A stretch of 64,000 nucleotides of DNA from positions 1-64,000 of the forward strand of contig JACPIQ010000008.1 in the NCBI GenBank assembly GCA_016188005.1, read 5' to 3'. The notes under the pieces were generated by a model. That model worked only from the letters and a program-made list of their open reading frames with translations, was not told where the DNA came from and made no database searches. The DNA is from Candidatus Rokuibacteriota bacterium. Its GTDB lineage: Bacteria; Methylomirabilota; Methylomirabilia; Rokubacteriales; CSP1-6. Both the position numbers and the translations under genes were made by a program. Positions 1 through 64,000 of the stretch are shown here, piece after piece. Numbering within the stretch: the first letter of the stretch is position 1; each line of letters opens with the position of its first letter.

Positions 1-575
1 TGGCTCAGGTGGATCACGTTGCCGTCCAGGATGACCGGCACGCCCAGGAGATCGAGCGCCCAGGCCGCCTGCTGGGCGGCCAGCGACTGCAGCGGGAAGG
101 TGACCGCGTAGAAGAGGATGGCCGGCAGCGGCACCATGAAGAAGAGGAAGGCGAGCGGGAAGAGCGCCACACGGAATGCCGCCCGGCCCAGGTGGAAGAG
201 GACGAGGCCCGCCACCACCACGATCAGCGACGAGCGCGTGAGGAAGAGCTCTGCCGCGATGTCCCCGAGGAGGAGCGCGCCAAGGCCCGCCAGCAGCACA
301 GGCAGCCCGAGCGCACTCCCTCGCGGCAGGAGCGCCCCCAGCCGTGCCCGCTGGCGCCAGACGAGGTAGCCCGAGAAGAGCGGCACCAGGAAGCCGTGGG
401 TGTAGTTCGCATCGTTCCACCACTGCCGCCCGAGGTCCGCCAGTATCTGCCCGTAGAGGGCGCTCACGAGCAGCGACATGAGCGGCGCGAGCCAGGCCAG
501 GCGTGCCCAGGACGCGGCGCCCGGGGCGAGGGCGTCCGGCTTCAGCACGGCGGCGGCATTGTCAGTGGTGGTCAT
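1..575 (-). CDS. Exosortase (XrtA-like), N-terminal part, cut by window edge
   Basis: Exosortases are multi-pass inner-membrane transpeptidases that process PEP-CTERM proteins for the cell surface. The frame opens at ATG 575 and stays open to base 1, giving about 191 residues. Strongly hydrophobic helices are visible, with the family hallmark YTHG-F-LVP near residues 58-65 followed by WRQR, and later FFMVPLP. The catalytic Cys-Arg-His part lies beyond the window edge. The last 120 bases seen are almost identical to the truncated exosortase at 12352-12797, which shows two copies existed. It is the only copy here with an intact N-terminus and may be the functional sortase for the PEP-CTERM genes nearby. 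The start follows the hydrophobic profile; no strong ribosome site is visible. Confidence 0.85.
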   Translation of the reverse strand, partial: MTTTDNAAAVLKPDALAPGAASWARLAWLAPLMSLLVSALYGQILADLGRQWWNDANYTHGFLVPLFSGYLVWRQRARLGALLPRGSALGLPVLLAGLGALLLGDIAAELFLTRSSLIVVVAGLVLFHLGRAAFRVALFPLAFLFFMVPLPAILFYAVTFPLQSLAAQQAAWALDLLGVPVILDGNVIHLS

Positions 576-982
576 CGCGAGCGTAGGGTGGACTGAGGTG
601 GTAGAGATGTAATGGCCGCGCCAGGCAGGACGGGGCCGCGACGGCAGGTGCCAACAGCCTCTCTCGCCTCAAGCCCCCTCAGGCGTCTGACTGCCCCACG
701 GATCCCTTCGACCTGATGCTCGAGATGCTGGACGTGGTCGCGCGAGGCTCATCGGGGGCTGCGTGCGTTCAGACGGGGCCCCCCCCATGAGGGAAGTGGG
801 TTCTCCCTGGGCGCGGCGTCCCCGGCCTTCTTCGGCTACGAGGTGCTCGTGGCCGACGGCCTCGCCCCGCCCGGTGGCGCGCGTCCAGGGCCGGAGCGAT
901 CGTCGAGGGTTGGCGGGATGAGGGTCGGGGACGCGCCGCCCGCGGGCGACCGGCGCTCGCGCCCGCAGGTGCAGGGAGGCCG
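576..982. other. Intergenic stretch with no recognisable gene
   Basis: About 400 bases between the exosortase start and the end of the PEP-CTERM gene. Short open frames exist on both strands but none resembles a known family or has a convincing ribosome site. I see no repeat or clear promoter. Confidence 0.5.
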
Positions 983-1777
983 CTACGCTGCGCGGCGCTG
1001 CCTGAGCCGGCGAACCGCGGCGAGACCCACCGCCGTCGTGCCCCAGAGGAGCAGCGTCGTCGGCTCGGGCACGGGCGCCGCGTCCACCGAGAACTCGGCC
1101 AGGACGAAGTTGCCGTTAGAGTCCTGGAGGCCTGGGCCGCCGTGGGGGAGGCTCGGGTCGGCCATCACCTCGAGCCTGAACCCGGTGAGGCCCGTGAGCG
1201 CGGTGTAGGCCAGCACCGTATAGACGTCGTGCAGGGTGTCGTTCTCGGTGACGAGGAGCGACTTGTCGGCGAGCTTCGTGATGACCTGGGCGTTAGCCGA
1301 CGAGTAGCTCGACGGGTCGAGCACGGTCCACCCGGTGTCGGGGGTGACATCGCCCCCCGTCGCCAGCCCGTCGGCGAAGGTCGAGCGACCCGCTGTCGTG
1401 ACCGACAGCCGGAACCGGCCCAGCGCGTGTTCGCTCGGCCCCGGGCTCGGCATCCCGAGTGGGTTGAAGAACGTGTGGTTGAGCGTGAAGGTCAGCGCCG
1501 TCCCGCCCGCGAAGGTCGGCGTGTCCGCCACGCTCTCGAAGGCCGCCGTCTGGTTCCCCTCATTGGGATGGATGGCCCAGCCGTTGTAGGAGGAGATCGT
1601 GGGCAGGAGCCCGTCGATCGCCTGGCCCACGGGGAAGCCCGTCTGAGAGAACGTGGCGGTGGCCTGCTGGAGACCGATCGAAGCGGCGCTGGCTGTCCCG
1701 GCCGTGACCGGCGCCGCCAGGGCGACGGACACGAGGAGCCAACTTCCGAACGACAACGCTTCCCTCGACGTCCGCAT
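983..1777 (-). CDS. PEP-CTERM protein with F5/8-type-C-like domain
   Basis: Exported surface protein of 264 residues. ATG 1777 gives a signal peptide: positive start, hydrophobic core, then AGTASA-A near residue 31. The middle part contains NGWAIHP, the TFTLNH stretch and LGRFRLSVTT, the pattern of a discoidin-like carbohydrate-binding module often seen in planctomycete and PEP-CTERM proteins. It ends with VPEPTTLLLWG, a transmembrane helix and an Arg-rich tail, the exosortase recognition signal. A longer frame to 1918 exists, but its extra N-terminus is Arg-rich and would bury the signal peptide. A sigma-54-like box lies at 1799-1813. The ligand is unknown; a carbohydrate is inferred from the fold. 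Confidence 0.85.
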   Translation of the reverse strand: MRTSREALSFGSWLLVSVALAAPVTAGTASAASIGLQQATATFSQTGFPVGQAIDGLLPTISSYNGWAIHPNEGNQTAAFESVADTPTFAGGTALTFTLNHTFFNPLGMPSPGPSEHALGRFRLSVTTAGRSTFADGLATGGDVTPDTGWTVLDPSSYSSANAQVITKLADKSLLVTENDTLHDVYTVLAYTALTGLTGFRLEVMADPSLPHGGPGLQDSNGNFVLAEFSVDAAPVPEPTTLLLWGTTAVGLAAVRRLRQRRAA

Positions 1778-1798
1778 ACGAGAGCCTTGGCCCCACAA

Positions 1799-1813
1799 GC
1801 ACGGGTGATGCCA
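1799..1813 (-). promoter_or_regulatory. Sigma-54-like -24/-12 element before the PEP-CTERM gene
   Basis: Read on the minus strand the site is TGGCATCACCCGTGC. The GG and GC are 10 bases apart as required for RpoN promoters; the -24 half fits well and the -12 half is GTGC instead of TTGC. The predicted transcript start would leave only about ten leader bases before ATG 1777, which is short and lowers confidence. Confidence 0.4.
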
Positions 1814-1942
1814 GATGCCTCGGGCCGCGCCGTCGCCGGAAAGTCGGGCACTTGGAACGAGCCGGCGGCGCCTGGACGTGTAGCCCATTGCAGACAAGCG
1901 GAAGGCCCTTGCAGGCACAGGACGGGGAGGTAACAGGGAGCG

Positions 1943-2191
1943 TCACCTCAGCTCCGCCAGCATCCTCGTCGCCTTGTCCTTCCCCATGAACGTCGACGGC
2001 GACCCCGCCGCAAAGGCCAGGGCCTTCCGCGCCGGGTCCTTGTCGCCCGTCCTGGCTGCGGCCGCCCCCAGGTGGTACTGGAACCACTGCAGGACGTCGT
2101 CGTCGATCCGAATAGTGATGCGCGTCTTGCCGGACGGAGCCCGCAGGACAGCACCGCGCCGACCGGATCTGAAGTCGTACTGCTTCTTCAT
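1943..2191 (-). CDS. brnA: BrnA-like antitoxin fused to a TPR-protein tail
   Basis: Chimeric 82-residue protein. Residues 1-38 match the BrnA antitoxin start (MKKQYDF, RRGAV, GKTRITIR, DDDVLQWF), the RHH-type DNA-binding part that pairs with BrnT. From YHLG onward (about residue 39) it is instead the C-terminus of the TPR protein found at 4094 and 11900: AARTGDKD, ARKALAFAA and ending LAELR. The normal BrnA C-terminus is therefore replaced. ATG 2191 overlaps the BrnT stop by 4 bases, as in real brnTA operons. Whether it still binds BrnT is unknown. The alternative, an assembly chimera, cannot be excluded, but reads should show it. Confidence 0.7.
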   Translation of the reverse strand: MKKQYDFRSGRRGAVLRAPSGKTRITIRIDDDVLQWFQYHLGAAAARTGDKDPARKALAFAAGSPSTFMGKDKATRMLAELR

Positions 2192-2436
2192 CCCGCCTCC
2201 TCGTACTGGCGTCGCTCGCGCGGTGTCGCCCGTCTCGCCGAGATGAGCCGGGGGCGATCCTCGCTCCAGGTGTAGACGACCACGAGAACCCGGCCGAGCG
2301 CGTCCATCCCGAGCGTGATGACCCGTTCCTCCTCGTCAGAGGGGGCATCCGGGATGGTGATCGCCAGGTCGTCGTGGAGCACGGTCGCCGCGTCCGCGAA
2401 ATCGACGCCGTGCTTCCGGAGATTGCCGGCAGCCTT
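2188..2436 (-). pseudogene. brnT: BrnT-like RNase toxin, N-terminus lost
   Basis: BrnT is a RelE-fold ribonuclease toxin. The frame reads AAGNLRKHGV, then DFADAATV, DEEERVITLGMD, GRVLVVVYTW, RLISARRAT and ends RRQYEEAG, all typical BrnT blocks. The first residues, normally including an F/W-DP-K segment and start codon, are missing: upstream of about 2437 the DNA switches to a TPR gene in another frame. A GTG at 2382 could start a shorter protein without the first strand. The stop overlaps the BrnA start (ATGA). Probably inactive unless the TPR frame supplies translation. Confidence 0.75.
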
Positions 2437-2572
2437 TCGCGTAGGCGGCCTGGGCCTGCGGGATGTCGCCCCGCTGCTGGCGGATGACGCCCACGAGCAT
2501 CAGCGTCACCACGTTCATCGGGTTGACGGCGAGCCCGGCGGCCGGCTTGGCCAACGCCTGTATGAGCCGGAA
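2437..2572 (-). pseudogene. Fragment of TPR (PrsT-like) protein gene
   Basis: The minus strand encodes LAVNPMNVVTLML and QQRGDIPQAQAAYAK, a TPR-type helix pair. It corresponds to the LAVNPKNVVMLM region of the TPR pseudogene at 4094-5048. It is joined directly to the BrnT remnant at its downstream end, and homology ceases upstream near 2572. In exosortase systems such TPR proteins (PrsT family) accompany the EPS/PEP-CTERM machinery. Confidence 0.6.
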
Positions 2573-2913
2573 AGCAGTTCACCCTTCACGGAAGCGGGGA
2601 AACTCCACGCCCGGCCCGCGCCCAGTCCTGCTGGCGCGCGGGGGCTCGTGACCCCGACTCTGCCGGAGGTCGAGGCTCCCGCCTTCGGAGTGGAGGCGCT
2701 GTTGGCACGTTCATCTTCGGGATGCTCTTCCTGGCCGCCTGGGCCGTCGTCCGGTAGGGGGGCGGGTCTTGCCTCGTACCCTGGACCCGGGCTGACACCA
2801 TCCTTCCCGGTTGAAGCCCGGCAGGCTCGGGCCCGAGGTTGGCGAGTAGGATTGCAAGACCTGACCCCAAGGCGACCGGCCACCATTTCCGCGCTTTCTC
2901 ATGTCGCGCAACA
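2573..2913. other. Non-coding stretch carrying one RAYT-type repeat end
   Basis: No supported gene. The only recognisable item is the repeat end at 2849-2868. Overlapping short frames on both strands have the Arg/Pro-rich look of GC-rich noise. Confidence 0.5.
2849..2868 (-). repeat. RAYT-type element end (solo)
   Basis: GGATTGCAAGACCTGACCCC, a 20-of-20 match to the right inverted end of the RAYT element at 57496-57515. No partner end lies close by, so it is a solo remnant. Confidence 0.75.
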
Positions 2914-3315
2914 CTCAAGAGCGCGGCCCTGGACTGCTATGCCTCGGGGGACCAGGCTGCGGCGGAGCGGGCTCTGGGCGAGTGTTGGTGAGCGCGCCCG
3001 GTTCGCTACGGCCTTGCGCTGTTCTCGGGGGCGGCGCGACTCGCCCCGGTTGCTCGTTCTCAGCGCGGGTTTGCCTATGTGGCCGCGGATCCGGCTGCGG
3101 TCGCGAGCAGCCTCGGCTGGACACCGGTCCCGAGCGGCGCGAACTTCGCGCAGCTCGTCCCCTTCGACGAGGGAGTGTGGTACGGAACCCAGCAAGTGGA
3201 TGGCGATCCCGTGGTCAGCGACGTCCAGCTGTTTCTGGGCCTGGCGAGCTTCAAGGGCCGGGGCGGAGAGGCCGCCACGGCCATCCTCGAACAACGGCTC
3301 CGCCCGCGATGGTGA
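2914..3315 (+). pseudogene. Duplicated C-terminus of the AbiEi-like antitoxin gene
   Basis: Bases 2914-3324 are a near-identical copy of 5896-6306, the last third of the AbiEi-like gene plus the first bases of its partner. An in-frame TGA (after GECW) interrupts the copy, and nothing upstream encodes the N-terminal two thirds. A downstream start at 3079 could give a 78-residue product ending ILEQRLRPRW, but no function is expected. The copy ends six bases after the antitoxin stop region and is followed by unrelated DNA. Confidence 0.8.
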
Positions 3316-3391
3316 CCCGAACCAGCGGTGTCGACCAGCGTGCCCCGCCGCGGTCGGAACGCAGTGGCAGTCCGTTCCCGATCCCCAGAAC

Positions 3392-3420
3392 TTGCGGTCG
3401 TGGCCCGACGGGCCTAATCT
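3392..3420 (+). promoter_or_regulatory. Sigma-70-type promoter of the DUF433/DUF5615 operon
   Basis: TTGCGG, 17 bases, TAATCT. The -10 box ends 6 bases before ATG 3427, so the transcript is predicted to start at or next to the start codon (leaderless). No ribosome site is present between them. Confidence 0.55.
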
Positions 3421-3426
3421 GAGGCC

Positions 3427-3657
3427 ATGCGCTGGGAAGACCGGATCACGATTACGCCCGGGGTGCGCGGTGGCAAGCCCTGCATCAGGGGCACGCGGAT
3501 CACCGTCTACGACATCCTCGAGTACCTTGCTGGTGGCATGACCGAGGCCGAGATCCTCGCCGACTTCCCCTCCCTGACCCGCGAGGATATCGGGGCTGCC
3601 TTGGCCTTTGCTGCCGCTCGTGAACGCCGGCTCGCCGGCTCTCCCACCACCGAGTGA
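3427..3657 (+). CDS. DUF433 family antitoxin
   Basis: A 76-residue protein with the DUF433 pattern: RITITPGVRGGKPCIRGTRI near residues 6-25, then VYDILEYLAGG and EILADFP. DUF433 proteins are small winged-helix-like DNA-binding antitoxins usually encoded just before a DUF5615 PIN-like toxin, as here. Its stop overlaps the toxin GTG start by 4 bases. A promoter lies so close upstream that a leaderless mRNA is likely. Expected role: bind the toxin and repress the operon. Confidence 0.85.
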   Translation: MRWEDRITITPGVRGGKPCIRGTRITVYDILEYLAGGMTEAEILADFPSLTREDIGAALAFAAARERRLAGSPTTE

Positions 3658-4007
3658 GCCTCCTGTTCGATGAGAATCTCAGTCCCCGCCTGATCCGCCT
3701 CCTCGAAGCCACGTATCCTCAGAGCGAACACGTCGAACTTGCCGGGCTCAGGGGGCAGTCCGACCTCGAGTTGTGGGAGTATGCTGCCCGGCGGGGCGCG
3801 ACCCTCGTCTCCAAGGACAATGACTTCCGCCAGCTCAGCTTCCTGAGAGGCCATCCGCCGAAGGCGATCTGGCTCAACGCCGGGAACGCGGGGACGGATG
3901 CTATCGCGGGACTCCTGGAGGCGCACCGAGAGGCCGTGCAGGCCTTCCTATCGGATGCGGAGGCCAGCCTTCTCGCCTTGAGCCTGCCGGTGCAGGGGCA
4001 GGACTGA
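3654..4007 (+). CDS. DUF5615 PIN-like toxin
   Basis: A 117-residue protein. The N-terminus LLFDENLSPRL carries the conserved Asp-Glu-Asn of the PIN-like Mut7-C/DUF5615 family, and ATLVSKDNDFRQ holds the second acidic patch (KDxDF). Such proteins are putative RNases paired with DUF433. The GTG start at 3654 overlaps the antitoxin stop (GTGA), implying translational coupling. Length is normal and the frame intact. The target RNA is unknown. Confidence 0.85.
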   Translation: MSLLFDENLSPRLIRLLEATYPQSEHVELAGLRGQSDLELWEYAARRGATLVSKDNDFRQLSFLRGHPPKAIWLNAGNAGTDAIAGLLEAHREAVQAFLSDAEASLLALSLPVQGQD

Positions 4008-4093
4008 CATGACGGGTGGTCACGGGTGGAGCCAGGTCTTGAATCACGACACGGGCCTCGGCAGCGGTCGGCCTGCTCCGGGGGAGGAGATCG

Positions 4094-5048
4094 CTACCTC
4101 AGCTCGGCCAGCGTCTTCCTCGCCTCGTCCTTGCCCTTGAAAGCCGCCGGCGAGGCCGCCGCGACGGCCAGGGCCTTCCGCGCGAGGTCCTTGTCGCCCG
4201 TCCTGGCCGCCGCCATCCCCAGGTGGTACTGGAGTTCCGCGTTGTCGGCAGCCGCACCGCGCCCTCGCGCAGCAGCGCCAGGGCCCGCTGGTACACCCCG
4301 CGCGCCACCTGCTTGGCCATCTGGGCGAGAGCCAGCGCCCTGTCCTTGACCGGCTTGTGATTTCCCGAGAGCATTCCCCCCCGTGCTCGGAGTGGATCCA
4401 GGCCAGGTTGTTGGCCATCAGCATCACCACGTTCTTCGGGTTGACGGCGAGATCCGCGTCGAGCTTGGTCAGGGCCTCGTCGTGCTTGCGGGCGGAGCCA
4501 TAGAGCCGCCCGAGCTCCACGTAGCCCTCGATCAACCGGGGCTCGAGCTGGAGCGCATCGAGGAAGGCGGGCTCGGCCCTGTCCATCTCGCGCCGCGCCA
4601 GGTGGACGCGCCCCAGCAGGGCGTGCATCGGCGCCGAGCGTGGCTCCAGCACGAGCTGCTGCCTGACGCGGGCCAGCGCCGCATCCGGCTGCCTGTCGGC
4701 CAGCGCCATGGCCGCGATCTGGCCCAGGGGCTCGACACAGCCCGGCCTCAGCGCCAGCGCCGCCTCGAAGGACCTCCGCGCCTCGGCCGCCTTGCCCTGC
4801 GCCCGCAGCGCCAGCGCCAGCAGATGAGGTCCCCGCGGGTCCTGCGGCGCCAGCGCCGGGATCTTGCGGTAGGCCTCCACCCCCCGCGCCCCGTCCCCCC
4901 TGGCGACATGGGCCGAGCCCAGCAGCACCCACGCGGGCACCGCCCCGGGGCTGCCGCGCCACCAGCCCCTCGAGCCTCTCGATGGCCGGCTGAAGCGCCC
5001 CCGCCTGGATGTCGAGCTCGGCCAGGAGCAGGGTGGACTCCACGAGAC
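4094..5048 (-). pseudogene. TPR (PrsT-like) protein gene, frameshifted
   Basis: The minus strand encodes a string of TPR helices spread over three frames. It starts at LVESTLLLAELDIQAGALQ (about 5048) and shifts frame after RLEGLVARQPRG. It continues with AWVLLGSAHVARGD, ALRPGCVEPLGQ, RSAPMHALLGRVHLARREMD and LAVNPKNVVMLM, then shifts again near 4385. It shifts once more near 4243, where CTGCCGACAACG replaces the CTGCCGGACAACG of the copy at 12050. It ends LAELR-stop. At least three frameshifts and no start make it a pseudogene. The family accompanies exosortase/EPS loci. Confidence 0.75.
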
Positions 5049-5189
5049 GGGGGCTCCAGCTCGCGGCCGCATCTGTGCGGCGGCGAGCGGTAGGGGCGGT
5101 GCGATCCGGGATGTGGCGAGGACCCGCATGAACAGCAAGCGCGGACCGGCGTCGGCTGAAGGAGGGGGAAGGGCTCGCCAGCGTGCCGG

Positions 5190-5235
5190 TTGACTTGTAT
5201 TTCATGTTGGGGTAGCGTTTCACCACCCGGTGAAA
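5190..5235 (+). promoter_or_regulatory. Putative promoter and operator of the AbiEi/AbiEii operon
   Basis: TTGACT (5190), 17 bases, TAGCGT (5213-5218) is followed by TTTCACC-ACCC-GGTGAAA (5218-5235), a perfect 7-bp inverted repeat. AbiEi-type antitoxins autorepress by binding inverted repeats at their promoter, so this is a natural operator candidate. It overlaps the GTG at 5230, which favours ATG 5236 or 5248 as the true start. Confidence 0.5.
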
Positions 5236-6297
5236 ATGGTTGATACGATGAAACAGGTGAAGGAGGCCCTGAACGCCCTGCTCTCGCAGGTGCCGTCGGT
5301 TCGCATCCTGCGCTGGGAGACGACCCGCGGGCGGGTCCCCGCTCGTGGGTCGGCTGCCCAGCCAGACCTGGGGATTGAGCTCTTTGCCGGCGGGCGCCCC
5401 TGGCGTCTCCTCGTTCAGGCGACGTCGAGCGGGGAACCGCGGATGGTCCGCGCCGGGATCCAGTCCCTCACCGCCCGCGTCCCGAAGTCCGGACGGGCGT
5501 ACGGGGTCCTCGCGGCGCCCCACCTGGGGCCGATGAGCCAGCAGATCTGCCGGGAGGCGAGGGTGGGATTTCTCGACCTGGCTGGCAATTGCCGGCTCGT
5601 CTTCGACCAGGTCTTCATCGAGCGCCTGGGGAGTCCCAAGCCGGCCGTCGAGCGGCGCGCCCTGAGGTCCCTCTTCTCTCCGAAGGCCGGGCGGGCGCTC
5701 CGGGTTCTGCTCGCTGCGCCCCGGCGGAGGTGGCGGCTGCAGGCTCTGGCGCTCGAGGCCCGTGTGAGCCTGGGGCTCGCCTTCAAGGTCAAGCAGCGGC
5801 TGCTCGATCTGGAGTACGCCGCCCAGGATGCCGCGGGGATCCGGCTGAGCAGGCCCGAAGAGCTGCTCCGCGCGTGGAGCGCGAGCTACGTCTACCTCAA
5901 GAGCGCGGCCCTGGACTGCTATGCCTCGGGGGACCAGGCCGCGGCGGAGCGGGCTCTGGGCGAGTATTGCCGAGCGCGCCCGGTTCGCTACGGGCTTGCC
6001 CTCTTCTCGGGTGCGGCGCGACTCGCCCCGGTTGCTCGCTCTCAGCGCGGGTTTGCCTATGTGGCCGCGGATCCGGCTGCGGTCGCGCGCAGCCTCGGCT
6101 GGACGCCGGTCCCGAGCGGCGCGAACTTCACGCTGCTCGTCCCCTTCGACGAGGGAGTGTGGTACGGAACCCAGCAAGTGGATGGCGATCCGGTGGTCAG
6201 CGACGTCCAGCTGTTTCTCGACCTGGCGAGCTTCAAGGGCCGGGGCGAAGAGGCCGCCACGGCCATCCTCGAACAACGGCTCCGCCCGCGATGGTGA
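5230..6297 (+). CDS. AbiEi-family antitoxin / transcriptional regulator
   Basis: A 355-residue protein of the type IV TA AbiEi antitoxin family. The N-terminal half has a restriction-endonuclease-like look (PDLGIELF, then GVLAAPHLGP and GFLDLAGNCRLVF near residues 95-130). A winged-helix-like part follows (LLAAPRRRWRLQAL, LGLAFKVKQRLLDL), then a C-terminal part ending ILEQRLRPRW. It overlaps the AbiEii-like gene by 7 bases (ATGGTGA). The GTG start sits inside an inverted repeat, so ATG 5236 or 5248 may be used. The last third is duplicated at 2914-3324. Expected role: operon repressor and toxin neutraliser. Confidence 0.8.
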   Translation: MKMVDTMKQVKEALNALLSQVPSVRILRWETTRGRVPARGSAAQPDLGIELFAGGRPWRLLVQATSSGEPRMVRAGIQSLTARVPKSGRAYGVLAAPHLGPMSQQICREARVGFLDLAGNCRLVFDQVFIERLGSPKPAVERRALRSLFSPKAGRALRVLLAAPRRRWRLQALALEARVSLGLAFKVKQRLLDLEYAAQDAAGIRLSRPEELLRAWSASYVYLKSAALDCYASGDQAAAERALGEYCRARPVRYGLALFSGAARLAPVARSQRGFAYVAADPAAVARSLGWTPVPSGANFTLLVPFDEGVWYGTQQVDGDPVVSDVQLFLDLASFKGRGEEAATAILEQRLRPRW

Positions 6298-7136
6298 CCC
6301 GAACCACGTACACGGAGGACGCGGTGCGCGCCTGCGAATCCGTCCTCATCGAGTTGGTCCACGCGCTCGGCGAGTTCCGGGACCACATGGTCGTCGTCGG
6401 GGGCTGGGTCCCCAGCCTTCTCCTGCGAGGGGCGGCGGAGGTGCACGCCGGAACGCTCGACATCGACGTGGCGCTCGACTTCAGCCGGATGCCTGCCGAG
6501 ACGTACCAGACTCTCCTCGAGGTGCTGCTCCGCAGGGGATACCGCCAGGACGCCGGCCAGCCGTTTCGCTTCTTTCGTGACGTGCCGAACGTCGGCCGTC
6601 GACCGATCACGGTGGAGGTTGATCTCCTCGCGGGCGAGTACGGGGGCACGGGCGGCGGCCATCGGACCCAGCCCGTGCAGGATGCGCGTGCGCGAAAGGC
6701 GCGCGGTGCGGACCTGGTTTTCGACGCCCCGGTGCCGGTGGAGGTCGAAGGGGAGCTCCCTGGTGGCGGCCGCGATCGGGTGACCGTCCGGGTGGCCGGC
6801 GTCGTTCCCTGGCTCGTGATGAAGGGCATGGCCCTGGCTGAGCGGATCAAGGAGAAGGACGCCTACGACATCGTCTACTGCGTGCGGAACTACCCTGGCG
6901 GGATCCCGGGCCTCGTCCAGGTCTGCCGACCCCATCTGAGCCACGGGCTGGTTCGGGAGGGCTTCGGGAAGATCCGTCGTCACTTCCAATCCGTCGAGCA
7001 CATCGGGCCTCGCCTCGTCGCCGACTTCGAAGCGGTGACCGACCCCGAGGCCCGTGACCTCATCCGTCGTGCAGCCTACGAGGAGGTGCGGCAGTGGCTC
7101 GACGCCCTCGATGTACCGCCGTGGGTGGAACCGTAG
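6291..7136 (+). CDS. AbiEii-family nucleotidyltransferase toxin
   Basis: A 281-residue protein starting at ATG 6291, which overlaps the stop of the AbiEi-like gene. MVVVGGWVPSLLL followed by LDIDVALD gives the GG-W and D-x-D motif of minimal nucleotidyltransferases. A further Asp lies in VEVDLLAGEY, and MKGMALAERIKEKDAYDI is the conserved Lys-containing C-terminal helix of AbiEii/DUF1814-type toxins. Such toxins transfer nucleotides to tRNA or other targets and often give abortive phage defence. The frame is intact and of usual length. Confidence 0.85.
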   Translation: MVTRTTYTEDAVRACESVLIELVHALGEFRDHMVVVGGWVPSLLLRGAAEVHAGTLDIDVALDFSRMPAETYQTLLEVLLRRGYRQDAGQPFRFFRDVPNVGRRPITVEVDLLAGEYGGTGGGHRTQPVQDARARKARGADLVFDAPVPVEVEGELPGGGRDRVTVRVAGVVPWLVMKGMALAERIKEKDAYDIVYCVRNYPGGIPGLVQVCRPHLSHGLVREGFGKIRRHFQSVEHIGPRLVADFEAVTDPEARDLIRRAAYEEVRQWLDALDVPPWVEP

Positions 7137-7267
7137 CGTAGCGAAACGCAGGCGGGGGCAGGCCTCTCGAGGGCGGGGCTGACGGCGGCGACCCAGTTGG
7201 TGCGGGTCGGCGCGGATCGACTCGGTGCTGCGCCGCGCCGGAGCTGGCACGCGGGAGCCCTGTCGTG

Positions 7268-7390
7268 TCGTTCACCGACAACGTCATCGTGAACGGCCCA
7301 GGGCCCGCGTTCACCATGTTCGGCATCAACGTCCAGAATGCCTCTCAGGTCACGACCGCCGGCGGCGTCGAAGCCCGAACCGGATACTGA
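7268..7390 (+). pseudogene. C-terminal scrap of an unidentified beta-rich protein
   Basis: The plus strand reads VSFTDNVIVNGPGPAFTMFG, then INVQNASQVTTAGGV and stops at 7388-7390, a beta-strand-rich pattern typical of surface or beta-helix proteins. It has no start or upstream continuation and ends right at a RAYT-type end. The family is not recognisable. Confidence 0.35.
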
Positions 7391-7395
7391 TATTT

Positions 7396-7409
7396 CAAGA
7401 CCTGACCCC
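7396..7409 (-). repeat. Partial RAYT-type element end
   Basis: CAAGACCTGACCCC, the inner 14 bases of the right end seen at 57496-57515. It marks the junction between the preceding scrap and a TPR fragment. Confidence 0.6.
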
Positions 7410-7410
7410 C

Positions 7411-7740
7411 GAGGACACAGCACCGCCTCGGCCTGCGCGCGGGCCTCGTCCGGCTTTCCGCCCAGGAGATAGATGCTCGCCAGCTTGAGCCGAACCTCCG
7501 CGTTGTCCGGCTCCAGCTCCTGCGCCCGCAGGAGGAACCGGAAGGCCTGCCCCATCTCGCCGAGCTGGAAGTGGGCGAGCCCGAGCTGGCGGATGGCCGC
7601 GGCGTTGGTGACCTCGATGCGGAGCACGTTCCGGTACTCGATGATGGCATCCCGGTACTTCTCCGCCTTGACGTAGCGGTCGCCGCGCTCGAGATGGCGC
7701 GCCTTCCGGGCCTCGGGCGAGCGCGCGTACCCCGCCGCCA
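7411..7740 (-). pseudogene. N-terminal TPR fragment between RAYT-type ends
   Basis: The minus strand encodes ARKARHLERGDRYVKAEKY, then AIIEYRNVLRIE, AAIRQLGLAHFQLGEMGQA, ELEPDNAEVRLKLASIYLLG and ARAQAEAVL: three TPR units in one frame. This is the usual first part of PrsT-type TPR lipoproteins (cysteine-bearing signal peptide absent). It is bounded by repeat ends at 7396-7409 and 7774-7792; an ATG supplied by the repeat (MQDLT) could start an artificial frame at 7789. It probably was the 5' part of the gene whose middle and end survive at 4094-5048. Confidence 0.7.
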
Positions 7741-7773
7741 GCGCCCGGATCACCGCCACCAGCACCATCAGCA

Positions 7774-7915
7774 GGGTCAGGTCTTGCATTACGACATTGG
7801 TGACGGGGCGAGCGCATGGTCGCGCGCATCTATCTGCTCCGGTTCGCTCCCGGGATAGGGTCAGAGGGTGACCCCGTCCCTGAAGCGGGCGTGCTGGATT
7901 GCAAGACCTGACCCC
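7774..7915. mobile_element. 142-bp non-autonomous RAYT-type element
   Basis: Bounded by a left end (GGGTCAGGTCTTGCATTAC, 7774-7792) and a perfect right end (GGATTGCAAGACCTGACCCC, 7896-7915) in the same inverted arrangement as the 410-bp element at 57106-57515. The 100 bases between have no coding capacity. It looks like a deletion derivative or MITE mobilised in trans. Confidence 0.65.
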
Positions 7916-7959
7916 GGGGCAGTCACAGGCACCAGCAGCGGCATCGCCAAGTGTGCCGG

Positions 7960-8022
7960 GGCACGACTGCGGTGGGGCTGGCTGCCGTCCGCCGCTGGCG
8001 GAGGAGGGGGCGCGCAGCCTGA
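7960..8022 (+). pseudogene. PEP-CTERM C-terminal tail remnant
   Basis: Reads GTTAVGLAAVRRWRRRGRAA then TGA, the membrane helix and basic tail of the local PEP-CTERM proteins. The VPEP motif and all upstream coding sequence are absent. The flank after the stop resembles that after 11670. Confidence 0.65.
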
Positions 8023-8481
8023 TCAGCGCGCAGGAGGGGCGGGAGCCGGAGGGCGCTCAGCCTGGCTCTCGCCGATAACCCGGGAGGCGCAAGGCCGGCT
8101 GCGCAGTCAGCCTGTGAAGCGATGTGTATATACACGGCACGCGAGTGCACACAGGCTGATTGTTCGTTCACACCCCGCCCGCTCTTGCCGCCGGGAGCCG
8201 CCCGCTGGGGCCCCAGGGGTCGGCGGCCCAGGCGCCGCGTCCGAGTGGGGCCCTCATTTCAGGTCCACGCCACGCCCGGCGTCGGCCGTCCGCGGACCCG
8301 GCCGCCGGGGCCCCGCTAATGATGGCTTCTTTGAAGCGGCTGGCGGTGTCAAGTCGTCGTGTCTCTCCGTGTGTTTCGGGTCTCAGGTTCACTGCCGGGT
8401 AATGGGCAGTGGCCTCCAGCCTCGCGGGGTCCCCTCGGCCTCTTATTCGCGCTCATCCAGGGGGAGGACGCTGCTCCCCTG
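8023..8481. other. Non-coding stretch with a dispersed repeat
   Basis: Holds the 64-bp repeat at 8111-8174; nothing else is recognised. Open frames here lack family features. Confidence 0.45.
8111..8174. repeat. 64-bp dispersed repeat, copy 1
   Basis: Begins CCTGTGAAG and ends CGTTCACACC, an imperfect inverted repeat, with an inner GTGCACACAGGCTGAT. Copies of equal register lie at 11757-11820 and 12794-12852. Copies 1 and 2 follow PEP-CTERM tail remnants. Confidence 0.65.
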
Positions 8482-8751
8482 CTACTGGCGATAGATATCC
8501 TTCCGATGTCTCACGCGGTAGAGAATGACGTCCGCGCCCTTCACGTCGTACCGGACGCGGTACGGCCACACCTCAAGTCGCCACTGGCCGATACCCTGGC
8601 CCTTGAGCTTCTTGATCTTCGATGGGGGCCCAAACGCATTTTCATCGAGACGCTTCAGCGCGTCGAGGAGCTTCCGCTGGACCGCTACAGGGAGACCCTC
8701 CAGGTCCCTCCGGAAGCTCGGGGTGAGGTGAACTGTGAAGCGTGCCGGCAT
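8482..8751 (-). CDS. RelE/ParE-family toxin
   Basis: An 89-residue toxin with the RelE/ParE fold pattern. An N-terminal strand VHLTPSF is followed by RRDLEGLP, the helix VQRKLLDALKRLDEN, then KLKGQGIGQWRLEV and WPYRVRYDV, ending YRVRHRKDIYR. RelE members cleave mRNA at the ribosome and ParE members poison gyrase; sequence alone does not decide which. It follows the Phd-type antitoxin by 5 bases on the same strand, so one transcript is expected. Confidence 0.88.
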   Translation of the reverse strand: MPARFTVHLTPSFRRDLEGLPVAVQRKLLDALKRLDENAFGPPSKIKKLKGQGIGQWRLEVWPYRVRYDVKGADVILYRVRHRKDIYRQ

Positions 8752-8756
8752 CGAGG

Positions 8757-9047
8757 TCAGCCGGCTCGGCGAGTGAGGCGCTCCTTCAGGTAGTCCTTGA
8801 GGGTTACGCTCTTACCAGCACGATGCTGTTTCGAGGCGGCCTTTAGGCTCTTCTGGAAGGCGGGATCGAGCTCTTCAAGAATGTCATCGAAGTCCTGGGC
8901 GTTCAGGAGGACGGCGGTCGGCTTGCCGCTCTTGGTGATGATGAACCGGGACTTCTTCTGGCTCACTTCCTTGAGAAGGGAGCCAAGCTGGGTCCGAGCG
9001 ACATAGGCGGGAACAGCGGTGGTCATAGATCGCTTTGTTCTCGGCAT
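8757..9047 (-). CDS. Phd/YefM-family antitoxin
   Basis: A 96-residue antitoxin. Residues 8-60 carry the Phd/YefM pattern: VARTQLGSLLKEV, then RFIITKSGKPTAVLL and DFDDILEEL, followed by a charged C-terminal tail that would wrap the toxin. ATG 9047 has GAGGG about 8 bases upstream; an inner ATG at 9026 gives the more usual Phd start but lacks a ribosome site. It is first in the operon, with promoter and a 14-bp palindromic operator just upstream. Expected role: operon autorepressor and partner of the toxin at 8482. Confidence 0.88.
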   Translation of the reverse strand: MPRTKRSMTTAVPAYVARTQLGSLLKEVSQKKSRFIITKSGKPTAVLLNAQDFDDILEELDPAFQKSLKAASKQHRAGKSVTLKDYLKERLTRRAG

Positions 9048-9072
9048 CAGGTTCCCTCGGCGGCGGGAGAGA

Positions 9073-9124
9073 ATTGATTAATCAATGTGCGGTCATCTTA
9101 TGCCTCCACATTTCCGCGCGTCAA
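9073..9124 (-). promoter_or_regulatory. Promoter and palindromic operator of the Phd/ParE operon
   Basis: On the minus strand TTGACG (9124-9119), 18 bases, TAAGAT (9100-9095), followed by the perfect palindrome ATTGATTAATCAAT at 9073-9086, in the expected initial-transcribed region. An AT-rich island in GC-rich DNA, fitting a Phd-type autoregulatory site. Confidence 0.65.
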
Positions 9125-9200
9125 GTCCACGTATCGCGCCCTCTAGAATGTTACCGAGCGGGAATCATCGCGCCATTTGCGATGTTACTCTCCGCAGCCT

Positions 9201-9327
9201 ATGGAGACGACCATCGTGGGTGTGCGAGCCAAGCAAGAGTACGTGCAGGTGATCTATCACCGGTATCGGGGCGCCCGGCGCCCGGAGAAGCAGAAGATCT
9301 TGGACGAGTTCTGTCAGGTGACCGTCA
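9201..9327 (+). pseudogene. N-terminal fragment of an IS transposase
   Basis: Encodes KQEYVQVIYHRYRGARR, then EKQKILDEFCQVT, the start of a DDE-type transposase of the group whose members begin with a Y-x-x-RY...K-ILDEFC block. After about 9327 the sequence changes to an antisense TPR-gene fragment, so only the first 40 residues remain. No terminal repeats are visible. Confidence 0.5.
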
Positions 9328-9625
9328 ACAACATGGGCCGACCCCAGGAGCATCCAGGCGGGCACCGCCCGCGGCTGCCGCGCCGCCAGCGCCTCGAGCG
9401 CGTCGATGGCCGGCTGGAGCGCCCCCGCCTGGATGTCGAGCTCGGCCAGGAGCAGGACGGATTCCACCAGGTCCGGGTCCATGTTCCAGGCGCGGGGCTC
9501 GCTGTCCACCAAGACGTGGAGGCGGCAGATCTCCCGCTCGAAAGCCTCCAGGTCGGGGCCCACAGGGGCGCTCCAGTTGGTGCGCACGGCCTCGTGGACA
9601 AAGGCCAGCCCGCGCCGCCCATGTG
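9328..9625 (-). pseudogene. TPR gene fragment with divergent N-terminal part
   Basis: The minus strand reads AVRTNWSAPVGPDLEAFERE, RLHVLVDSEPRAWNMD, then LVESVLLLAELDIQAGALQ, LEALAARQPRAVPAWMLLG. The second part matches the TPR pseudogene at 4094-5048 closely. The first part is not matched there and may be the neighbouring region of the original gene. It is cut at 9328 where transposase DNA begins. Confidence 0.6.
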
Positions 9626-9948
9626 AGGCGGCGAGAGATGGATTTGGCGCCCGCAGCCACGGGGATAAGCGGCGGCTCTCCCGCGACCACGCGTCGCCCG
9701 GGGAGCCCCGGTGTATCCAGACCGCGGCATTGTCGCGAGCCTGCGCCCGGTGCTATCAGGGAGAGGGAGAAGGGCTAGGACTTGATCCTTGACAGCTCGG
9801 CCGCGCCTCGGTAACGTGAATGTCAATCAAGCCCCCGCCCGCGCGGTGTCTTCAGGAACGCAGGGTGGGTAATGCAACCCCAGGGGGTCCGAGCGCGGAC
9901 CCCCTGCACTGTTTTTTCGACCCCGACCGCCTCTGCGCCTTCTTTTCC
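9626..9948. other. Intergenic stretch, nothing recognised
   Basis: About 320 bases between the TPR fragment and the NYN-domain fragment. No gene, repeat or promoter is supported. Confidence 0.4.
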
Positions 9949-10218
9949 ATGGCTGACCCCACGGAGGGCTTGGTGGGGGTCGACATGCGCATCGGTGTGG
10001 ACATGCTCTCGCTCACGTCCAAGGGGCTTGTCGATGTGCCGGTTCTGGTGAGCGGCGATGGCGACCTGGCCGAGGCCATCAAGGCCGTGAAGGAGCTGGG
10101 CAGGCATGTTGAACTTGCCACGCTGCCCCGCGGCCGCTCCTGGGAGCTCGTGCAGGCGGCCGACGTGGTGCACGAACTGGACGAAGCCAAGATGAGGCCG
10201 TTCTTCAGGCGTGCGTAG
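9949..10218 (+). pseudogene. NYN/LabA-type PIN-like nuclease, C-terminal part
   Basis: Reads VDMRIGVDMLSL, then VPVLVSGDGDLAEAIKAV and LGRHVELATLP, the second half of the NYN (DUF88) domain with its conserved D-x-x and SGDGD acidic residues. The first half of the domain, including the first catalytic Asp, is absent; upstream DNA is unrelated. An ATG at 9949 would give 89 residues. NYN proteins are RNase-like; this one is probably inactive. Confidence 0.6.
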
Positions 10219-10288
10219 CAGGCAACGCCGCCTGGACGCTCGCCTGAACACATGGTGCCGGTGTGGCGCCCCTGGTGGGTGGCGCCTA

Positions 10289-10415
10289 GCAGGCTGCTGA
10301 AAAAGGCCCATCTGCTTCGTTGGCGCCCTCGGCCGCACGCTCAACGTACAGAAAGTACGCCTCGCGTGCGGCCGTCGGGCGCTGCCTCGCATCTGGGCCT
10401 TTTTGAGCAGCCCGC
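10289..10415. repeat. 127-bp imperfect palindrome
   Basis: The left arm starts GCAGGCTGCTGAAAAAGGCC and the right arm ends GGCCTTTTTGAGCAGCCCGC. The arms pair over about 60 bases with few mismatches around a small loop (CGTAC-AGAAA-GTACG). It has no coding potential and could form a cruciform or long hairpin, as REP/MITE-like elements do. Confidence 0.75.
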
Positions 10416-10463
10416 AGAGTTTTTCCGCATCCTGCTAGGGACGCGGCGGCATCCTCGATGAGC

Positions 10464-10523
10464 GGAACCTCATCGCCTTCATCCACGCCTCGAGCGCCGC
10501 GCTCAGCGGCACAACACAGGAGC
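10464..10523 (+). pseudogene. Fragment of a PEP-CTERM protein region
   Basis: Encodes NLIAFIHASSAALSGTTQE, which recurs as FMHASSAALSGTTQE at 11540-11580 just before a PEP-CTERM tail. The DNA of the two is nearly identical for about 45 bases. Only this scrap remains here. Confidence 0.5.
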
Positions 10524-10528
10524 CTCCG

Positions 10529-10973
10529 TCACTCGCCGGCCGGTGGTGCTGGGGGTTCGATCCCGCGAAGAGTGTCGAGAAACCGCGTCGGCCTCACGAC
10601 GCGTACTCCCCGGTAGGTCCCGATGTCGAGCAGGTCCCGGTCGCCAGTCACGACGAACCGGGCCCCTCCCTCCGCCGCGGCGGCAAGGAACTTGTCGTCC
10701 TCGGGATCCTGCTTGCTCTCGCCGTGACTGCCCCGGGCACGAGAATGCTCGCCCTCGCCATCGCTTGGAGCAGGTCGGCGACCTCGGCATCGGTCATCCG
10801 GCGGGCGCGCCGAAGCTTCTCGTAGGACAGAGCGCGGGCGATTTCCTTCAGAATCGGCGGCGAGAGCACCAGCTCGAAGGCGCCCCGGTGCCAGGCGCGG
10901 AGGATCCGGTCCTCATTCCGCCGCGGATGAGGGTTGCGGATACGATGACATTTGTGTCGAGGACCACCCTCAA
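10529..10973 (-). pseudogene. PIN-family toxin with two frameshifts
   Basis: Joined across frames the product reads LRVVLDTNVIVSATLIRGG, then EDRILRAWHRGAFELVLS, ILKEIARALSYEKLRR, then DPEDDKFLAAAAEGGA and FVVTGDRDLLDI: a complete PIN RNase with its four acidic positions. One frame break lies near 10925 (an A appears lost) and one near 10735. The TTG start at 10973 overlaps the antitoxin stop (TTGA). Either a recent pseudogene or two sequencing errors; the rest of the gene is well kept. Confidence 0.75.
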
Positions 10974-11257
10974 GCGCTTGCGCGCCGGGTGCCGAGGCGT
11001 GCGGCCTCGACGGCCTCGCGTACGGTCCGGCGGATGTCCCCGGGGCGCACCCCCCGGGTGCGGCCCTGGATCCGGTCCATGAGGGCGATGACCCGGTTGC
11101 GCAAGGCTTCCCTGTGGATGCCACGCGCGTCCGCATAGAAGCGGAGGGCTTCGCGGAGCAACTCGGACTTCGTCCGGCTTTCCTCGCGGGCGATCTGTTC
11201 CGCCCGCCTCAGGAGCGCGGGCGGAAGGGAGATCGTGATGGGCCTGCGCCGTGCCAT
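10970..11257 (-). CDS. Ribbon-helix-helix antitoxin (PIN toxin partner)
   Basis: A 95-residue protein. RPITISLPPALLRRAEQIAR at residues 5-24 and EESRTKSELLREALRFYA give a CopG/Arc-type ribbon-helix-helix DNA-binding domain. The remaining charged helix (REALRNRVIALMDRI) probably binds the toxin. A good ribosome site (GAGAGGAG) precedes ATG 11257. The stop overlaps the PIN toxin TTG start. Such RHH proteins repress their own operon. Confidence 0.85.
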   Translation of the reverse strand: MARRRPITISLPPALLRRAEQIAREESRTKSELLREALRFYADARGIHREALRNRVIALMDRIQGRTRGVRPGDIRRTVREAVEAARLGTRRASA

Positions 11258-11529
11258 GGGGAATCTCCTCTCGACACTACGTTCATGTGTGCATCATAAC
11301 GGGCGGGTCGTGGGTGTCAAGATGGAGGCGCATCTGGACGGGGTCTTGAACCCCTCGGGCCTGGGCTCTCGCCACGGGAGGTGGCAGGGGACGGCGCCTA
11401 TCCCTGGCCGGAGGGGCGTGGGCGCTTCGTTGCGGCACGCGAGGCCGCCGCGGGCGCGGGGGCCCGCAAGGGCCAGCCAGCGGGCGAGCGCCTAGGCGTG
11501 GGGCGGGGCCGGCGTGGCGGTGGCGTTGA
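11258..11529. other. Intergenic stretch upstream of the RHH antitoxin
   Basis: An AT-richer part at 11275-11305 (ATGTGTGCATCATAACG) probably holds the antitoxin promoter on the minus strand; no clean -35/-10 pair can be set. The remainder shows nothing recognisable. Confidence 0.4.
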
Positions 11530-11670
11530 CCTCCATGCCTTCATGCACGCCTCGAGCGCCGCGCTCAGCGGCACAACGCAGGAGCAGGCCGACGACGTTC
11601 CTGCTCTGGGGCACCACGGCGGTGGGGCTCGCCGCCGTGCGCCGCTGGCGGAAGAAGGCCCGCGCGGCGT
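11530..11670 (+). pseudogene. PEP-CTERM tail with the PEP motif deleted
   Basis: The frame AFMHASSAALSGTTQEQADD is followed, in another frame, by FLLWGTTAVGLAAVRRWRKK then ARAA and TGA. Compared with intact genes (GACGACGTTCC-CGAGCCGACC...CTGCTCTGGGG) about 16 bases containing the Pro-Glu-Pro codons are gone, which also shifts the frame. No start is visible upstream. Decay product of a PEP-CTERM gene. Confidence 0.6.
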
Positions 11671-11756
11671 GATCAGCACGTTGGGGCAGGAGCGGGCGGG
11701 CCCTCGGTCCCGGTCCCGCCAAGGGCCGGCTCGCGCGAGATTCACCTTGCTGCCCG

Positions 11757-11820
11757 CCTGTGAAGGGTGGTGCACAAACCCGGCGCGCGGCTGCGCATAG
11801 CCTGATCGTGCGTTCACACC
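11757..11820. repeat. 64-bp dispersed repeat, copy 2
   Basis: Same length and ends as 8111-8174 (CCTGTGAAG ... CGTTCACACC), with GCGCATAGCCTGATCG inside. It follows the PEP-CTERM tail remnant, as copy 1 does. Confidence 0.65.
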
Positions 11821-11899
11821 GCGGCCGCCGCCAGCCCCGAAGGCCGCCCGGCGCAGCCAGTTACGGCCCCCTGGGGTCGTGCGGAGCAGGAGGGCCCCC

Positions 11900-12355
11900 T
11901 CACCTCAGCTCGGCCAGCGCCTTCCTCGCCTCGTCCTTGCCCTTGAAGGCCGCCGGCGAGGCCGCCGCGAAGGCCAGGGCCTTCCGCGCCAGGTCCTTGT
12001 CCCCCGTCCTGGCCGCGGCCATCCCCAGGTGGTACTGCAGTTCCGCGTTGTCCGGCAGCCGCACCGCACCTTCCAGCAGCAGCGCCAGCGCCCGCTGGTA
12101 CACCCCGCGCGCCCCCTGCTTGGCCATCTGGGCCAGGGCGAGCGCCCAGTAGCCGATGTACAGCCACAGGCTCCGCCCCGACGGGTCCGTGTAGCGCCGC
12201 ATGAGGTAGTTGCTGCGCCCCTGCCACTCGCCGATCGCCGCGGGGAAGTCGTCGAAGGACTTGCGGATGGGCACCGCCTCCCCCTGCGACCGCAGGTGGA
12301 GGAGCCCGAGCGCGGCAAGGAGCAGCGCGCATGAGGCGCGCGCGGGGGTCCTCAC
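11900..12355 (-). CDS. EpsI N-terminus fused to TPR-protein C-terminus
   Basis: Open frame of 151 residues from GTG 12355. Residues 1-68 are EpsI-like (exosortase-associated): a hydrophobic start (LLLAALGLLHL), then VPIRKSFDDFPAAIGEWQG, and TDPSGRSLWLYIGYW. From ALALAQMAKQ onward it is the last 80 residues of the TPR protein (GVYQRALALLLEG, YHLGMAAARTGDKD, ALAELR). The EpsI catalytic remainder and most TPRs are missing. It overlaps the exosortase stop by 4 bases (GTGA), the normal exosortase-epsI arrangement. The fusion point is near 12150. Probably non-functional, but the frame is uninterrupted. Confidence 0.7.
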   Translation of the reverse strand: MRTPARASCALLLAALGLLHLRSQGEAVPIRKSFDDFPAAIGEWQGRSNYLMRRYTDPSGRSLWLYIGYWALALAQMAKQGARGVYQRALALLLEGAVRLPDNAELQYHLGMAAARTGDKDLARKALAFAAASPAAFKGKDEARKALAELR

Positions 12356-12797
12356 GCCCGCCTCCTCGCGAGCCGCCCCCGGGCCCAGCGCAGCAGCCCG
12401 TGGACGGCGAAGAGGCCGATGAAGGCGAAGACGAACACCGCCCAGCCCGAGAAAGGTGTGGAAGAAGCCCGAGGCGTACTCCACCCCGAACCACTGGCCG
12501 ATGAGCCCCGTCGAGATCACGCGCCCCGCATTGGCGAGGATGGTGATGGGGGCGGTGGAGGCCACGAAGAGCAGCATCATCCAGCCTCCCGGCAGCGCCA
12601 GGTAGGCCCAGGCCACGGCACCTCCGAGGAGCGAGATCAGCGAGCGGGTGCCGCTGCACGCCTCCGTCACTCCGAGGATGAGCTGGCTCAGGTGGATCAC
12701 GTTGCCGTCCAGGATGACGGGCACGTCCAGGAGATCGAGCGCCCAGGCCGCCTGCTGGGCGGCCAGCGACTGCAGCGGGAAGGTGACCGCGTAGAAG
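12352..12797 (-). pseudogene. Exosortase C-terminal half, truncated and frameshifted
   Basis: Encodes VPVILDGNVIHLS, EACSGTRSLISLL (catalytic Cys), ILANAGRVIS (Arg) and GFFHTF-SGW (His), the three catalytic blocks of exosortases. A run of three A instead of two at 12452-12454 shifts the frame after GFFHTF. The corrected frame ends HGLLRWARGRLARRRA. Upstream homology stops at 12797, where the dispersed repeat copy 3 begins, so the first half including YTHG is lost. The overlap with the intact-looking exosortase at 1-575 is almost identical. Confidence 0.8.
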
Positions 12798-12852
12798 CGG
12801 CGTGCACATACTCGCCGCCAAATTGCACATAGCCTGATCTGGCGTTCACACC
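12794..12852. repeat. 59-bp dispersed repeat, copy 3, at exosortase breakpoint
   Basis: GTGCACATACTCGCC ... GCACATAGCCTGATC ... GCGTTCACACC aligns without gaps to the last 59 bases of copies 1 and 2. Exosortase homology ends inside its first four bases, so the repeat marks a recombination or deletion point. Confidence 0.65.
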
Positions 12853-13254
12853 CTCGGCGGGCCCCATGCCCGGCTGGTGGTCACCTCGAGACGCCCGGTG
12901 GGGACAGGTGACCGCGTTGGCCATCGAGGAAGCATGGCAGTCGGAATTGCGCGCCGGCGCAGGCATGACGGTCGGCGCGCGAATGTTTCGCGTGTAACAA
13001 GCCGTGCACCTGCCTGCAATCCCCCCGTGCGGCCATGTAACGCGTTGCATGCACACTCGCTCAAGGCTGATCCAAGCGACGGATATTCCAGTGGCAGATT
13101 GCCCAGCGCCACGCTGGTACAGGCCTTGCTCCACACCATTCTGGCATTTCGCCCTGCAACCCCGCAGGGGGAGGCTGGTGAAGCGAGCCATGATCTTCGC
13201 GGCAATGCTGCTCCCGGTGTGATCGACGCACCGTAGCAAGAGAGGAGACCGGCG
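12853..13254. other. Upstream region of the first tandem PEP-CTERM gene
   Basis: No gene is supported. From about 13005 to 13140 the sequence (CACCTGCCTGCAATC, GCGTTGCATGC, CTGATCCAAGCGAC, TGGTAC...CTTGCTC) is matched by 14135-14270 upstream of the next PEP-CTERM gene, so this is a shared regulatory leader. Confidence 0.55.
13115..13130 (+). promoter_or_regulatory. Sigma-54-like promoter of PEP-CTERM gene
   Basis: TGGTAC, 5 bases, TTGCT: the GG-to-GC distance is the canonical 10 bases. It lies about 125 bases before ATG 13255 inside a leader conserved with the next PEP-CTERM gene. Confidence 0.55.
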
Positions 13255-14037
13255 ATGAATAGGCGAGTCTTGATGGCCGTGCTAGCTGCGGTGCTGATCG
13301 CGGGCTCGGCCGGGTATCTCGAGGCGGCCTCTTTCTCGTTCACCGCGTCCGACGTCAAGACCGCCATGGCTGCGGCTGGCGCCCCGCTGAACGACGCCAC
13401 CAACCAGTGGGGGCTGTGGGCGGTTCGCGCCATGCCCGTGGTCGGGGGCACGGGGGTGTACACGATCGACAGTGGAGCGACCACACAGACGGGCTGGGGA
13501 GTGGACGCACCCAACGGAGCGTTCGGCGCGGCTCCGTACACACCCTCAAACCACGTCTGGTTCTGGGACGCATGCGGGGCAGAGGATCCCGCCTGCACGG
13601 CGAATCCCCTCTACATGATCATGGACAAGCCCGCGAATACGTTCGAGAGCTACAAGTTTGATCCGCCGGGCACGTTCACCGGCACCTGCACCTCCTCTGC
13701 CGAGACGGGCTGCAACCTCGTCACGGCCGTGGACGACGGCTCGCTTTTCACCGTCAACTTCACGCTAGGTCCGGGCGGCACGTGGGATGGAGTCTGGCAG
13801 TTCGTGGTGGACGGCAGCAAGTACACGGCGGGTAGCTCTAGCACCCCAGGCGTCTGGGTGGCCGACTTCTTCGGGGGGTACGACTTTGGCCTGCCCGGGG
13901 GGCCCGGAGGCGGTCTGACGGGCAACATGGCCGAGGGCTACGTCGTCACCCCCGAGCCGACCACGCTGCTGCTGTGGGGCACCAGCGCGCTGGGGCTGGC
14001 TGTCGTTCGTCGCTGGCGCAACCGCCGCGCCGTCTGA
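13255..14037 (+). CDS. PEP-CTERM sorting-domain protein
   Basis: Exported protein of 260 residues. The signal peptide RRVLMAVLAAVLIAGSAGYL is followed by EAAS; the body is Gly/Asn/Thr-rich with Trp-containing beta segments and two Cys-bearing stretches (DACGAEDPAC, GTCTSSAETGC) that could form disulfides. No domain family is recognised. The C-terminus TPEPTTLLLWG, a hydrophobic helix and RRWRNRRAV is the exosortase signal. Ribosome site GAGGAGACC precedes ATG 13255. It forms a tandem pair with 14333-15142: flanks, signal peptide and tail are alike but the centres are unrelated. A sigma-54-like promoter lies upstream. Confidence 0.88.
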   Translation: MNRRVLMAVLAAVLIAGSAGYLEAASFSFTASDVKTAMAAAGAPLNDATNQWGLWAVRAMPVVGGTGVYTIDSGATTQTGWGVDAPNGAFGAAPYTPSNHVWFWDACGAEDPACTANPLYMIMDKPANTFESYKFDPPGTFTGTCTSSAETGCNLVTAVDDGSLFTVNFTLGPGGTWDGVWQFVVDGSKYTAGSSSTPGVWVADFFGGYDFGLPGGPGGGLTGNMAEGYVVTPEPTTLLLWGTSALGLAVVRRWRNRRAV

Positions 14038-14120
14038 TCGGCGCGCCGGGGCGGGGGCGGGCGGGTGTTCGCGCTCGCTCCTGCCGAAGGGAGGCGATTC
14101 GGTTGGCTGCATCGTAGCTT
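14038..14120 (+). repeat. Downstream flank shared by the tandem PEP-CTERM genes, copy 1
   Basis: GATCGGCGCGCCGGGGCGGG ... GTGTTCGCGCTCGCTCC ... GCGATTCGGTTG recurs after the second PEP-CTERM gene (15143-15220) with few changes. The stretch is GC-rich and partly self-complementary; it may help terminate transcription, though no U-run is seen. Confidence 0.55.
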
Positions 14121-14255
14121 CGTCTGACGTGTCAATGCACCTCTCTGCACCTGCCCGCAAGCTCCCCGTGCGACTACGCAGCGCGTTGCATGCGCGCTCG
14201 CTCGGGGCTGATTCAAGTGACCGAGATTCCATCGGCAAGTTGACCAGTCCAGCGG

Positions 14256-14270
14256 TGGTACGTGCTTGCT
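14256..14270 (+). promoter_or_regulatory. Sigma-54-like element, one base short
   Basis: TGGTAC, 4 bases, TTGCT. It aligns exactly with the site at 13115-13130 but the spacer is one base shorter, giving GG-N9-GC instead of the usual N10. It may be weak or non-functional despite the conserved setting. Confidence 0.4.
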
Positions 14271-14332
14271 CTGGGTGATCGCAGCATCGAATCTCGCGGC
14301 CCAAGAGGGAGAAGACGATGGAGAGACCGGCA

Positions 14333-15142
14333 ATGACTAGGCGAGTCTTGGTGGGCGTAGTAGCTGCCGTGTTGCTCGGCGTGTCCAGCGGCTACTCGCA
14401 CGCTGCGACGGTCGTGGTGGATCCCCTCAACCCGAATGGATGGGCTTTCCAGGTAACATCGGCCGATGGGATCGGGGCCTTCGTCGGGGGTCCCGGCACT
14501 CCGCCACTGGGATCCGGCAGTGCGCGGTTGTTCACGGGGACACACGGCGACGACTCCGCGCAGATCCGGACCCCCACCTACAACGGCGTGTCCTTGAGCA
14601 GCCTGACGCAGCTGGCCTACAGCACCCATGTCACGAGCTGGAATGGGCAGCAGGCGCCGTACATCATCCTCAACGTTGACCTCGACGCCAACGGCAGCGT
14701 GGATGATCTTCTGTTCTTCGAGCCCGCGTATCAGAATCCCGTGGACGGGAACCCCGCTCTGCCGAATCAAGGCACGGCTTCAACAGGAGTCTGGCAGACG
14801 TGGGACGCCTTGTCGGGCGGCTGGTGGTCCTTGAACAGCATCGCGGGGGCCACCCCGGGCACGGGTGTCAAGTCACTCGGCGATTACCTGGCGGTAGAGT
14901 CCGGAGCCATGCTCTCGACCACCGCATTGGGCGCGGTGCGCTTGGTGACAGGGTTCGCGTCGGCGCCGGATGTCTTCGACGGCAACGTGGACAAGTTCGT
15001 CATCGCCGTCAGCGGGAGCGAGACGATCTACGACTTCGAGGCCGCAGCCCCGGTGCCCGAGCCGACCACGCTGCTGCTCTGGGGCACGACGGCGGTGGGG
15101 CTTGCCGCCGTACGCCGCTGGCGCAACCGCCGCGCCGTCTGA
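14333..15142 (+). CDS. PEP-CTERM sorting-domain protein
   Basis: Exported protein of about 269 residues. Signal peptide RRVLVGVVAAVLLGVSSGY then SHAA. The body is beta-rich; DLDANGSVDDLLFFEP near residue 120 is a Ca-binding-like acidic loop, and the rest (GGWWSLNSIAG, FDGNVDKFVIAVSG) resembles uncharacterised PEP-CTERM ectodomains. It ends VPEPTTLLLWG, hydrophobic helix, RRWRNRRAV. ATG 14333 is chosen because GAGAGACCGGC-ATG aligns with the start of the sister gene; ATG 14318, five codons upstream, is the alternative. Expected to be anchored or released at the surface by exosortase. Confidence 0.88.
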   Translation: MTRRVLVGVVAAVLLGVSSGYSHAATVVVDPLNPNGWAFQVTSADGIGAFVGGPGTPPLGSGSARLFTGTHGDDSAQIRTPTYNGVSLSSLTQLAYSTHVTSWNGQQAPYIILNVDLDANGSVDDLLFFEPAYQNPVDGNPALPNQGTASTGVWQTWDALSGGWWSLNSIAGATPGTGVKSLGDYLAVESGAMLSTTALGAVRLVTGFASAPDVFDGNVDKFVIAVSGSETIYDFEAAAPVPEPTTLLLWGTTAVGLAAVRRWRNRRAV

Positions 15143-15589
15143 TCGGCACGCCGGGGCGGGGGCGGGCGGGTGTTCGCGCTCGCTCCCGCCGAGGGCGGCG
15201 ATTCGGTTGTGCGCATCGTAGCCCCGTGTGGGGGCGCCCCCTGTCACTCGTCGAGGGCACTGGCGCCGTGACCGGCAGCGGTTCGGTGACGGTCGAAGTC
15301 GGCGTGGCGCGTCTGATTCCCATGAATTGGTGATCTCGCGCGGGCTTGGGCTCTTCGGCTAGCGCACCGACCACGGCCGCATCCCTGTCGTCCGCGCTGG
15401 CCGCAGTCATTCCGAGGTGGTGCTGCCAGATCGAGGCGTCGGCAATCAGGGCAACGGCTCTTCCCGGCTGGTTACTGGGTCTCCTGCCTTCGGCGATGAC
15501 GAGGGGTGTCATGTCCAAGGCGAACACCGAATGGGGGCGCCCGGCGAGGCCCCGGCTGCCGACAGGGTGCCGAGCGGGACCGCTGCACC
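15143..15589. other. Downstream flank repeat copy 2 and TPR-tail relic
   Basis: 15143-15220 repeats the flank after the first tandem PEP-CTERM gene. On the minus strand around 15360-15460 the reading ASIWQHHLGMTAASADDRDAA resembles the TPR-protein tail (LQYHLGMAAARTGDKDLA) and is a worn relic of it. No intact gene is supported. Confidence 0.45.
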
Positions 15590-16423
15590 TCAGAAGAACC
15601 GGGCTAACGGAGACTCATGCCCGTCCTTGGCCGCAACGTACACGGATTCGGTCGACACGCCCGCACGCTCCAGCACGCGCCTCGCCCGTTCCAGGCCAAA
15701 TCCGTATCCCGAGGCTGCGGGGCCTCGCAACACGCGCAGGACCCGGAACCCGGCGTCGGCGAACGTCCCGAGCCACCGCCGGCGGCTGTACGCGTAGAGC
15801 TCGACGAGGTTCGATTCGTACGCCCCGTGGGGCGTAGGCCAGAAGTGGCGTTCGGGGCGCCGCGACGCTTTCGGATTGTTCTCGATGGCGACGCCCCCGC
15901 GCCTCGCCGGGTCGGGCGCCGACGCGGGCCGCCGGCGCGCCGGCGGCAGCCCCAGCGTCGTCAGCAGACGCCGGCTGATCCTCACGGCGAGGTCGGGGTA
16001 GAAGAACACGAGCTGCGAGAGCTTCCACACCGGATTCGGGACCACGTGGATCGCGAGGCCCTCGCGCTTGAGCACTCGGTGCATGCCCCGGAGCGCGGCG
16101 TCGGGGCGCGGCAGGTGCTCGAGCAGATTCGACGAGTACACGAGGTCGAAGGTGGCGGCGGCGAAGACCTCGTCCACCCGCTCGGCGTCGCAAACGGCGA
16201 AGGCCACGGACGCCGGGTGGTCGCCGGCGGCGAGGATCGACTCGCTGAAATCGGTGCAGACGAGGTCCTTGACGTAGCTCGACAAGAGCCGGCTCTGAAA
16301 TCCGTCGCCCGCCCCCAGCTCGAGACCCTTGCCGAAGGCTGCCTCTGGACACCGGGCGAAGATCAGCTCGATCTCGCGAGACCGGATCCGGTGCAGCCAG
16401 TCGCCCCAGGAGGCCGCCGTCAC
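15590..16423 (-). CDS. Class I SAM-dependent methyltransferase, last gene of the EPS block
   Basis: A 277-residue protein. GLELGAGDGFQSRLL (about residues 33-47) is the SAM-binding motif I, FAVCDAERVDE motif II and FDLVYSSNLLEHL the motif before the Methyltransf_11 helix; RVLKREGLAIHVVPNP follows. It lies 6 bases after the beta-helix gene in the minus-strand operon. The substrate is probably a sugar or lipid-linked intermediate, inferred from context only. The C-terminal third is family-specific and includes ERHFWPTPHGAYESN. Confidence 0.85.
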   Translation of the reverse strand: MTAASWGDWLHRIRSREIELIFARCPEAAFGKGLELGAGDGFQSRLLSSYVKDLVCTDFSESILAAGDHPASVAFAVCDAERVDEVFAAATFDLVYSSNLLEHLPRPDAALRGMHRVLKREGLAIHVVPNPVWKLSQLVFFYPDLAVRISRRLLTTLGLPPARRRPASAPDPARRGGVAIENNPKASRRPERHFWPTPHGAYESNLVELYAYSRRRWLGTFADAGFRVLRVLRGPAASGYGFGLERARRVLERAGVSTESVYVAAKDGHESPLARFF

Positions 16424-16429
16424 GGTCGC

Positions 16430-18199
16430 CTACCTACCCGTCGGCTCGACGCCCAGCGCGCCGACGAACGCCCCGGAGCCGGGCGCGCCCGGAACCTCGA
16501 TGGCGCGACCGAGGGCCGGACTGTCCGGCCTCAGGTGGAAGTTTCCCCCGGCCTCGTCCACGAAGCCCGGGTCCGCTTTGAAGTTCCCGGTCGCCTCCCC
16601 GTATCGGCGCTCGAAGTCACGGAGGGTGTAGCTGAGCCACCCGCCGCGTAGCTCGGCGGATCGCGTTCGTCCGACGGCAAGCTCCCCGGTTCTGCCAGGC
16701 TCGCGCAGGACGAGGTTGTTCGTGATCCGGTTGCCGTTGAGACTGCCCTCCGGCCAGAAGTACTCGGCCGGGGTGTGGTACTGATCGATGAGCCACGTGT
16801 ACGAGCCCCCGGCGGGGCCCGGGGGGGCGCCCCCATTCCGGTAGAAGATGTTGTTGGCGATCAGGGTCTCGGTGACCCGTGCCCCGCGCTTCTCGAACAC
16901 GTAGAGGCCCGCGCCGCCGTTGCCGTAGAAGGTGTTGTTGTAGACCTGGTTACCGCGTGGCTCCTGCTTCACGTTCCCGTAGGGATAGGCGCCGATCTCG
17001 ATGCCGCTTCCGCTGTTATTCGCGATGACGTTGTAGCGGATGACGCTCGTGCTTCCCTGCGTCTGGATTCCCGGCCGCACTGCCGGCCCACCGCCGGGGC
17101 AGGGACCGCGGCTACCGTCAGGGAGCCGGCAATTGACCAGCCCCGCCGTCCCGGAGTCGCGGATTACGTTGTGCTCCACGAGCGCGCGCTCGACCTTCCA
17201 GCCCGTCATGCCGAAGCCGGTCGCCCACGAATTGGCGATGACGTTGTGGGCGACCACGGTGTCGACTGTCTCGCCGTCGATGTTCGGGGTCCCGAGGAGG
17301 ATGACGGCCGAGTGACCGCCGTCCGCGACGTGGTTGTGAACGACGCGGTTGCGCCTCCCGACCGTGATCTGCACGCCTTCGCCGGCGTTCCGGGAGACGT
17401 CTCCGCAGCGCGCGATGTGGCTCCGCTCGAGCACGCTGTCGTCGACGTGGAGGAACAGGACGCAGCCCTTGGCGTTGTCCGTGACGTCGAGATTCCTGAG
17501 CGCCACGTGATGCACCCCGGAGAGCTGGAGCCCGATGCCGGCGTGGCTCACTCCGAGCCCCTCGATCACCACGTAGGCCGCGCCACGTTCGAGGACGATC
17601 CCCGCGCCGTACCTCCCGCCCGTGATCCGGGCGGCCCCGTCCTGCACCGCCCGGATCGTGATCGGCCTGTCCGCGGTGCCGCCCCGGAGGATGCGGAGCC
17701 ACTGGTCGGCAAAGGTGCCTCGGAGCACAGCCGTGTCACCGGGCTGGAGCGCTCGTGTCATGCGGTCGAGCGTCTTCCACGGCCGATTCGGGGTTCCCGG
17801 GTCGCTGTCGTGCCCCTTCTCGGCATCGACGTGGAGCGTGCGGGCCGCCGGCGGACGCTCGACCATGACCTGGGCCGGGGCGGACGTGACAGTAGTGCCG
17901 GAGCCGAACCGCGCCTCCGCGGACAGCAGGTGCCATCCCGGGGACGCGAGCGCGGTGCTCCAGGGCGCCTCGTACGCCGGCCCCGTAGTGGCGGGCGCCT
18001 CGATCGGATAGCCATCGAGGAGGTACTGGACGGCCACGGGGCGGTCCGGACCGGTCACGGCCACTGCGAGGGCGATCGTTCCACTGACCGCGTGCGAGGC
18101 CAGCGTGATCTGTACCGTCGCCGGCGGGGCCGCGCCTGGGGTGGTCGCGAACGCCAGCCCGAGCATCACGAATCCGAGGAGCGCACGAGCGAGGCTCAT
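16430..18199 (-). CDS. Secreted right-handed beta-helix protein
   Basis: A 589-residue exported protein: signal peptide MSLARALLGFVMLGLAFATT, an Ig-like segment (residues about 25-115, VTGPDRPVAVQYLLDG), then a parallel beta-helix. The start RTLHVDAEKGHDSDPGTPNR PWKTLDR is the classical opening of such proteins. It is followed by rungs with NxIxxN patterns (NVIRDS, NVIANN, NNTFYGNG, NNIFYRNG) to residue 540. The fold is shared by pectate lyases, alginate lyases and mannuronan epimerases; no catalytic set can be assigned. ATG 18199 overlaps the GNAT stop by 4 bases. Plausible role: trimming or modifying the exopolysaccharide outside the cytoplasm. Confidence 0.85.
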   Translation of the reverse strand: MSLARALLGFVMLGLAFATTPGAAPPATVQITLASHAVSGTIALAVAVTGPDRPVAVQYLLDGYPIEAPATTGPAYEAPWSTALASPGWHLLSAEARFGSGTTVTSAPAQVMVERPPAARTLHVDAEKGHDSDPGTPNRPWKTLDRMTRALQPGDTAVLRGTFADQWLRILRGGTADRPITIRAVQDGAARITGGRYGAGIVLERGAAYVVIEGLGVSHAGIGLQLSGVHHVALRNLDVTDNAKGCVLFLHVDDSVLERSHIARCGDVSRNAGEGVQITVGRRNRVVHNHVADGGHSAVILLGTPNIDGETVDTVVAHNVIANSWATGFGMTGWKVERALVEHNVIRDSGTAGLVNCRLPDGSRGPCPGGGPAVRPGIQTQGSTSVIRYNVIANNSGSGIEIGAYPYGNVKQEPRGNQVYNNTFYGNGGAGLYVFEKRGARVTETLIANNIFYRNGGAPPGPAGGSYTWLIDQYHTPAEYFWPEGSLNGNRITNNLVLREPGRTGELAVGRTRSAELRGGWLSYTLRDFERRYGEATGNFKADPGFVDEAGGNFHLRPDSPALGRAIEVPGAPGSGAFVGALGVEPTGR

Positions 18200-18843
18200 G
18201 ACTCACCCTCCCGCCTGATCACGTACACCCCCATGAACGTTCCGTCCGGCTGGCGCTCCATGCGCCAGCCGTCGCGGTTGGCGGCTCTGGCCCACGCGCC
18301 CTTCTCCGGCTGCATCTGGCTGTAGAGCATAGTGTAGCGCTCAGCCTTCGCCGTCTCGACCATCGCCGCTTTGAGGCGGCTTCCGATCCCGAGTCCCCTC
18401 AGATCGGGGCGCGTCCCCGTCGTCTGCATGTACACTGCGCGCTCCGGCATGGACGCCGACAGGAGCGGCATGTTCGTCGTGTGGCGCGCGCGCGCGAACA
18501 GCCTTCCCGCGATCGCGCGGATCGTGTGACCGCCGAGGTGCCTGAGGAAGAGCCACGGATGGCGCCGGGCGAGCGCCAGGAAGAACCGCGACCGGTCGGT
18601 GAGCGCGAACGTGTAGCCGACCGGTCTTCCGTCGTGGAAGCCCAAGAGTGTGATCGTGGCAATCCCCGCCGCGCACTGCCTTGCCAGCGCCCGGTGGAAG
18701 CGCGTCAGCTCGGCCGCCGCCACGGCGAGCGGAGGCACCACGTCGAACAGCCCGGCCAGCGCGTCCTGGTTCTGGGCGCTCGCACGCTCGATCTCGAGAA
18801 GCATCGCCGCTTCCCGCGCTGGCGGTGCCGTCCGCTCCTCCAT
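18196..18843 (-). CDS. GNAT-family N-acetyltransferase
   Basis: A 215-residue protein with GNAT motif A near residue 148: MQTTGTRPDLRGLGIGSRL, the acetyl-CoA pyrophosphate loop (R/Q-x-x-G-x-G). An earlier strand, ITLLGFHDGRPVGYTFAL, and a late MLYSQMQPEKGAWARAANRD complete the fold. ATG 18843 has GGAGGG upstream; longer readings run over the preceding gene. Position between a deacetylase-like gene and the beta-helix gene suggests acetylation of an amino sugar or other EPS precursor; this is inference. Confidence 0.85.
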   Translation of the reverse strand: MEERTAPPAREAAMLLEIERASAQNQDALAGLFDVVPPLAVAAAELTRFHRALARQCAAGIATITLLGFHDGRPVGYTFALTDRSRFFLALARRHPWLFLRHLGGHTIRAIAGRLFARARHTTNMPLLSASMPERAVYMQTTGTRPDLRGLGIGSRLKAAMVETAKAERYTMLYSQMQPEKGAWARAANRDGWRMERQPDGTFMGVYVIRREGES

Positions 18844-18857
18844 GGCGGTCCCTCCTC

Positions 18858-19796
18858 TCAGCTCCCCGCGCCGCGGCGAGCGGCGCTGAACAGCCATCGC
18901 AGCTCGACACGACGCCGCTCCGCGGCGGGCAGCGGCCCGCCCAGGCCCCCGGCACGCAGGTGGTCGAGCAGCGTCGCCACGGGGACGAACCAGCCGTCGC
19001 GAGCGGCGAGCGCCTCGAGCAGGGCGCGCGTGTCGCTCCTCACCTCGCCGTGCTCGACGAACCCGGCGGCGACGTGGGTCGCGACGATCGAGATGCCGCC
19101 CGCACGGACGAGCCGCTCCTGCCGCTCCGGCCTGAGGAGCGCGTTGAACGCGGCGACGCTCGGGGCATGACACGCCGAGAACCAGAAGTTGACGAAGGGC
19201 GTCGCGGCGTCCGCGTAGAGGGGACGGGGATGCACGGACAGCAGGTCGGTTGCCGGGAACGTGAACCCGCGGACGTAGTCGATGTGCTTGTGGCCCAGGT
19301 CACCCCAGAAGTACGGTGAGCGGGGCACGTGCCCCTCGCTCGACTGGCCGTTCCGCACGGCGCGATACCGGTACAGCAGTCCGAGGAGGCGCGACCGGAA
19401 CCGGCCGTCGAGCCAGTAGAGGTTGTCGCGATTGTCGCCGTGGTTTGCGTGGGTGCGCGGGGGGTGGCCGAACGTCCCCGCGAAGAGCTCGATTCCACGC
19501 AGCGTCCGGGACCGCGTCGCGCTCATCATGGACACGCCGTGCGACGCGATCTCGAAGCCGTGTGCCTGGAGCTCGCGCGCGAAGTCGCGGTACTCCGGGT
19601 CCTCGAGGGTGCTGGAGCCGACCCAGTTCGGGTGCACGTCCTCGGCCCCGAGGCTCCACACCGTCTTCGTCGTCCGCATCCCGAGGTGCTCGAGCAGGCG
19701 GTAGAACGGCCGCGTGTTCGCCACCGTGGCGTTGTCGCAGTCGTCGAACACCGTGAAGGCGAAGCGCTTGCCGCCCGGGAACCGCCGCCGGTTCAT
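18858..19796 (-). CDS. Polysaccharide deacetylase-like (NodB-fold) protein
   Basis: A 312-residue protein. FTVFDDCDNATVANTRPFY near residues 12-30 supplies the paired Asp of the NodB start (normally TFDD), and FEIASHGVSMMSA carries the S/T-H-x-x motif (H for metal). Later THANHGDNRDNLYW and VATHVAAGF give further His positions. It belongs to the deacetylase-like group found beside FemAB proteins in PEP-CTERM/EPS loci. ATG 19796 overlaps the FemAB stop (ATGA); a 45-residue upstream extension in the same frame overlaps that gene and is unlikely. Role: N- or O-deacetylation of polymer, inferred. Confidence 0.8.
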   Translation of the reverse strand: MNRRRFPGGKRFAFTVFDDCDNATVANTRPFYRLLEHLGMRTTKTVWSLGAEDVHPNWVGSSTLEDPEYRDFARELQAHGFEIASHGVSMMSATRSRTLRGIELFAGTFGHPPRTHANHGDNRDNLYWLDGRFRSRLLGLLYRYRAVRNGQSSEGHVPRSPYFWGDLGHKHIDYVRGFTFPATDLLSVHPRPLYADAATPFVNFWFSACHAPSVAAFNALLRPERQERLVRAGGISIVATHVAAGFVEHGEVRSDTRALLEALAARDGWFVPVATLLDHLRAGGLGGPLPAAERRRVELRWLFSAARRGAGS

Positions 19797-20845
19797 GGCT
19801 GGCCCGGGGCCGCCGCGTGCCGGCCGGCCAGCGTCAGGCGAAGCCGTCCCAACGCGCGTTGCCGAGCACTCATGTAGTGCTTGAGAGCCAGGCGCCCGAC
19901 GCGGGCGAGTGGCGAGAGCGCCTTGAACCACCGCTCGGTGACGACCGGCATGCCGCCGAACTTCGGCTTGAAGCTACCGCCGCCGCACATGTTGTACTGG
20001 GGGATACCCCGCTCGAGGGCGACGCGCATAGCCGTCCAGTGGAGCAGCTCGTTCGGGTAGAGCGAGTAATCGCGCGTCCAGGCTGCGCCACCCCAGAAGT
20101 AGATCGCCCGCTCGTCGTGGGGGAAGAGACCCGTCGCGACGAGCCGCTCGCCGTGACGGACCCGCAGGGCGAGCAGCTTGCCCTCCGGCATCAGGCAGTC
20201 CCAGAGCGCCTGGACCCGTTCCCGCCCGTAGGTCGGCACGCGGCCCTGGCGGAGGAACACGTCTTGGAGCTGCGCATAGTACTCCCCCACGAACGCCGGG
20301 TCGGTCGTGGGCTCCACGCACAGCCCGTTCTTCGTGCCCCGACGGACGCGGTTGCGGCATTCGCTCTTGAGCCGCCCCCACATCGCCTCCTCGTCGTCGA
20401 TGGGCACGAGGAACGTCATGTCGGCGTCGAGCTCGTAGCCGGCCGCCCGCATCGCTGCGGCCGGCAGGGCCGGGTTGGACAGCTCGAAGTAATCGACCCC
20501 GAGGTCCCGGCAGCAGCGGTCGAGCGCCGCGAGCAGGCTCTCGACGTCAACGTCGTCCACCAGGGGCCCCATGAAGTTGGTTGTCCAGCCCTGGAGCGGG
20601 CTCCCGAGCAGGCGGAAGGGCCCCTTGCGGACCTCGGCCGCGCAGAGGTAGCCGAGGGCGCTACCGTCGTCGCCCAGGAGCTTCCGGGCGCGCACCGTTG
20701 CGCGCTGGGACTGCTCGAGGAAGCGGAGCCAGCAGCGCTCGTGGAAGAGGTACTTGCTGCGATAGCCGCGGGCGACAGCGTCCCAGTCTGGCGTCGCGAG
20801 CGGCGCGACGGCCTGCTGCGCGTACACGCGGCCGTTGCCATTCAC
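19793..20845 (-). CDS. FemAB-like GNAT acyltransferase (PEP-CTERM/XrtA type)
   Basis: About 350 residues with two GNAT-like halves. The first contains LLGDDGSALGYLCAAEVRKG; the second contains ECRNRVRRGTKNGLCVE, FLRQGRVPTYGRERV and the typical FemAB end GIPQYNMCGGGSFKPKFGG. The family adds an aminoacyl or acyl group to cell-envelope substrates and one subgroup is restricted to exosortase/EPS loci. GTG 20845 is preferred: it overlaps the previous stop (GTGA) and follows GGAGAG; GTG 20875 is the longer alternative. Both neighbours overlap by 4 bases. Confidence 0.85.
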   Translation of the reverse strand: MNGNGRVYAQQAVAPLATPDWDAVARGYRSKYLFHERCWLRFLEQSQRATVRARKLLGDDGSALGYLCAAEVRKGPFRLLGSPLQGWTTNFMGPLVDDVDVESLLAALDRCCRDLGVDYFELSNPALPAAAMRAAGYELDADMTFLVPIDDEEAMWGRLKSECRNRVRRGTKNGLCVEPTTDPAFVGEYYAQLQDVFLRQGRVPTYGRERVQALWDCLMPEGKLLALRVRHGERLVATGLFPHDERAIYFWGGAAWTRDYSLYPNELLHWTAMRVALERGIPQYNMCGGGSFKPKFGGMPVVTERWFKALSPLARVGRLALKHYMSARQRALGRLRLTLAGRHAAAPGQP

Positions 20846-21588
20846 GCGGCTCTCCGCGCGGGCTTCACGAAGCACCCGAGCATCGTCGAGCGCAGGTATC
20901 TGAGTGCCCGGGTAAGCGTGAGCCGGATGTAGAGGAGGTTCGCGGCCGCGAGCAGCGGGTGGGCGGTGGCGAGCGCCGCGTCACTCGTGAGCATCGAGCA
21001 TCGCTCCTGCTCGAGACCGACGCGCGCCATCAGGCACCGGAGCGTTCTCGGCGTGTTCGCGCGGTATCTGGTGGGGAAGACATCCCCCGCCGAGCGGCCG
21101 TCCAGCCGCTCGACGAGACGGAGCTTGAGGGAGCGGGGCATCAAGCGCGAGGCGATGACGAACAGCGAGTAGATATTCGGCGTATGCACGATCACGCGCC
21201 CGCCGGGGGGGAGAATGCGCGCGAACTCCGCGAAGACCTCGAGCGGGCGATCGAGGTGCTCGGCCACCATGTTGCAGGTAATCAGGCTCACGGACTCCGA
21301 TCGGAACGGTAGGGCCTCGAGACTCGCCAGGACCAGGCGGGAGAGGGTGCGGTGCTGGCGCAGAGACGCCAGGTCGACATCGCAGCCGATCGCGAGGCGC
21401 GCCCCCATCGCGACTTCCTTCTCCGTCTCGGCACGCCAGGCCGGAAAGACATGCCAGCCACAGCCAGCATCGAGCCACACCGTCTGCTCGGTGACGTGCT
21501 CGGTCACGACCTCTTCGTAGATCGCCTGGTTGAAGCGCAGCCCGGGGACGATCTTCCGCTTCAGGGCTTCATAATCTTTGTGTTCCAC
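20842..21588 (-). CDS. Class I SAM-dependent methyltransferase
   Basis: A 248-residue protein: TVWLDAGCGWHVFPAWRAE (motif I, near residues 36-54), IGCDVDLASLRQ (acidic motif II), LASLEALPFRSESVSLITC and AEHLDRPLEVFAEFARIL, then RVIVHTPNIYS. It is a Methyltransf_11/23-type enzyme. A 94-base gap separates it from the upstream glycosyltransferase, the largest in the EPS block, and could hold a secondary promoter, though none is clear. Substrate unknown; a glycan intermediate is inferred. Confidence 0.85.
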   Translation of the reverse strand: MEHKDYEALKRKIVPGLRFNQAIYEEVVTEHVTEQTVWLDAGCGWHVFPAWRAETEKEVAMGARLAIGCDVDLASLRQHRTLSRLVLASLEALPFRSESVSLITCNMVAEHLDRPLEVFAEFARILPPGGRVIVHTPNIYSLFVIASRLMPRSLKLRLVERLDGRSAGDVFPTRYRANTPRTLRCLMARVGLEQERCSMLTSDAALATAHPLLAAANLLYIRLTLTRALRYLRSTMLGCFVKPARRAA

Positions 21589-21682
21589 CTAGCTCCTCGA
21601 TCTCCGGCTTGAGCCTGCACGCTATGACGCGCTCCTCGTCGTGGGCGACGATCAGTCGCCGTACAGAGCAGCGGAGCGAGAA

Positions 21683-22840
21683 TCAGCATCGGGGGCGTTC
21701 TGCGGACTCGATGAGCCGGGAGAGCTCCTCGACGCGCGCGTGCCAGCTCTCGCGCGCCATCGCGTCGACACGCCGGCGGTCGGTGACCGGCGAGCGGTCG
21801 GCGCAGGCGGCCTCGATGCCGGCCAGGAAGCCGGCCGCATCCGACGCCACGCGCACGACGCCCCGGTAGCGGTTGACCTCGGGCAGGTCCGTCGCCACCA
21901 CCGGGAGTCCGGCGGCGAGGTACTCACGCAGCTTGAGCGGGTTGGCCTTGAGCGTGAGCTCGTTGATCCGGAAGGGCACGAGGCCGACGTCGAAGCCCTT
22001 GCAGTAGCCGGGGAGCGCCGCGTACGGCTTCTGGCCGAGCACGTGGACGTTCAGGAGTCCCGCAACGGGATCGAGGGCGGTGGTCGCCTTGCCGACGAGC
22101 ACGAAGGACCACTGCGGGCGGGCTAGCGCCAGCTCGCGGATCAGTGCGAGATCCACCCAGTCTGCAATCAGGCCGAAGAAGCCGACCACCGGCGGCGGCA
22201 GGCCCTTGACGTCGTCGGGCACGACGGTCGCGGGTTCCAGGGCGCGCGCGAAGTGATCGACCTCCACGCCGTGCGAGACGAAGAAGGTCCGCGGGTTGTG
22301 GCGCTGCCGCTCGCGGCAGAGCTGCTCGGACGACGTGAAGACGAGGTCCGCCTTCGCGAGGAGGTCGCGCTCCATGCGCGCGAGGGCCTCGCGCGGCACG
22401 CCCGAGAAGGCCGTGTACTCGTCGACACAGTGGTAGATCACCAGGCGCTCGCCGAGCCGTCCAACCAGGCGGTTGACGTTGGGCAGGAAGGTCCAGAGAA
22501 TCGGTTCGACGAGCCCGAGCCGCCGGGCGAGCGAGCGGAGGGACATCGTCAGGATCAGCGTGTTGAGGCGATCGATCCCCGCGACACCGGGCAGGGGCAG
22601 CACGAGCGGGCTCCACGCGTGCAGGTGCTCGCCGACGCGCATGCACCCCTCGAGCCCGCGCCTGAGCTTCGTCCCGAGGCGGCGGAGGTCGCGCCCGGAA
22701 GGCGCCGGGCGACGCATCCCGATGGAGTTCACCCACAGGATGCGGTTCCTCTCGGCGAGGATACGCATGATGTGCGTCTTGCTCGTGGGGTCGCCGCTCC
22801 AGTCGTGCGCGAAGCAGATGATGGAGCGGCCCTCAAGCAT
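21683..22840 (-). CDS. Group 1 (GT4-type) glycosyltransferase
   Basis: A 385-residue protein of GT-B fold. The N-terminus has SIICFAHDWSGDPTSKTH, typical of a subgroup of EPS glycosyltransferases. VIYHCVDEYTAF and LVFTSSEQLCRE mark the N-domain, and the C-domain has VGFFGLIADWVDLALI, FDVGLVPFRINELTLKANPL (the E-x7-E-like loop) and KLREYLAAGLPVVATDL. The start overlaps the end of the amidotransferase gene by 8 bases. Adds a sugar from a nucleotide donor to the lipid-linked repeat unit; linkage unknown. Confidence 0.88.
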   Translation of the reverse strand: MLEGRSIICFAHDWSGDPTSKTHIMRILAERNRILWVNSIGMRRPAPSGRDLRRLGTKLRRGLEGCMRVGEHLHAWSPLVLPLPGVAGIDRLNTLILTMSLRSLARRLGLVEPILWTFLPNVNRLVGRLGERLVIYHCVDEYTAFSGVPREALARMERDLLAKADLVFTSSEQLCRERQRHNPRTFFVSHGVEVDHFARALEPATVVPDDVKGLPPPVVGFFGLIADWVDLALIRELALARPQWSFVLVGKATTALDPVAGLLNVHVLGQKPYAALPGYCKGFDVGLVPFRINELTLKANPLKLREYLAAGLPVVATDLPEVNRYRGVVRVASDAAGFLAGIEAACADRSPVTDRRRVDAMARESWHARVEELSRLIESAERPRC

Positions 22841-24695
22841 CTTGGCGGCTCCCGGGAACGGCGGGGGCCTCGGTCGCCCGGGCCTCGATGAAGACTCGGT
22901 GCCAGGCGGCCAGGACGGCGAGGGTGAACAGGGGCTCGCTCAGGTCCTCCCGCCCCCGCGCATGGCGCGCGATCAGGCCCTCGACCGTGCCGCGGTCCAG
23001 GAGGGGGCAACCGGCGAAGAGCTCGCGCGCCGCCTCACCGAGCCCCGTGCGGAACCACTCCCGCACGGGGATCGTGAAGCCCTGCTTCGGGCGCTCGACG
23101 ATCTCGCGCGGCACGAGCCCTCGCATCGCCTCTCCCAGCACGCGCTTGCCCCTGCCACCCTGAACCTTGAGGTGCGATGGCACCCGCCACGCCCACTCGA
23201 CCAGTCGGTGGTCGAGGAACGGCACCCGCAGCTCCAGCGACGACGCCATCGTCATCTTGTCGGCCTTCACGAGGAGATCGTCGGGCAGCCACACCTTCAG
23301 GTCGAAGTAGAGCATGCGGCGCAGAGGGTCGAGGTGTCGTGTGCGGTCGAAGCAGGCGGCGGCGAACTCATCGTCGGGCGCCGTCAGGCCCGGGACAAGC
23401 ATGCGCTCGCCCTCGCCCTCGCCGAACACCGCCGAGACGCCGCGATAGCTCCGCTCGATCGGATGGGCGGCGCGCTCCAGGTAACGCGCGAACCTGCGGC
23501 CCCGGGCGAGCGGCCGCAGCAGCCCGATCCCCGGCAGGCGACGCAGCGGCTCGAGGCGCAGCATTGTCGCGTAGATCGCATAGCCGCCGAGCGCCTCGTC
23601 GGCACCTTCGCCCGATATCGCCACGGTGACGAAGTCGCGCGCGAACCGCGAGAGGAAATGGAGCGGCACGGCGGCCGGATCCGCCACGGGCTCGTCGAGG
23701 AACCACACGAGCCGCGGGAGGAACTCCCAGAACCGCGCGCGGTCGAGGATGAGCTCCCGATGCTCGGTGTGAAAGCGTTCCGCCGCGAGGCGCGCATACG
23801 CGGTCTCGTCGCTCCCGGTGCCGTCAGGGTAGCCGACCGTGAAGGTCCGGACCGCGTCGGGCAGGAGCCCCGCCATGATGCCCGTCACCGCCGTCGAGTC
23901 GATGCCGCCGCTCAGGAAGGCGCCGAGTGGAACGTCGCTCACGAGATGCGCCCGGACGCACTCCGCCAGGAGGTCCCGGAGCTCCTCGGCCGCCCCAGGC
24001 TCGTCGACGGGCTCCACGTCGAGGGGCAAGTCCCAGTACCGCCGCACCGTCACCGCCCCCCTCTCGACCAGCAACACGTGACCCGGCGGCAGCTTGGAGA
24101 TGCCGCGGAACATCGTACGGGGCGCGGGAACGTAGCGGAGCCGCAAGTACTGGCCGAGGGCGGCCGGATCAAGCTCGCGCGCGACGCCGGGCCAGTGGAG
24201 CAGGGCCTTGATCTCCGAGGCGAAGAGCAGGCTCGCACCGGCGAACGTGTAGTAGAGCGGCTTGATGCCGAGACGGTCACGCGCCAGGAGGAGGCGACGC
24301 CGGCCCGCGTCCCAGATGGCGAAGGCGAACATGCCGCGCAGCCGCTCGACGCACGCGGGTCCGAACGCCTCGTAGGCGCGGAGAATGACCTCGGTGTCCG
24401 ACTTTGTCCTGAACGTCCACCCGTGGGCTTCGAGCTCGGCCCGGACGTTGTCAAAGTTGTAAATCTCTCCGTTGTAGACGATGCGCACGCGGCCGTCGTC
24501 GCTCGCCATCGGCTGGTGGCCGCTCGCAAGGTCGATGATGGCCAGCCGGCGGTGGCCGAGCCCCACGTTGTCGTCGACGAACAGGCCCTCGTCGTCGGGG
24601 CCGCGGTGACGCATCGCGTCCCGCATCCGCCTGAGCAGCGTCACGTCCACCTGCTCGGGCGTTCGCAGCCGCACGACGCCGCAGATCCCGCACAT
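22833..24695 (-). CDS. asnB: Glutamine-dependent amidotransferase (asparagine synthase-like)
   Basis: A 620-residue enzyme. Cys2 (MCGICG) is the Ntn glutaminase nucleophile; VYNGEIYN and TKSDTEVIL complete that domain. The synthetase domain has the PP-loop LSGGIDST (residues 261-268) and SGEGADEALGGY near 366. This is a typical AsnB length. EPS loci commonly carry AsnB-like enzymes (a dedicated exosortase-A-associated subgroup exists) that amidate uronic acids or other sugars rather than make asparagine. Start codon ATG 24695 is 2 bases after the previous stop. A second paralogue lies at 32087. Confidence 0.88.
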   Translation of the reverse strand: MCGICGVVRLRTPEQVDVTLLRRMRDAMRHRGPDDEGLFVDDNVGLGHRRLAIIDLASGHQPMASDDGRVRIVYNGEIYNFDNVRAELEAHGWTFRTKSDTEVILRAYEAFGPACVERLRGMFAFAIWDAGRRRLLLARDRLGIKPLYYTFAGASLLFASEIKALLHWPGVARELDPAALGQYLRLRYVPAPRTMFRGISKLPPGHVLLVERGAVTVRRYWDLPLDVEPVDEPGAAEELRDLLAECVRAHLVSDVPLGAFLSGGIDSTAVTGIMAGLLPDAVRTFTVGYPDGTGSDETAYARLAAERFHTEHRELILDRARFWEFLPRLVWFLDEPVADPAAVPLHFLSRFARDFVTVAISGEGADEALGGYAIYATMLRLEPLRRLPGIGLLRPLARGRRFARYLERAAHPIERSYRGVSAVFGEGEGERMLVPGLTAPDDEFAAACFDRTRHLDPLRRMLYFDLKVWLPDDLLVKADKMTMASSLELRVPFLDHRLVEWAWRVPSHLKVQGGRGKRVLGEAMRGLVPREIVERPKQGFTIPVREWFRTGLGEAARELFAGCPLLDRGTVEGLIARHARGREDLSEPLFTLAVLAAWHRVFIEARATEAPAVPGSRQDA

Positions 24696-24697
24696 CG

Positions 24698-25660
24698 CTA
24701 GCCCGCCTTCCTCCCGGTCATGCCGATGAGTCCGGTCTGCTTCACGTCGGCGAAGCCAAACGCCTCGAACCAGCCCCGCACCTCGGCGGTGGTGTGCCGC
24801 GACTGGTAGCGCGGCGAGAGGTTGTCGAAGAGGCTGAAAGCCACGCTCCCGATCGAGGGCTTGGCGTCGACGGGCACACCCCGCCGCCGCTGCCAAGCCG
24901 CGTACGGCCGGGCGAGGAGGTAGATTGGCACGGCAAGCAGATAACAGAGGTAGAGGAGGACCGGCCTCGGCAGTCGATAGGGGGCGACGAGCAGGTCCCG
25001 CATCCGCTGGTAGACGCTGAGCCGCTCGGACGGATAAACCCAGACGTACAGCGTCCCGCCAGGCTTCACGAGGCTCGCGAGTGACCCGAACGCCTCGCGC
25101 GGGTCGGCCGTGCAGACGATCACCCCCTCCGACCAGACGATGTCGAAGGTCCCCGGGGCGAAGGGCGCCCGGAGGAGGTCCGCTTGGAGGACCGAGACGT
25201 TGGCGAAGCCACGACAGGCATCCGCAGTCCGATCGATGGACGTGTTGATGTCGATGCCGACGATGTCGACGGGGAGCTTCGACAGGATGCGGAGGAGGAA
25301 GCCGTCACCGCAGCCCGCCTCGAGGATCGTCTTGCCCTCGAGGTCGAGGGGGCCGCGGTCGAGGGCGTGGAAGAAGCCGTCGCGCTCGTCGTCCTCGGAC
25401 AGGCCGTAGAGCGTGCCGGTCTCGAACCGCCCCTGCCCGCGGACGTGCCACTGAAAGCCGAAGCTCTCGGCGATCTGCTGACGGTCGCCGAGCTGGGTGA
25501 CGAAGCGCGGGACGCCGCGCACGATGAGGAAGACGGCCCCACAGCGGGCGCACGTCAGCGTTCCCGCACGGATCTCATCCTCCACCACCTCGCTGGCGGC
25601 CAGCCGGAGGGGGCCCAAGCACGCGGGGCAGACGGTGATCCGGAGCGTGCGGGTCTTCAT
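24698..25660 (-). CDS. Zinc-ribbon plus SAM methyltransferase
   Basis: A 320-residue protein. The N-terminal CPACLGPL (residue 11) and CARCGAVF (near 36) form a Trm112-like zinc ribbon. GKTILEAGCGDGFLLRIL is the SAM motif I, IVGIDINTSID motif II, and GTFDIVWSEGVI the following strand. The C-terminal third contains a hydrophobic hairpin (LLYLCYLLAVPIYLLARPYA), suggesting membrane association and a lipid-linked substrate. ATG 25660 overlaps the epimerase stop by 4 bases. A sister gene with the same architecture is at 38598. Confidence 0.87.
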   Translation of the reverse strand: MKTRTLRITVCPACLGPLRLAASEVVEDEIRAGTLTCARCGAVFLIVRGVPRFVTQLGDRQQIAESFGFQWHVRGQGRFETGTLYGLSEDDERDGFFHALDRGPLDLEGKTILEAGCGDGFLLRILSKLPVDIVGIDINTSIDRTADACRGFANVSVLQADLLRAPFAPGTFDIVWSEGVIVCTADPREAFGSLASLVKPGGTLYVWVYPSERLSVYQRMRDLLVAPYRLPRPVLLYLCYLLAVPIYLLARPYAAWQRRRGVPVDAKPSIGSVAFSLFDNLSPRYQSRHTTAEVRGWFEAFGFADVKQTGLIGMTGRKAG

Positions 25661-26664
25661 CGTCCCCGCGTCCTCTGCCAGGCGAAGCGCAGCCGCGCCC
25701 AGTTCTTGGTGAGCACGAACACCAGGAAGATCTCCGCGCGCTCGCGGGCTGACCGGGGCGCCGCCCCCCACGCCCGCGCCCGCCGCAGGAGCGCAGACTC
25801 GCCCGCGAGCGCTCCGACCACGGCGAGCAGGGCGGTGTTGAGCCGGTGGTAGTGGGGCGGGCACAGGTAGCCGTGGGCGCCGTACCAGCTCCACGCGCCG
25901 CGGTAGTCCCAGAACGGTACCGTGCGGACGAGCCCGGCGACGCCGTCGGCGAAGAGCTGGCCAGCGCGGGCGTCGCCGGACACCGAGAGGTCGTACAGGC
26001 CGAGCAGCCCGAACAGGAAGCCGTCGAGGACGCGCGGCAGCGGATAGGCGGGATACTCCTCGTAGAGCGCGTGGCCGGCCACGAGGGTGCGGAGCCCACC
26101 GTCCTCGACGCTCTTGTCGAAGACGGCGCTGGCATCCCGCGCGACGGTGAGGAGGAGGGGATCGCCGCTGAGCCGGTGCGCGCGCACGAGCGCGCTGATC
26201 GCCAGCCCCTGGGACATCGCGGAGATCCACGGGGGCACCAGCCGGCAGGCGCCCTCCTGCCAGTCGATCGTGAGCGGCCACATGACCGCGCCGTCGTCGC
26301 GTCGGACGGCGTGGGCGGCCAGCCATCGCACCTGCCGGAGGAACGCCTCCCGTCCATCGGGCTCGTGGCCGGCAAGGAAGCGGTCGAGGCGGGCGAGGCC
26401 ATACCACGCGACGTATGCGGCGTTGTACGTCGTGAAGGTCCGGGCGCGGTGGAGGGGAACGCCGGCCGAGTCGAGCTGCATGGCGTCGGCGAAGAGGCCG
26501 GCGCTGCGCACGTGGTAGTGGAGCGAGCCGGCGTGCGCAGCGCCCGGGACGACCTCGACGGGATAGTCGAAGCGAAAGGCGACGAGCTCGCGCCGGAGCG
26601 CGTCGGCCGCCCACCGGAACGCCGCACGGGCGGGACGCTGCGTCGTTCGGGATGGCGCCGTCAC
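25657..26664 (-). CDS. D-glucuronyl C5-epimerase family protein
   Basis: A 335-residue protein matching the C-terminal domain of glucuronyl C5-epimerases, which turn GlcA into IdoA in heparan-type chains. Visible blocks: TYNAAYVAWYGLARLD (residues about 85-100), PPWISAMSQGLAISALVRAH, ALYEEYPAYPLPRVLDGFLF and GLLGLYDLS, including the conserved Tyr/Glu positions. GTG 26664 overlaps the carbamoyltransferase stop (GTGA) and is preferred over longer in-frame starts. No signal peptide is seen from this start, so action on a lipid-linked or cytoplasmic intermediate is possible. It is the strongest evidence for a uronic-acid polymer. Confidence 0.85.
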   Translation of the reverse strand: MTAPSRTTQRPARAAFRWAADALRRELVAFRFDYPVEVVPGAAHAGSLHYHVRSAGLFADAMQLDSAGVPLHRARTFTTYNAAYVAWYGLARLDRFLAGHEPDGREAFLRQVRWLAAHAVRRDDGAVMWPLTIDWQEGACRLVPPWISAMSQGLAISALVRAHRLSGDPLLLTVARDASAVFDKSVEDGGLRTLVAGHALYEEYPAYPLPRVLDGFLFGLLGLYDLSVSGDARAGQLFADGVAGLVRTVPFWDYRGAWSWYGAHGYLCPPHYHRLNTALLAVVGALAGESALLRRARAWGAAPRSARERAEIFLVFVLTKNWARLRFAWQRTRGR

Positions 26665-28388
26665 CGCTTCTCCACCAGCCAGTTCTCGATGGCGAGGTGC
26701 GTGAGACCGGAGCGGTCGAGGACGTCGAGCGCGTCTTCGGGGCGGCTCACGACCGGGTAGCCGTGGAGGTTGAAGGAGGTGTTGAGGAGTGCGCCCACGC
26801 CCGTCAGCCGCTCGAACTCCCCGAGCAGCGCGTGGTACGCCGGGTTCCACTCCCGGTACACCTCCTGGGGGCGGGCTGTGTGGTCGAAGGGGTGTACCGC
26901 CGCCGCGATGTTCTTCCAGCGCGCCGTGGTGTCGAATGACAGGATCATGTACGGCGAGCGCACCCCCTTCGGGTTGACGAGGTAGTCGGCGGTCCGGTCG
27001 CCCAGGATCGAGGGGCAGAAGGGCATCCAGAAGTCGCGCGCCTTGATCGCCTCGTTGATGACCCGCACCAGGGCGGGGTCGGAGGGGTTGGCGAGGATCG
27101 AGCGGTTGCCGAGTGCGCGCGCCCCGAACTCCTCGCGCCCCTTGAAGCGTGCCACCACCGTGCCGGCCGCGAGCAGGCGGGCCACCAGCGGCTCTATCGG
27201 CGTCACCCGCTCGAAGCGGACCGGGTGCGCGAAGTGGTGCCGCCGCAGGATCTGCCCGACCTCCTCGTCCGTGAACCGCGGGCCCCAGTAGACGTCGCGG
27301 AGAGGCGCGATCTTCGCGACCCCGGCCGTGTCCGCGTAGGTGGAGTAGGCCGCGCCGATGGCGTTCGTCTCGTCACCGCAGGACGGGTAGACGAACAACT
27401 CCTCGACCTCGGGGAGGTCCATGATGACCTTGTTCGCCTTCACGTTCATGAAGATGCCGCCGCCCAGCGCCACGCGGCGGATGCTGGTCTGCGTCACGCA
27501 GCGTCGCACCCACTCCGCGAGCACCACCTCGACGAACTTCTGGACCCCGCCCGCCACCCAGTCGAACCGTCTGCGCTCGAGGAGCCTCTTGAAGAAGCGA
27601 TAGGAGCAGTAGGTCTCGGGGCAGGCGCCGACGCGCTCCCAGGTCAGCGGCTCGGCCGGACGGAACCGGACCAGGGCCCTGAGCTCCTCGAAGACGCGCT
27701 CCGTGCCCTGCGAATCGGCGTAGGGGGCGAGGCCCATGAGCTTGTACTCGTGCTCGAGCGGCACCATGCCCAGCAGGAACGTGATCATGGCGTACACGTT
27801 GCCGAGGGACTCGGACTGCGGGACGTGGCAGAGTCGCTCGAGGCGGCCGTTGCGGCCGATGCTCACGGTCGCGCACACGCCGTCGCCGGCGCCGTCGCAC
27901 GTGAGGACGAGGATGTCCTCATCGAACCTGCCCCAGCCGTAGTACGCGGCCGCGGCGTGAGCGGTGTGGTGCTCGACGAACACGATGCGAGACGGCGAGA
28001 CGCCCATCTCGACCAGCGGTCGCACACGCGCGCGCTGGCGGCGCTCGCGGTGAAGGCGGAACAGCGGCGTCGGGCGCACGGCCGCCCGGACCGTCCGCTG
28101 CAGCGAGCGCCGCAGGGTGACGCCCGGATCGTTGATCGTCCGGTAGTCCTCCATGAGCTGCTCGCGCGTCATCGGGAACGCCGCGTGGTGGCCGTTCATC
28201 GCCACGCGGTCGATGTCGCCGGCCGAGAGCCCGGCGACGCGGAGCACGGTGGCGATCGCCTCGGTGGGCATGCCCGCCCAGTTCTTCACCCGGCGCAGGC
28301 GCTCCTCCTGGATGGCCGCGAGCACCTGGCCGTCCTCGTACACACAGGCGGCGGCGTTGTGTCCGTCGTTGATCCCCAGGATCCTCAT
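26661..28388 (-). CDS. NodU/CmcH-family carbamoyltransferase
   Basis: A 575-residue enzyme of usual length. The start ILGINDGHNAAACVYEDG, the metal-binding HHTAHAAAAYYG (near residue 150) and CDGAGDG form the kinase-like carbamoyladenylate domain. The C-terminal domain has RFKGREEFGARALGNRSIL, FWMPFCPSIL and ALLNTSFNLHGYP. These enzymes transfer carbamoyl from carbamoyl phosphate to a hydroxyl, for example on Nod factors or capsule sugars. Both ends overlap neighbours by 4 bases. Likely decorates a sugar of the EPS. Confidence 0.92.
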   Translation of the reverse strand: MRILGINDGHNAAACVYEDGQVLAAIQEERLRRVKNWAGMPTEAIATVLRVAGLSAGDIDRVAMNGHHAAFPMTREQLMEDYRTINDPGVTLRRSLQRTVRAAVRPTPLFRLHRERRQRARVRPLVEMGVSPSRIVFVEHHTAHAAAAYYGWGRFDEDILVLTCDGAGDGVCATVSIGRNGRLERLCHVPQSESLGNVYAMITFLLGMVPLEHEYKLMGLAPYADSQGTERVFEELRALVRFRPAEPLTWERVGACPETYCSYRFFKRLLERRRFDWVAGGVQKFVEVVLAEWVRRCVTQTSIRRVALGGGIFMNVKANKVIMDLPEVEELFVYPSCGDETNAIGAAYSTYADTAGVAKIAPLRDVYWGPRFTDEEVGQILRRHHFAHPVRFERVTPIEPLVARLLAAGTVVARFKGREEFGARALGNRSILANPSDPALVRVINEAIKARDFWMPFCPSILGDRTADYLVNPKGVRSPYMILSFDTTARWKNIAAAVHPFDHTARPQEVYREWNPAYHALLGEFERLTGVGALLNTSFNLHGYPVVSRPEDALDVLDRSGLTHLAIENWLVEKR

Positions 28389-29524
28389 GCGGAGCCTCTC
28401 CTTGACGGCCCGCTGCGTCCGAGCCGCGCGTAGAGGGCGAGCAGCTTGGCCGCGGCTGCCGGGGGCGCCGCCGCTGAACGGGGCGCACCTCGCGCGCTGC
28501 CGGCGAGCATGGAGGAGAGCTTGGCGGCGAGGTCGGCGGCGGCACCCCGGCGGAAGAGCGTGACGCCCGGGGGCCGGCAGTCGGTGTCGCTGGCCAGGAC
28601 AGGGACGCCGAGGGCGAGCGCCTCGCGGACCGAGAGCGCGTCGCCGTCGGCGTAGGTGGGTCGCACGAATACGTCGGCGCGGGCCAGGAGCGCCAGGTAG
28701 CGCTCGCGCGCCACCTCGCCGACGCAGTGCACGCAGTCGCGGAGACCGAGCCGATCGACAAGCCGCGTGAGGTCCTCGTTGCCGCCGGAGCCCACCACCA
28801 CGCAGCCCAGCCGCGGGAACCCGGACCGGAGCGCCGGCAGCGCCTGCACGAGCACCGGCAAGCCGTATTCTGGGTCGGGGCCGCCAGCCGTGACGACGAG
28901 CGGCGCACAGCCCGCGACGCGCTCGCGGTCCTCGGCGGAGAGGGGCGCGGGATCGTCGAGTCCGAGGTAGGCCGGGATCACCGACAGGCGCGCGGCGTCC
29001 ACGCCGAGGGCGGACAGCGCCTCCCGGATCCTTTCGTTGACACAGACGATCTCGGCGAAGGCGCCGGCGGCGACGCGAGCGGCGGCGCGGCCGGCGGCAC
29101 CGAGCCCGGCAAGGTAATCGGGCGCCATGCCGGAGTGGAGCGTCAGGATTCCGGTGGCGCGCCTGGCGCGGACCGCGCATGCGGCCAGCAGGACGACCCC
29201 CCAGCTCCGGGCGCTGTGACCGTTGGTGTGCAGGTGGAGGACGGTGCCGCGATCTAGGCACGCGGCGAGCGCGCGCAGGAGGTCGAACGGCACGGACGTC
29301 GTGCGGTACTCCGGGCTCGGCGGTGCCCCGCGTCTGAGGTTGAGGACTTCCACGCGGAACCCAGCGTCGCGGAGGCAGTGCACCAGGCTGCTGACGTGAA
29401 CCGACTCGCCGCCGAACGGCGGCGGATAGTAGCCGGCGAGCACCACCGCAGGGGTCGCGGCCGGGGCAGCGGCACGATCCGCCGCCCGTTCCGGCGCCCA
29501 TTGCGCCACGTCGCTGGTGGACAT
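28385..29524 (-). CDS. GT4-type glycosyltransferase
   Basis: About 379 residues. VVLAGYYPPPFGGESVHVSS is the nucleotide-sugar GT-B opening with its Gly-rich loop. LHTNGHSARSW and LTLHSGMAPDYLAG belong to the N-domain. VVTAGGPDPEYGLPVLVQAL, VVVGSGGNEDLTRL and DVFVRPTYADGDALSVREAL (E-x7-E type) belong to the C-domain. ATG 29524 with AGGG upstream is chosen; GTG 29554 or ATG 29542 would overlap the sulfatase-family gene. It overlaps the carbamoyltransferase start by 4 bases. Confidence 0.87.
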   Translation of the reverse strand: MSTSDVAQWAPERAADRAAAPAATPAVVLAGYYPPPFGGESVHVSSLVHCLRDAGFRVEVLNLRRGAPPSPEYRTTSVPFDLLRALAACLDRGTVLHLHTNGHSARSWGVVLLAACAVRARRATGILTLHSGMAPDYLAGLGAAGRAAARVAAGAFAEIVCVNERIREALSALGVDAARLSVIPAYLGLDDPAPLSAEDRERVAGCAPLVVTAGGPDPEYGLPVLVQALPALRSGFPRLGCVVVGSGGNEDLTRLVDRLGLRDCVHCVGEVARERYLALLARADVFVRPTYADGDALSVREALALGVPVLASDTDCRPPGVTLFRRGAAADLAAKLSSMLAGSARGAPRSAAAPPAAAAKLLALYARLGRSGPSRRGSA

Positions 29525-29531
29525 CGGCGCC

Positions 29532-30977
29532 CTAGTCGACATAGCCGAGGTCACTCAGGTGCTCGAGCATCCGGCGCTCCTCCTCCTCCGTGTACCCGCG
29601 GGTCTCCAGTCCCGTCTTGAGGCGCGTCTCGAGGTCGCCCCGCTGCTCGAGCCGCAGCGCGTACAGCTCGCCGTGCTGCTGGAAATGCGCCCGCAGCTCG
29701 AGCTCGTGCTCCCTGGCGACGTCCGGCCGCTCCTCCACGAGGTTGCGGGCCTCTGCCGGGTCCACGACGATGTCGTAAAGCGCGCGCGCGCCGGCGTCGT
29801 AGTTGGCCACGAACTTCCATCGCGTGTTTCGCCGCGCGCAGACGAAACTTCTCGAGAGCCCCCGCTGGGCGATGGCGTCGGTCCGCACCGTCGCGGCCGG
29901 GTCCCCGAGGAGCCTGGCGAAGCTCACCCCGTGCCAGTTGTCGGGCGGCGCGGCGCCTGCCAGTGAGGCGAGCGTCGGCGCGAGGTCGAGGAGGCTCACG
30001 AGCGAGGCCGACTCGCGGGCCGTCTTGTGATCGGGATGGGCGAGGAGCATCGGCACGCGCAGCAGCGCCTCCGGCAGGTCCGTGAACCCGTGGCCGAAGC
30101 GCCCCTTCTCACCGAGCAGCTCGCCGTGATCCGACGTGACGGCGACGACCGCGCGCGACCGTCCAAGCGCGCTGAGGAGCGGCTCGAGCTGCTGGTCAAT
30201 GAAATGGATCTGCGCGTCGTACAGGTTGGACACGAGCTCGGCATCCGCAGGGCCCAGCTCCGTGCTCCGGTCGAGCAACCGCGAGAGCAGCGCCACGTGC
30301 GCCGTTCGGCGGAGCCCGTCCGGGCGGAATCGCCGGAGCGACGCGGGCCGCGGGAGCTGGGGGTAGTGGAGGTCCATGAAGTGGATCCAGAGGAAGAACG
30401 GGCGGGGCGCGGCCCTCATCCATTCCAGCGCGCGCGCGATCAGGAGGTCGGCCGGTTGATAGGGTCGCCGCCCGCCGAACACCTGGACCATGTGGCGGAG
30501 CCGGCGGAGGTAGGCGTACCCGAACCTCTTCGGGGACACGACACGCTTGATCGAGCCGACCAAGCGTTCCTCGGGGCCCGCACCGGCCGCCGCCTGGAAG
30601 TCCACGAACCGATCGAAGCCGCGGTCGTAGCCGAAGACCCGGGACAGGAACGGGTTGGCGGTGATGCCGCACGTCGCGTAGCCCGCCCGCGAGAGCACCT
30701 CGGCCAGCGTCGTGCGCCGGGCCGACACCCAGTCGTAGCCCTGAGGGTCACAGTACATCAGCGGATAGCTCGAGGTGTGGATCGCCGGGAAGGACGCCTG
30801 CGTGTCCGGGCCGCAGGAGATGGCCTGGCGCAGGCTCAGCGCGCGCCCGGCCAGCCGATCGAGGTTCGGGGTCGTCGGCCGGCGGTAGCCGGCCGAGCCG
30901 AGCCGGTCGGCCCGGAGGCAGTCGATCGTCAGGAGGACGACGTCCGGCCTGGATGCTCCGTGGGTACCGTTCGCCAT
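29532..30977 (-). CDS. Sulfatase/alkaline-phosphatase-superfamily protein, Thr-type
   Basis: A 481-residue protein. VVLLTIDCLRADRLGSAGY near residue 13 is the sulfatase metal site (ID.lR.D), with AVTSDHGELLGEKGRFGHG near residue 265 and ALYDIVVDPAEARNL near the end. At the nucleophile segment the sequence is CGPDTQASFPAIHTS: no CxPSR signature for formylglycine, and Thr occupies the nucleophile position as in phosphoglycerol or phosphoethanolamine transferases. It may therefore be a phosphotransferase or phosphodiesterase rather than a true sulfatase. No signal peptide is seen. ATG 30977 lies 7 bases after the upstream GT. Confidence 0.82.
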   Translation of the reverse strand: MANGTHGASRPDVVLLTIDCLRADRLGSAGYRRPTTPNLDRLAGRALSLRQAISCGPDTQASFPAIHTSSYPLMYCDPQGYDWVSARRTTLAEVLSRAGYATCGITANPFLSRVFGYDRGFDRFVDFQAAAGAGPEERLVGSIKRVVSPKRFGYAYLRRLRHMVQVFGGRRPYQPADLLIARALEWMRAAPRPFFLWIHFMDLHYPQLPRPASLRRFRPDGLRRTAHVALLSRLLDRSTELGPADAELVSNLYDAQIHFIDQQLEPLLSALGRSRAVVAVTSDHGELLGEKGRFGHGFTDLPEALLRVPMLLAHPDHKTARESASLVSLLDLAPTLASLAGAAPPDNWHGVSFARLLGDPAATVRTDAIAQRGLSRSFVCARRNTRWKFVANYDAGARALYDIVVDPAEARNLVEERPDVAREHELELRAHFQQHGELYALRLEQRGDLETRLKTGLETRGYTEEEERRMLEHLSDLGYVD

Positions 30978-30984
30978 GCGCCGT

Positions 30985-32085
30985 TCAACCCCGCTTTCGC
31001 TGGAGAAGCTGCTGGTAGAGCACGTGGAACTCGCTGACCATTCGCTGGACGGGGAACTCACGCGCGATCCGCCGCCGTCCCTTCTCCCCCATGGCCCGCG
31101 CCATTGACGGATCCTTGAGGAGAAGCACGATGCGCTCGGCGAGCGCGGCCGGGTCGCCCGGCGGGACGAGGAACCCCGTCAGGCCGTCCTCGACCACCTC
31201 GGGCGTCCCCCCGATCGGCGTGGCGACGACCGGCAGTCCTGCCGCCATGGACTCGAGCACCGCGTTCGGCAGTCCCTCGTTGTTCTTCGACGTGAGGACG
31301 GACACCCGCAGCCGCCTGACCGCGGCCCGCAGCGCCTCGCCCTCGAGGCGCCCGAGGAACTCCACGCGGTCGGCGATCCCCATCTCGCGCGCGCGCTTCC
31401 GCATCGCCGCCTCCAGGGGGCCGGAGCCGACCAGGACGAAGCGGATCGCTGGGACGCGCCGGATCACCTCGGCCGCCGCGCGCAGGAACGTCACGTGATC
31501 CTTCTGCTCGCGGAAGTGCGCCACCATCCCGACGGTGGCGTCACCCTCGACGGCGGGTGGTACGGGCGCCGGCCAGAGGGCGAGATTCACCCCGTTCCGC
31601 ACGACGACGAGCTTCGCGGGCGTCACCCCGTGCACGACGAGGTCCCGCCGGACGGACTCGGAGTTGACCACGACGCGGTCCGCGAGCCGCCAGCCCGCGC
31701 GGTCGGCACGCCGCTGCACGGGACGCAGGTGCGCACCGAGGTCGCGCCGGCCGCCGACGCGCACCGGCACGCGGGCGAGCCATGCGGCCAGGAGTCCGGG
31801 CAGGTTGCTGTAGAAGCCGTACGTCTGGACGACGTCGGGACCGAGATGGCGGATCGCGCCGGCCAGGCGCGCGAGATTCCGCGGGAATCGGGGGGACCGA
31901 AAGCTCCCGACCGGCACGGCATGGGCGGCCAGGCCCGAGGCCTCGAGCTCAGCTAGCAACGGTCCCCCCTGTAGGTACAGGACACGGCTGTCCGCGCCGA
32001 GGGCGACCAGCCCCCGCGCCAGCTCCAGACACTGCTTCTCGGTCCCCCCCGGCGCTAGGTTGTCAATGACGTGGACCACCCGCAT
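30985..32085 (-). CDS. GT4-type glycosyltransferase
   Basis: A 366-residue GT-B enzyme. VVHVIDNLAPGGTEKQCLEL (start) has the GG-x-E loop of GT4 members; VVQTYGFYSNLPGLLA and RVVVNSESVRRDLV follow. The C-domain shows KLVVVRNGVN, GMVAHFREQKDHVTFLRAA, VLVGSGPLEAAMRKRA, SKNNEGLPNAVLESMAAGLP (the conserved E-x7-E) and GGTPEVVEDGLTGFLVPPG. This is the canonical GT4 profile. One base separates it from the upstream amidotransferase. Confidence 0.92.
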   Translation of the reverse strand: MRVVHVIDNLAPGGTEKQCLELARGLVALGADSRVLYLQGGPLLAELEASGLAAHAVPVGSFRSPRFPRNLARLAGAIRHLGPDVVQTYGFYSNLPGLLAAWLARVPVRVGGRRDLGAHLRPVQRRADRAGWRLADRVVVNSESVRRDLVVHGVTPAKLVVVRNGVNLALWPAPVPPAVEGDATVGMVAHFREQKDHVTFLRAAAEVIRRVPAIRFVLVGSGPLEAAMRKRAREMGIADRVEFLGRLEGEALRAAVRRLRVSVLTSKNNEGLPNAVLESMAAGLPVVATPIGGTPEVVEDGLTGFLVPPGDPAALAERIVLLLKDPSMARAMGEKGRRRIAREFPVQRMVSEFHVLYQQLLQRKRG

Positions 32086-32086
32086 G

Positions 32087-33964
32087 CTAGGGTCGCGTCG
32101 CCACGAAGGCGCGGTGCCACAGCTCGAAGACGAGCAGGCACCAGAGCCGCTGCAGGTACTCGGGCCGCGCGGTCTCACGGTAGAGCGCGAACAGCGACTC
32201 CACCGCGGGACGGCGGAGGAGACCGTGCGCGAGCGCGCCGTCGGCGAGAAGGTGGTCGTGAAGGTAGCCGCCGAGCCCATCGCGGAACCACGCGGCGATC
32301 GGCACGGCGAACCCCTGCTTGCTGCGGAACAGCACCTCGCGGGGCACGAGATCGGTGAGGGCACGCTTCAGGAGGTACTTCGTCGCGGTCCCGCGCAGGC
32401 GCTGGCCCGGAGGCAGTGCCGCCGCGAACTCGACCAGCTCGTGGTCGAGCAGGGGCACGCGAGCCTCGATCGAATGCGCCATGCTCATCCGGTCGACCTT
32501 GGTGAGGATGTCTCCGGGAAGGTAGCTCTTGAGATCGAGATACTGCAGGCGCGACGGGAAGCCGAGGGTGGCGCCGCGCGCGACGTGGGGCGCGAGCGCG
32601 TCCTCGACCTCGGGGAGCCCGCCGAGGACGTCCGTCGACACGAGCCGGCGCACGGCCGCCGGACGGAAATGGGACACGCTGTCCAGGTAGCGCTCGGTCC
32701 GCGGCAGCGAGACGTTAAAGAGGTAGTTCTTGCCGCGCGTCCCCTCGGGGAGGGTATCGCTCAGCCGCCGCACGAGGCTGCCCGCGCCAACGCGGGAGAG
32801 GGCATCCCAGCCGCGACGGCGGCGATCAACAACGTAGCGGTCGTAGCCCGCGAACAGCTCGTCGCCGCCGTCACCCGAGAGCACGACCTTGACGTGCTCG
32901 CGGGCGAGCCGCGAGACGAAGTAGGTCGGGATGGCGGAGGGGTCGGCGAACGGCTCGTCGAAGTGCTCGACGATGCGCGCCAGCAGGTCGAGGCTCTGCG
33001 GCTCGACGACGAGCTCGTGATGCTCGGTGGCGAAGCGCGCCGAGACGAGACGAGCCCACGGAAGCTCGTTGAATGACGGTTCCGCGAAGCCGATCGAGAA
33101 GGTCTTGACGGACCGGCCCAGCTCGGCGGCCATCAGCGCGACGACGGCGCTCGAGTCGATGCCGCCCGAGAGGAAGGCGCCAAGAGGCACGTCGCTGACG
33201 AGATGGCTCCGCACGCTGTCGGCCAGGCGCTCGCGCAGCTCTTCGGGCCGCCAGGCTCCAGGCGCTTGACGTGAGGCCTCGAAGAACGGCACCGGGTCCC
33301 AGTAAGCGTGGACCTCCGGCGCGGTCCCCGGCGCCGCCACGAGCACGTGGCCAGGCGGCAGCTTCCTGACACGCCGGAAGATCGAGAGCGGGTCGGGCAC
33401 GTAGCCGTAGCGCAGGTAGGCGCAGAGCGCCTCGACGTCGACCGTCCGCTCGAAGCCCGGAACGCGGAGGATGGACTTCAGCTCGGAGCCGAACACGAGG
33501 CCGGCGGGCGTCTCGGCGTAGTAGAGGGGCTTGATCCCGAGGCGGTCGCGGGCGAGGACCAAGCGTCCGGCCCGCGCATCCCACAGCGCGAAGGCGAACA
33601 TCCCACGAAGCCGCTCGACACAGTGCCGTCCGCGATCCTCGAAGAGGTGGACGAGGACCTCCGTGTCCGACGTCGTCGCGAAGCTGTGGCCGCGGTCGAG
33701 CAGCTCGTGGGTCAGCTGGCGGTAGTTGTAGATCTCGCCGTTGAACACCACCTGCAGGCGGCCGTCCTCGCTTCCGATCGGCTGGTGGCCCGTCTTGAGG
33801 TCGATGATGCTGAGGCGCCGCATGCCGAGCCCGATGCCACGGCTGACGAAGAAGCCCTCGTCGTCGGGACCGCGGTGACGGATGACGTCGCCCATCGCGC
33901 GGAGCACGGCGGCGTCGGGTGTGCGCGTACGGTCGGCCATGAGGACGCCGAAGATCCCGCACAT
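32087..33964 (-). CDS. asnB: Glutamine-dependent amidotransferase (asparagine synthase-like), second copy
   Basis: A 625-residue enzyme with Cys2 (MCGIFG), VFNGEIYN, TTSDTEVLV, PP-loop LSGGIDSS near residues 265-272 and SGDGGDELFAGYDRY near 365. It shares the domain order of the gene at 22833 but differs clearly in sequence, so the two probably amidate different substrates. Sits 2 bases after a methyltransferase. In EPS and O-antigen loci such enzymes often form uronamides; that role is inferred. Confidence 0.9.
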   Translation of the reverse strand: MCGIFGVLMADRTRTPDAAVLRAMGDVIRHRGPDDEGFFVSRGIGLGMRRLSIIDLKTGHQPIGSEDGRLQVVFNGEIYNYRQLTHELLDRGHSFATTSDTEVLVHLFEDRGRHCVERLRGMFAFALWDARAGRLVLARDRLGIKPLYYAETPAGLVFGSELKSILRVPGFERTVDVEALCAYLRYGYVPDPLSIFRRVRKLPPGHVLVAAPGTAPEVHAYWDPVPFFEASRQAPGAWRPEELRERLADSVRSHLVSDVPLGAFLSGGIDSSAVVALMAAELGRSVKTFSIGFAEPSFNELPWARLVSARFATEHHELVVEPQSLDLLARIVEHFDEPFADPSAIPTYFVSRLAREHVKVVLSGDGGDELFAGYDRYVVDRRRRGWDALSRVGAGSLVRRLSDTLPEGTRGKNYLFNVSLPRTERYLDSVSHFRPAAVRRLVSTDVLGGLPEVEDALAPHVARGATLGFPSRLQYLDLKSYLPGDILTKVDRMSMAHSIEARVPLLDHELVEFAAALPPGQRLRGTATKYLLKRALTDLVPREVLFRSKQGFAVPIAAWFRDGLGGYLHDHLLADGALAHGLLRRPAVESLFALYRETARPEYLQRLWCLLVFELWHRAFVATRP

Positions 33965-33966
33965 GA

Positions 33967-34575
33967 TCAGGTTCGCCGGAGCCGCACGTGCACGAACACG
34001 GGCACGCCCAGGAACGGGGGCCCGTGCACCGCGCGGGCCACGGCGAGGCCCTGGCACGCGAAGTACCGCCGGAGGCGCGGCAGTGTCTGGTAGATAGTGT
34101 CCCCCACGCGGCGCGTGCCCGTCAACGCGTACAGCCAGGTGTTGAGCAGAGTGCGGAGCGCGTAGATCCGCCGCCGAAGTGAAGGTGACGTGACCAGGTA
34201 CGCCAGGTAGTACCCCGCCCCATGCACCGACAGCTCGCACTCGCCGCCTGGTCGCAGGACGCGCGCGATCTCGGCTACGGCCCGGGCCTCGTCGGTGTAC
34301 GGGAGCACTACCTTGCTGACGACACCGTCGAAGGCGCCCGTCCGGAAGGGGAGCTCCTCGCCGCGGGCGACCAGTGCGCCGAGGCCGGCGGCGGCGGCGG
34401 CCGCGACCGCCCGCCGGTCTATGTCCACGCCGACCGTCCAACATCCCCGGGTTCGCAGCGCCCGCATCTGGTCGCCCGAGCCGAGGCCGAGATCCAGCAC
34501 GCGCGCGCCCCGCGCGAACACCGTGTGATCGTAGTTGGCCACCAGGTAACCGTACCAGGTGTCTGTCCAATGCAC
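33967..34575 (-). CDS. Small SAM-dependent methyltransferase
   Basis: A 202-residue protein. ARVLDLGLGSGDQMRALRTR near residues 25-44 is motif I, TVGVDIDRRAVA motif II, LPFRTGAFDGVVSKVVLPYT motif post-II and RVLRPGGECELSVHGAGYYL motif III. The start is GTG 34575, two bases after the flippase stop, with GGAGGA 9 bases upstream. Context suggests methylation of a glycan or its lipid carrier-linked unit. Confidence 0.85.
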   Translation of the reverse strand: MHWTDTWYGYLVANYDHTVFARGARVLDLGLGSGDQMRALRTRGCWTVGVDIDRRAVAAAAAAGLGALVARGEELPFRTGAFDGVVSKVVLPYTDEARAVAEIARVLRPGGECELSVHGAGYYLAYLVTSPSLRRRIYALRTLLNTWLYALTGTRRVGDTIYQTLPRLRRYFACQGLAVARAVHGPPFLGVPVFVHVRLRRT

Positions 34576-34577
34576 GG

Positions 34578-36119
34578 CTAGTGGTCCTCCGCTGCCCCCG
34601 CAGCCAGTGCGCGGCCCTCGACGACGGGCACGCCTCGCGTAGCGGCCCGCGACGCCCCGCGCAGGCCGGCGATGCTCGCTCGGAGCGCCGCGATCCGGTC
34701 CCCGTACCCGCCGGGAAGCGAGAGAGAGCGGAGCGCGAGTAAACCGAGGGCCGCGAGCAACGCCATCCGGAGCGCCAGGGAGACGATGGCGGGCTCCCTG
34801 GGAACCCACTGCGCGACCACGAGCAGTGCAGCCGCGTACACCAGGAGCCGCAGTGGGCGCCGGGCCTTGAAGTCGATCCTGTGGACGCGCTGCGATACCC
34901 AGTAGGTCATGATCACCTCGACGGCGGCGGTGGCCGCGCGGGCGAGCGCGGCGCCAGAGGCGCCGAGCCGCGGCACGAGGAGGAGGTTCGCGCCGACGTT
35001 CAGTCCGCAGAGCGCGGCCGCGATCAGACCCATGAGCCAGGTTCGGTTCGTCACGAGGATCGCTGTCTTGAACGGCTCGACGACGCCGGCGAGGACGTAG
35101 CACAGCACCAGGAGGGGAACGATGTCGGCGGCGGGCCAGAACGCCGGAGGCGTGAGCACGCGGATCGCGTCGCCGACGAAGAGGCAGAGCGTGAAGCCCG
35201 CGAGCACCAGCACGATGACGACCGCCTCGAACATCCGCGGGAAGAGCCGGGCGGCGCGTGCGTCGCGGCCCACCTCGAACTGCAGCGGCTCCCACACCTG
35301 GCGCAGTGGCTGGACGACAAGGAGCAGGATGACGGTCCCGAAACGGCTGGCGAGCGAGTAGATGCCAACGTCGGCGAGCGAGCCGTACCACGCCACGAAC
35401 AGCCGGTCGGCGAGGTTGACGACGAACCAGCCCGCCAGCGCCGGCAGCGTTGGCGCCCCATAACGTACCAGTCGGGCGAGAGCGTCCCTCGCGAGGGTGG
35501 CGCCGACGGCGCGCAGTGTGCGGCCCCCGAGCACGGCAAAGAGCAGCCCCCGGATGATGATGTTGCCCCAGAGGACACCGTCGACGCCCCATCCGAGCCC
35601 GACGATGAACACCACGTTCAAGACGACCGTGAGGACCAGCTCGACGAGGGAAGCCTTCACCACGACCGCAGGGGCCTTCACGGCACGGAAGTACGCCAGG
35701 GGGATCTCCAGGCAGTTCGACAGGAAGAGCCCGACCAGGCCGAGCCTGACGTAGTGCGCGAACTCCCCGCTGCCGAACGTCAGTGCCGCCAGCGGTCCCG
35801 CCGCCGTGAAGGCGAGGCCGGCGCCGAGCGCGGTCACCCCCGCGGAGAAGAACAGGCCCGTGCTGATGACCTCGGGATGCGCCTCGCCGGCTTCGTCCCG
35901 GTAATGGCGGATGACGGCCGTGCTCATTCCAAAGCCCACGAAGATGCCCACGAGGTGGATGGTGGTCGTCACCATCTCGAGGACCCCGTAGTCCGCCGGT
36001 GTCAGGTAGCGCGTGTACACGGGCACCAACAGGAAGCCGACGACGCGGCTGGCCATTGCCCCCGCGCTATAGACGGCCCAGTGCCGGACCATCTCCCGGA
36101 TCGACGCGCCTCGGCTCAT
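34578..36119 (-). CDS. wzx: Wzx-type oligosaccharide flippase
   Basis: A 513-residue membrane protein with 12-14 predicted helices. The start AVYSAGAMASRVVGFLLVPV with YTRYLTPADYGVLE is the diagnostic opening of MATE/polysaccharide-transporter flippases. It would move lipid-linked repeat units across the inner membrane. It overlaps the polymerase gene by 4 bases (ATGA), a common Wzx/Wzy pairing. The soluble C-terminal tail (about 40 residues, Ala/Arg-rich) is a little longer than usual. Confidence 0.9.
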   Translation of the reverse strand: MSRGASIREMVRHWAVYSAGAMASRVVGFLLVPVYTRYLTPADYGVLEMVTTTIHLVGIFVGFGMSTAVIRHYRDEAGEAHPEVISTGLFFSAGVTALGAGLAFTAAGPLAALTFGSGEFAHYVRLGLVGLFLSNCLEIPLAYFRAVKAPAVVVKASLVELVLTVVLNVVFIVGLGWGVDGVLWGNIIIRGLLFAVLGGRTLRAVGATLARDALARLVRYGAPTLPALAGWFVVNLADRLFVAWYGSLADVGIYSLASRFGTVILLLVVQPLRQVWEPLQFEVGRDARAARLFPRMFEAVVIVLVLAGFTLCLFVGDAIRVLTPPAFWPAADIVPLLVLCYVLAGVVEPFKTAILVTNRTWLMGLIAAALCGLNVGANLLLVPRLGASGAALARAATAAVEVIMTYWVSQRVHRIDFKARRPLRLLVYAAALLVVAQWVPREPAIVSLALRMALLAALGLLALRSLSLPGGYGDRIAALRASIAGLRGASRAATRGVPVVEGRALAAGAAEDH

Positions 36120-37399
36120 ACCGATGCCGCCGTCGCCGCGACGACGCGCCGGGCGATGCGCTGGAACGCCACCGCGAAGCCGGCGACGTAGTAGAGGTAG
36201 AAGTTGTAGGCGACCGGGGCGAAGATGCCACCGACGAGGAAGCCGTAGAGGGACAGCTCGATGCCCAACCCGAGGCCGACGAGCGCCCGCGCCTCGGGGA
36301 TCCCGGCGAGCTCGCGGAGCGCGCGCCGGAGGCCGGTCACCACCTTCCAGCACAGGAGCACGAAGACGACGAAGCCAGCGACGCCCAACTCGGAGCCGAC
36401 CTGCAGGTACATGTCGTGGACGGGCGACCAGCCGAAACCCCCTTCCGCGAGGGCCACCTCGTTCATCCCGACGCCGACGCCGAGGAGAGGGTGCTGGAAC
36501 ATCAGCAGGAACGCGTTCTGCATCCCCTCCCAGCGCGCTGTCGACGAGCCGCTGAGGTCGGCGCTCGCGTCGAAGATCGCGTAGATCCGGCTCGCGTACC
36601 CGGCGGGCGCGATGGCGAACACGACGCCGGCGACGGCGGCAACCGCGAACATTGCGCCGACGCCCGCCCTCTTCACGAGCCGCGCCGTCGCCACGAGCGC
36701 CATCGCCGCCAGATCGAGGAACCCGGCGCGAGAGAAGCTGACCATGATCCCGAACAGCATCAGCAGCATCGTCGGCAGCAGGACGATCCGGGCGACCACC
36801 GAGCGCGACCACAGGAAGAGGCCGAGGGCGAGCGGCAGCAGCAGGTTGAGCGTCAGCGCGAAGTCGTTCGGGTTCATGGTGAGGCCAGAGGTGTAGCCGA
36901 CGATGCGGGTCGTGCCCTCCAGGAACTGGCCGGACAGGAACGCGTAGATGCCGGTGATCGAGATGACGACCGAGCAGCCGATCATGAGCCGGAGGATCCG
37001 GCCGAGCCGCGACGGCGTGGTGAGGGTGTTGGCCAAGAGCAGGAAGATGATCACCGACTTCGAGTACTTGTCCAGGACGTGAGCGAGGCTGCCACCCGGC
37101 CACGTGGAGAGGGGGACCGACAGCACGGCCAGGGCGACGAGCCACAGCACCAGGCGGATCTCCGGCGTGACGATCGTGATCGGCTGCCGCGGCCCTCGAT
37201 TGCCGCGGTAGGAGACGATCGCGAGCGCGCCGGACACCCACGCCAGCCGCAGCTCCCCCAGTTGGGGAACGATGGCCTGCGGGGTGACGAGCAGGACGAA
37301 GGTGAAGAACATCAGGCAGCGGAAGGCGAACTCCCCGCCGGTCTGCGGGGACACCGGCGCCCGGACGGCGTGCGCGGCGGCGGGAGCGCTACCGGTCAT
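36116..37399 (-). CDS. wzy: O-antigen ligase/Wzy-type polymerase
   Basis: A 427-residue membrane protein with about 11 hydrophobic helices. The large periplasmic loop has the family blocks FSRAGFLDL before it and MFQHPLLGVGVGMNE, then PVHDMYLQVGSELGVAGFVV (the H-N/D and E-x-G pattern of Wzy_C). It would polymerise repeat units at the periplasmic face, alongside the adjacent Wzx and the chain-length protein at 46060. The start overlaps the preceding deacetylase gene end by 11 bases. Confidence 0.88.
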   Translation of the reverse strand: MTGSAPAAAHAVRAPVSPQTGGEFAFRCLMFFTFVLLVTPQAIVPQLGELRLAWVSGALAIVSYRGNRGPRQPITIVTPEIRLVLWLVALAVLSVPLSTWPGGSLAHVLDKYSKSVIIFLLLANTLTTPSRLGRILRLMIGCSVVISITGIYAFLSGQFLEGTTRIVGYTSGLTMNPNDFALTLNLLLPLALGLFLWSRSVVARIVLLPTMLLMLFGIMVSFSRAGFLDLAAMALVATARLVKRAGVGAMFAVAAVAGVVFAIAPAGYASRIYAIFDASADLSGSSTARWEGMQNAFLLMFQHPLLGVGVGMNEVALAEGGFGWSPVHDMYLQVGSELGVAGFVVFVLLCWKVVTGLRRALRELAGIPEARALVGLGLGIELSLYGFLVGGIFAPVAYNFYLYYVAGFAVAFQRIARRVVAATAASV

Positions 37400-38585
37400 G
37401 ACCGTGCCCTGGCACCACGACCGCCTCGCGGTTCAGGTACGGCGGGATCCGGAAGTCCCTGAACCGGCCCGGGTCGCCGTCGTGGCCTGCCTCGGCCGCC
37501 TTGACGACGTTGTAGAGCTCGCGGGCGGTGACGTAGTGGAGGCGGTAGCCTGGCCGGTCGCGGAATCGCGCCTCGATGTGGGCGTGGAGCTGCTCGGCGT
37601 CATCGCCGAGCAGCGCGCCGAAATGCCGCTCCTCGGCGCCGTGACACGAGACCTTCACGACGATCCACTCCGGCCGCCCGGCCACGTGCACGTGCTGGCG
37701 GACCCAGCGCCGCACGCGCTCCGGCGTGCCGGGGTAGCGCCTCATGATTTCGGCGTTGTCGACGCCGGGCAGGAGACCGAACCTTCTCCGCCGCCAGTCG
37801 AGCGCTAGTGGTCCCTGGATGATCAGGAGGCCCTCCCGGTCGGTCATGCCTACGCGGGCTCTCACGCCCCGGTCGTGTGACCTGGGCGCCGTGGGATCGT
37901 CGACGGCGTAGTAGATGGCATTGATCGTGCGGGTCTGGCTCACCGCAGGTGCCGTCGGCATGCTGAAATCCGCGAAGCACCCGGTCTCCCGGAGGACGTC
38001 CAGCTCGTTGTCGACGCCGCACCAGCGCGGATCCCCCATGGAGTTGTCGAGCGCCATGTTCCCGTGGATGAAGCCGTAGGTGACCAGGCCGGGCTCGCCG
38101 CGGGTGACGAGCGCCCCGTGTCTGCCGAAGTTCTCGACCGCCGTCTGGATGCGCTCCCGTAGCGTCGCCGAGGTGTCGTAGTGGTGATGCAGGTGCAGCT
38201 CCACCTCGCCGAGCCCCTGCCGGGCGAACGTCGTCAGAGCCTCGAGATACTCCGCCCGGTATTGCTCGCCCGGGAAGAACCACGTGTGCTGGGGCGGCAC
38301 CCCGTCAGAGTCCCTGTGGCGCGCGGTTAGCTTTGGATAGCGCTCGAGCCAGGCCTCCACCTGCTCCGGTCGGGTCGGCTCGAAGTGATCGACGAAGCAG
38401 AAGAGCACGTGGACAGCGCGACCATCTCGAGGTCGGGGCGGTCGGCGGGTGACCGCCTGGAGCAGGCACGGAGCGAGCCACCGGCCGACGTGCTTGCCGG
38501 GCCACATCATGGAGCCTGCGCGGCGATGGAGCCCGCGCAGCGCGACAGCGGGCGCAAGCCGGCGGCAGCGAGGGGAAGCAGCCAT
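37389..38585 (-). CDS. Polysaccharide deacetylase-like protein
   Basis: About 398 residues. LFCFVDHFEPTRPEQVEAWL replaces the usual NodB start, VELHLHHHYDTSATL gives a His cluster likely to bind metal, and ITAR-like later strands (IHGNMALDNS, VGMTDREGLLIIQGP, VKVSCHGAE) follow. It resembles a divergent polysaccharide-deacetylase subgroup seen in EPS islands. ATG 38585 is used; the inner MMWPGKH start is possible, and neither has a good ribosome site. The catalytic competence cannot be judged by eye. Confidence 0.7.
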   Translation of the reverse strand: MAASPRCRRLAPAVALRGLHRRAGSMMWPGKHVGRWLAPCLLQAVTRRPPRPRDGRAVHVLFCFVDHFEPTRPEQVEAWLERYPKLTARHRDSDGVPPQHTWFFPGEQYRAEYLEALTTFARQGLGEVELHLHHHYDTSATLRERIQTAVENFGRHGALVTRGEPGLVTYGFIHGNMALDNSMGDPRWCGVDNELDVLRETGCFADFSMPTAPAVSQTRTINAIYYAVDDPTAPRSHDRGVRARVGMTDREGLLIIQGPLALDWRRRRFGLLPGVDNAEIMRRYPGTPERVRRWVRQHVHVAGRPEWIVVKVSCHGAEERHFGALLGDDAEQLHAHIEARFRDRPGYRLHYVTARELYNVVKAAEAGHDGDPGRFRDFRIPPYLNREAVVVPGHGHDR

Positions 38586-38597
38586 GTGTTCATGGCG

Positions 38598-39533
38598 CTA
38601 GGCCTTGACCCCCCGCATGCAGATCGCGATCTCGAGAACGTCGATGTCGACGAACCCGGCAGTCTTGAACCAGCGGAAGACTTCGGGATACGTGAGCTTG
38701 AACTGGTACTTCGGCGTGTACCAGTCGAAGGTGTTCAGCCAGCGCCACCGCCAGTTCGGATGCGGGCTGACCGGCAGGAGCGTCTGCAGGACCCGGCCCA
38801 GGACCGGCAGACGATAGGGGTAATAGAGGGGTATCGCGAGCGCCGACATCCAGTACATGACGGGCAACGGAAGCCGCGTCGCCACGCGCCGGATGACGTC
38901 CGAGGAGTGGCGCGCCAGGCCGATCGCGGGGTACACATAGATCGCCATCTGCCCGCCCCGCCTGATCGTCTGGGCGACCTTGTTGAAGGCCAACGCGGGA
39001 TCGGGCGTATGGTGCAGGACACCGATTGAAAAGGCGACCTGGAACGTCCCAGGGCGGAACGGCATCGCGAACAGGTCCGCCTGGACGAGGTGAACGCGCT
39101 CCCGGCGGCCGACGTTCTCGAACGCGCTGTCCACCGCGCTCGTAAGGTCCACGCCGACGACCTCGCCGCCCCAGTGCGATACCACATCCGCGTATCTTCC
39201 AGCGCCGACACCGGCATCCAGCACCAGCGCGCCCTCGATGTCGGGCCGCGTCCAGCCGGTCTGCTCGCGGAACGCGTCCTCCGACTCCGAGGTGCGGTTA
39301 GCGGCGTCGAGCTGGACGGCCTTGAATAGGCTCCATTCGTAGCCGAAGCTCTCCGCATAGCGGCCGTTCTGGACGAATCGGGGAACACCACCGCGGATGG
39401 GATACCGGGCGTCACACGGCGGGCACGTGAGCATGCCATCCATGATCTCGGTTCCGTTCGTCGTCGCCTCGGCCAGGTCGAGCTGGCCGGTGCAACGGGG
39501 ACAGACAAGGAACTCGGTGGCTCGCGACTTCAC
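38598..39533 (-). CDS. Zinc-ribbon plus SAM methyltransferase, second copy
   Basis: A 311-residue protein with a Trm112-like ribbon (CPRCTGQL at residue 11 and CPPCDARY near 37). Its SAM domain has GALVLDAGVGAGRYADVV, VGVDLTSAVDSA, GTFQVAFSIGVLHHTPDP. A hydrophobic segment (MYWMSALAIPLYYPYR) precedes a family-specific end. Same architecture as 24698-25660, so an old duplication within the locus is likely. Flanked by a phosphodiesterase-like gene and a deacetylase-like gene with short gaps. Confidence 0.87.
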   Translation of the reverse strand: MKSRATEFLVCPRCTGQLDLAEATTNGTEIMDGMLTCPPCDARYPIRGGVPRFVQNGRYAESFGYEWSLFKAVQLDAANRTSESEDAFREQTGWTRPDIEGALVLDAGVGAGRYADVVSHWGGEVVGVDLTSAVDSAFENVGRRERVHLVQADLFAMPFRPGTFQVAFSIGVLHHTPDPALAFNKVAQTIRRGGQMAIYVYPAIGLARHSSDVIRRVATRLPLPVMYWMSALAIPLYYPYRLPVLGRVLQTLLPVSPHPNWRWRWLNTFDWYTPKYQFKLTYPEVFRWFKTAGFVDIDVLEIAICMRGVKA

Positions 39534-39555
39534 TGCCCGACAGTGGCTCCGCGGC

Positions 39556-40947
39556 TCATCCCGTGAAGACCCCGCCTTCCATCTCTCCGGGCACCTCGAG
39601 CCCCATCAGCGTCAGCAGCGTCGGTGCGACGTCCATGAGTTGGCGTCCGTCCATCCGCCTTCCCCCCTGCCGGCCGTTGGCATTCCAGAGGATGAAGATG
39701 CCGTGCTGCGCGTGGTTGGCGTCGTCGGGCCCGGTGTCGTTGTCGAACGTGTGAACCCGCCCGATCCCGACGCTGCCCACCGAGCGCCAGCGGAGATCGT
39801 CGAAGTAGATCATGAGGTCCGGCGCGATGCCGTTGACCTCGGCGTACACGTCCTCCGGCCGCACGACGCGGGTCTCGAGCGGCCGGCCCAGGTGATCGGG
39901 AATCGCCCCGAGTCTCGCGCGCAGCTCGTCCCTGACCGCCTCGTAGCGCTCGGGCGGGACGAGCCCCTCGGGCTCGCGCCCCCGCACGTTGAGCGAGAGC
40001 CGGCCGTAATAGCCGCCCTCGCCCCACGCGGTGGTCCGCGGCCAGTCGACCATCTCGGGCTTGAGCGGCGCCGGCTGGGCCGGACGGTCGCGGAGCACGA
40101 GGTACCCCTCCCGGATAAGCCACTCGTTGAGACAGATGCCGCCCGCCATGCCCTTCGCACCGTGGTCGGAGACCACGAGCACGGCGGTGTCCTCGTCCAG
40201 CAGCGCGAGGAGCTCGGCGATCTGACTGTCGAGATACACGTAGTAGTCACGGATGGCGTGCTCGAGCGGGTTGCCCGGCACGTGCTTGGGATGGTCGGGG
40301 TCCATGTACTTCCAGAAGCCGTGGTGGATGCGGTCGATGCCCATCTCGACCATCATGAAGAAGTCCCAAGGTTTCGTGCGGAGCGCGTGACGCGCGAGTC
40401 GGAACCTCTTCTCCGTCATGTCGTAGATCTGGCGGAGGATGTTCGGCTTGTCGTCGCTCCGGAAGCCCTCGACATCGAAACGGTACGTGCCGACTAGCCC
40501 CTCGACCTCGCTCTTGAACGAGGCGGGATACGTGTACTGGACCTGGTCGCTCGGTGTCAGGAAGCACGTCACCATGTGGCCGTGAACGGGCTTTGGCGGG
40601 TAGGTCTGGGGGACACCGATCAGGACAACGGGCCGCCCGGCCGTCGAGCAGTGATCCCACACCGTCGGCTCCTTCACGGCGAGCGAGTTCGCGAGGGCCA
40701 GGCCCTTGTAGGAGTGGTCGGTGCGATTACGGAACCCATAGAAACCGAGCCGGCCGGGGCTCTTGCTCGTCATCATCGAAGACCATGCGGGCACGGTGAT
40801 CGGTGGATCGCAGCTTCGGAGTTCGCCCCAGACGCCCTCGCGCATGAGCTTGCCGAGCGTGGGAAGCCGATCGCGCCAGCGGTCGAACACGAGCTGCGGC
40901 GTGGCGCAATCCAGACCGAGGACGAGGACCTTCTTCGCGTGAGTCAC
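39556..40947 (-). CDS. Type I phosphodiesterase/alkaline-phosphatase-superfamily protein
   Basis: A 463-residue protein. VLVLGLDCATPQLVFDRW carries the first metal-binding Asp; PPITVPAWSSMMTSKSPG provides Thr as nucleophile. DRIHHGFWKYMDPDH, VLVVSDHGAKGM and QHGIFILWNANG give the remaining Asp/His metal ligands. Lengths and motifs fit the nucleotide pyrophosphatase/phosphodiesterase group frequently found in archaeal and bacterial glycan loci. No signal peptide, so probably cytoplasmic. Substrate not known; a lipid phosphate or sugar nucleotide is possible. Confidence 0.85.
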   Translation of the reverse strand: MTHAKKVLVLGLDCATPQLVFDRWRDRLPTLGKLMREGVWGELRSCDPPITVPAWSSMMTSKSPGRLGFYGFRNRTDHSYKGLALANSLAVKEPTVWDHCSTAGRPVVLIGVPQTYPPKPVHGHMVTCFLTPSDQVQYTYPASFKSEVEGLVGTYRFDVEGFRSDDKPNILRQIYDMTEKRFRLARHALRTKPWDFFMMVEMGIDRIHHGFWKYMDPDHPKHVPGNPLEHAIRDYYVYLDSQIAELLALLDEDTAVLVVSDHGAKGMAGGICLNEWLIREGYLVLRDRPAQPAPLKPEMVDWPRTTAWGEGGYYGRLSLNVRGREPEGLVPPERYEAVRDELRARLGAIPDHLGRPLETRVVRPEDVYAEVNGIAPDLMIYFDDLRWRSVGSVGIGRVHTFDNDTGPDDANHAQHGIFILWNANGRQGGRRMDGRQLMDVAPTLLTLMGLEVPGEMEGGVFTG

Positions 40948-40974
40948 CAGCAGTATCTGCCTCTCTGAACCAAG

Positions 40975-41511
40975 CTACAGTGCGAGGTATCCGAGCCGGT
41001 CCAGCGCGGCCAGGATCTTCTGGACGCTCTCGTCGAGGCTCTCCTGTCCGGTCTCGACCGCGACCTCGGGGGATACCGGCGGCTCGTACGGGTCGGAGAC
41101 GCCGGTGAAGTTCGGCAAGCCTCCCGAGAGGGCTTTCCTGTACAGCCCTTTCACGTCGCGGCGGATGCATTCCTCCAGCGGGCAGTCGACGTAGACCTCG
41201 ACGAAATCACCGATCTCTGCGCGCGCCTCGTTCCGGATCTCGCGATAGGGGGAGATGGCGGCCGTTATCGCGACGACCCCGTGACCAGCGAGGAGCTTGG
41301 CCACGTACGCGATCCGCCGAATGTTCTCGTCGCGGTCGGCCTTGCTGAAACCCAAGCCCCGCGTGAGCCGGAGCCGAACCTCGTCGCCATCGAGCACTTC
41401 CACCGGACGGTCGCGACGCAGCAGCTCCTTTTCCAGGGCCCGCGCGAGGGTGCTCTTGCCGGCGCTGGGGAGGCCGGTGAACCAGACGACGAAGCCACGG
41501 CTGTGTGCCAT
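40975..41511 (-). CDS. cysC: Adenylylsulfate (APS) kinase
   Basis: A 178-residue enzyme making PAPS, the activated sulfate donor. [17 protein letters not shown] near residues 9-25 is the P-loop; [20 protein letters not shown] and DRDENIRRI match CysC blocks (DGDxVR with Glu in place of the usual Asn), followed by [10 protein letters not shown] and [20 protein letters not shown] 41511 is chosen because longer starts overlap the glycosyltransferase. Neither ATP sulfurylase nor a recognisable sulfotransferase is present in the window, so its product must be used by an enzyme elsewhere or one I did not identify. Confidence 0.92.
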
Positions 41512-41551
41512 CAGGCGGATCTGTCTGTCGCCCTCGTCTACCACGTGGGGC

Positions 41552-42754
41552 TCATGCCCTTCGTTGCGGTGCGGAGGACACATCAACTCGCTGCCATGTG
41601 CCGTCCTGGCGGGCGAAGAGGTACTTGAGGAGCCCCACGAGGAAGGCCAGGTGCATGGCCACCAGGTAGTAGCCGAGGAGGGCGAAGCGGATGCCGCGCA
41701 CCTGGTCGTGGAGGAGGAGGCCAGCGGCCGCCCAGGTGTAAAAGGCGAGCTGGCCCACCAGGGCGGCCTGGTAGAACGGGCTGTCCGAGAGGGCCCAGTT
41801 GCTGGCCAGGAGGCCGATCATGGAAAACGGCAACACCCAACGCAGGATCTTGTGGGAGAAGAAGGCGAGGTGAGTGGCCGCATCCAGCCGCATGCCGAGG
41901 AAGTGGCGTAGCTCGCGGAAGGACCCCACGGCCAGGCGCACGCGGCGGGTGAACTCGCCCTCGACGGAGGGCGCGGCGAAGTCGATGGCCACGGCCTCCG
42001 GGTCGTGGACGATGCGGTAGCCGAGGCTGCGCGCCCGCATGGGGATGACGAAGTCGTCCAGGAGCACCGTCGGGTCGAGCACCGTGTAGCACTCGCGACG
42101 CAGGGCATAGATGGCGCCGCTCGCCTGCAGGTTGATGTCGAGGCGGGATTCCAGGAGCCGGAGCATGCACTCGTACTTCCAGTAGATGCCCTCGGTCTGG
42201 TCCGATTCCCTGCTGCTCTGGAACTGGAGGGCCCCGCACACGACGCCGACGCGGGGGTGGGCGAAGTGGCGGACGAGGTTCCGGAGGGCGGCGGGGGCGA
42301 AGAGGGTGGCGGCGTCCGAGAAGACGAGGATGTCGGAGTTGGCGCGGGCCACCGCCTCGTTGAGCGCATTGGCCTTGCCTTTCCGGTCGGGCAGCAGGAT
42401 GACCTGGATGTTCTCGTCCTTGGCTGCGCTGAGGATGTCGTTGGTGTCATCCGTGGAGCCGTCGGAGACGAAGACGACCTGGAGCTTGTGGGCGGGGTAG
42501 TCCAGCGCCCGGATATTGGCGATCTTGTCGGGCAGCCGCCGCTCCTCGTTGTGGGCGGGGACGATGAGGGTGATCGTGGGGGCTCCCTCGCGCGCGAGGG
42601 CCGCGCGGCGCCGGTCGCGGCGGGAGTTGATGTAGCGCCAGTCGCGCGCCGCCTGGACGAGGGCCGAGGCGACGAAGAGGAGGATGGGGTACAGGAGATA
42701 CGTGTAGACCACCAGAAAGCCGGAGAGCCAGAAGATGGAGGCGGCAGGTGTCAT
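41552..42754 (-). CDS. Membrane GT2-family glycosyltransferase
   Basis: A 400-residue enzyme: an N-terminal membrane segment ([20 protein letters not shown]), the GT-A domain with [35 protein letters not shown] (DxD-type), [13 protein letters not shown], then [18 protein letters not shown] and the [10 protein letters not shown] (R-x-x-R) motif of processive-like GT2 enzymes. Two to four C-terminal helices follow. Acts at the inner membrane; could be an initiating or chain-building enzyme. ATG 42754 overlaps the BY-kinase stop. Confidence 0.88.
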
Positions 42755-43725
42755 CGCCGGCGCCTCCTGGGCCGCCCCGGCCGGAGCGCGGCCGCAATCG
42801 TCTTGACGCGCTTGACGGTGCGCCTCCAGGGACCTGCGCCATTCCCGTTGGGAACGGCCTCGGGGCTGTACGTGTAGCCTGCGTAGTAGCCGGAGTAGTA
42901 ACCCGACAGCGCGTGGTCGTCGCCGTTGAAGACGAGACCGATCATCCTGGCGGGGTCGATGACGTTGAGGGCCTCCTCTACCAGTCGGCGCGGCGTCCGA
43001 TGGGCCTGGACCACGAGGAGGAAGCCGTCCACCCAGCGGCCGATGACGCGGCAATCCTGCACCGGGACCAGGGGCGGGGCGTCCACCACGATGTAGTCGA
43101 AGCGGCTGCGCGCCTCGTCCAGGAGGGCGCCGAGCCGCGGGGACTTGAGCAGCTCGTAGGGGCTCGGCGGGGTCTGGCCGGCGCGGATCACGCTGAGGTT
43201 GAACGGAGGCCGGTCCTCGATGACCTCGGCGAGCCCCACGGCGGGGTCCACGATGGCGTTGACGAGGCACCGGCCGTGCACGCCCTCGAGGCCGAGGAGG
43301 TGGCCGAGGGCGGGACGGCGCAGGTCGGCGTCCACCAGGAGGACGCGCGCCTCCGGGGCCTGGGCCAGCGCCCCGGCGAGGTTGATGGCGGTGGTGGTCT
43401 TGCCGTCGCCGACGGCGGCGCTGGTCACGGCGAGGACCTGGACGCCCCCCGCCCTGTGGCGCTGCTCCACGATGTGGCGGAGGGCGCGGTACTGCTCGGC
43501 CTCGAATGCGGCGGGGGTGAGGAGGCTCACGAGATGCTCGTCCACGCCCTGCGGGATCTCGGCCGGCGCCGGGGCGGCCCGCGGGTGGCTCGACTTCTCG
43601 GCGGCATCCAGGGGCTCCTGGCCCTGTGTCTGAGCGGGCGCGGGGTCCGGGCGGTGGCCAGCGGCGTCGCCTCGCGCCTGGCGGTCGCGCTGCGCCTGCT
43701 CGAGGGCCTCGAAGAACTTGCTCAT
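42751..43725 (-). CDS. Capsular/EPS tyrosine autokinase (BY-kinase, CpsD-like)
   Basis: A 324-residue protein. Walker A-like TSAAVGDGKTTTAIN (near residue 101), Walker A' VLLVDADLRRPALG (near 129) and Walker B DYIVVDAPPL define a bacterial tyrosine kinase. The Tyr cluster SGYYSGYYAGYTYSPE near residues 272-287 is the autophosphorylation tail, followed by a very basic end. These kinases pair with a separate chain-length protein (here at 46060) to control polymer length. Overlaps both neighbours by 4 bases. Confidence 0.9.
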   Translation of the reverse strand: MSKFFEALEQAQRDRQARGDAAGHRPDPAPAQTQGQEPLDAAEKSSHPRAAPAPAEIPQGVDEHLVSLLTPAAFEAEQYRALRHIVEQRHRAGGVQVLAVTSAAVGDGKTTTAINLAGALAQAPEARVLLVDADLRRPALGHLLGLEGVHGRCLVNAIVDPAVGLAEVIEDRPPFNLSVIRAGQTPPSPYELLKSPRLGALLDEARSRFDYIVVDAPPLVPVQDCRVIGRWVDGFLLVVQAHRTPRRLVEEALNVIDPARMIGLVFNGDDHALSGYYSGYYAGYTYSPEAVPNGNGAGPWRRTVKRVKTIAAALRPGRPRRRRR

Positions 43726-44996
43726 CTCGGCATCGCCCGGGGCTCGCCGCTGGCGGTGAGGGCCAGTTCCACGGCGGCGGGTCGTATCGCGATGGCCCGA
43801 GAGGGCTTGCGCAGGGGCACCGTCGCCTCGATCAGGGCCGCCAGGCGGCCGGCGGAGGCTTCCCAGGAGTGACGGGTCCGGGCGAAGGCGAGCCCCCGGG
43901 CCGCGAGCTGCGCGCGGGGGATCGGGCTCGCCAGCAGATGGAGCAACTGGCGGGCGAGCACCGTGGGGTTGTCCTCGATGACGAGGTCGCAGTCGGGGAC
44001 GGCACCGAGCCCGGCGGCGGCGCTGGACGTGGCGACGACCGGCAGGCCGGTGAGCATCGCCTCGACGATGCCCGCCGCTGGCCCGCGTGCGGGCGGCAGC
44101 GGGGCCACGGCCAGGGTGGCGCGATGGAGCGCGCCGCGGAGGTCCTCGGGAGGCGTCACGAACTCGATCCCCGCGATGTCGGCCAGGCGCCGCGCCGAGA
44201 CGGGCGGGTTCAGGCTGGCGACCAGGAAGCCGGCGTCGGGGCGGGCGGCCTTGACCGCGGGAACCGTGGTCAGGCAGAAGCGGGCCAGGGCCTCGACGCC
44301 CGCCGCGTCGTCGAGCCGCCCGACGATGGCGACGGTACCGTTCGAGGAGAGGCGCGTGACAGGCGCGAAGTGCGCCTCGTCAACGCCGTCCAGGATGACC
44401 GTGACGGCCGCCCCGGGGGCGCGGGCCAGCAACGCGCGCGCCGCCGCCGGGCTCGCCGCGATGCAGTGGGCAGCGCGCCTGACGGCTGCCGTCTCCGCGA
44501 GGCGCAGGCGCGCGGCCTCGGTGCGGCAGAAGTTGGCGGCGGGGAAGGCATGGGCCGCCGCCTGGCGCTCCCACCAGTCGGAGTCCACGTGGCCGAAGTC
44601 GGCCACCACGGGGATCCGCGGGTCGAGCTCGGCCGCGTACGGCATCATGCTCGAGGAGGAGACGTAGACGAGATCGAAGGGCTCCGCGGTCAGCCGCTGG
44701 GCCACCCGGGCGCGGAGAGCCTCGGAGCGAAAGTAGGTGACGGATCGGGACTGGCCGGTGACGACGCGCACCGCGGCGGAGAGGTTCCGCCATCCCCGCG
44801 GCAGGACGGCGAACTCGATGTCGCCGAACTCGGTCCGGAGCGCGGCCACGGGGCCCGCGATGTCGGTCTGGTCTGTCACGAAGGCGAGGGTGAGGCGGTG
44901 GCTCGGGAGGAGGCACCGCGCGAAGCGGTACTCCCTCCGCGCCTCCTCGGCGCGGCGCGGGACGGGCAGCCAGCGGGCGAGCATGAGGATCTTCAT
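43722..44996 (-). CDS. Sugar transferase, PEP-CTERM/EpsH1-associated type
   Basis: A 424-residue GT-B glycosyltransferase. The start ILMLARWLPVPRRAEEARRE, then YVSSSSMMPYAAEL, VADFGHVDSDWWERQAAAH and CIAASPAAARALLA match the family of sugar transferases linked to exosortase/EPS loci. The C-domain shows VILDGVDEAHFAP, VAIVGRLDDAAG and LPPARGPAAGIVEAMLTGLP with the donor-binding Glu. ATG 44996 overlaps the ATPase stop. Its place among XrtA-type core genes supports the assignment. Confidence 0.87.
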   Translation of the reverse strand: MKILMLARWLPVPRRAEEARREYRFARCLLPSHRLTLAFVTDQTDIAGPVAALRTEFGDIEFAVLPRGWRNLSAAVRVVTGQSRSVTYFRSEALRARVAQRLTAEPFDLVYVSSSSMMPYAAELDPRIPVVADFGHVDSDWWERQAAAHAFPAANFCRTEAARLRLAETAAVRRAAHCIAASPAAARALLARAPGAAVTVILDGVDEAHFAPVTRLSSNGTVAIVGRLDDAAGVEALARFCLTTVPAVKAARPDAGFLVASLNPPVSARRLADIAGIEFVTPPEDLRGALHRATLAVAPLPPARGPAAGIVEAMLTGLPVVATSSAAAGLGAVPDCDLVIEDNPTVLARQLLHLLASPIPRAQLAARGLAFARTRHSWEASAGRLAALIEATVPLRKPSRAIAIRPAAVELALTASGEPRAMPR

Positions 44997-46063
44997 CGCC
45001 CGAGGAGCCCCCGGGCCGAGCGCATGGCCTGCTCGATGAGGTCGGCGCCCTGATCGAGGAGATGGAGCAGGAGGCCGGGGTCGAGGAAGGCGAGGCCCGC
45101 CACTCCCGCCAGGCCGGCGATCGCGGCCAGCCCCCAGGCGCTCGGGGCCAGCGGGCGGGTCTGGGCGCCCCGCACGGGCGCCCGGCCGCGCGGCAACGCC
45201 GAGACGGGGGGCGCGCTCGCGACGGGGCGCCGTCGTGTGACGGGGCGGCGGGTCCGCGGGCCGCCCTCGAGATAGGTGATGGCCTCCTCGGCGACCTCCC
45301 GGCTGATCCGGCGCTGCTGGTCGGCGTAGGCCGTGACCAGGCAGTGGTCGCACACCATGTTGATGATGCGCGGGATGCCGCCGGCGTACCCGGCGATGGC
45401 GGCGACGGCGCCCGCGGAGAAGAGGTCGAGGTCGGGGCAGCCGGCCACGCGGAGGCGGGTGCGGATGTAGCTCCCGGTGTCCTCGGCGGTGAGGAGCGGC
45501 AGGGTCGTGCGCAGCCCGATGCGCTGCTTGAGCTGGCGGAGCTCCGGCAGGTCCAGCCTGTCGCGCAGCTCGGGCTGGCCGATGAGGACGATCTGGAGAA
45601 TTTTCTCCGAGGTGGTCTCGAAGTTGGAGAGGAGCCGGATCTGCTCCAGGGTCGTGGGCTGGAGGTTCTGGGCCTCGTCCAGGATGAGGGCGGTGTTCTG
45701 TCCGGCGCGGCTGCGCTCGACGAGGAAGTTCTGGAGCGCGAAGAGCCGCTGGGCATGGGACTCCGCGGGCTTGGCGATGCCGAGGTCTCCGAGGGCGTAC
45801 TCGAGGATGCCCTCGAAGGGCAGGAGCGAGTTGGCGACATAGGCGACAGCGGTGGTGCCGTCGAGGCGTCTCAGGAGTGCCTGGACCAGAGTGGTCTTGC
45901 CCGTGCCCACCTCTCCCGTGAGGAGGACGAAGCCCTTCCGCTCCTGGACGCCATAGACGAGCTGGGCCAGAGCCTCGCGGTGCCCCGGCGTGAGGTGGAG
46001 GAAGCGGGGGTCGGGCGTGGGGCCGAAGGGCTTTTCGGCGAGGCCGAAGAAGTCGAGGGTCAC
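44993..46063 (-). CDS. ExeA-like AAA ATPase, XrtA/PEP-CTERM-associated
   Basis: A 356-residue protein beginning MTLDFFGLAEKPFGPTPDP, the hallmark of ExeA/GspA-type ATPases. Walker A LLTGEVGTGKTTLV spans residues 47-60 and Walker B TALILDEAQNLQPTTLEQI lies near 122; SNFETTSEKILQIVLIGQPE follows. After residue 265 comes an Arg/Pro linker and one hydrophobic segment (WGLAAIAGLAGVAGLAFL). A dedicated subgroup is conserved in exosortase-A EPS loci beside the chain-length and kinase genes, as here. Likely an inner-membrane-bound ATPase for polymer export assembly. Confidence 0.9.
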   Translation of the reverse strand: MTLDFFGLAEKPFGPTPDPRFLHLTPGHREALAQLVYGVQERKGFVLLTGEVGTGKTTLVQALLRRLDGTTAVAYVANSLLPFEGILEYALGDLGIAKPAESHAQRLFALQNFLVERSRAGQNTALILDEAQNLQPTTLEQIRLLSNFETTSEKILQIVLIGQPELRDRLDLPELRQLKQRIGLRTTLPLLTAEDTGSYIRTRLRVAGCPDLDLFSAGAVAAIAGYAGGIPRIINMVCDHCLVTAYADQQRRISREVAEEAITYLEGGPRTRRPVTRRRPVASAPPVSALPRGRAPVRGAQTRPLAPSAWGLAAIAGLAGVAGLAFLDPGLLLHLLDQGADLIEQAMRSARGLLGR

Positions 46064-47763
46064 CGCGTGGCCCTCGTCGCGGCGTCCTGCGCGAGGAGGC
46101 GCACCAGGGACTCATTGCCGTGGGCGACGACATAGGAGCTGCCGGCCACGAGGACGAGGCCGAGTGTGGCGGAGGCGGCGGCGAGCCGGAAGCGGAGGCG
46201 CCGGCGCCGCCTGTCGTCCTCGCTGGCGATGCGGGGGATGCTGACCAGCACGGGCATGCTGGTGAAGGCGCGCAGCTCGCCCACCGAGTGGAAGGAGGTG
46301 TCGAGCATCTCCGCCAGCACGATGGCGCCGGCGGCGAGGCCGGCCGCGAGCCCGAGGCTCACGAGGAGGAGCCGGAGCCGGTTCGGCGCCACCGGGGTCG
46401 CCGAGGGCACCGCCGGGTCGAGGATGCGGAACTGCTCGCCCTTCTGGCGCTGCTCCATGCTCTCGGCGAGCTGTGCCTCCTCGTGACGCTTGACCAGCGA
46501 GTGGTAGAGCTCCTTGGTCGAGTCGTAGTCGCGCGACATCTCGAGGAATTCCTGCTCGCGACGTGGCGTGTTCTCGACGCGCGCCTGGTAGGCGGCGACG
46601 GCGCCGCGGAGCCGCTTGTCCTCGGCCTGGAGGATCTTGACTTCCGCCTCCGTGGCCTGGAGCGCCTCGCGCACACGGAGGGCATAGGGGTTGGGCGGAG
46701 GGGGTGGCGCGGCCGGCTGGCCCGGTTTGGCCGGCTGGGCCTGGGTCGATGTCGACTCGTAGTCGGCGAGCGCTTCCGGCACCTCTTCCTTCAGCGCGGC
46801 GATCTCCTGGCGCACCCGGGCCACGAAGGGATGCTCCTCGGTGTAGCGGGCGCGGGCGGCGGCCAGCTCCTGGCGGAGCCTCAGCATCCGGGCCGCAGGG
46901 TGCTCGCGCGCGGTGAAGCCGTCGGGGCCCATGCCGGGCGGCGCCCCCAGAGCGGGGAGGCGGACCAGCGAGGCCGCCTCGGCCATCTGGCCCTGCAGGG
47001 CCTCGCGGCGCTCGGCGGCGCGCACCTGGTTGTCGCTGTTGAGGCGGAGCTGGGTGTGGAGCGCCTCCAGCGTGGCCAGATTGGCCTGCATCTGCTGGGG
47101 CAGTTCCCCCATGTGGCGCTTGCGGAAGTCGCTCACCCGCTGCTCCTGCTCGTCGAGCCGCTTCTTGGTCTCGCCGAGCTGCGACTTGAGGAACTCGGCG
47201 GTGCCCGTGGCCTGCCGCTCGCGGACCTTCAGGTTCTCCTCGATATAGAAGGAGGCAAGCGTGTTGGTGACGAGCGCCACCGTCTGGGGGTCCCGCCCCT
47301 GGTAGGACAGCGCGAAGGCCGTGGTGGCGCCGGCCCGGCCCCGGGTCTCGGTGGATCTCAGATCGAGGCGGATGTCCTTGCGCATGCTCTCGATGACCTC
47401 CTCGCCCGACATCCGGGAGCGGAGATCGGGGTAGAGGCCGAAGCGGGCGATGAGCCCTTCGAGCCGCGAGCGGCTCAGGATCTCCTGGCTGATGGTGTGA
47501 AGCCTGGTCTCCAGCTCGCTCGTCACCGTGGGGCGGACGAAGGCTTCAGGCACCTGCTGGCGCTCCACGAGCACGGTGGCCGTCGAGCGGTGGAGGACAG
47601 GTAGCGCGGCGATGACGCTCACCGCTGCCGTGGCGGGGAGCGCAAAGACCAGGATGGCCAGCCACTTGCGCCGGCTCCAGGCCGCGCGCAGCCGGTCGAG
47701 ACCGGCGCCCTTCTGCTGGGCGGGCTCCTCGCCCTCCATGAGAGATCGCGGCTCGGCGCTCAT
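46060..47763 (-). CDS. Polysaccharide chain-length determinant (Wzz type, XrtA-associated)
   Basis: A 567-residue inner-membrane protein. Helix 1 lies near residues 33-55 (WLAILVFALPATAAVSVI). A long periplasmic coiled-coil region contains RLDEQEQRVSDFRKRHMGEL (near 200), and EHPFVARVRQEIAALKEE and a Pro-rich loop come later. FRILDPAVPSATPVAPNRLR precedes the second helix near 455. A third hydrophobic segment lies near 530. Without its own kinase domain, it is the partner of the BY-kinase at 42751. Overlaps with both neighbours by 4 bases indicate coupled translation. Confidence 0.9.
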   Translation of the reverse strand: MSAEPRSLMEGEEPAQQKGAGLDRLRAAWSRRKWLAILVFALPATAAVSVIAALPVLHRSTATVLVERQQVPEAFVRPTVTSELETRLHTISQEILSRSRLEGLIARFGLYPDLRSRMSGEEVIESMRKDIRLDLRSTETRGRAGATTAFALSYQGRDPQTVALVTNTLASFYIEENLKVRERQATGTAEFLKSQLGETKKRLDEQEQRVSDFRKRHMGELPQQMQANLATLEALHTQLRLNSDNQVRAAERREALQGQMAEAASLVRLPALGAPPGMGPDGFTAREHPAARMLRLRQELAAARARYTEEHPFVARVRQEIAALKEEVPEALADYESTSTQAQPAKPGQPAAPPPPPNPYALRVREALQATEAEVKILQAEDKRLRGAVAAYQARVENTPRREQEFLEMSRDYDSTKELYHSLVKRHEEAQLAESMEQRQKGEQFRILDPAVPSATPVAPNRLRLLLVSLGLAAGLAAGAIVLAEMLDTSFHSVGELRAFTSMPVLVSIPRIASEDDRRRRRLRFRLAAASATLGLVLVAGSSYVVAHGNESLVRLLAQDAATRATR

Positions 47764-49187
47764 GGCTGCTGGCTGGCCGGGCGCCCGGGCTGGAGCCCGG
47801 CGTCCTTGAGCTTGTAGAGGAGGGCCCGGTAGGAGATGCTGAGCGCCCTCGCGGCCTTCACCCGGTTCCAGCGCGTCTCCTCGAGCATGCGGACGATGGC
47901 CTCGCGCTCGGCGGCCTGGGCGGCCTTCCTGCCGATGTCCTTCAGCGACACGCGCGCGGGGGCGGCCGGGCGCGGGGCGGGGCGGTCCTCGCCATTGGGC
48001 ATGCCGCCGGGGAAGGGGCTTCGCGTCAGCCCGGGATCGCCCAGCACGATCATCCGCTTGATGACGTTCTCCAGCTCACGGACATTGCCGGGGTAGCGGT
48101 GGTGGTGGAGCCGCTCGACGGTCTCGGGCGGCAGCGTGAAGCCATCCCGCTGATAGAGCTTGGCGTAGCGCTGGACGAAGTACTCGGCGAGGAGCGGGAT
48201 CTCCTCCGGACGCTCCCGGAGCGGCGGCACCTCGATCTGGATCACGTTGAGGCGGTAGAAGAGGTCCTCGCGAAAGCGCCCGGCGGCCACGGCCTGCTCG
48301 ATGTTCTGGTTCGTGGCGGCCAGCACCCGCACGTCCACCTTGACGGTGTTGCGGCCGCCGACGCGGGAGAACTGGCCGTCCTGGAGCACGTGGAGCAGCT
48401 TGCCCTGGAGCGCCGGGTGGAGGTCGCCGATCTCGTCGAGGAAGATCGTGCCGTGGTTGGCGGACTCGAACTTGCCCATCTTGAGGGCATGCGCCCCCGT
48501 GAAGGCCCCGCGCTCGTGGCCGAAGAGCTCGGATTCGAGTAGCTCGCGCGGCACCGCGGCGCAGTTGACCTTGACGAAGGGCCCCGACTGACGCGCCGAG
48601 TGGTCGTGAATGGCACGGGCCACCAGGTCCTTGCCGGCCCCCGTCTCGCCGGAGATGAGGACGGTGACGTCCACGCGGGCGGCCTGGTCGATGATGTCCC
48701 GCGCCTCCTTCATCCGCGCGCTGCGCCAGAGGTCGAGCTCCTGGGCCAGACGGGCCCGCGGCTCCTCCTCCGGGGCCCGGCCCCAGGAGCGCCGCGGGCG
48801 GGCCAGCGCGCTCTTGATGGCGTTCTCCAGCTCCTCTGGGGTGAAGGGCTTCTGGACGAAGTCGTCGGCCCCGAGCGCCGTGGCCTCAGCCATGCGCTGC
48901 ATGCCGCTGCCGCCATTGCCGTTGGCCAGCAGGATGATGGGGCCCGGGGCGCCCCCCTGGATCCTGAGCCGGCGCAGCAGCTCGGCCCCGTCGGCGCCGT
49001 CGAGGTTGAGGTCGAGGAGGCTGAAGATGAATTGGTTGTGGGCCAGGGCGGCGAGAGCCTCGTCCACGCTGCCGGCGAGCACGGGCTCGTAGCCACGGTT
49101 GACGAGGAGGCTCGCGAGATGGCGCTGCGTGACCGGATCGGCCTCGACCATGAGGACCAGCCGGGTTTTGGCACTCTCGTCGGGCAT
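47760..49187 (-). CDS. prsR: PrsR-like sigma-54-dependent response regulator
   Basis: A 475-residue NtrC-type protein. The receiver has Asp59 in FSLLDLNLDG and Lys114 in FVQKPFTPEE, but the usual Thr/Ser is replaced in ILLANGNG. The AAA domain has Walker A GETGAGKD (181-188), GAFTGA (228-233) and Walker B GTIFLDEIGD (247-256). The Fis-type helix-turn-helix RVKAARALSISYRALLYKL closes it. PrsR proteins activate PEP-CTERM and EPS genes with RpoN; the sensor kinase PrsK is not in the window. ATG 49187 is chosen; GTG 49244 is an alternative, with a weak TGGC-N9-GC element at 49291-49305. First gene of the EPS block. Confidence 0.9.
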   Translation of the reverse strand: MPDESAKTRLVLMVEADPVTQRHLASLLVNRGYEPVLAGSVDEALAALAHNQFIFSLLDLNLDGADGAELLRRLRIQGGAPGPIILLANGNGGSGMQRMAEATALGADDFVQKPFTPEELENAIKSALARPRRSWGRAPEEEPRARLAQELDLWRSARMKEARDIIDQAARVDVTVLISGETGAGKDLVARAIHDHSARQSGPFVKVNCAAVPRELLESELFGHERGAFTGAHALKMGKFESANHGTIFLDEIGDLHPALQGKLLHVLQDGQFSRVGGRNTVKVDVRVLAATNQNIEQAVAAGRFREDLFYRLNVIQIEVPPLRERPEEIPLLAEYFVQRYAKLYQRDGFTLPPETVERLHHHRYPGNVRELENVIKRMIVLGDPGLTRSPFPGGMPNGEDRPAPRPAAPARVSLKDIGRKAAQAAEREAIVRMLEETRWNRVKAARALSISYRALLYKLKDAGLQPGRPASQQP

Positions 49188-50023
49188 GGCTCGGGGCTCC
49201 GGGGCCGGCGGCGGTCCTCCCTCGTCCTGTGACCTTCGCTTCACCGGAATGTGGCCTTCACTGTGATCGCGCTTGCGTGCCGAGGTGCAGGCGAGTGATC
49301 AGCCACGCAAGTCCGGTTCCAGCCCCCCGCCCGGGCGCGCCCCTCCGCGACGCGGCGCATGCTCCTGGAAACGTAAAGTTTGCCGACTGGACCGCCGGGG
49401 AACTTGCCCCGCTTCGCATCGCCCGCGGGCCACGGCGGTGGAGTCCCGGCGCGTGCGTGGTTTACCCCGGAGGGATGTCGCGCTTGCGCATCGTCCCGCC
49501 CCGGGGCGTTCGATGTGAGTGGGAGTTACGGCGACATGCCAGGTTCGCCCCAGCGGGGATATCAGGATGTTCAGGGATGGTGACCCGGGTGATTGACCGG
49601 TGCCGTGACGCTGCAATTGGTTGCGGTGGACGGTTCGCGGGAAGGCAACGCGCGGCCGGAGACCGATTGAAGACAGCCGCGAAAGGTGTTTCCACCGACA
49701 TTCTGTCAAGTTCCTCGACGGCGGGGAAGCGTGGTCCTGCGATCTCGGCGGGTTAGGAGCTGAGCCGTTGGTCCGCGATGCACTAGGAGCTTGTCGCGAC
49801 GATTTACACATGCGCAAGCTGCTGCGACATCGCCGGGGATAGCGGTGATGCCGCAGAGCGATGAATTGCCAGCGCCGGCGCCCGCCTAGGAATAACTACT
49901 GAGTGCCGGGACCGGGCGCATCGCCCCGATGGCACGCCGCGTGCCAGGCTCTATGCTGCGGTCGCCGGAGAGCTGGCGCCGATGGCGAGTTCCCGTCCCT
50001 GATTCGTCGCGGAGGGAAATGGA
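49188..50023. other. Divergent regulatory region between the EPS block and the large regulator
   Basis: More than 700 bases without a supported gene. Contains the palindromic TGGCACG site at 49930-49946 and two inverted pairs of TGTCGC/GCGACA (49476 with 49531; 49792 with 49824), possible activator-binding sites. A GGAGGG ribosome site at 50011-50016 serves the TTG start at 50024. Confidence 0.55.
49930..49946. promoter_or_regulatory. Palindromic sigma-54-like promoter
   Basis: TGGCACGCCGCGTGCCA is a near-perfect 17-bp palindrome. On either strand it has a perfect -24 half (TGGCACG) with GC exactly 10 bases after GG, though the -12 half is GTGC rather than TTGC. It lies about 80 bases before the regulator gene and could also fire toward the EPS block. 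Confidence 0.45.
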
Positions 50024-53000
50024 TTGGACGACGCCGGAACTGGTCTGGTCGGGCAGAGCCCGGCGCTTCTCGGGCTCAAGCAGCAGGTCGGGCGCCTCCT
50101 CGAGCATCAGGTGCCGGGGAGTCGCCTGCCACCGCTCCTCATCCAGGGGGAGACCGGCACGGGGAAGGGGCTTCTCGCCCGGGCTATCCACGCGGGGAGT
50201 CTGAGGGCCAGCGAGCCATTCGTGGACGTGGATTGCGCGGCCATTCCTGAGACTCTCCTCGAATCAGAACTGTTCGGCTTCGAGCGCGGGGCCTTCACGG
50301 ATGCCCGCCACGCCAAGGCGGGCCTCTTCCAGACCGCTCATCGCGGCACGGTGCTCCTGGACGAGGTGGGGCTCCTGACGCGGCCGCTGCAGGCCAAGCT
50401 CCTGAAAGTGGTGGAGCAGCGAGGCGTCCGGCGGCTGGGAAGCACGCGGAGCGAGCTGGTGGACGTGTGGATCATCGCCGCCACCAACGAGGACCTCGCG
50501 CGGGCCACCCACGAGGGTCGGTTCAGGGAGGACCTCTATCACCGGCTGGCGGCGGTCACCCTGAGCCTGCCGCCCCTGAGGGAGCGGGGGGAGGACATCC
50601 TGCTCCTGGCCGAGCACTTCCTCGCGCGGGCCTGCCACGAGTATGGCCTGACGGCGCGGACCCTAGCGCCGGATGCGCGCGAGGCCCTGCTGGGCTACGG
50701 CTGGCCGGGCAATGTCCGCGAGCTGGCCAACCTGATGGAGCGCGTGATCCTCCTGTCCGAGGGGTCGGCCGTCACGGCGGATCGGCTCGGGCTTCCGGCA
50801 GGGGTCCCGGCCGGCTCCGCAGGCGGTGCCGGAACCCGGCCGGACCTTCTGCGAGCCTCGGTGGATCTTTTCGAGCGCGATCGCCTGCTTTCAGCCCTGG
50901 GCGAGTCGGGGTGGAATGTCAGCCTGGCGGCCTTGCGCCTCGGGGTGCCGCGGAACACCCTCCGGTACCGCATCGGGAGGCTCCGCTTGCGCCCGCCGGC
51001 TGACGCCGGCGCCCAGGGGAGGCCGCGGCCGATTCGCGACGTCTCGTCCTCTTCGACCTCCTCGACCTCCTCGACCGCGGAGCCCGCCGCCTCCGCCAAA
51101 GCTCCGGCGGCCAGGACGCCGGGGCCGGTGTCCCGGCCGAGACGGGGGTCCGCCCGTAGGCCTGCGGGCGGGGCTGCGGCGGCAGGCGGCCAGGGGCCGG
51201 CCTCGGCGCCGGAGTGGGAGCTGCGCCCCGTCACCATGCTCGGCGTCGTCCTCTCCCCGGCCGCCGGGCCCTCCGAGCCGGGACTGCTGGCGGGGGCGAT
51301 GGAGATCGTCGCGGAGAAGACCCGCGCCTTCGGCGGCCGGGTCGAGTCGGTCGAGGGCGCCACGCTCGTGGCAGCCTTCGGCCTTCGGTCGGCCGAGCAC
51401 GCGGCTCTGCGGGCGCTCCTGGCCGGGCTCGCCATCGTCAAGCTCGGCGAGTCCGCGGGGGCCGACGCGGGCGCGCGTGTCACGGTGAGGATCGCCGCGC
51501 ACACGGCCGAGGCCATGGTCAGGCGTGACAACGGCGAGGCCCGGATCGGCGCCCAGGACGGGCCGGGGATGGAGGCCGTGCTGGGCGGCCTGCTCGAGGC
51601 TGCCGGCCCCAACTCCATCGTTGTCTCCGGGGCGATGGCCCCGCTCCTCTCCCGGCACTTCAGGCTCGAGCCTGCCGTGGCGGGTGGAGGCGAGGCTGCG
51701 CCAGGCGCCGCCCATCGCGTCCTCGGGCGCCGGCAGGCGGGCGATCCCGAGTCGGGAGGGCTGATCCCCTTCGTGGGGCGGGGGCGGGAGCTGGACACGC
51801 TCCTCGATCTCGTCGCGCGCGCCGAGGCGGGGCGCGGCCAGGTGGTCGGCGTCATGGGCGAGCCAGGCATCGGCAAGTCGCGGCTGCTGCACGAGTTGCG
51901 CCGGCGTCTCAGCGCCTGCGGGATCCCCGTCTACGAGGGCCGCTGCGCCCCCGGCGGGCGGGCCACGCTGCAGTCCACGATGCTCGAGCTGCTGCGGCAG
52001 GCCTATGGCATCGGCGAGGGGGACGACGCGGAGGCGGTTGTCGGGAAGGTGCGGGAGGGGCTGGGCGCGAAGGGGCTGTCTGCGCAGGAGTGGGCGCCGA
52101 GTCTTCTGCTGCTGCTGGGGATGTCCGGAGGGGACGGCGGGCTCGCGGCGCTGTCGCCCGAGGCCCGCAAGGCGCGCATCTTCGACAGCCTCCGCCGGCT
52201 CACAGTCGAGCGGAGCCGTCGCCAGCCCTTCGTCCTCGCCCTCGACGACGCCCACTGGCTCGGCAAGACCTCGGAGGAGTTCCTGGAGTTCCTCGTCCGG
52301 GGCCTGCCCGCCTCGCGCGTGCTGCTCCTCTGCACCTACAGGCCAGACTACCGGCCAGCCTGGCTTGCGGCTCACTCCGCCAGCCAGCTCGCCCTGCCCC
52401 CGCTGGAGCGGGCGGAGAGCCTGGCCATGCTCGGCTCGATCCTGCCGCCGGCACGTGGCGAGCCCCTGAGGGAGCGGATCATCGAGCAGGCCCAGGGCAA
52501 TCCGCTCTTCCTCCAGCAGCTGGCCCAGGCGGCGGGCCAGTCCGGTCCCGACGAGCCCGGAGCGTCCATTCCGCAGACGATCCGCGAGGTGATCGTCGGT
52601 CGCATGGACAGACTGGCCGAAGGGCCGAGGCGGCTCCTGCAGTGCCTGTCGGTGTTCAGGGGCTCCGTGCCGCTGCCGGTGCTGGCCGCGGTGGCGGGCG
52701 ACACCCCGGAACTCGCGGAGCGGCTCGACGCCCTGGAGAGGCTCGATTTCGCGCGGGAGGAGCCGGGCACCGAGCCGCCCGAGTACGCCGTCAGCCATTC
52801 CCTGGCCCGCGAGGTGGTCTATCAGGGCCTGCCCCTCCCCGAGCGCGAGGCCTTGCATGCGGCCGCCGGTCAGGCACTCGAGGCACATTATGGGGCGCGG
52901 CGCGGGGGGGGCTGCGAGCAGCTCGCCTATCACTACGCGAGGGCGGGGGACCCCCGGAAGGCCATCGAGCACCTGACGGGCTTCGCCGAGGTCTTGCTGG

Positions 53001-54133
53001 GCGCCTCAGGTCTGTCCGAGGCCGCCGAGACGCTTTCGGAGGCGCTCGGCCACGCCCAGCGATTGCCTGGCTCGCAGCGGGACCGCTCTCACGTGGAGCT
53101 GCTCCTCCGGCTGACGGGCGTGCTGGCGTGGCTGGGCCAGGCCGGGGAGGCCCGGGCTCTGCTCGGCACGGAGCGCGAGCGCGTGGAGCGGCTGCACGAG
53201 CCACATCTCACGGGCCTCTACCACTGCCAGCTCGCGCTTGCCCACTCCTACCTCGGCGAGCCTGAGGCCGCGCGCGCCGCCGGGCGGCGAGCCGTGGACG
53301 AGGCGGCGCGCTGCGGCGACGAGCCGATCATCGGCCGGGCGCAATTCGTGTCGGCGGTGGCCGACTGGGCCCTGGGGCAGTACCGGGCGGCCATGGAGAA
53401 CGCGCGGCACGCGGTGCTGTGCTTGACGCGCGTCGGCGACACTCACTGGCTCGCCCGGAGCCGCCGCATATTGGGGCTCGCGCGGTTCGGGGCCGGCGAT
53501 TTCGACGGAGCGCTGGAGGCGGTTGGCGCGGCCGAGGCGCTGGGCGCCGCCTCGGGCGATGCCTGGACCCAGAGCATTGCCGCCTCCGCCGCCGGGTGGA
53601 TCCTCGCCACCCGCGGCGACGGGGAGGCGGCCAGCGCCGCCTGCCAGCGGGCGCTTCAGTGCGCGCGCGATCCCTTCACGCGGGCCAGCGCCATGGGCAC
53701 GCTGGGGCTGGCCTTTCTCGAGCGCCATGACCCGGCTGGCGCCATTCCCTGGCTCGAGGGGGCGGTGGAGCAGGCCCGCCGCTTCACGAACAGGCGGGTC
53801 GAGGGGCGCTTCCTGGTCTTCCGCGGGCAGGCTTACCTCGGGCTGGGCCGGCTGGACGAGGCGAGGCGGTCGGTGGCTGCCGGCCTCGAGATGTGCCGCA
53901 CCACCCGGTTCGCCTACGGCACGGGCCTGGGCGAGCGCGCGCTGGGTGAGGTGGCGCTGGCCGCCGGCCGGCTCGACGAGGCCGCCACGCATCTCGCCCG
54001 CGCCCGCGACCTCTTCACCGCCGTGGGCTCTCCCCACGAGGTCGCACGGGGTCAGGTCTTGCATTCCAACATTGGTCAAGGACGGACCGCATTGCAGCGG
54101 GGCGGCGGGGAGGGCCTCTCGACCGTCGCCTGA
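50024..54133 (+). CDS. Giant regulator: sigma-54 activator + cyclase-like + AAA ATPase + TPR
   Basis: 1369 residues. Residues 8-235: sigma-54-interaction AAA domain with GETGTGKG (42-49), GAFTDA in place of GAFTGA (89-94), Walker B GTVLLDEVG and YGWPGNVREL. Residues 280-325: Fis-type helix-turn-helix (LGVPRNTLRYRIGRL). A Ser/Thr/Pro linker follows. Residues about 400-550: nucleotide-cyclase-like domain lacking both metal Asp (LGVVLS and GATLVAAFG). From 582: FVGRGRELDTLLD, Walker A GEPGIGKS near 612, ALDDAHW near 739. From 960: TPRs. TTG 50024 has GGAGGG 7 bases upstream. The last 27 residues come from a RAYT-type end, so the natural C-terminus is lost. Likely a stand-alone signal-sensing transcription factor. 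Confidence 0.87.
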   Translation: MDDAGTGLVGQSPALLGLKQQVGRLLEHQVPGSRLPPLLIQGETGTGKGLLARAIHAGSLRASEPFVDVDCAAIPETLLESELFGFERGAFTDARHAKAGLFQTAHRGTVLLDEVGLLTRPLQAKLLKVVEQRGVRRLGSTRSELVDVWIIAATNEDLARATHEGRFREDLYHRLAAVTLSLPPLRERGEDILLLAEHFLARACHEYGLTARTLAPDAREALLGYGWPGNVRELANLMERVILLSEGSAVTADRLGLPAGVPAGSAGGAGTRPDLLRASVDLFERDRLLSALGESGWNVSLAALRLGVPRNTLRYRIGRLRLRPPADAGAQGRPRPIRDVSSSSTSSTSSTAEPAASAKAPAARTPGPVSRPRRGSARRPAGGAAAAGGQGPASAPEWELRPVTMLGVVLSPAAGPSEPGLLAGAMEIVAEKTRAFGGRVESVEGATLVAAFGLRSAEHAALRALLAGLAIVKLGESAGADAGARVTVRIAAHTAEAMVRRDNGEARIGAQDGPGMEAVLGGLLEAAGPNSIVVSGAMAPLLSRHFRLEPAVAGGGEAAPGAAHRVLGRRQAGDPESGGLIPFVGRGRELDTLLDLVARAEAGRGQVVGVMGEPGIGKSRLLHELRRRLSACGIPVYEGRCAPGGRATLQSTMLELLRQAYGIGEGDDAEAVVGKVREGLGAKGLSAQEWAPSLLLLLGMSGGDGGLAALSPEARKARIFDSLRRLTVERSRRQPFVLALDDAHWLGKTSEEFLEFLVRGLPASRVLLLCTYRPDYRPAWLAAHSASQLALPPLERAESLAMLGSILPPARGEPLRERIIEQAQGNPLFLQQLAQAAGQSGPDEPGASIPQTIREVIVGRMDRLAEGPRRLLQCLSVFRGSVPLPVLAAVAGDTPELAERLDALERLDFAREEPGTEPPEYAVSHSLAREVVYQGLPLPEREALHAAAGQALEAHYGARRGGGCEQLAYHYARAGDPRKAIEHLTGFAEVLLGASGLSEAAETLSEALGHAQRLPGSQRDRSHVELLLRLTGVLAWLGQAGEARALLGTERERVERLHEPHLTGLYHCQLALAHSYLGEPEAARAAGRRAVDEAARCGDEPIIGRAQFVSAVADWALGQYRAAMENARHAVLCLTRVGDTHWLARSRRILGLARFGAGDFDGALEAVGAAEALGAASGDAWTQSIAASAAGWILATRGDGEAASAACQRALQCARDPFTRASAMGTLGLAFLERHDPAGAIPWLEGAVEQARRFTNRRVEGRFLVFRGQAYLGLGRLDEARRSVAAGLEMCRTTRFAYGTGLGERALGEVALAAGRLDEAATHLARARDLFTAVGSPHEVARGQVLHSNIGQGRTALQRGGGEGLSTVA
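54048..54067 (+). repeat. RAYT-type element end inside the regulator gene
   Basis: GGGGTCAGGTCTTGCATTCC, one or two bases off the left end at 57106; the similarity extends to CAACATTGGTCA. It supplies the last codons (GQVL-SNIGQ) of the large regulator. No right end follows. Confidence 0.7.
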
Positions 54134-54235
54134 GCCACGCCTTCGCCCGCCGCCGAGGGCGTCCACGGCGGCTCTCTCGGCGGCGAGCCTGAACCGGGGG
54201 CCGGCACCGAAGGTCGCCCGGGAGACGATACCGGT

Positions 54236-54249
54236 TATACTAAGAGTAT
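54236..54249 (+). promoter_or_regulatory. -10 box and operator of the RHH/MazF operon
   Basis: TATACT at 54236-54241 ends 6 bases before ATG 54248, implying a leaderless transcript. ATACT-AAG-AGTAT (54237-54249) is a perfect inverted repeat overlapping the box and start codon, a fitting autorepression site. No good -35 is seen. Confidence 0.55.
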
Positions 54250-54484
54250 GAAGACAGCCGTGTCTCTTCCAGAGGACGTATTCCGGGCCGCCGAACGGCA
54301 GGCGCGCCGGGCGCGGAAGTCACGAAGCCAGCTCTACGCGGAGGCGCTCTCGGAGTACCTCCTGCGGCATGCGCCCGACGAGGTCACCGAGGCGATGAAC
54401 CATGTCGTCGACCAGCTGAATGAGACCACCGACCCGTTCGTCACGGCCGCTGCCCGGCGAATCCTGGAGCGCAGCGAGTGGTAG
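54248..54484 (+). CDS. Ribbon-helix-helix antitoxin (MazE-like)
   Basis: A 78-residue protein. KTAVSLPEDVFRAAERQARR and SRSQLYAEALSEYL at residues 2-38 form an RHH DNA-binding domain. The acidic tail (TEAMNHVVDQLNETTDPFV) resembles MazF-binding tails of CopG-type MazE proteins. It overlaps the toxin by 7 bases. The promoter-proximal palindrome supports autorepression. Confidence 0.88.
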   Translation: MKTAVSLPEDVFRAAERQARRARKSRSQLYAEALSEYLLRHAPDEVTEAMNHVVDQLNETTDPFVTAAARRILERSEW

Positions 54485-54825
54485 AGGTGTCGCAGGGCGA
54501 GATCTGGTGGGCCGATCTGCCTGACCCCGCTCGCTCTGGCCCCGGTTTCCGACGGCCCGTGGTGATCGTGCAAGGCAATCCCCTGAACCGAAGCCGGATC
54601 GCCACGGTGGTCTGTGTTCCGTTGACGAGCAATCTGACCTGGGCGCGGGCGCCCGGGAACGTCCTCCTCCCAGCCAACGTCGCGGGCCTCCCGAAGGATT
54701 CGGTGGCCAATCCATCACAGATCATTGCTCTCGATAGAGCCTTCCTCGCCGAGCGGGTGGCGAGGCTGCCACCAAAGCACGTCGCGCAGGTGCTGGGCGG
54801 GATCGACGTGGTGCTCGGCAGATAG
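54478..54825 (+). CDS. mazF: MazF/PemK-family endoribonuclease toxin
   Basis: A 115-residue toxin. SQGEIWWADLPDPARSGPGF is the typical opening with the RNA-binding loop. RRPVVIVQGN, RIATVVCVPLTSN and SVANPSQIIALDRAFLAERV give the catalytic Arg and Thr/Ser region of MazF. It cleaves single-stranded RNA at short motifs. The start is GTG 54478 or GTG 54487. The frame is intact and of normal length. Confidence 0.9.
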   Translation: MVEVSQGEIWWADLPDPARSGPGFRRPVVIVQGNPLNRSRIATVVCVPLTSNLTWARAPGNVLLPANVAGLPKDSVANPSQIIALDRAFLAERVARLPPKHVAQVLGGIDVVLGR

Positions 54826-54889
54826 GAGGCGTATTCCGGGGAAGCGCGCGGGGGTGCTCCTTCTCGCTCCGCGTCGCTCGCGCTCGGCC

Positions 54890-55058
54890 ACGCCTCGGGC
54901 AGGCCGAGGACGTCGCGGACGGCCTCGGCGACGCGCGTCATGAGGTGCCGGGGCAGGCGGGTGAGAGGCCCCTCGACGAGGTGCCGGTTGTCGATGGCGC
55001 GGAGCCGATCGACGAGGGGATCCAAGGGCGGTGCAAGCTTCAGGGAGATCGCTCCCAA
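54890..55058 (-). pseudogene. Remnant of a second MazF/PemK toxin
   Basis: The minus strand reads LVDRLRAIDNRHLVEGPLTR, then LPRHLMTRVAEAVRDVLGL, resembling the C-terminal half of PemK-type toxins (RAIDxRRL ... VxxAVxxxLGL). The first half and an antitoxin are absent. Lies between two intact TA operons on the opposite strand. Confidence 0.5.
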
Positions 55059-55072
55059 GCGCCAGGGTCCGC

Positions 55073-55101
55073 TTGACCGGCGCTCCCGACATGGCTAACA
55101 T
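55073..55101 (+). promoter_or_regulatory. Promoter of the Phd/VapC operon
   Basis: TTGACC, 17 bases, TAACAT. The -10 box ends 6 bases before ATG 55108, so a leaderless mRNA is predicted. Direct ATGGC repeats (55091 and 55100) in the box area could be operator half sites. Confidence 0.6.
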
Positions 55102-55107
55102 GGCCAC

Positions 55108-55407
55108 ATGAAGAAGGCCAAGATCGCCGAGCTCAAGAACCACCTGTCCCGCTACCTCGATCACGTCCGGAGCGGGGAGTCGGTGCTGGTGCTGGACCGG
55201 GACCAGCCCGTTGCGCAGATCGTTCCCCTCGTGGGCCCGAGCGGGGGGCCGCGCGGCCACGACGAGCGGCTGGCGCGGCTGGAGCGGCGGGGCCTGATCC
55301 GGCGCGGGTCCGGAGGTCTCCCCGAGTGGCTCGGGAAGCGCAAGCCCCCCCGCCTGCGGGGCAGCGTGCTCAGGGATCTGCTGGCCGAGCGACGGGCCGG
55401 CTGGTGA
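55108..55407 (+). CDS. Phd/YefM-type antitoxin
   Basis: A 99-residue protein starting MKKAKIAELKNHLSRYLDHV then GESVLVLDRDQPVAQIVPL: a full Phd/YefM domain. The C-terminal part is very basic (RLARLERRGLIRR, RKPPRLRG) and should contact the VapC toxin. Its stop overlaps the toxin GTG (GTGA). First gene of a two-gene operon with a close sigma-70-type promoter. Confidence 0.88.
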   Translation: MKKAKIAELKNHLSRYLDHVRSGESVLVLDRDQPVAQIVPLVGPSGGPRGHDERLARLERRGLIRRGSGGLPEWLGKRKPPRLRGSVLRDLLAERRAGW

Positions 55408-55832
55408 GGTTCTGGGACACCTCGGCCCTCATCCCGCTGGTGGTGGCCGAGCGCGGCACCACGCTGGCGGAGCGCCTCCTCCGTGAGGACCCCGCCGTTG
55501 TGGTCTGGGCCCTGACCCGTGTCGAGCTGCTGTCAGCGCTGGCGCGCCGGCGGCGCGAGGAGCCAGCCGCCGCGCGGCGGCTCCTGGGGGCCAAGCGCGA
55601 GATCCTGGCGGCCTGGCCGCGCTGGTCCGAGGTGACCGCGGTGGAGGTCGTTCGGCGCCACGCGGAGCGGGTGGTGGACACCCATGCGATCCAGGCCGCC
55701 GACGCGCTGCAGATCGGCGCGGCGCTCGTCGCCGCCGGCGACGACCCCGCTGCGCTGGAGTTCGTCACATTCGACGAGCGGCAGGCCGTGGCCGCCGAGC
55801 GCGAGGGATTTCGCGTGCGCGGCGCGAGCTGA
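55404..55832 (+). CDS. vapC: VapC-type PIN-domain toxin
   Basis: A 142-residue PIN RNase. FWDTSALIPLVVAERG provides the first Asp, LTRVELLSALARRRRE the conserved Glu, HAIQAADALQIGAAL the Ala-Asp pair and FVTFDERQAVAAEREGF the last acidic residues. All four catalytic positions are present. GTG 55404 overlaps the antitoxin stop. VapC toxins usually cut initiator tRNA or rRNA; the target here is unknown. Confidence 0.9.
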   Translation: MRFWDTSALIPLVVAERGTTLAERLLREDPAVVVWALTRVELLSALARRRREEPAAARRLLGAKREILAAWPRWSEVTAVEVVRRHAERVVDTHAIQAADALQIGAALVAAGDDPAALEFVTFDERQAVAAEREGFRVRGAS

Positions 55833-55856
55833 AGGCGCCCGCCGCCGAAGCGGGCG

Positions 55857-56369
55857 AGGTTCACGGGGGGTCGGACCGTCGGTCGAAAGGCCAGGCAGAC
55901 GATCGTCCTCATCTACATGCGCACGCTCGAGGAGTATCTGAGGCTCCGTCTCGGCCGCCGCGCCGCGCGGGGCTTTCGCCGGGAGCTCACCACGGTGCCG
56001 GGCGCGGGGCGCGTCCCCACCGCCTTCAGGCCCGAGGCCACCGCGCTGGCGCAGCGCGTGGCGCGGAAGATCGGCGGGCTGCCCATGAGCCTCGTCACCG
56101 AGACCGTCATGGGTATTCCCACCACACCCCATCTTCTCGGTGGCTGCGGCATGGGCGAGAACCCGGAGGCGGGAGTCATCGACGCCCGCCACCGCGTCTT
56201 CGGCTACGACGGGCTCTACGTCGTCGACGGCTCGGCCGTCTCCGCCAATCCCGGCGTCAACCCGGCGCTCACCATCTGCGCACTGGCCGAGCGGGCGATG
56301 AGCCTCATCCCCCCCGCTGGGTGCGCGGCCAGCCAGGCGGGGCGCGTTGTCAACGCTGGGCGGCGCTGA
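55857..56369 (+). pseudogene. GMC-family oxidoreductase, C-terminal fragment
   Basis: The frame reads RKARQTIVLIYMRTLEEYLR and ends with the GMC C-terminal block: TTPHLLGGCGMG, RVFGYDGLYVVDGSAVSANP, VNPALTICALAERAM. That part holds the active-site His/Asn-Pro region of cholesterol-oxidase-like enzymes. The FAD-binding N-terminal half (GxGxxG) is absent; VapC ends only 24 bases before homology begins. An internal ATG at 55917 could make a 150-residue product, unlikely to bind FAD. Confidence 0.75.
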
Positions 56370-56375
56370 TAGGCT
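56347..56375 (+). promoter_or_regulatory. Promoter of the chlorite-dismutase-like gene
   Basis: TTGTCA, 17 bases, TAGGCT. The -10 box ends 6 bases before ATG 56382, again suggesting leaderless transcription. It lies inside the end of the GMC remnant. Confidence 0.5.
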
Positions 56376-56381
56376 TGGGCC

Positions 56382-57140
56382 ATGACGACACGACCTGACG
56401 GGCAGGAACGGAAGCCTCCGGGAGAGGTGAGCGTGGACGTCCTCGAGCGGGGCGCCCGCGGGCAGACCTCGAGCCGCCGGCTCTTCATGCAGCTCCAGGT
56501 ATTCGGCGGCTGCGCCGACCCCAAGCCGCTGGCGCGGGCCTTGGAGGCCGGCGGCATCGAGGCCGTGCTGTACGCCGAGGTGGGCGATCCGCGGGGGGTA
56601 GGGCTGCTGGCCTTCGCCGAGGACCCGGCCTTCTTCGTGACGCGCCTGCGCGAGACGCTCGGCGGCGAGCCCTTCGCGGCGCTCGAGCTCAAGCCAGCCC
56701 TCACCATGATCGGGCGATCCTACTCCTCGGGATTCGAGGCAGACCTCGAGGACTGGCTCCTGCACCGGCCGCGGCGCACCGTGCTCAACCCCGCCTGGCC
56801 GTGGGCCATCTGGTACCCGCTGCGCCGGGTGGGGGCCTTCGCGCGGCTGTCGCCGGAGGAGCAGAGCGCGATCCTGCGCGAGCACGCCGTGCTCGGCCGC
56901 GCCTATGGCGAGGCCGATCTCGGCCACGACATCCGCCTCGCCTGCCACGGGCTCGACACCCACGACAATGACTTCCTCATCGGGCTCGTGGGGCGCGCCC
57001 TCCACCCGCTCTCTCACCTCGTGCAGACCATGCGGAAGACGGCGCAGACCTCAGAGTACATCCAGAGCCTGGGCCCCTTCTTCGTCGGTCACGCCCTCTG
57101 GCAGGGGGGTCAGGTCTTGCAATCCGACATCGGTCAGTGA
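56382..57140 (+). CDS. Chlorite dismutase-like heme protein, C-terminus replaced by repeat
   Basis: A 252-residue protein of the chlorite dismutase-like superfamily (includes coproheme decarboxylase-type proteins). Visible blocks: FMQLQVFGGC, VGLLAFAEDPAFFV, SGFEADLEDWLL, WAIWYPLRR, REHAVLGRAYGEA, HGLDTHDNDFLIG and the LVQTMRKTAQTSEYI ... GPFFVGHALWQ end. The proximal-His region is present, but heme binding cannot be proven by eye. The last 11 residues (GQVLQSDIGQ) are read from the left end of the RAYT element, so a few native residues are lost. A promoter with leaderless geometry precedes it. Confidence 0.8.
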   Translation: MTTRPDGQERKPPGEVSVDVLERGARGQTSSRRLFMQLQVFGGCADPKPLARALEAGGIEAVLYAEVGDPRGVGLLAFAEDPAFFVTRLRETLGGEPFAALELKPALTMIGRSYSSGFEADLEDWLLHRPRRTVLNPAWPWAIWYPLRRVGAFARLSPEEQSAILREHAVLGRAYGEADLGHDIRLACHGLDTHDNDFLIGLVGRALHPLSHLVQTMRKTAQTSEYIQSLGPFFVGHALWQGGQVLQSDIGQ

Positions 57141-57515
57141 CCGGGTGTATCTGCCAGCGTACGTCTTGAGTGGGAGGTGGCGCCCGCGGTAGCGTCGGCG
57201 CATGGCACGGCCGCTTCGCGTGCAGTTCCCGGGCGCGCTCTATCACGTGACAGCCCGTGGGAACGGGCGCCAGCCCATCTTCGCCGATGACACCGACCAT
57301 GAGCGCTTGCTGGCCGCGCTCACCTCCGTGGTCGCCCGCTATCACGAGGGACGAGCGAGATGCCCGCTGCGCCCGCGCGGTCCGCGACCACGGCTAGACG
57401 ATGAACGCGGTCGCGGCGTTTCTCGGCGTCCACTGTGCGACGGTCAGCCGCGCGTTGGCGCGGGGCGAGGCGCCGCGCACCACAGCGGCCGTGTTGGATT
57501 GCAAGACCTGACCCC
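57106..57515 (+). mobile_element. RAYT (tnpA-REP type) element, internally deleted
   Basis: A 410-bp element bounded by perfect 20-bp inverted ends: GGGGTCAGGTCTTGCAATCC (57106-57125) and GGATTGCAAGACCTGACCCC (57496-57515). It carries a shortened Y1-type transposase gene. Inserted at the 3' end of the chlorite-dismutase-like gene, with its right end 2 bases after the stop of the opposing decarboxylase-like gene. Other ends of the same family lie at 2849, 7396, 7774, 7896 and 54048. Confidence 0.85.
57202..57513 (+). pseudogene. REP-associated tyrosine transposase, core deleted
   Basis: ATG 57202 opens ARPLRVQFPGALYHVTARGN then GRQPIFADDTDHERLLAAL, the RAYT N-terminus. After about residue 47 the frame changes to DARCARAVRDHG, stop, then AAFLGVHCATVSRALARGE and LDCKT at the very end, the C-terminal helix-turn-helix. 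The central catalytic part with the HUH and Tyr motifs is gone. TAGCGT lies 6 bases before the ATG with TTGAGT 18 bases further up. The stop codon lies inside the right terminal repeat. Confidence 0.8.
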
Positions 57516-57517
57516 AG

Positions 57518-59188
57518 TCAGGGGCGGCCCTCTACGGCGACGTCGAGGAGGTAGGGGCGCTTCGCCCGGAGGGCGGCGTCGAGGGCGGGGCGGAGGTCGG
57601 CGCCACGGCTGACACGGGCGGCGGTGACGCCCATGCCCTGGGCCAGCTCGGTGAAGCCGAGCGGCGGCTGCTCCAGGTCCATGTGCAGGTACGGGCCCTC
57701 GGCGCCGAGGCCGAAGCGCTGGCGATAGGTGTCCATGTTGTGCTTGAGGATGCGGTACTCGCGGTTGTCGAGGATGACGAACACCACCGCGAGATCGTGA
57801 TGGGCCGCCGTCCAGAGCGCCTGGATGCTGTACATGGCGGAGCCGTCCCCCGAGACCACGACGACCGGCCGATGCGGCTCGGCGAGCTTGACGCCGAGGC
57901 CGCCGGGCAGAGCCTGGCCGATGCCGCCCCCGCGGGCGCCCCAGTAGTCGCCCGGTCGAGTGAACGGGATCGTCCGCGCCAGGTCGGGTCCGGCCGTGAT
58001 GGCCTCGTCGATGACGATGGCGTCGGCAGGCAGCGCCGCGGCCAGCTCGGCCATTACGCGGGGCATGGAGAGGGGCTCGCGATCCCAGCGCCTGGCCGCG
58101 CGAGCGCGCTGGCTTTCCGCGTCCTGCTCCTTGAGGGCGCGCAGCGCGGCGTTGCGCCGCGCCGCCTCTTCCCGGCCGGCCGCCCCGGCGACGCGCTCGA
58201 TGGCCGCGCGCAGGGCGGCGAGGGCCTGGGCCGGGTGCGCGAGGAGACCGACCTGCACCGGGAAGTTGCGGGCCAGCCGCTCGGGGGCATCGGCGATCTG
58301 GATCAGCGCCGCGCCGTCGGGGAAGGGTGAGCCCGGCGCGAACCACACCTCCTCGAGGCAGCGGCCGCCGACGAGCAGCACGATGTCGGACCCGTCGAGG
58401 GCCCGGCGGATGGAGGCGGCGTCGAAGCCGAGGCGCAGCCGGCAGTTCGGGTGCGAGGTGGGGAAGGCGATCCCGAGGTGCACCCCCTCGTACCAGACGG
58501 CGGCGCCGAGGGCCTCGGCCAGCCCGAGCAGCTCGGCCTGCGCCCGGGCGTTGCCCGCGATGTCGCCGAGGACGATGGCGGGGCTCCGGCTGCCGGCGAG
58601 GAGTGCCGCGGCCTCCTCGACGCCGGCCGGGTCGGGCAGGGTCGCGCGGTAGAGTCCGCCGGGCGGAATCGCCGCGTGCTCCGTCTCCTGCTCGAGGACG
58701 TCGATGGGCAGCGCCACGAACACCGGGCCCGACGGCGGGTCGCTGGCGATCTTGAAGGCGCGGTGGAGGCAGAGGGCGAGCTCGTCGGCGCGCTCGGCCT
58801 GCACGCTCCACTTGGTGAGGGGCGCGGCCATGGCGACGAGGTCATGGCCCAGCAGGGGCTCGCGCAGCCGCATGCGGGTGTCCTGCTGGCCGGCCGTCAC
58901 CACCAGCGGGGCCCCCGCCTTCGCGGCGGCGTAGAGCATGCCCAGCGCATTGCCCAGGCCCGGCGCGACGTGCAGGTTGACGAAGGCGGTGCGGCCGCTG
59001 GCATGGGCGTAGTAGGCGGCGGCTCCGAGGGCGACGCCCTCGTGCAGGGCGACGATGTACCGGAGCCGGGGATGGCCGGCCAGGCCATCCATGAGCGGGC
59101 TCTCGGTGGTACCCGGGTTGCCGAAGATGTACTCCACCCCTTGCGCCACCAGGGTGTCCATGAGGACCTGCTTGCCGCGCATGCGCAT
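57518..59188 (-). CDS. Benzoylformate decarboxylase-like ThDP enzyme
   Basis: A 556-residue thiamine-diphosphate enzyme. YIFGNPGTTESPLMDGL (residue 20) is the signature of benzoylformate decarboxylase-like members, IVALHEGVALGAAAYY holds the catalytic Glu, and VVSGDGSAMYSIQALWTA then VILDNREYRIL is the ThDP-Mg motif (GDG...N). The order of PYR, central and PP domains is complete. Such enzymes decarboxylate 2-oxo acids; the true substrate is unknown. GGAGG precedes ATG 59188. An MFS transporter gene lies 10 bases upstream, so the two may import and degrade an aromatic or keto acid. Confidence 0.87.
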   Translation of the reverse strand: MRMRGKQVLMDTLVAQGVEYIFGNPGTTESPLMDGLAGHPRLRYIVALHEGVALGAAAYYAHASGRTAFVNLHVAPGLGNALGMLYAAAKAGAPLVVTAGQQDTRMRLREPLLGHDLVAMAAPLTKWSVQAERADELALCLHRAFKIASDPPSGPVFVALPIDVLEQETEHAAIPPGGLYRATLPDPAGVEEAAALLAGSRSPAIVLGDIAGNARAQAELLGLAEALGAAVWYEGVHLGIAFPTSHPNCRLRLGFDAASIRRALDGSDIVLLVGGRCLEEVWFAPGSPFPDGAALIQIADAPERLARNFPVQVGLLAHPAQALAALRAAIERVAGAAGREEAARRNAALRALKEQDAESQRARAARRWDREPLSMPRVMAELAAALPADAIVIDEAITAGPDLARTIPFTRPGDYWGARGGGIGQALPGGLGVKLAEPHRPVVVVSGDGSAMYSIQALWTAAHHDLAVVFVILDNREYRILKHNMDTYRQRFGLGAEGPYLHMDLEQPPLGFTELAQGMGVTAARVSRGADLRPALDAALRAKRPYLLDVAVEGRP

Positions 59189-59198
59189 GCTCCTCCAC

Positions 59199-60491
59199 TC
59201 AGGGATGGGGACGCCGGGGCAGTCGCCCGGCCCACACGGCGATGGTGGCGACCAGGGCGGAGGCGCCGGCGAGGGTGAAGGCCAGGACGTAGCTGCCCGT
59301 GACGTCGAAGAGATGCCCCGCCTGCCAGGCCCCGAGGGCGCTGCCGGCGGCCCCGCCGATCTGGGTGACGCCGAAGATGGCGCCGAAGTTCCGGCCCCGG
59401 AACCGATCGCTGACCATCGCGGGCATGAGGGAGGCGGTGACCGAGTAGCCGGAGCCGAACAGCACGGCGTAGGCGTACGGCAGCCAGGGAGTCGGGCTCG
59501 CGGTCATGCCCAGGAGCACGCCGACGCCGGCGAGCATCAAGGCCATGCCCAGTACGTACACCGCCTCCCGCGGGAAGAAGTCAGAGAGCCAGCCGCCGCC
59601 GGTCTTCCCGATGATGCTCGATGCGCCGACCACGCTCACCACCGATGCGGCCACCATCGGGGTCGCGTCGTGATCGACGAGGAAGGCGGCCTGGTGGACA
59701 TGCAGGCTCTGGGAGCAGAGGTTCCCCATGAAGGTGGCGGAGGCCAATACCCAGAAGGGCCGCGTGAGCATGGCGGCCGCCAGCGACGGGGCGGCGGCCG
59801 GCACCGGCGCCCCAGGGGCGCTCGCCAGTTCCGCGGGTGGCTCGGCGAGGGGCGGGGCGGCCGCCTCCCGCACGAGCAGCCAGGTCGCGGGCAGGATCCA
59901 CACCGCAGAGAGCGCGCTCAGCACGCGAAACGCCCAGCGCCAGCCGAAGGAGCCGATCAGCGCCTGGCAGAGCGGCACGACGAGGAAGATGCCGAGGCCG
60001 ATCCCGGCGCCGGCGATGCCCAGCGCCAGCCCCAGCCGCTCGCTGAAGTGGCGCTGCACGAGCACCACCGTCGGGGTCCAGCCGGCCGTGGCCACGCCGG
60101 CGGCGGTGAGACCGCCGAAGGCCAGGTAGAGCTGCCAGGGGGTATTGACCAGACTGTCGGCCCAGAGCCCGATGGCGAGGAGGAGGCCGCCGGCCGCGAT
60201 GATGCGACGGGGCCCGAGGCGGTCGCAGAGCCCGCCGAGCACGGGGTTCATGGCGCCGTGAACCAGGGTGAACACCGAGAAGGCGCCCGCCAGGGCAGAG
60301 CGGCTCCAGCCGAAGTCGCGCAGCCAGGCCACGAGGAACACCGTGTAGGCGTACCAGGTGCCGTAGACGAGTGACATCGTGATCACGGTGACGGCCAGGG
60401 TCCAGTGCGCCGCGGAGCGTGACATGCGAGGCTGTCGCGGGGAAGTGCCCCGCGCTGAGGGGGCTGAGGAGGCTGCACCCGGGACGGGCAT
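59199..60491 (-). CDS. MFS transporter (oxalate/monocarboxylate-like)
   Basis: A 430-residue permease with 12 hydrophobic helices. SLVYGTWYAYTVFLVAWLRD at helix 1 and GGLCDRLGPRRIIAAGGLLL (the MFS loop 2-3 motif) identify the family; WLSDFFPREAVYVLGM is the second-half equivalent. A central Pro/Ala-rich loop divides the halves. It resembles monocarboxylate or oxalate:formate-type MFS proteins. The start may be ATG 60491 or the inner ATG 60428. It sits directly upstream of the ThDP enzyme in the same direction, suggesting its substrate is taken up here. Confidence 0.85.
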   Translation of the reverse strand: MPVPGAASSAPSARGTSPRQPRMSRSAAHWTLAVTVITMSLVYGTWYAYTVFLVAWLRDFGWSRSALAGAFSVFTLVHGAMNPVLGGLCDRLGPRRIIAAGGLLLAIGLWADSLVNTPWQLYLAFGGLTAAGVATAGWTPTVVLVQRHFSERLGLALGIAGAGIGLGIFLVVPLCQALIGSFGWRWAFRVLSALSAVWILPATWLLVREAAAPPLAEPPAELASAPGAPVPAAAPSLAAAMLTRPFWVLASATFMGNLCSQSLHVHQAAFLVDHDATPMVAASVVSVVGASSIIGKTGGGWLSDFFPREAVYVLGMALMLAGVGVLLGMTASPTPWLPYAYAVLFGSGYSVTASLMPAMVSDRFRGRNFGAIFGVTQIGGAAGSALGAWQAGHLFDVTGSYVLAFTLAGASALVATIAVWAGRLPRRPHP

Positions 60492-60644
60492 GCCATGGAG
60501 GGGCGCCGAGTGCCAGACTGCGGAGCACGCCGGGGGGAGTGGCCCCTGGACTTCCGGGCGCCGCTCGGCGGCGCGACCGGACAGGAGGAGCTCCGTGGAG
60601 CTGAACAGCCGGATGATGGACGGCTCGATTCCCCAAGATCCCGA

Positions 60645-60887
60645 GGGGCGCTGCGCCTCGCGGAGGAGGCGAGGCTTGTCGGGCAGGCTGGTTGTCGAGG
60701 TCGCGGCCGAGTGCCATCCGTCCCCAAGCCCGCGCCGTGCGGCCAGGCGCCGCGGGGCTCCCGCCGCCGATCCAGAGAGGCACGTGCGGCTTCTGCGTGG
60801 GCTTCGGGGGCGACGCCACAGTCCTCGACCTGGAAGTACTGACCCGCGACCGCGGGTGCTCTTCGGCCCAGAGGACGTTCTGAGATG
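60645..60887 (-). pseudogene. Fragment of a second LLM F420-type oxidoreductase
   Basis: About 240 bases closely match 62943-63174, the middle of the intact LLM gene, including QKPHVPLWIGG and GDGWHSAAT-like codons, but with indels that break the frame. It has neither N- nor C-terminus. Shows that the LLM gene was duplicated and one copy lost. Confidence 0.75.
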
Positions 60888-61056
60888 CCCGGTCGGTCCG
60901 AGGCGAAGCGGCGCAGCCGAGCCGCCCGGCCTGGTTGCGGCCGCGAGGCCGCGCTAGGAAAGATTAACGCCGGTTCGCATCACGCGGCCGCATGCAGCGG
61001 GCCTCCAGAACGCCCTGAAAGCCTCCGGCCTCGTCGAGCCGGCGTTTCGGTGTTCG
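60888..61056. other. Short intergenic stretch
   Basis: Contains CCGGC-TCGACGA-GCCGG-like complementarity on the minus strand just after the PEP-CTERM stop; too weak to call a terminator. Nothing else recognised. Confidence 0.3.
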
Positions 61057-61974
61057 TTACCCGCGCCTGCGCGCCCGGTGCAGCCCGAACAGGCCGCCAA
61101 GACCCGCCCCGAGCAGCAAGAGACTCGCCGGTTCGGGCACCGCGGTGAATTCATGATCCGTCTGCGCCATCGCCAGCCGTCCCTCCGGCGCGCCGTCTTC
61201 GGCGCTGCCGTAGAGCGGCCCGGTCGTCGTCCAGCCCGTGGACGGGTCGAAGGCAAAGGGCGCCCAGCTGAAGGTCATGCCCGGCAGCGCGGCGACCTGG
61301 CCATTGAGGACGGTGAAGACCTGGTTCGGGGCAAAGCTTGGGATGCCGCCCGGCGCGGCCATGAATTCCTCCAGATTGACGAGGCTGTAGAGCGTCACGT
61401 CGGTGAAGATGTCGAAGAAACTGTCCACCGCCCACAAATCCGGGATGAGGACGGGCACGTCATTGCCGACGCTCTGGTGAATGAAATCGGAATTGCTCTC
61501 GATAGTCCATTCCGCGCTGCCCGTGTCGAAATAGAAGGATTCGATCCACAGGAGCGCGCCGGCGCCGTTGCCTGGCTGATTGCCGCCGCCGCCCGGCAGC
61601 GGTCCGCCGCCCCCGCCGCCAAACGGATTCGGCCCGGGGCCGCCGCCGGCGTTCGGCGCCTTGGTCGTGTTGAAGGCGTCGCAATTCGTTCTGTTGAATT
61701 CGCCGGCCTTGATGTACAGCGTCCTTGAGCCGCCGGCCGGGATGACGCCAAGATCACGTTGCCCGATGTCCCGGCCTTTCTCATCCGTGATGTGAACGGT
61801 GAACTCTTTCGCCGCGCCGCCGAAATTCTGCTCCACGAGGGAGACGTCTTTGGAACAGTCGCGGCTGCCGCCGGGAACGGGCACTGACGTGGCGGACGCC
61901 GGCGCGACTTGCGCGCAGGCGAAAAGCACCGTGGCGAAAAACGCCGCGCGATGAAATGACAGTGGTCCTTGCAT
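61057..61974 (-). CDS. PEP-CTERM protein, Gly-rich, VPEPAS type
   Basis: Exported protein of 305 residues. Signal peptide: FHRAAFFATVLFACAQVAP then ASATS near residue 28. A small beta-domain follows (VSLVEQNFGGAAKEFTVHI, VIPAGGSRTLYIKAGE), then a Gly/Pro-rich linker (near residues 105-135), a second domain (GALLWIESFYFDTGSAEWTI), and the signal VPEPASLLLLGAGLGG with tail LHRARRRG. The tail type differs from the VPEPTTLLLWG proteins at the other end of the window. ATG 61974 with GGGAG upstream is chosen over longer Arg-rich starts. A good sigma-54-like box lies at 62068-62082. Confidence 0.87.
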   Translation of the reverse strand: MQGPLSFHRAAFFATVLFACAQVAPASATSVPVPGGSRDCSKDVSLVEQNFGGAAKEFTVHITDEKGRDIGQRDLGVIPAGGSRTLYIKAGEFNRTNCDAFNTTKAPNAGGGPGPNPFGGGGGGPLPGGGGNQPGNGAGALLWIESFYFDTGSAEWTIESNSDFIHQSVGNDVPVLIPDLWAVDSFFDIFTDVTLYSLVNLEEFMAAPGGIPSFAPNQVFTVLNGQVAALPGMTFSWAPFAFDPSTGWTTTGPLYGSAEDGAPEGRLAMAQTDHEFTAVPEPASLLLLGAGLGGLFGLHRARRRG

Positions 61975-62479
61975 GGCTGGTCTCCCGGGGAAGGATGTTT
62001 CCCCAAGCGAACCCAAAGCGGGCCAAGCGACATTCAACCTGCAGATCTGTCGCGACCTGGCCACCGAGCATACGCCGTGCCAGACACGGGCACTGTCACC
62101 CATCCAGTTGAAACAACGAATGGAATCCCACCCACGGCTGAATCGCCGGCATGCCGGGCTCGTCACCTTGTAAGGATTCCCGACGGGTTCCCAGAGCGAA
62201 ACCCGCTTCGATTGGCAGGCGACGAAGCCGATCACGGGCGTCGCCCTTGAGCGGGTGTTCCAGCCCCTCCTTCGGCCGGCGTAGCGGTCTCAGAGCAGGG
62301 ACGGCTGGTTGCCCTTGTACCGGTCCCAGTCGGGACCACTTCCTATGGAACCTCCTCCGCCGTCCTCTTGCCGACCGGGACAGTCTGGGGCTGAGCCTCG
62401 AGGGCTTCGAGCCGATCGGTCCTCTGGCCAGCAAGCTCTGGACCTTCACGCCCGCGGATTCTCGTACGGCCCACCTGTG
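61975..62479. other. Upstream region of the VPEPAS PEP-CTERM gene
   Basis: No gene supported. Contains the sigma-54-like box (62068-62082) and, between it and the gene, GCGACA (62027) and TGTCGC (62048) in inverted orientation. The part from 62150 to 62479 shows nothing recognisable. Confidence 0.5.
62068..62082 (-). promoter_or_regulatory. Sigma-54-like promoter of the VPEPAS PEP-CTERM gene
   Basis: On the minus strand TGGCACGGCGTATGC: a perfect TGGCACG -24 half and GC exactly 10 bases after GG (ATGC for TTGC at -12). It leaves a leader of about 80 bases to ATG 61974. The best of the PEP-CTERM-linked sites in the window. Confidence 0.6.
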
Positions 62480-62690
62480 TCAGATGCCCGCACGGCGCCA
62501 CCGCGCGTGCACGCTGAACCCGAGCACCACTCCGGACCCCAAAATGAGCAACATCAGCGTCGAAGGCTCCGGCACTGTAGCCAAGTCGAGCGTAATCCCC
62601 GTGCTCGGGGTATTGCTGCCGCATCCGAATCTCCGGTCGTCCGTGGTCGTGCAGGCAAAGCTCACCAACGAAAAATCCTTATCGATCCTA
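62480..62690 (-). pseudogene. PEP-CTERM protein C-terminal fragment
   Basis: The frame gives DKDFSLVSFACTTTDDRRFG, CGSNTPSTGITLDLAT and VPEPSTLMLLILGSGVVLG with tail HARWRRAG: the last 68 residues of a PEP-CTERM protein. No start codon or signal peptide lies upstream; the frame runs on antisense to the LLM gene region without homology. A GTG inside (VSFACTT) cannot supply a signal peptide. Third sorting-signal subtype in the window. Confidence 0.7.
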
Positions 62691-62733
62691 TGCGCGGGGC
62701 ATGAGCGACGGTCGCCGCCGGCGGAGCCCGGGC

Positions 62734-63615
62734 TCATCCGGCGTCGCGCCGGTACGGCGCGATGACGTGGGTGGCGATGGACTCCAGGCGCTGGAGCACC
62801 TTGTCGCGATCGAGGCTGAACACCGGCGCGAGCAGGTGCCGCACGCCCTGGGCGGCGAAGTGGTGGGCAAGATCCAGCGTGAGCCGATCCGTGGGCGAGG
62901 CGCTGATGACGAACTCCGCCTCCGTGCGTCCGGCCCGGTCCAGCGCCTCGCGGAGGAGGCGGAGCTTGCCGGGCAGGTCGGCCGCCGAGGTGGCGGCCGA
63001 GTGCCATCCGTCCCCGAGCCGCGCCGCGCGGCCGAGCGCCGCTGGACTCTCGCCGCCGATCCAGAGAGGCACGTGCGGCTTCTGCGCGGGCTTGGGGGCG
63101 AAGCCACAGTCCTCGACCTGGAAGTACTGACCCGAGAAGCGCGGGTGCTCCTCGGTCCAGAGGACCTTCATGAGCCGCAGGTACTCGTCCATGCGGCGGC
63201 CACGGTCGTGGAACGAGGCCCCGAGGAGGGTGAACTCCTCTTCCATCCAGCCCACGCCGGCCCCGAAGATGACGCGCCCCCGCGAGAGGTGGTCGGCGCT
63301 GGCGATCTGCTTGGCGGTGACGATGGGGTGCCGCATGGGCACCACCGTGATGCTGGTGCCGAGGCGGATCGTCGTGGTGTGGGCGGCGAGGTAGCCGAGG
63401 GCGACCATGGGATCGAGCCAGTCCAGGTCCGGGTCGTACGGGAAGCTGCCGTCCCGGGAATACGGGTAGGTCGAGGCCAGGCGCCGCGGGACGATGATGT
63501 GATCGGCCAGGAACACCGAGTGATAGCCCAGCTCCTCGGCCCGGCGCGCGACGCGCGCCAGCGTCTCGGGCTCGGCGAGGGGTCCCACGCCGAAGATGTG
63601 TGCGCCGAAGTCCAT
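62734..63615 (-). CDS. LLM-class F420-dependent oxidoreductase
   Basis: A 293-residue TIM-barrel luciferase-like monooxygenase. MDFGAHIFGVGPLAEPET opens; LGYHSVFLADHIIVP, ATIRLGT-type TTTIRLGTSITVVPMRHPI, RVIFGAGVGWMEEEFTLLG and KPHVPLWIGGESPAALGRAA follow, all typical of probable F420-dependent members. It uses F420 or FMN; the substrate is unknown. AGGAGG precedes ATG 63615. It lies 30 bases after the PIN-toxin gene and may share its transcript, although the functions look unrelated. A broken copy of its middle part lies at 60645-60887. Confidence 0.9.
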   Translation of the reverse strand: MDFGAHIFGVGPLAEPETLARVARRAEELGYHSVFLADHIIVPRRLASTYPYSRDGSFPYDPDLDWLDPMVALGYLAAHTTTIRLGTSITVVPMRHPIVTAKQIASADHLSRGRVIFGAGVGWMEEEFTLLGASFHDRGRRMDEYLRLMKVLWTEEHPRFSGQYFQVEDCGFAPKPAQKPHVPLWIGGESPAALGRAARLGDGWHSAATSAADLPGKLRLLREALDRAGRTEAEFVISASPTDRLTLDLAHHFAAQGVRHLLAPVFSLDRDKVLQRLESIATHVIAPYRRDAG

Positions 63616-63645
63616 GAGTCCTCCTTTGCGCGGCGGGGGTGTCGG

Positions 63646-64000
63646 CTAACGCCGGTGCGCGGCTGGGCTTTCGGGGTTGATGACCGTGAGGCCCTCGGCC
63701 TCCGCCGCCCGGAGGAGCCGATTGTCGGCGGCGACGAAGGTGATGGGCTCGCCCAGCTCCGTGTGAAGGCGGCACGCCGAGGCGAGGTGAATGGCGTCGA
63801 ACCCCTTCAGCGGGTGACGCTGGATGAGCTGGCGGGCGACATCGAGGACGGGGCCAGAGAGGTCGACGCGGAGACAGCCCTGCCAGTCGTGCTCGAACTG
63901 GCGACAGGACCCGGCGTACTCGGCAGGCGAGAGGTCGCGCTCCCGGTGACGGCGTGTGAGTCCGGCGTACACCTCGGCGTAGGCGATGTTCGCCGTCGCG
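63646..64000 (-). CDS. PIN-domain (VapC-like) toxin, cut by window edge
   Basis: The open frame runs off the window. Visible: ANIAYAEVYAGLTRRHRE (conserved Glu), LRVDLSGPVLDVARQLIQR, LKGFDAIHLASACRLH (second Asp) and ITFVAADNRLLRAAEAEGL (acidic C-terminal patch). These are the last three quarters of a VapC-type PIN domain; the first Asp and any antitoxin lie beyond base 64000. Length and frame are otherwise normal. Confidence 0.85.
   Translation of the reverse strand, partial: ATANIAYAEVYAGLTRRHRERDLSPAEYAGSCRQFEHDWQGCLRVDLSGPVLDVARQLIQRHPLKGFDAIHLASACRLHTELGEPITFVAADNRLLRAAEAEGLTVINPESPAAHRR

Follow-up and report, generated by a model that had tools for sequence, protein, structure and literature searches.

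How can two neighbouring genes have the same DNA around their starts and beyond their stops, and yet encode proteins whose central parts appear to have nothing in common? The question is raised by genes A and B, a pair of PEP-CTERM genes in the 64,000-nucleotide stretch analysed here (the window), which is the opening 64 kb of contig C8 (350 kb long) in the 5.37-Mb draft genome of a Candidatus Rokuibacteriota bacterium. The features on which our analysis draws are listed in Table 1.

Table 1. Positions in the window of genes A and B, their shared and variable parts, and related features of the same locus.
Feature	Position	Strand	Details
Gene A, PEP-CTERM protein	13255-14037	+	260 aa; TIGR02595 17.5 bits
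Gene B, PEP-CTERM protein	14318-15142	+	274 aa (about 269-270 aa from ATG 14333); TIGR02595 17.7 bits
Upstream non-coding 5' constant blocks	13005-13131 (A), 14146-14271 (B)	+	~127 bp, 77%, E about 1e-19
Start/signal-peptide blocks	13245-13300 (A), 14323-14378 (B)	+	56 bp, 84%
Centre of A	about 13324-13947	+	no homologue found
Centre of B	about 14402-15049	+	part of a wider domain family
3' constant blocks (sorting tail and 3' flank)	13951-14126 (A), 15056-15230 (B)	+	176 bp, 88.6%, E 8e-59
G+C-rich hairpin after the stop	14050-14085 (A), 15155-15190 (B)	+	14-bp stem; z -1.9 and -2.5
Exosortase gene, N-terminal part, apparently intact, running on into contig C63	1-600	-	PF09721 C8:6-473, C63:2-427
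Gene C, PEP-CTERM protein	983-1918	-	same tail type as A and B; shares its tail and 3' flank (227 nt) with the C63 lectin gene
Relic, tail and 3' flank	7958-8075	+	72-75% to the A and B 3' blocks
Relic, tail and 3' flank without a gene	11588-11726	+	79% to the B 3' block
Truncated exosortase/EpsI copy joined to the end of a TPR (PrsT-like) gene	11900-12800	-	PF09721 positions 121-237 only; DUF3485 and TPR matches

The A and B units lie head to tail, 19 bp apart (14127-14145), and the start of B that is equivalent to the start of A, and is the probable one, is the ATG at 14333 and not 14318. A sequence-only reading of this DNA had described a common leader of about 135 bp, similar signal peptides, identical RRWRNRRAV tails and about 80 bp of common downstream flank, and most of that description was borne out. 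The block that includes the signal peptides also takes in the ribosome-binding region and the start (56 bp at 84% identity), both proteins end in VRRWRNRRAV, and the 3' block, at 88.6% identity, runs from the PEP codons to 88-89 nt beyond both stops. The leader stood only in part: a 127-bp upstream block at 77% identity is present, but it is not contiguous with the start block, from which it is separated by poorly aligning DNA (113 nt in A, 51 nt in B).

These shared ends are far above chance. Among the 31 other long open reading frames of the window (465 pairs), a comparison of the last 72 nt and the 250 nt beyond the stop of each frame gave only two matches, of 24 and 41 nt. The 5' constant block occurs within the genome before A and B only. 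Neither gene was found in the two sister genomes searched, both of them draft assemblies, and constant-end matches beyond the genus were short (about 40-47 bits, with 10-14 candidates scored per genome). The two ends of the pair also differ in how alike they are, with 147/181 identical positions in the 5' blocks versus 155/172 in the 3' blocks (Fisher p 0.02), and 100/125 versus 81/87 in the upstream and downstream non-coding DNA (p 0.01). Constraint, later conversion or different ages could each account for this gap; a single event of a single age may be too simple an explanation for the ends of A and B, and the greater likeness of the 3' blocks may reflect constraint or later conversion.

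The sequence-only reading had also noted that the centres, which are alike in length (650 and 677 bp), bear no obvious likeness to each other, and sensitive alignment did not turn them into divergent homologues. The best BLASTP match between them has an E value of 1.5, their alignment score was equalled by 393 of 500 shuffles (local) and 257 of 500 (global), their DNA score by 16 of 200 codon shuffles, and hhalign gave a probability of 0.2% for A against a four-sequence profile of B. The homology along the whole unit that marks simple tandem duplicates was not found in A/B, where the centres are at chance by sequence. When the whole A and B proteins were compared with 60 relatives, every match outside the two themselves lay at residue 196 or later, and these matches therefore represent the tail and the stretch just before it.

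No credible relative of the A centre was found in 95 genomes of the phylum, nor any homologue of it among viral contigs, and plasmid records held no homologue of either centre. Two other matches to the A centre (E 0.003 and 0.006; 62-64 residues) each contained an internal stop and were attributed to chance, as were B-centre matches in genomes G087 (34 residues) and G056 (internal stop). The B centre has two more convincing homologues. The first (L082), from G074, a genome of the same taxonomic family, is a secreted protein of 408 aa that lacks a PEP tail; it matches B at 25% identity over residues 32-213 (E 2e-11). The other (L131), the only match in a scan of genome contigs, is a 601-aa Patescibacteria protein with 40% identity over 62 residues (E 2e-7), which seems by eye to hold a second, weaker copy (22%). 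Its C-terminus we take to be LPxTG-like, and Pfam recognised no domain in that stretch. Together, these homologues show that the B centre is found on proteins with other C-termini and belongs to a separate domain family, which A does not match. Structure models (pLDDT 35 for A alone and 34 for B with two L131 stretches) were too poor for fold comparison; the two centres, at chance level in every alignment, appear to be unrelated, although they may still have a common fold.

Both proteins carry putative signal peptides, with a basic start and a hydrophobic stretch recognised by eye, and both pass the 16-bit cut-off of TIGR02595, while their scores against Pfam PF07589 (17.4 for A and 18.3 for B) fall under its cut-off of 20.7. 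Exosortase genes (PF09721) were detected at C68:166495-167250 and across the join of contigs C63 and C8. The first 141 bp of C8 and the first 141 bp of C63 are exact reverse complements of each other, and both sides of the join lie on one contig (C190) in the sister genome G002, where the exosortase counterpart scores 209.4 versus 208 for XrtA. The overlap, the split exosortase model and the G002 contig all indicate that C63 and C8 most likely form a single locus, with the contigs split inside the exosortase gene. Besides an array of PEP-CTERM genes and remnants to which A/B belong, this locus contains the exosortase/EpsI gene and two PrsT-type TPR genes on C63, which score 390.8 and 462.1 bits against TIGR02917 (cut-off 312.2). 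We read A and B as two exported PEP-CTERM proteins encoded beside an exosortase, with a putative function at the cell surface.

A survey of the genome revealed constant ends on diverse centres in further genes. TIGR02595 gave 35 matches (E <= 10), of which the 25 above the cut-off were used and the 10 below it left out. Common DNA reaching at least 80 nt beyond both stops was found in four of the 300 pairs: A/B, gene C with a C-type lectin gene (C63:6629-7192; PF00059, 45 bits), L019/L027 (80 nt), and L014/L015, the last being a gene end duplicated at 98% identity. The other three pairs have a common 3' end on unlike centres, with no centre homology at E <= 0.01 (the A/B signal peptides excepted), and in each the common DNA starts no more than 3 nt from the (V)PEP codons. 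Gene C and the lectin gene, the latter with the local LLLWGT tail, have 319 bp in common at 80.6% identity, extending about 227 nt beyond the stop. Both ends are in common in A/B only; the remaining pairs have the 3' end alone in common. Since all PEP tails are alike, the common non-coding flank is the stronger argument. The reverse discordance was also observed: the lectin pair L020/L026 (C63 and C67), with centres 48% identical, and the pair L024/L031, at 38%, have no tail or flank DNA in common at E <= 1e-3. The latter case is the weaker of the two, because L031 (C63:17088-17651) looks 5'-damaged.

The lectin gene also allowed a comparison between species. Of 56 genomes searched for its centre, four gave a match at E <= 1e-8: the genome itself, G002, G007 and G028. 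In G002, the lectin centre is 67% identical to that of the C63 lectin, and the DNA is 74% identical over 305 bp, but this DNA match stops 82 nt before the tail. The two lectin tails have 13/28 residues in common, as opposed to 24/29 between the tails of the C63 lectin and gene C, and the G002 lectin gene does not match gene C at the DNA level; gene C keeps its own tail and flank in G002. The same lectin centre is thus joined to different tails, implying that ectodomain and tail have different histories.

Tails and centres are therefore discordant both within the genome and between two species, and the tails follow the locus. LLLWGT tails were found at 8/9 loci of C63 and C8:1-16 kb versus 0/16 elsewhere (Fisher p 8e-6); the eight include two recent duplicates. 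This distribution would be consistent with each exosortase (C63/C8 and C68) taking its own tail type, with LLLWGT as the probable match of the local enzyme. More tentatively, the exosortase locus might act as an ectodomain-capture platform with the tail and 3' flank as the recurrent junction, at which any incoming secreted domain would gain the tail of the local exosortase. The tail would then characterise the locus and not the protein, and every exosortase would have recruited a surface repertoire for itself; we regard this wider reading as possible but doubtful.

The surroundings of A/B are littered with duplicated fragments. The relic at 11588 is 97% identical over 310 bp to G002:C26:6237-6545 and only 79% identical to B, which marks these sequences as old paralogues and argues against ongoing homogenisation. 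The chimeric remnant at 11900-12800 combines the C-terminal half of an exosortase, the start of EpsI and the end of a TPR gene; it includes a truncated third exosortase copy (PF09721 match at C8:12443-12793) and is 82% identical to C63:25-736. Further repeats of gene pieces, at 96% and 93%, were found in the first 15.3 kb of the window and C63.

The most probable reading, in our judgement, is that A and B are a tandem duplicate in which one centre has been replaced, by slow ectopic recombination and duplication within this fragment-littered exosortase locus, with the tail DNA as the junction. One ancestral unit, consisting of promoter-side DNA, signal peptide, tail and 3' flank, would have been duplicated in tandem to give A and B, and in one copy an unrelated domain would have taken the place of the ectodomain. 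Throughout the locus, the tail and the DNA downstream of it would be inherited apart from the ectodomain, the route being ectopic recombination and segmental duplication with conserved tail DNA as the junction. With signal peptide and tail retained, every product could still be exported and then processed by the local exosortase, so that a new ectodomain could work at once as a surface protein. We infer the order of these events and the crossover within the tail DNA, as well as the replacement in A/B itself, for which the searches gave no gene with matching DNA that could have supplied either centre.

The head-to-tail arrangement and the similar lengths of the centres would also suit a plain tandem duplication, in which the centres are homologues whose likeness was erased by diversifying selection, constraint having preserved the promoter, signal peptide, tail and 3' hairpin. 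PEP-CTERM repertoires change rapidly according to Haft 2006 (PMC1569441), and a hairpin after the stop could preserve the 3' flank. However, centres at chance level are difficult to reconcile with upstream non-coding DNA that has kept 77% identity, and the recognisable homologues of the B centre elsewhere, the dissimilarity of A to the B profile and the plain discordance of tails and centres at other loci all make this explanation unlikely. The unequal identities of the 5' and 3' blocks, together with the sharing of only the 3' end by gene C and the lectin gene, are what would be expected if unrelated neighbouring genes had gained the same ends by gene conversion, at the 3' end and perhaps separately at the 5' end. 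For A/B, this would require two separate conversions, one of them through non-coding upstream DNA, and the age of the tail relics outside the pair speaks against strong ongoing homogenisation; we consider such a capture of ends quite unlikely.

The sequence-only reading had proposed cassette exchange between constant ends as a means of varying surface proteins. The part of this proposal that holds is the occurrence of the same ends on different centres, for which simple duplication is insufficient; no sign of a programmed exchange system was seen. The anatomy alone, with its constant ends and variable centres, would fit a phase-variable system that exchanges centres, but no site-specific recombinase was found among 20 proteins scanned in part of the locus, the inverted repeats listed were nine in number, all short (14-22 nt) and imperfect, no spare or silent centres were seen, and the junction sequences vary by pair. 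A programmed system is very improbable on these grounds, and replacement of one centre in a tandem duplicate is the reading that we retain.

The hairpins after the A and B stops may mark the ends of transcripts. They fold well in both genes (Table 1), but no T run accompanies them, their covariation was not above that of shuffles (six sequences), and the 3' flanks of gene C and the lectin gene fold worse than shuffles. Neither a sigma-70 nor a terminator-like site was found at 12800-15400, and Rfam gave nothing in positions 1-20000 of the window. For PepA of Aquincola (PMC9850573), an RpoN-dependent promoter was mapped and a stem-loop terminator was proposed after pepA; as in that case, a PEP-CTERM gene lies here near a TPR (prsT) gene and is followed by a putative stem-loop. 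Unlike Aquincola pepA (PMC9850573), a single gene with a mapped RpoN promoter, the present genes show by eye no clean sigma-54 site.

How one sorting tail reaches many domains is seldom visible; in this locus the inherited piece can be recognised by the non-coding DNA that follows the gene, making the joins datable and traceable and the pairing of a tail type with a particular exosortase testable. LPxTG surface proteins likewise carry a constant C-terminal sorting signal on shuffled, diverse ectodomains; the likeness lies in this constant tail and in the diversity of what it carries, the sorting enzyme and motif being other than those of PEP-CTERM proteins. The system described by Haft 2006 (PMC1569441) has the same parts as this genome: exosortases, PrsT-type TPR proteins, and target proteins with a PEP tail and, putatively in the present case, a signal peptide. 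That paper presents the PEP-CTERM tail as a modular domain of proteins without homology outside it, with tails more alike within a species and with conserved upstream DNA in proteobacteria. Modularity is treated there at the protein level, whereas in the present locus the non-coding DNA past the stop moves with the tail, and the tail type follows the locus, not the ectodomain. Modular PEP-CTERM tails have thus been known since Haft 2006, and what our comparisons would add is reassortment at the DNA level that is bound to a locus; the locus-bound tail is, in our view, the most interesting part of the finding. Judging by titles and abstract openings, none of the papers returned by a search of an open-access collection concerns PEP-CTERM tail exchange.

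Several other repeats and genes were observed in the region. A duplicated gene end at C63:9012-9304 and 10934-11218 (95%) leaves tail-only frames of 75 and 71 aa. Genes of toxin-antitoxin type occur among the fragments (DUF433/DUF5615, AbiEi, ParE with Phd/YefM, NYN and CopG-type RHH; 3427-4007, 5230-6297, 8482-9047, 9820-10218 and 10970-11257), and a group II intron reverse transcriptase/maturase adjoins the counterpart of gene C in G002 (L073:495-1841). An element of about 30-40 bp is repeated in numerous spacers between genes, among them those at 7884-7919 of the window, at C63:1111-1178 and 1961-2002, and on the G002 contigs C26 and C190, and positions 54047-54101 and 57184-57517 of the window match repeats of G002 C26. 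Towards the far end of the window, a 234-bp repeat (60653-60884 and 62943-63174; 88%) lies near PEP-CTERM genes at 61069 and 62492.
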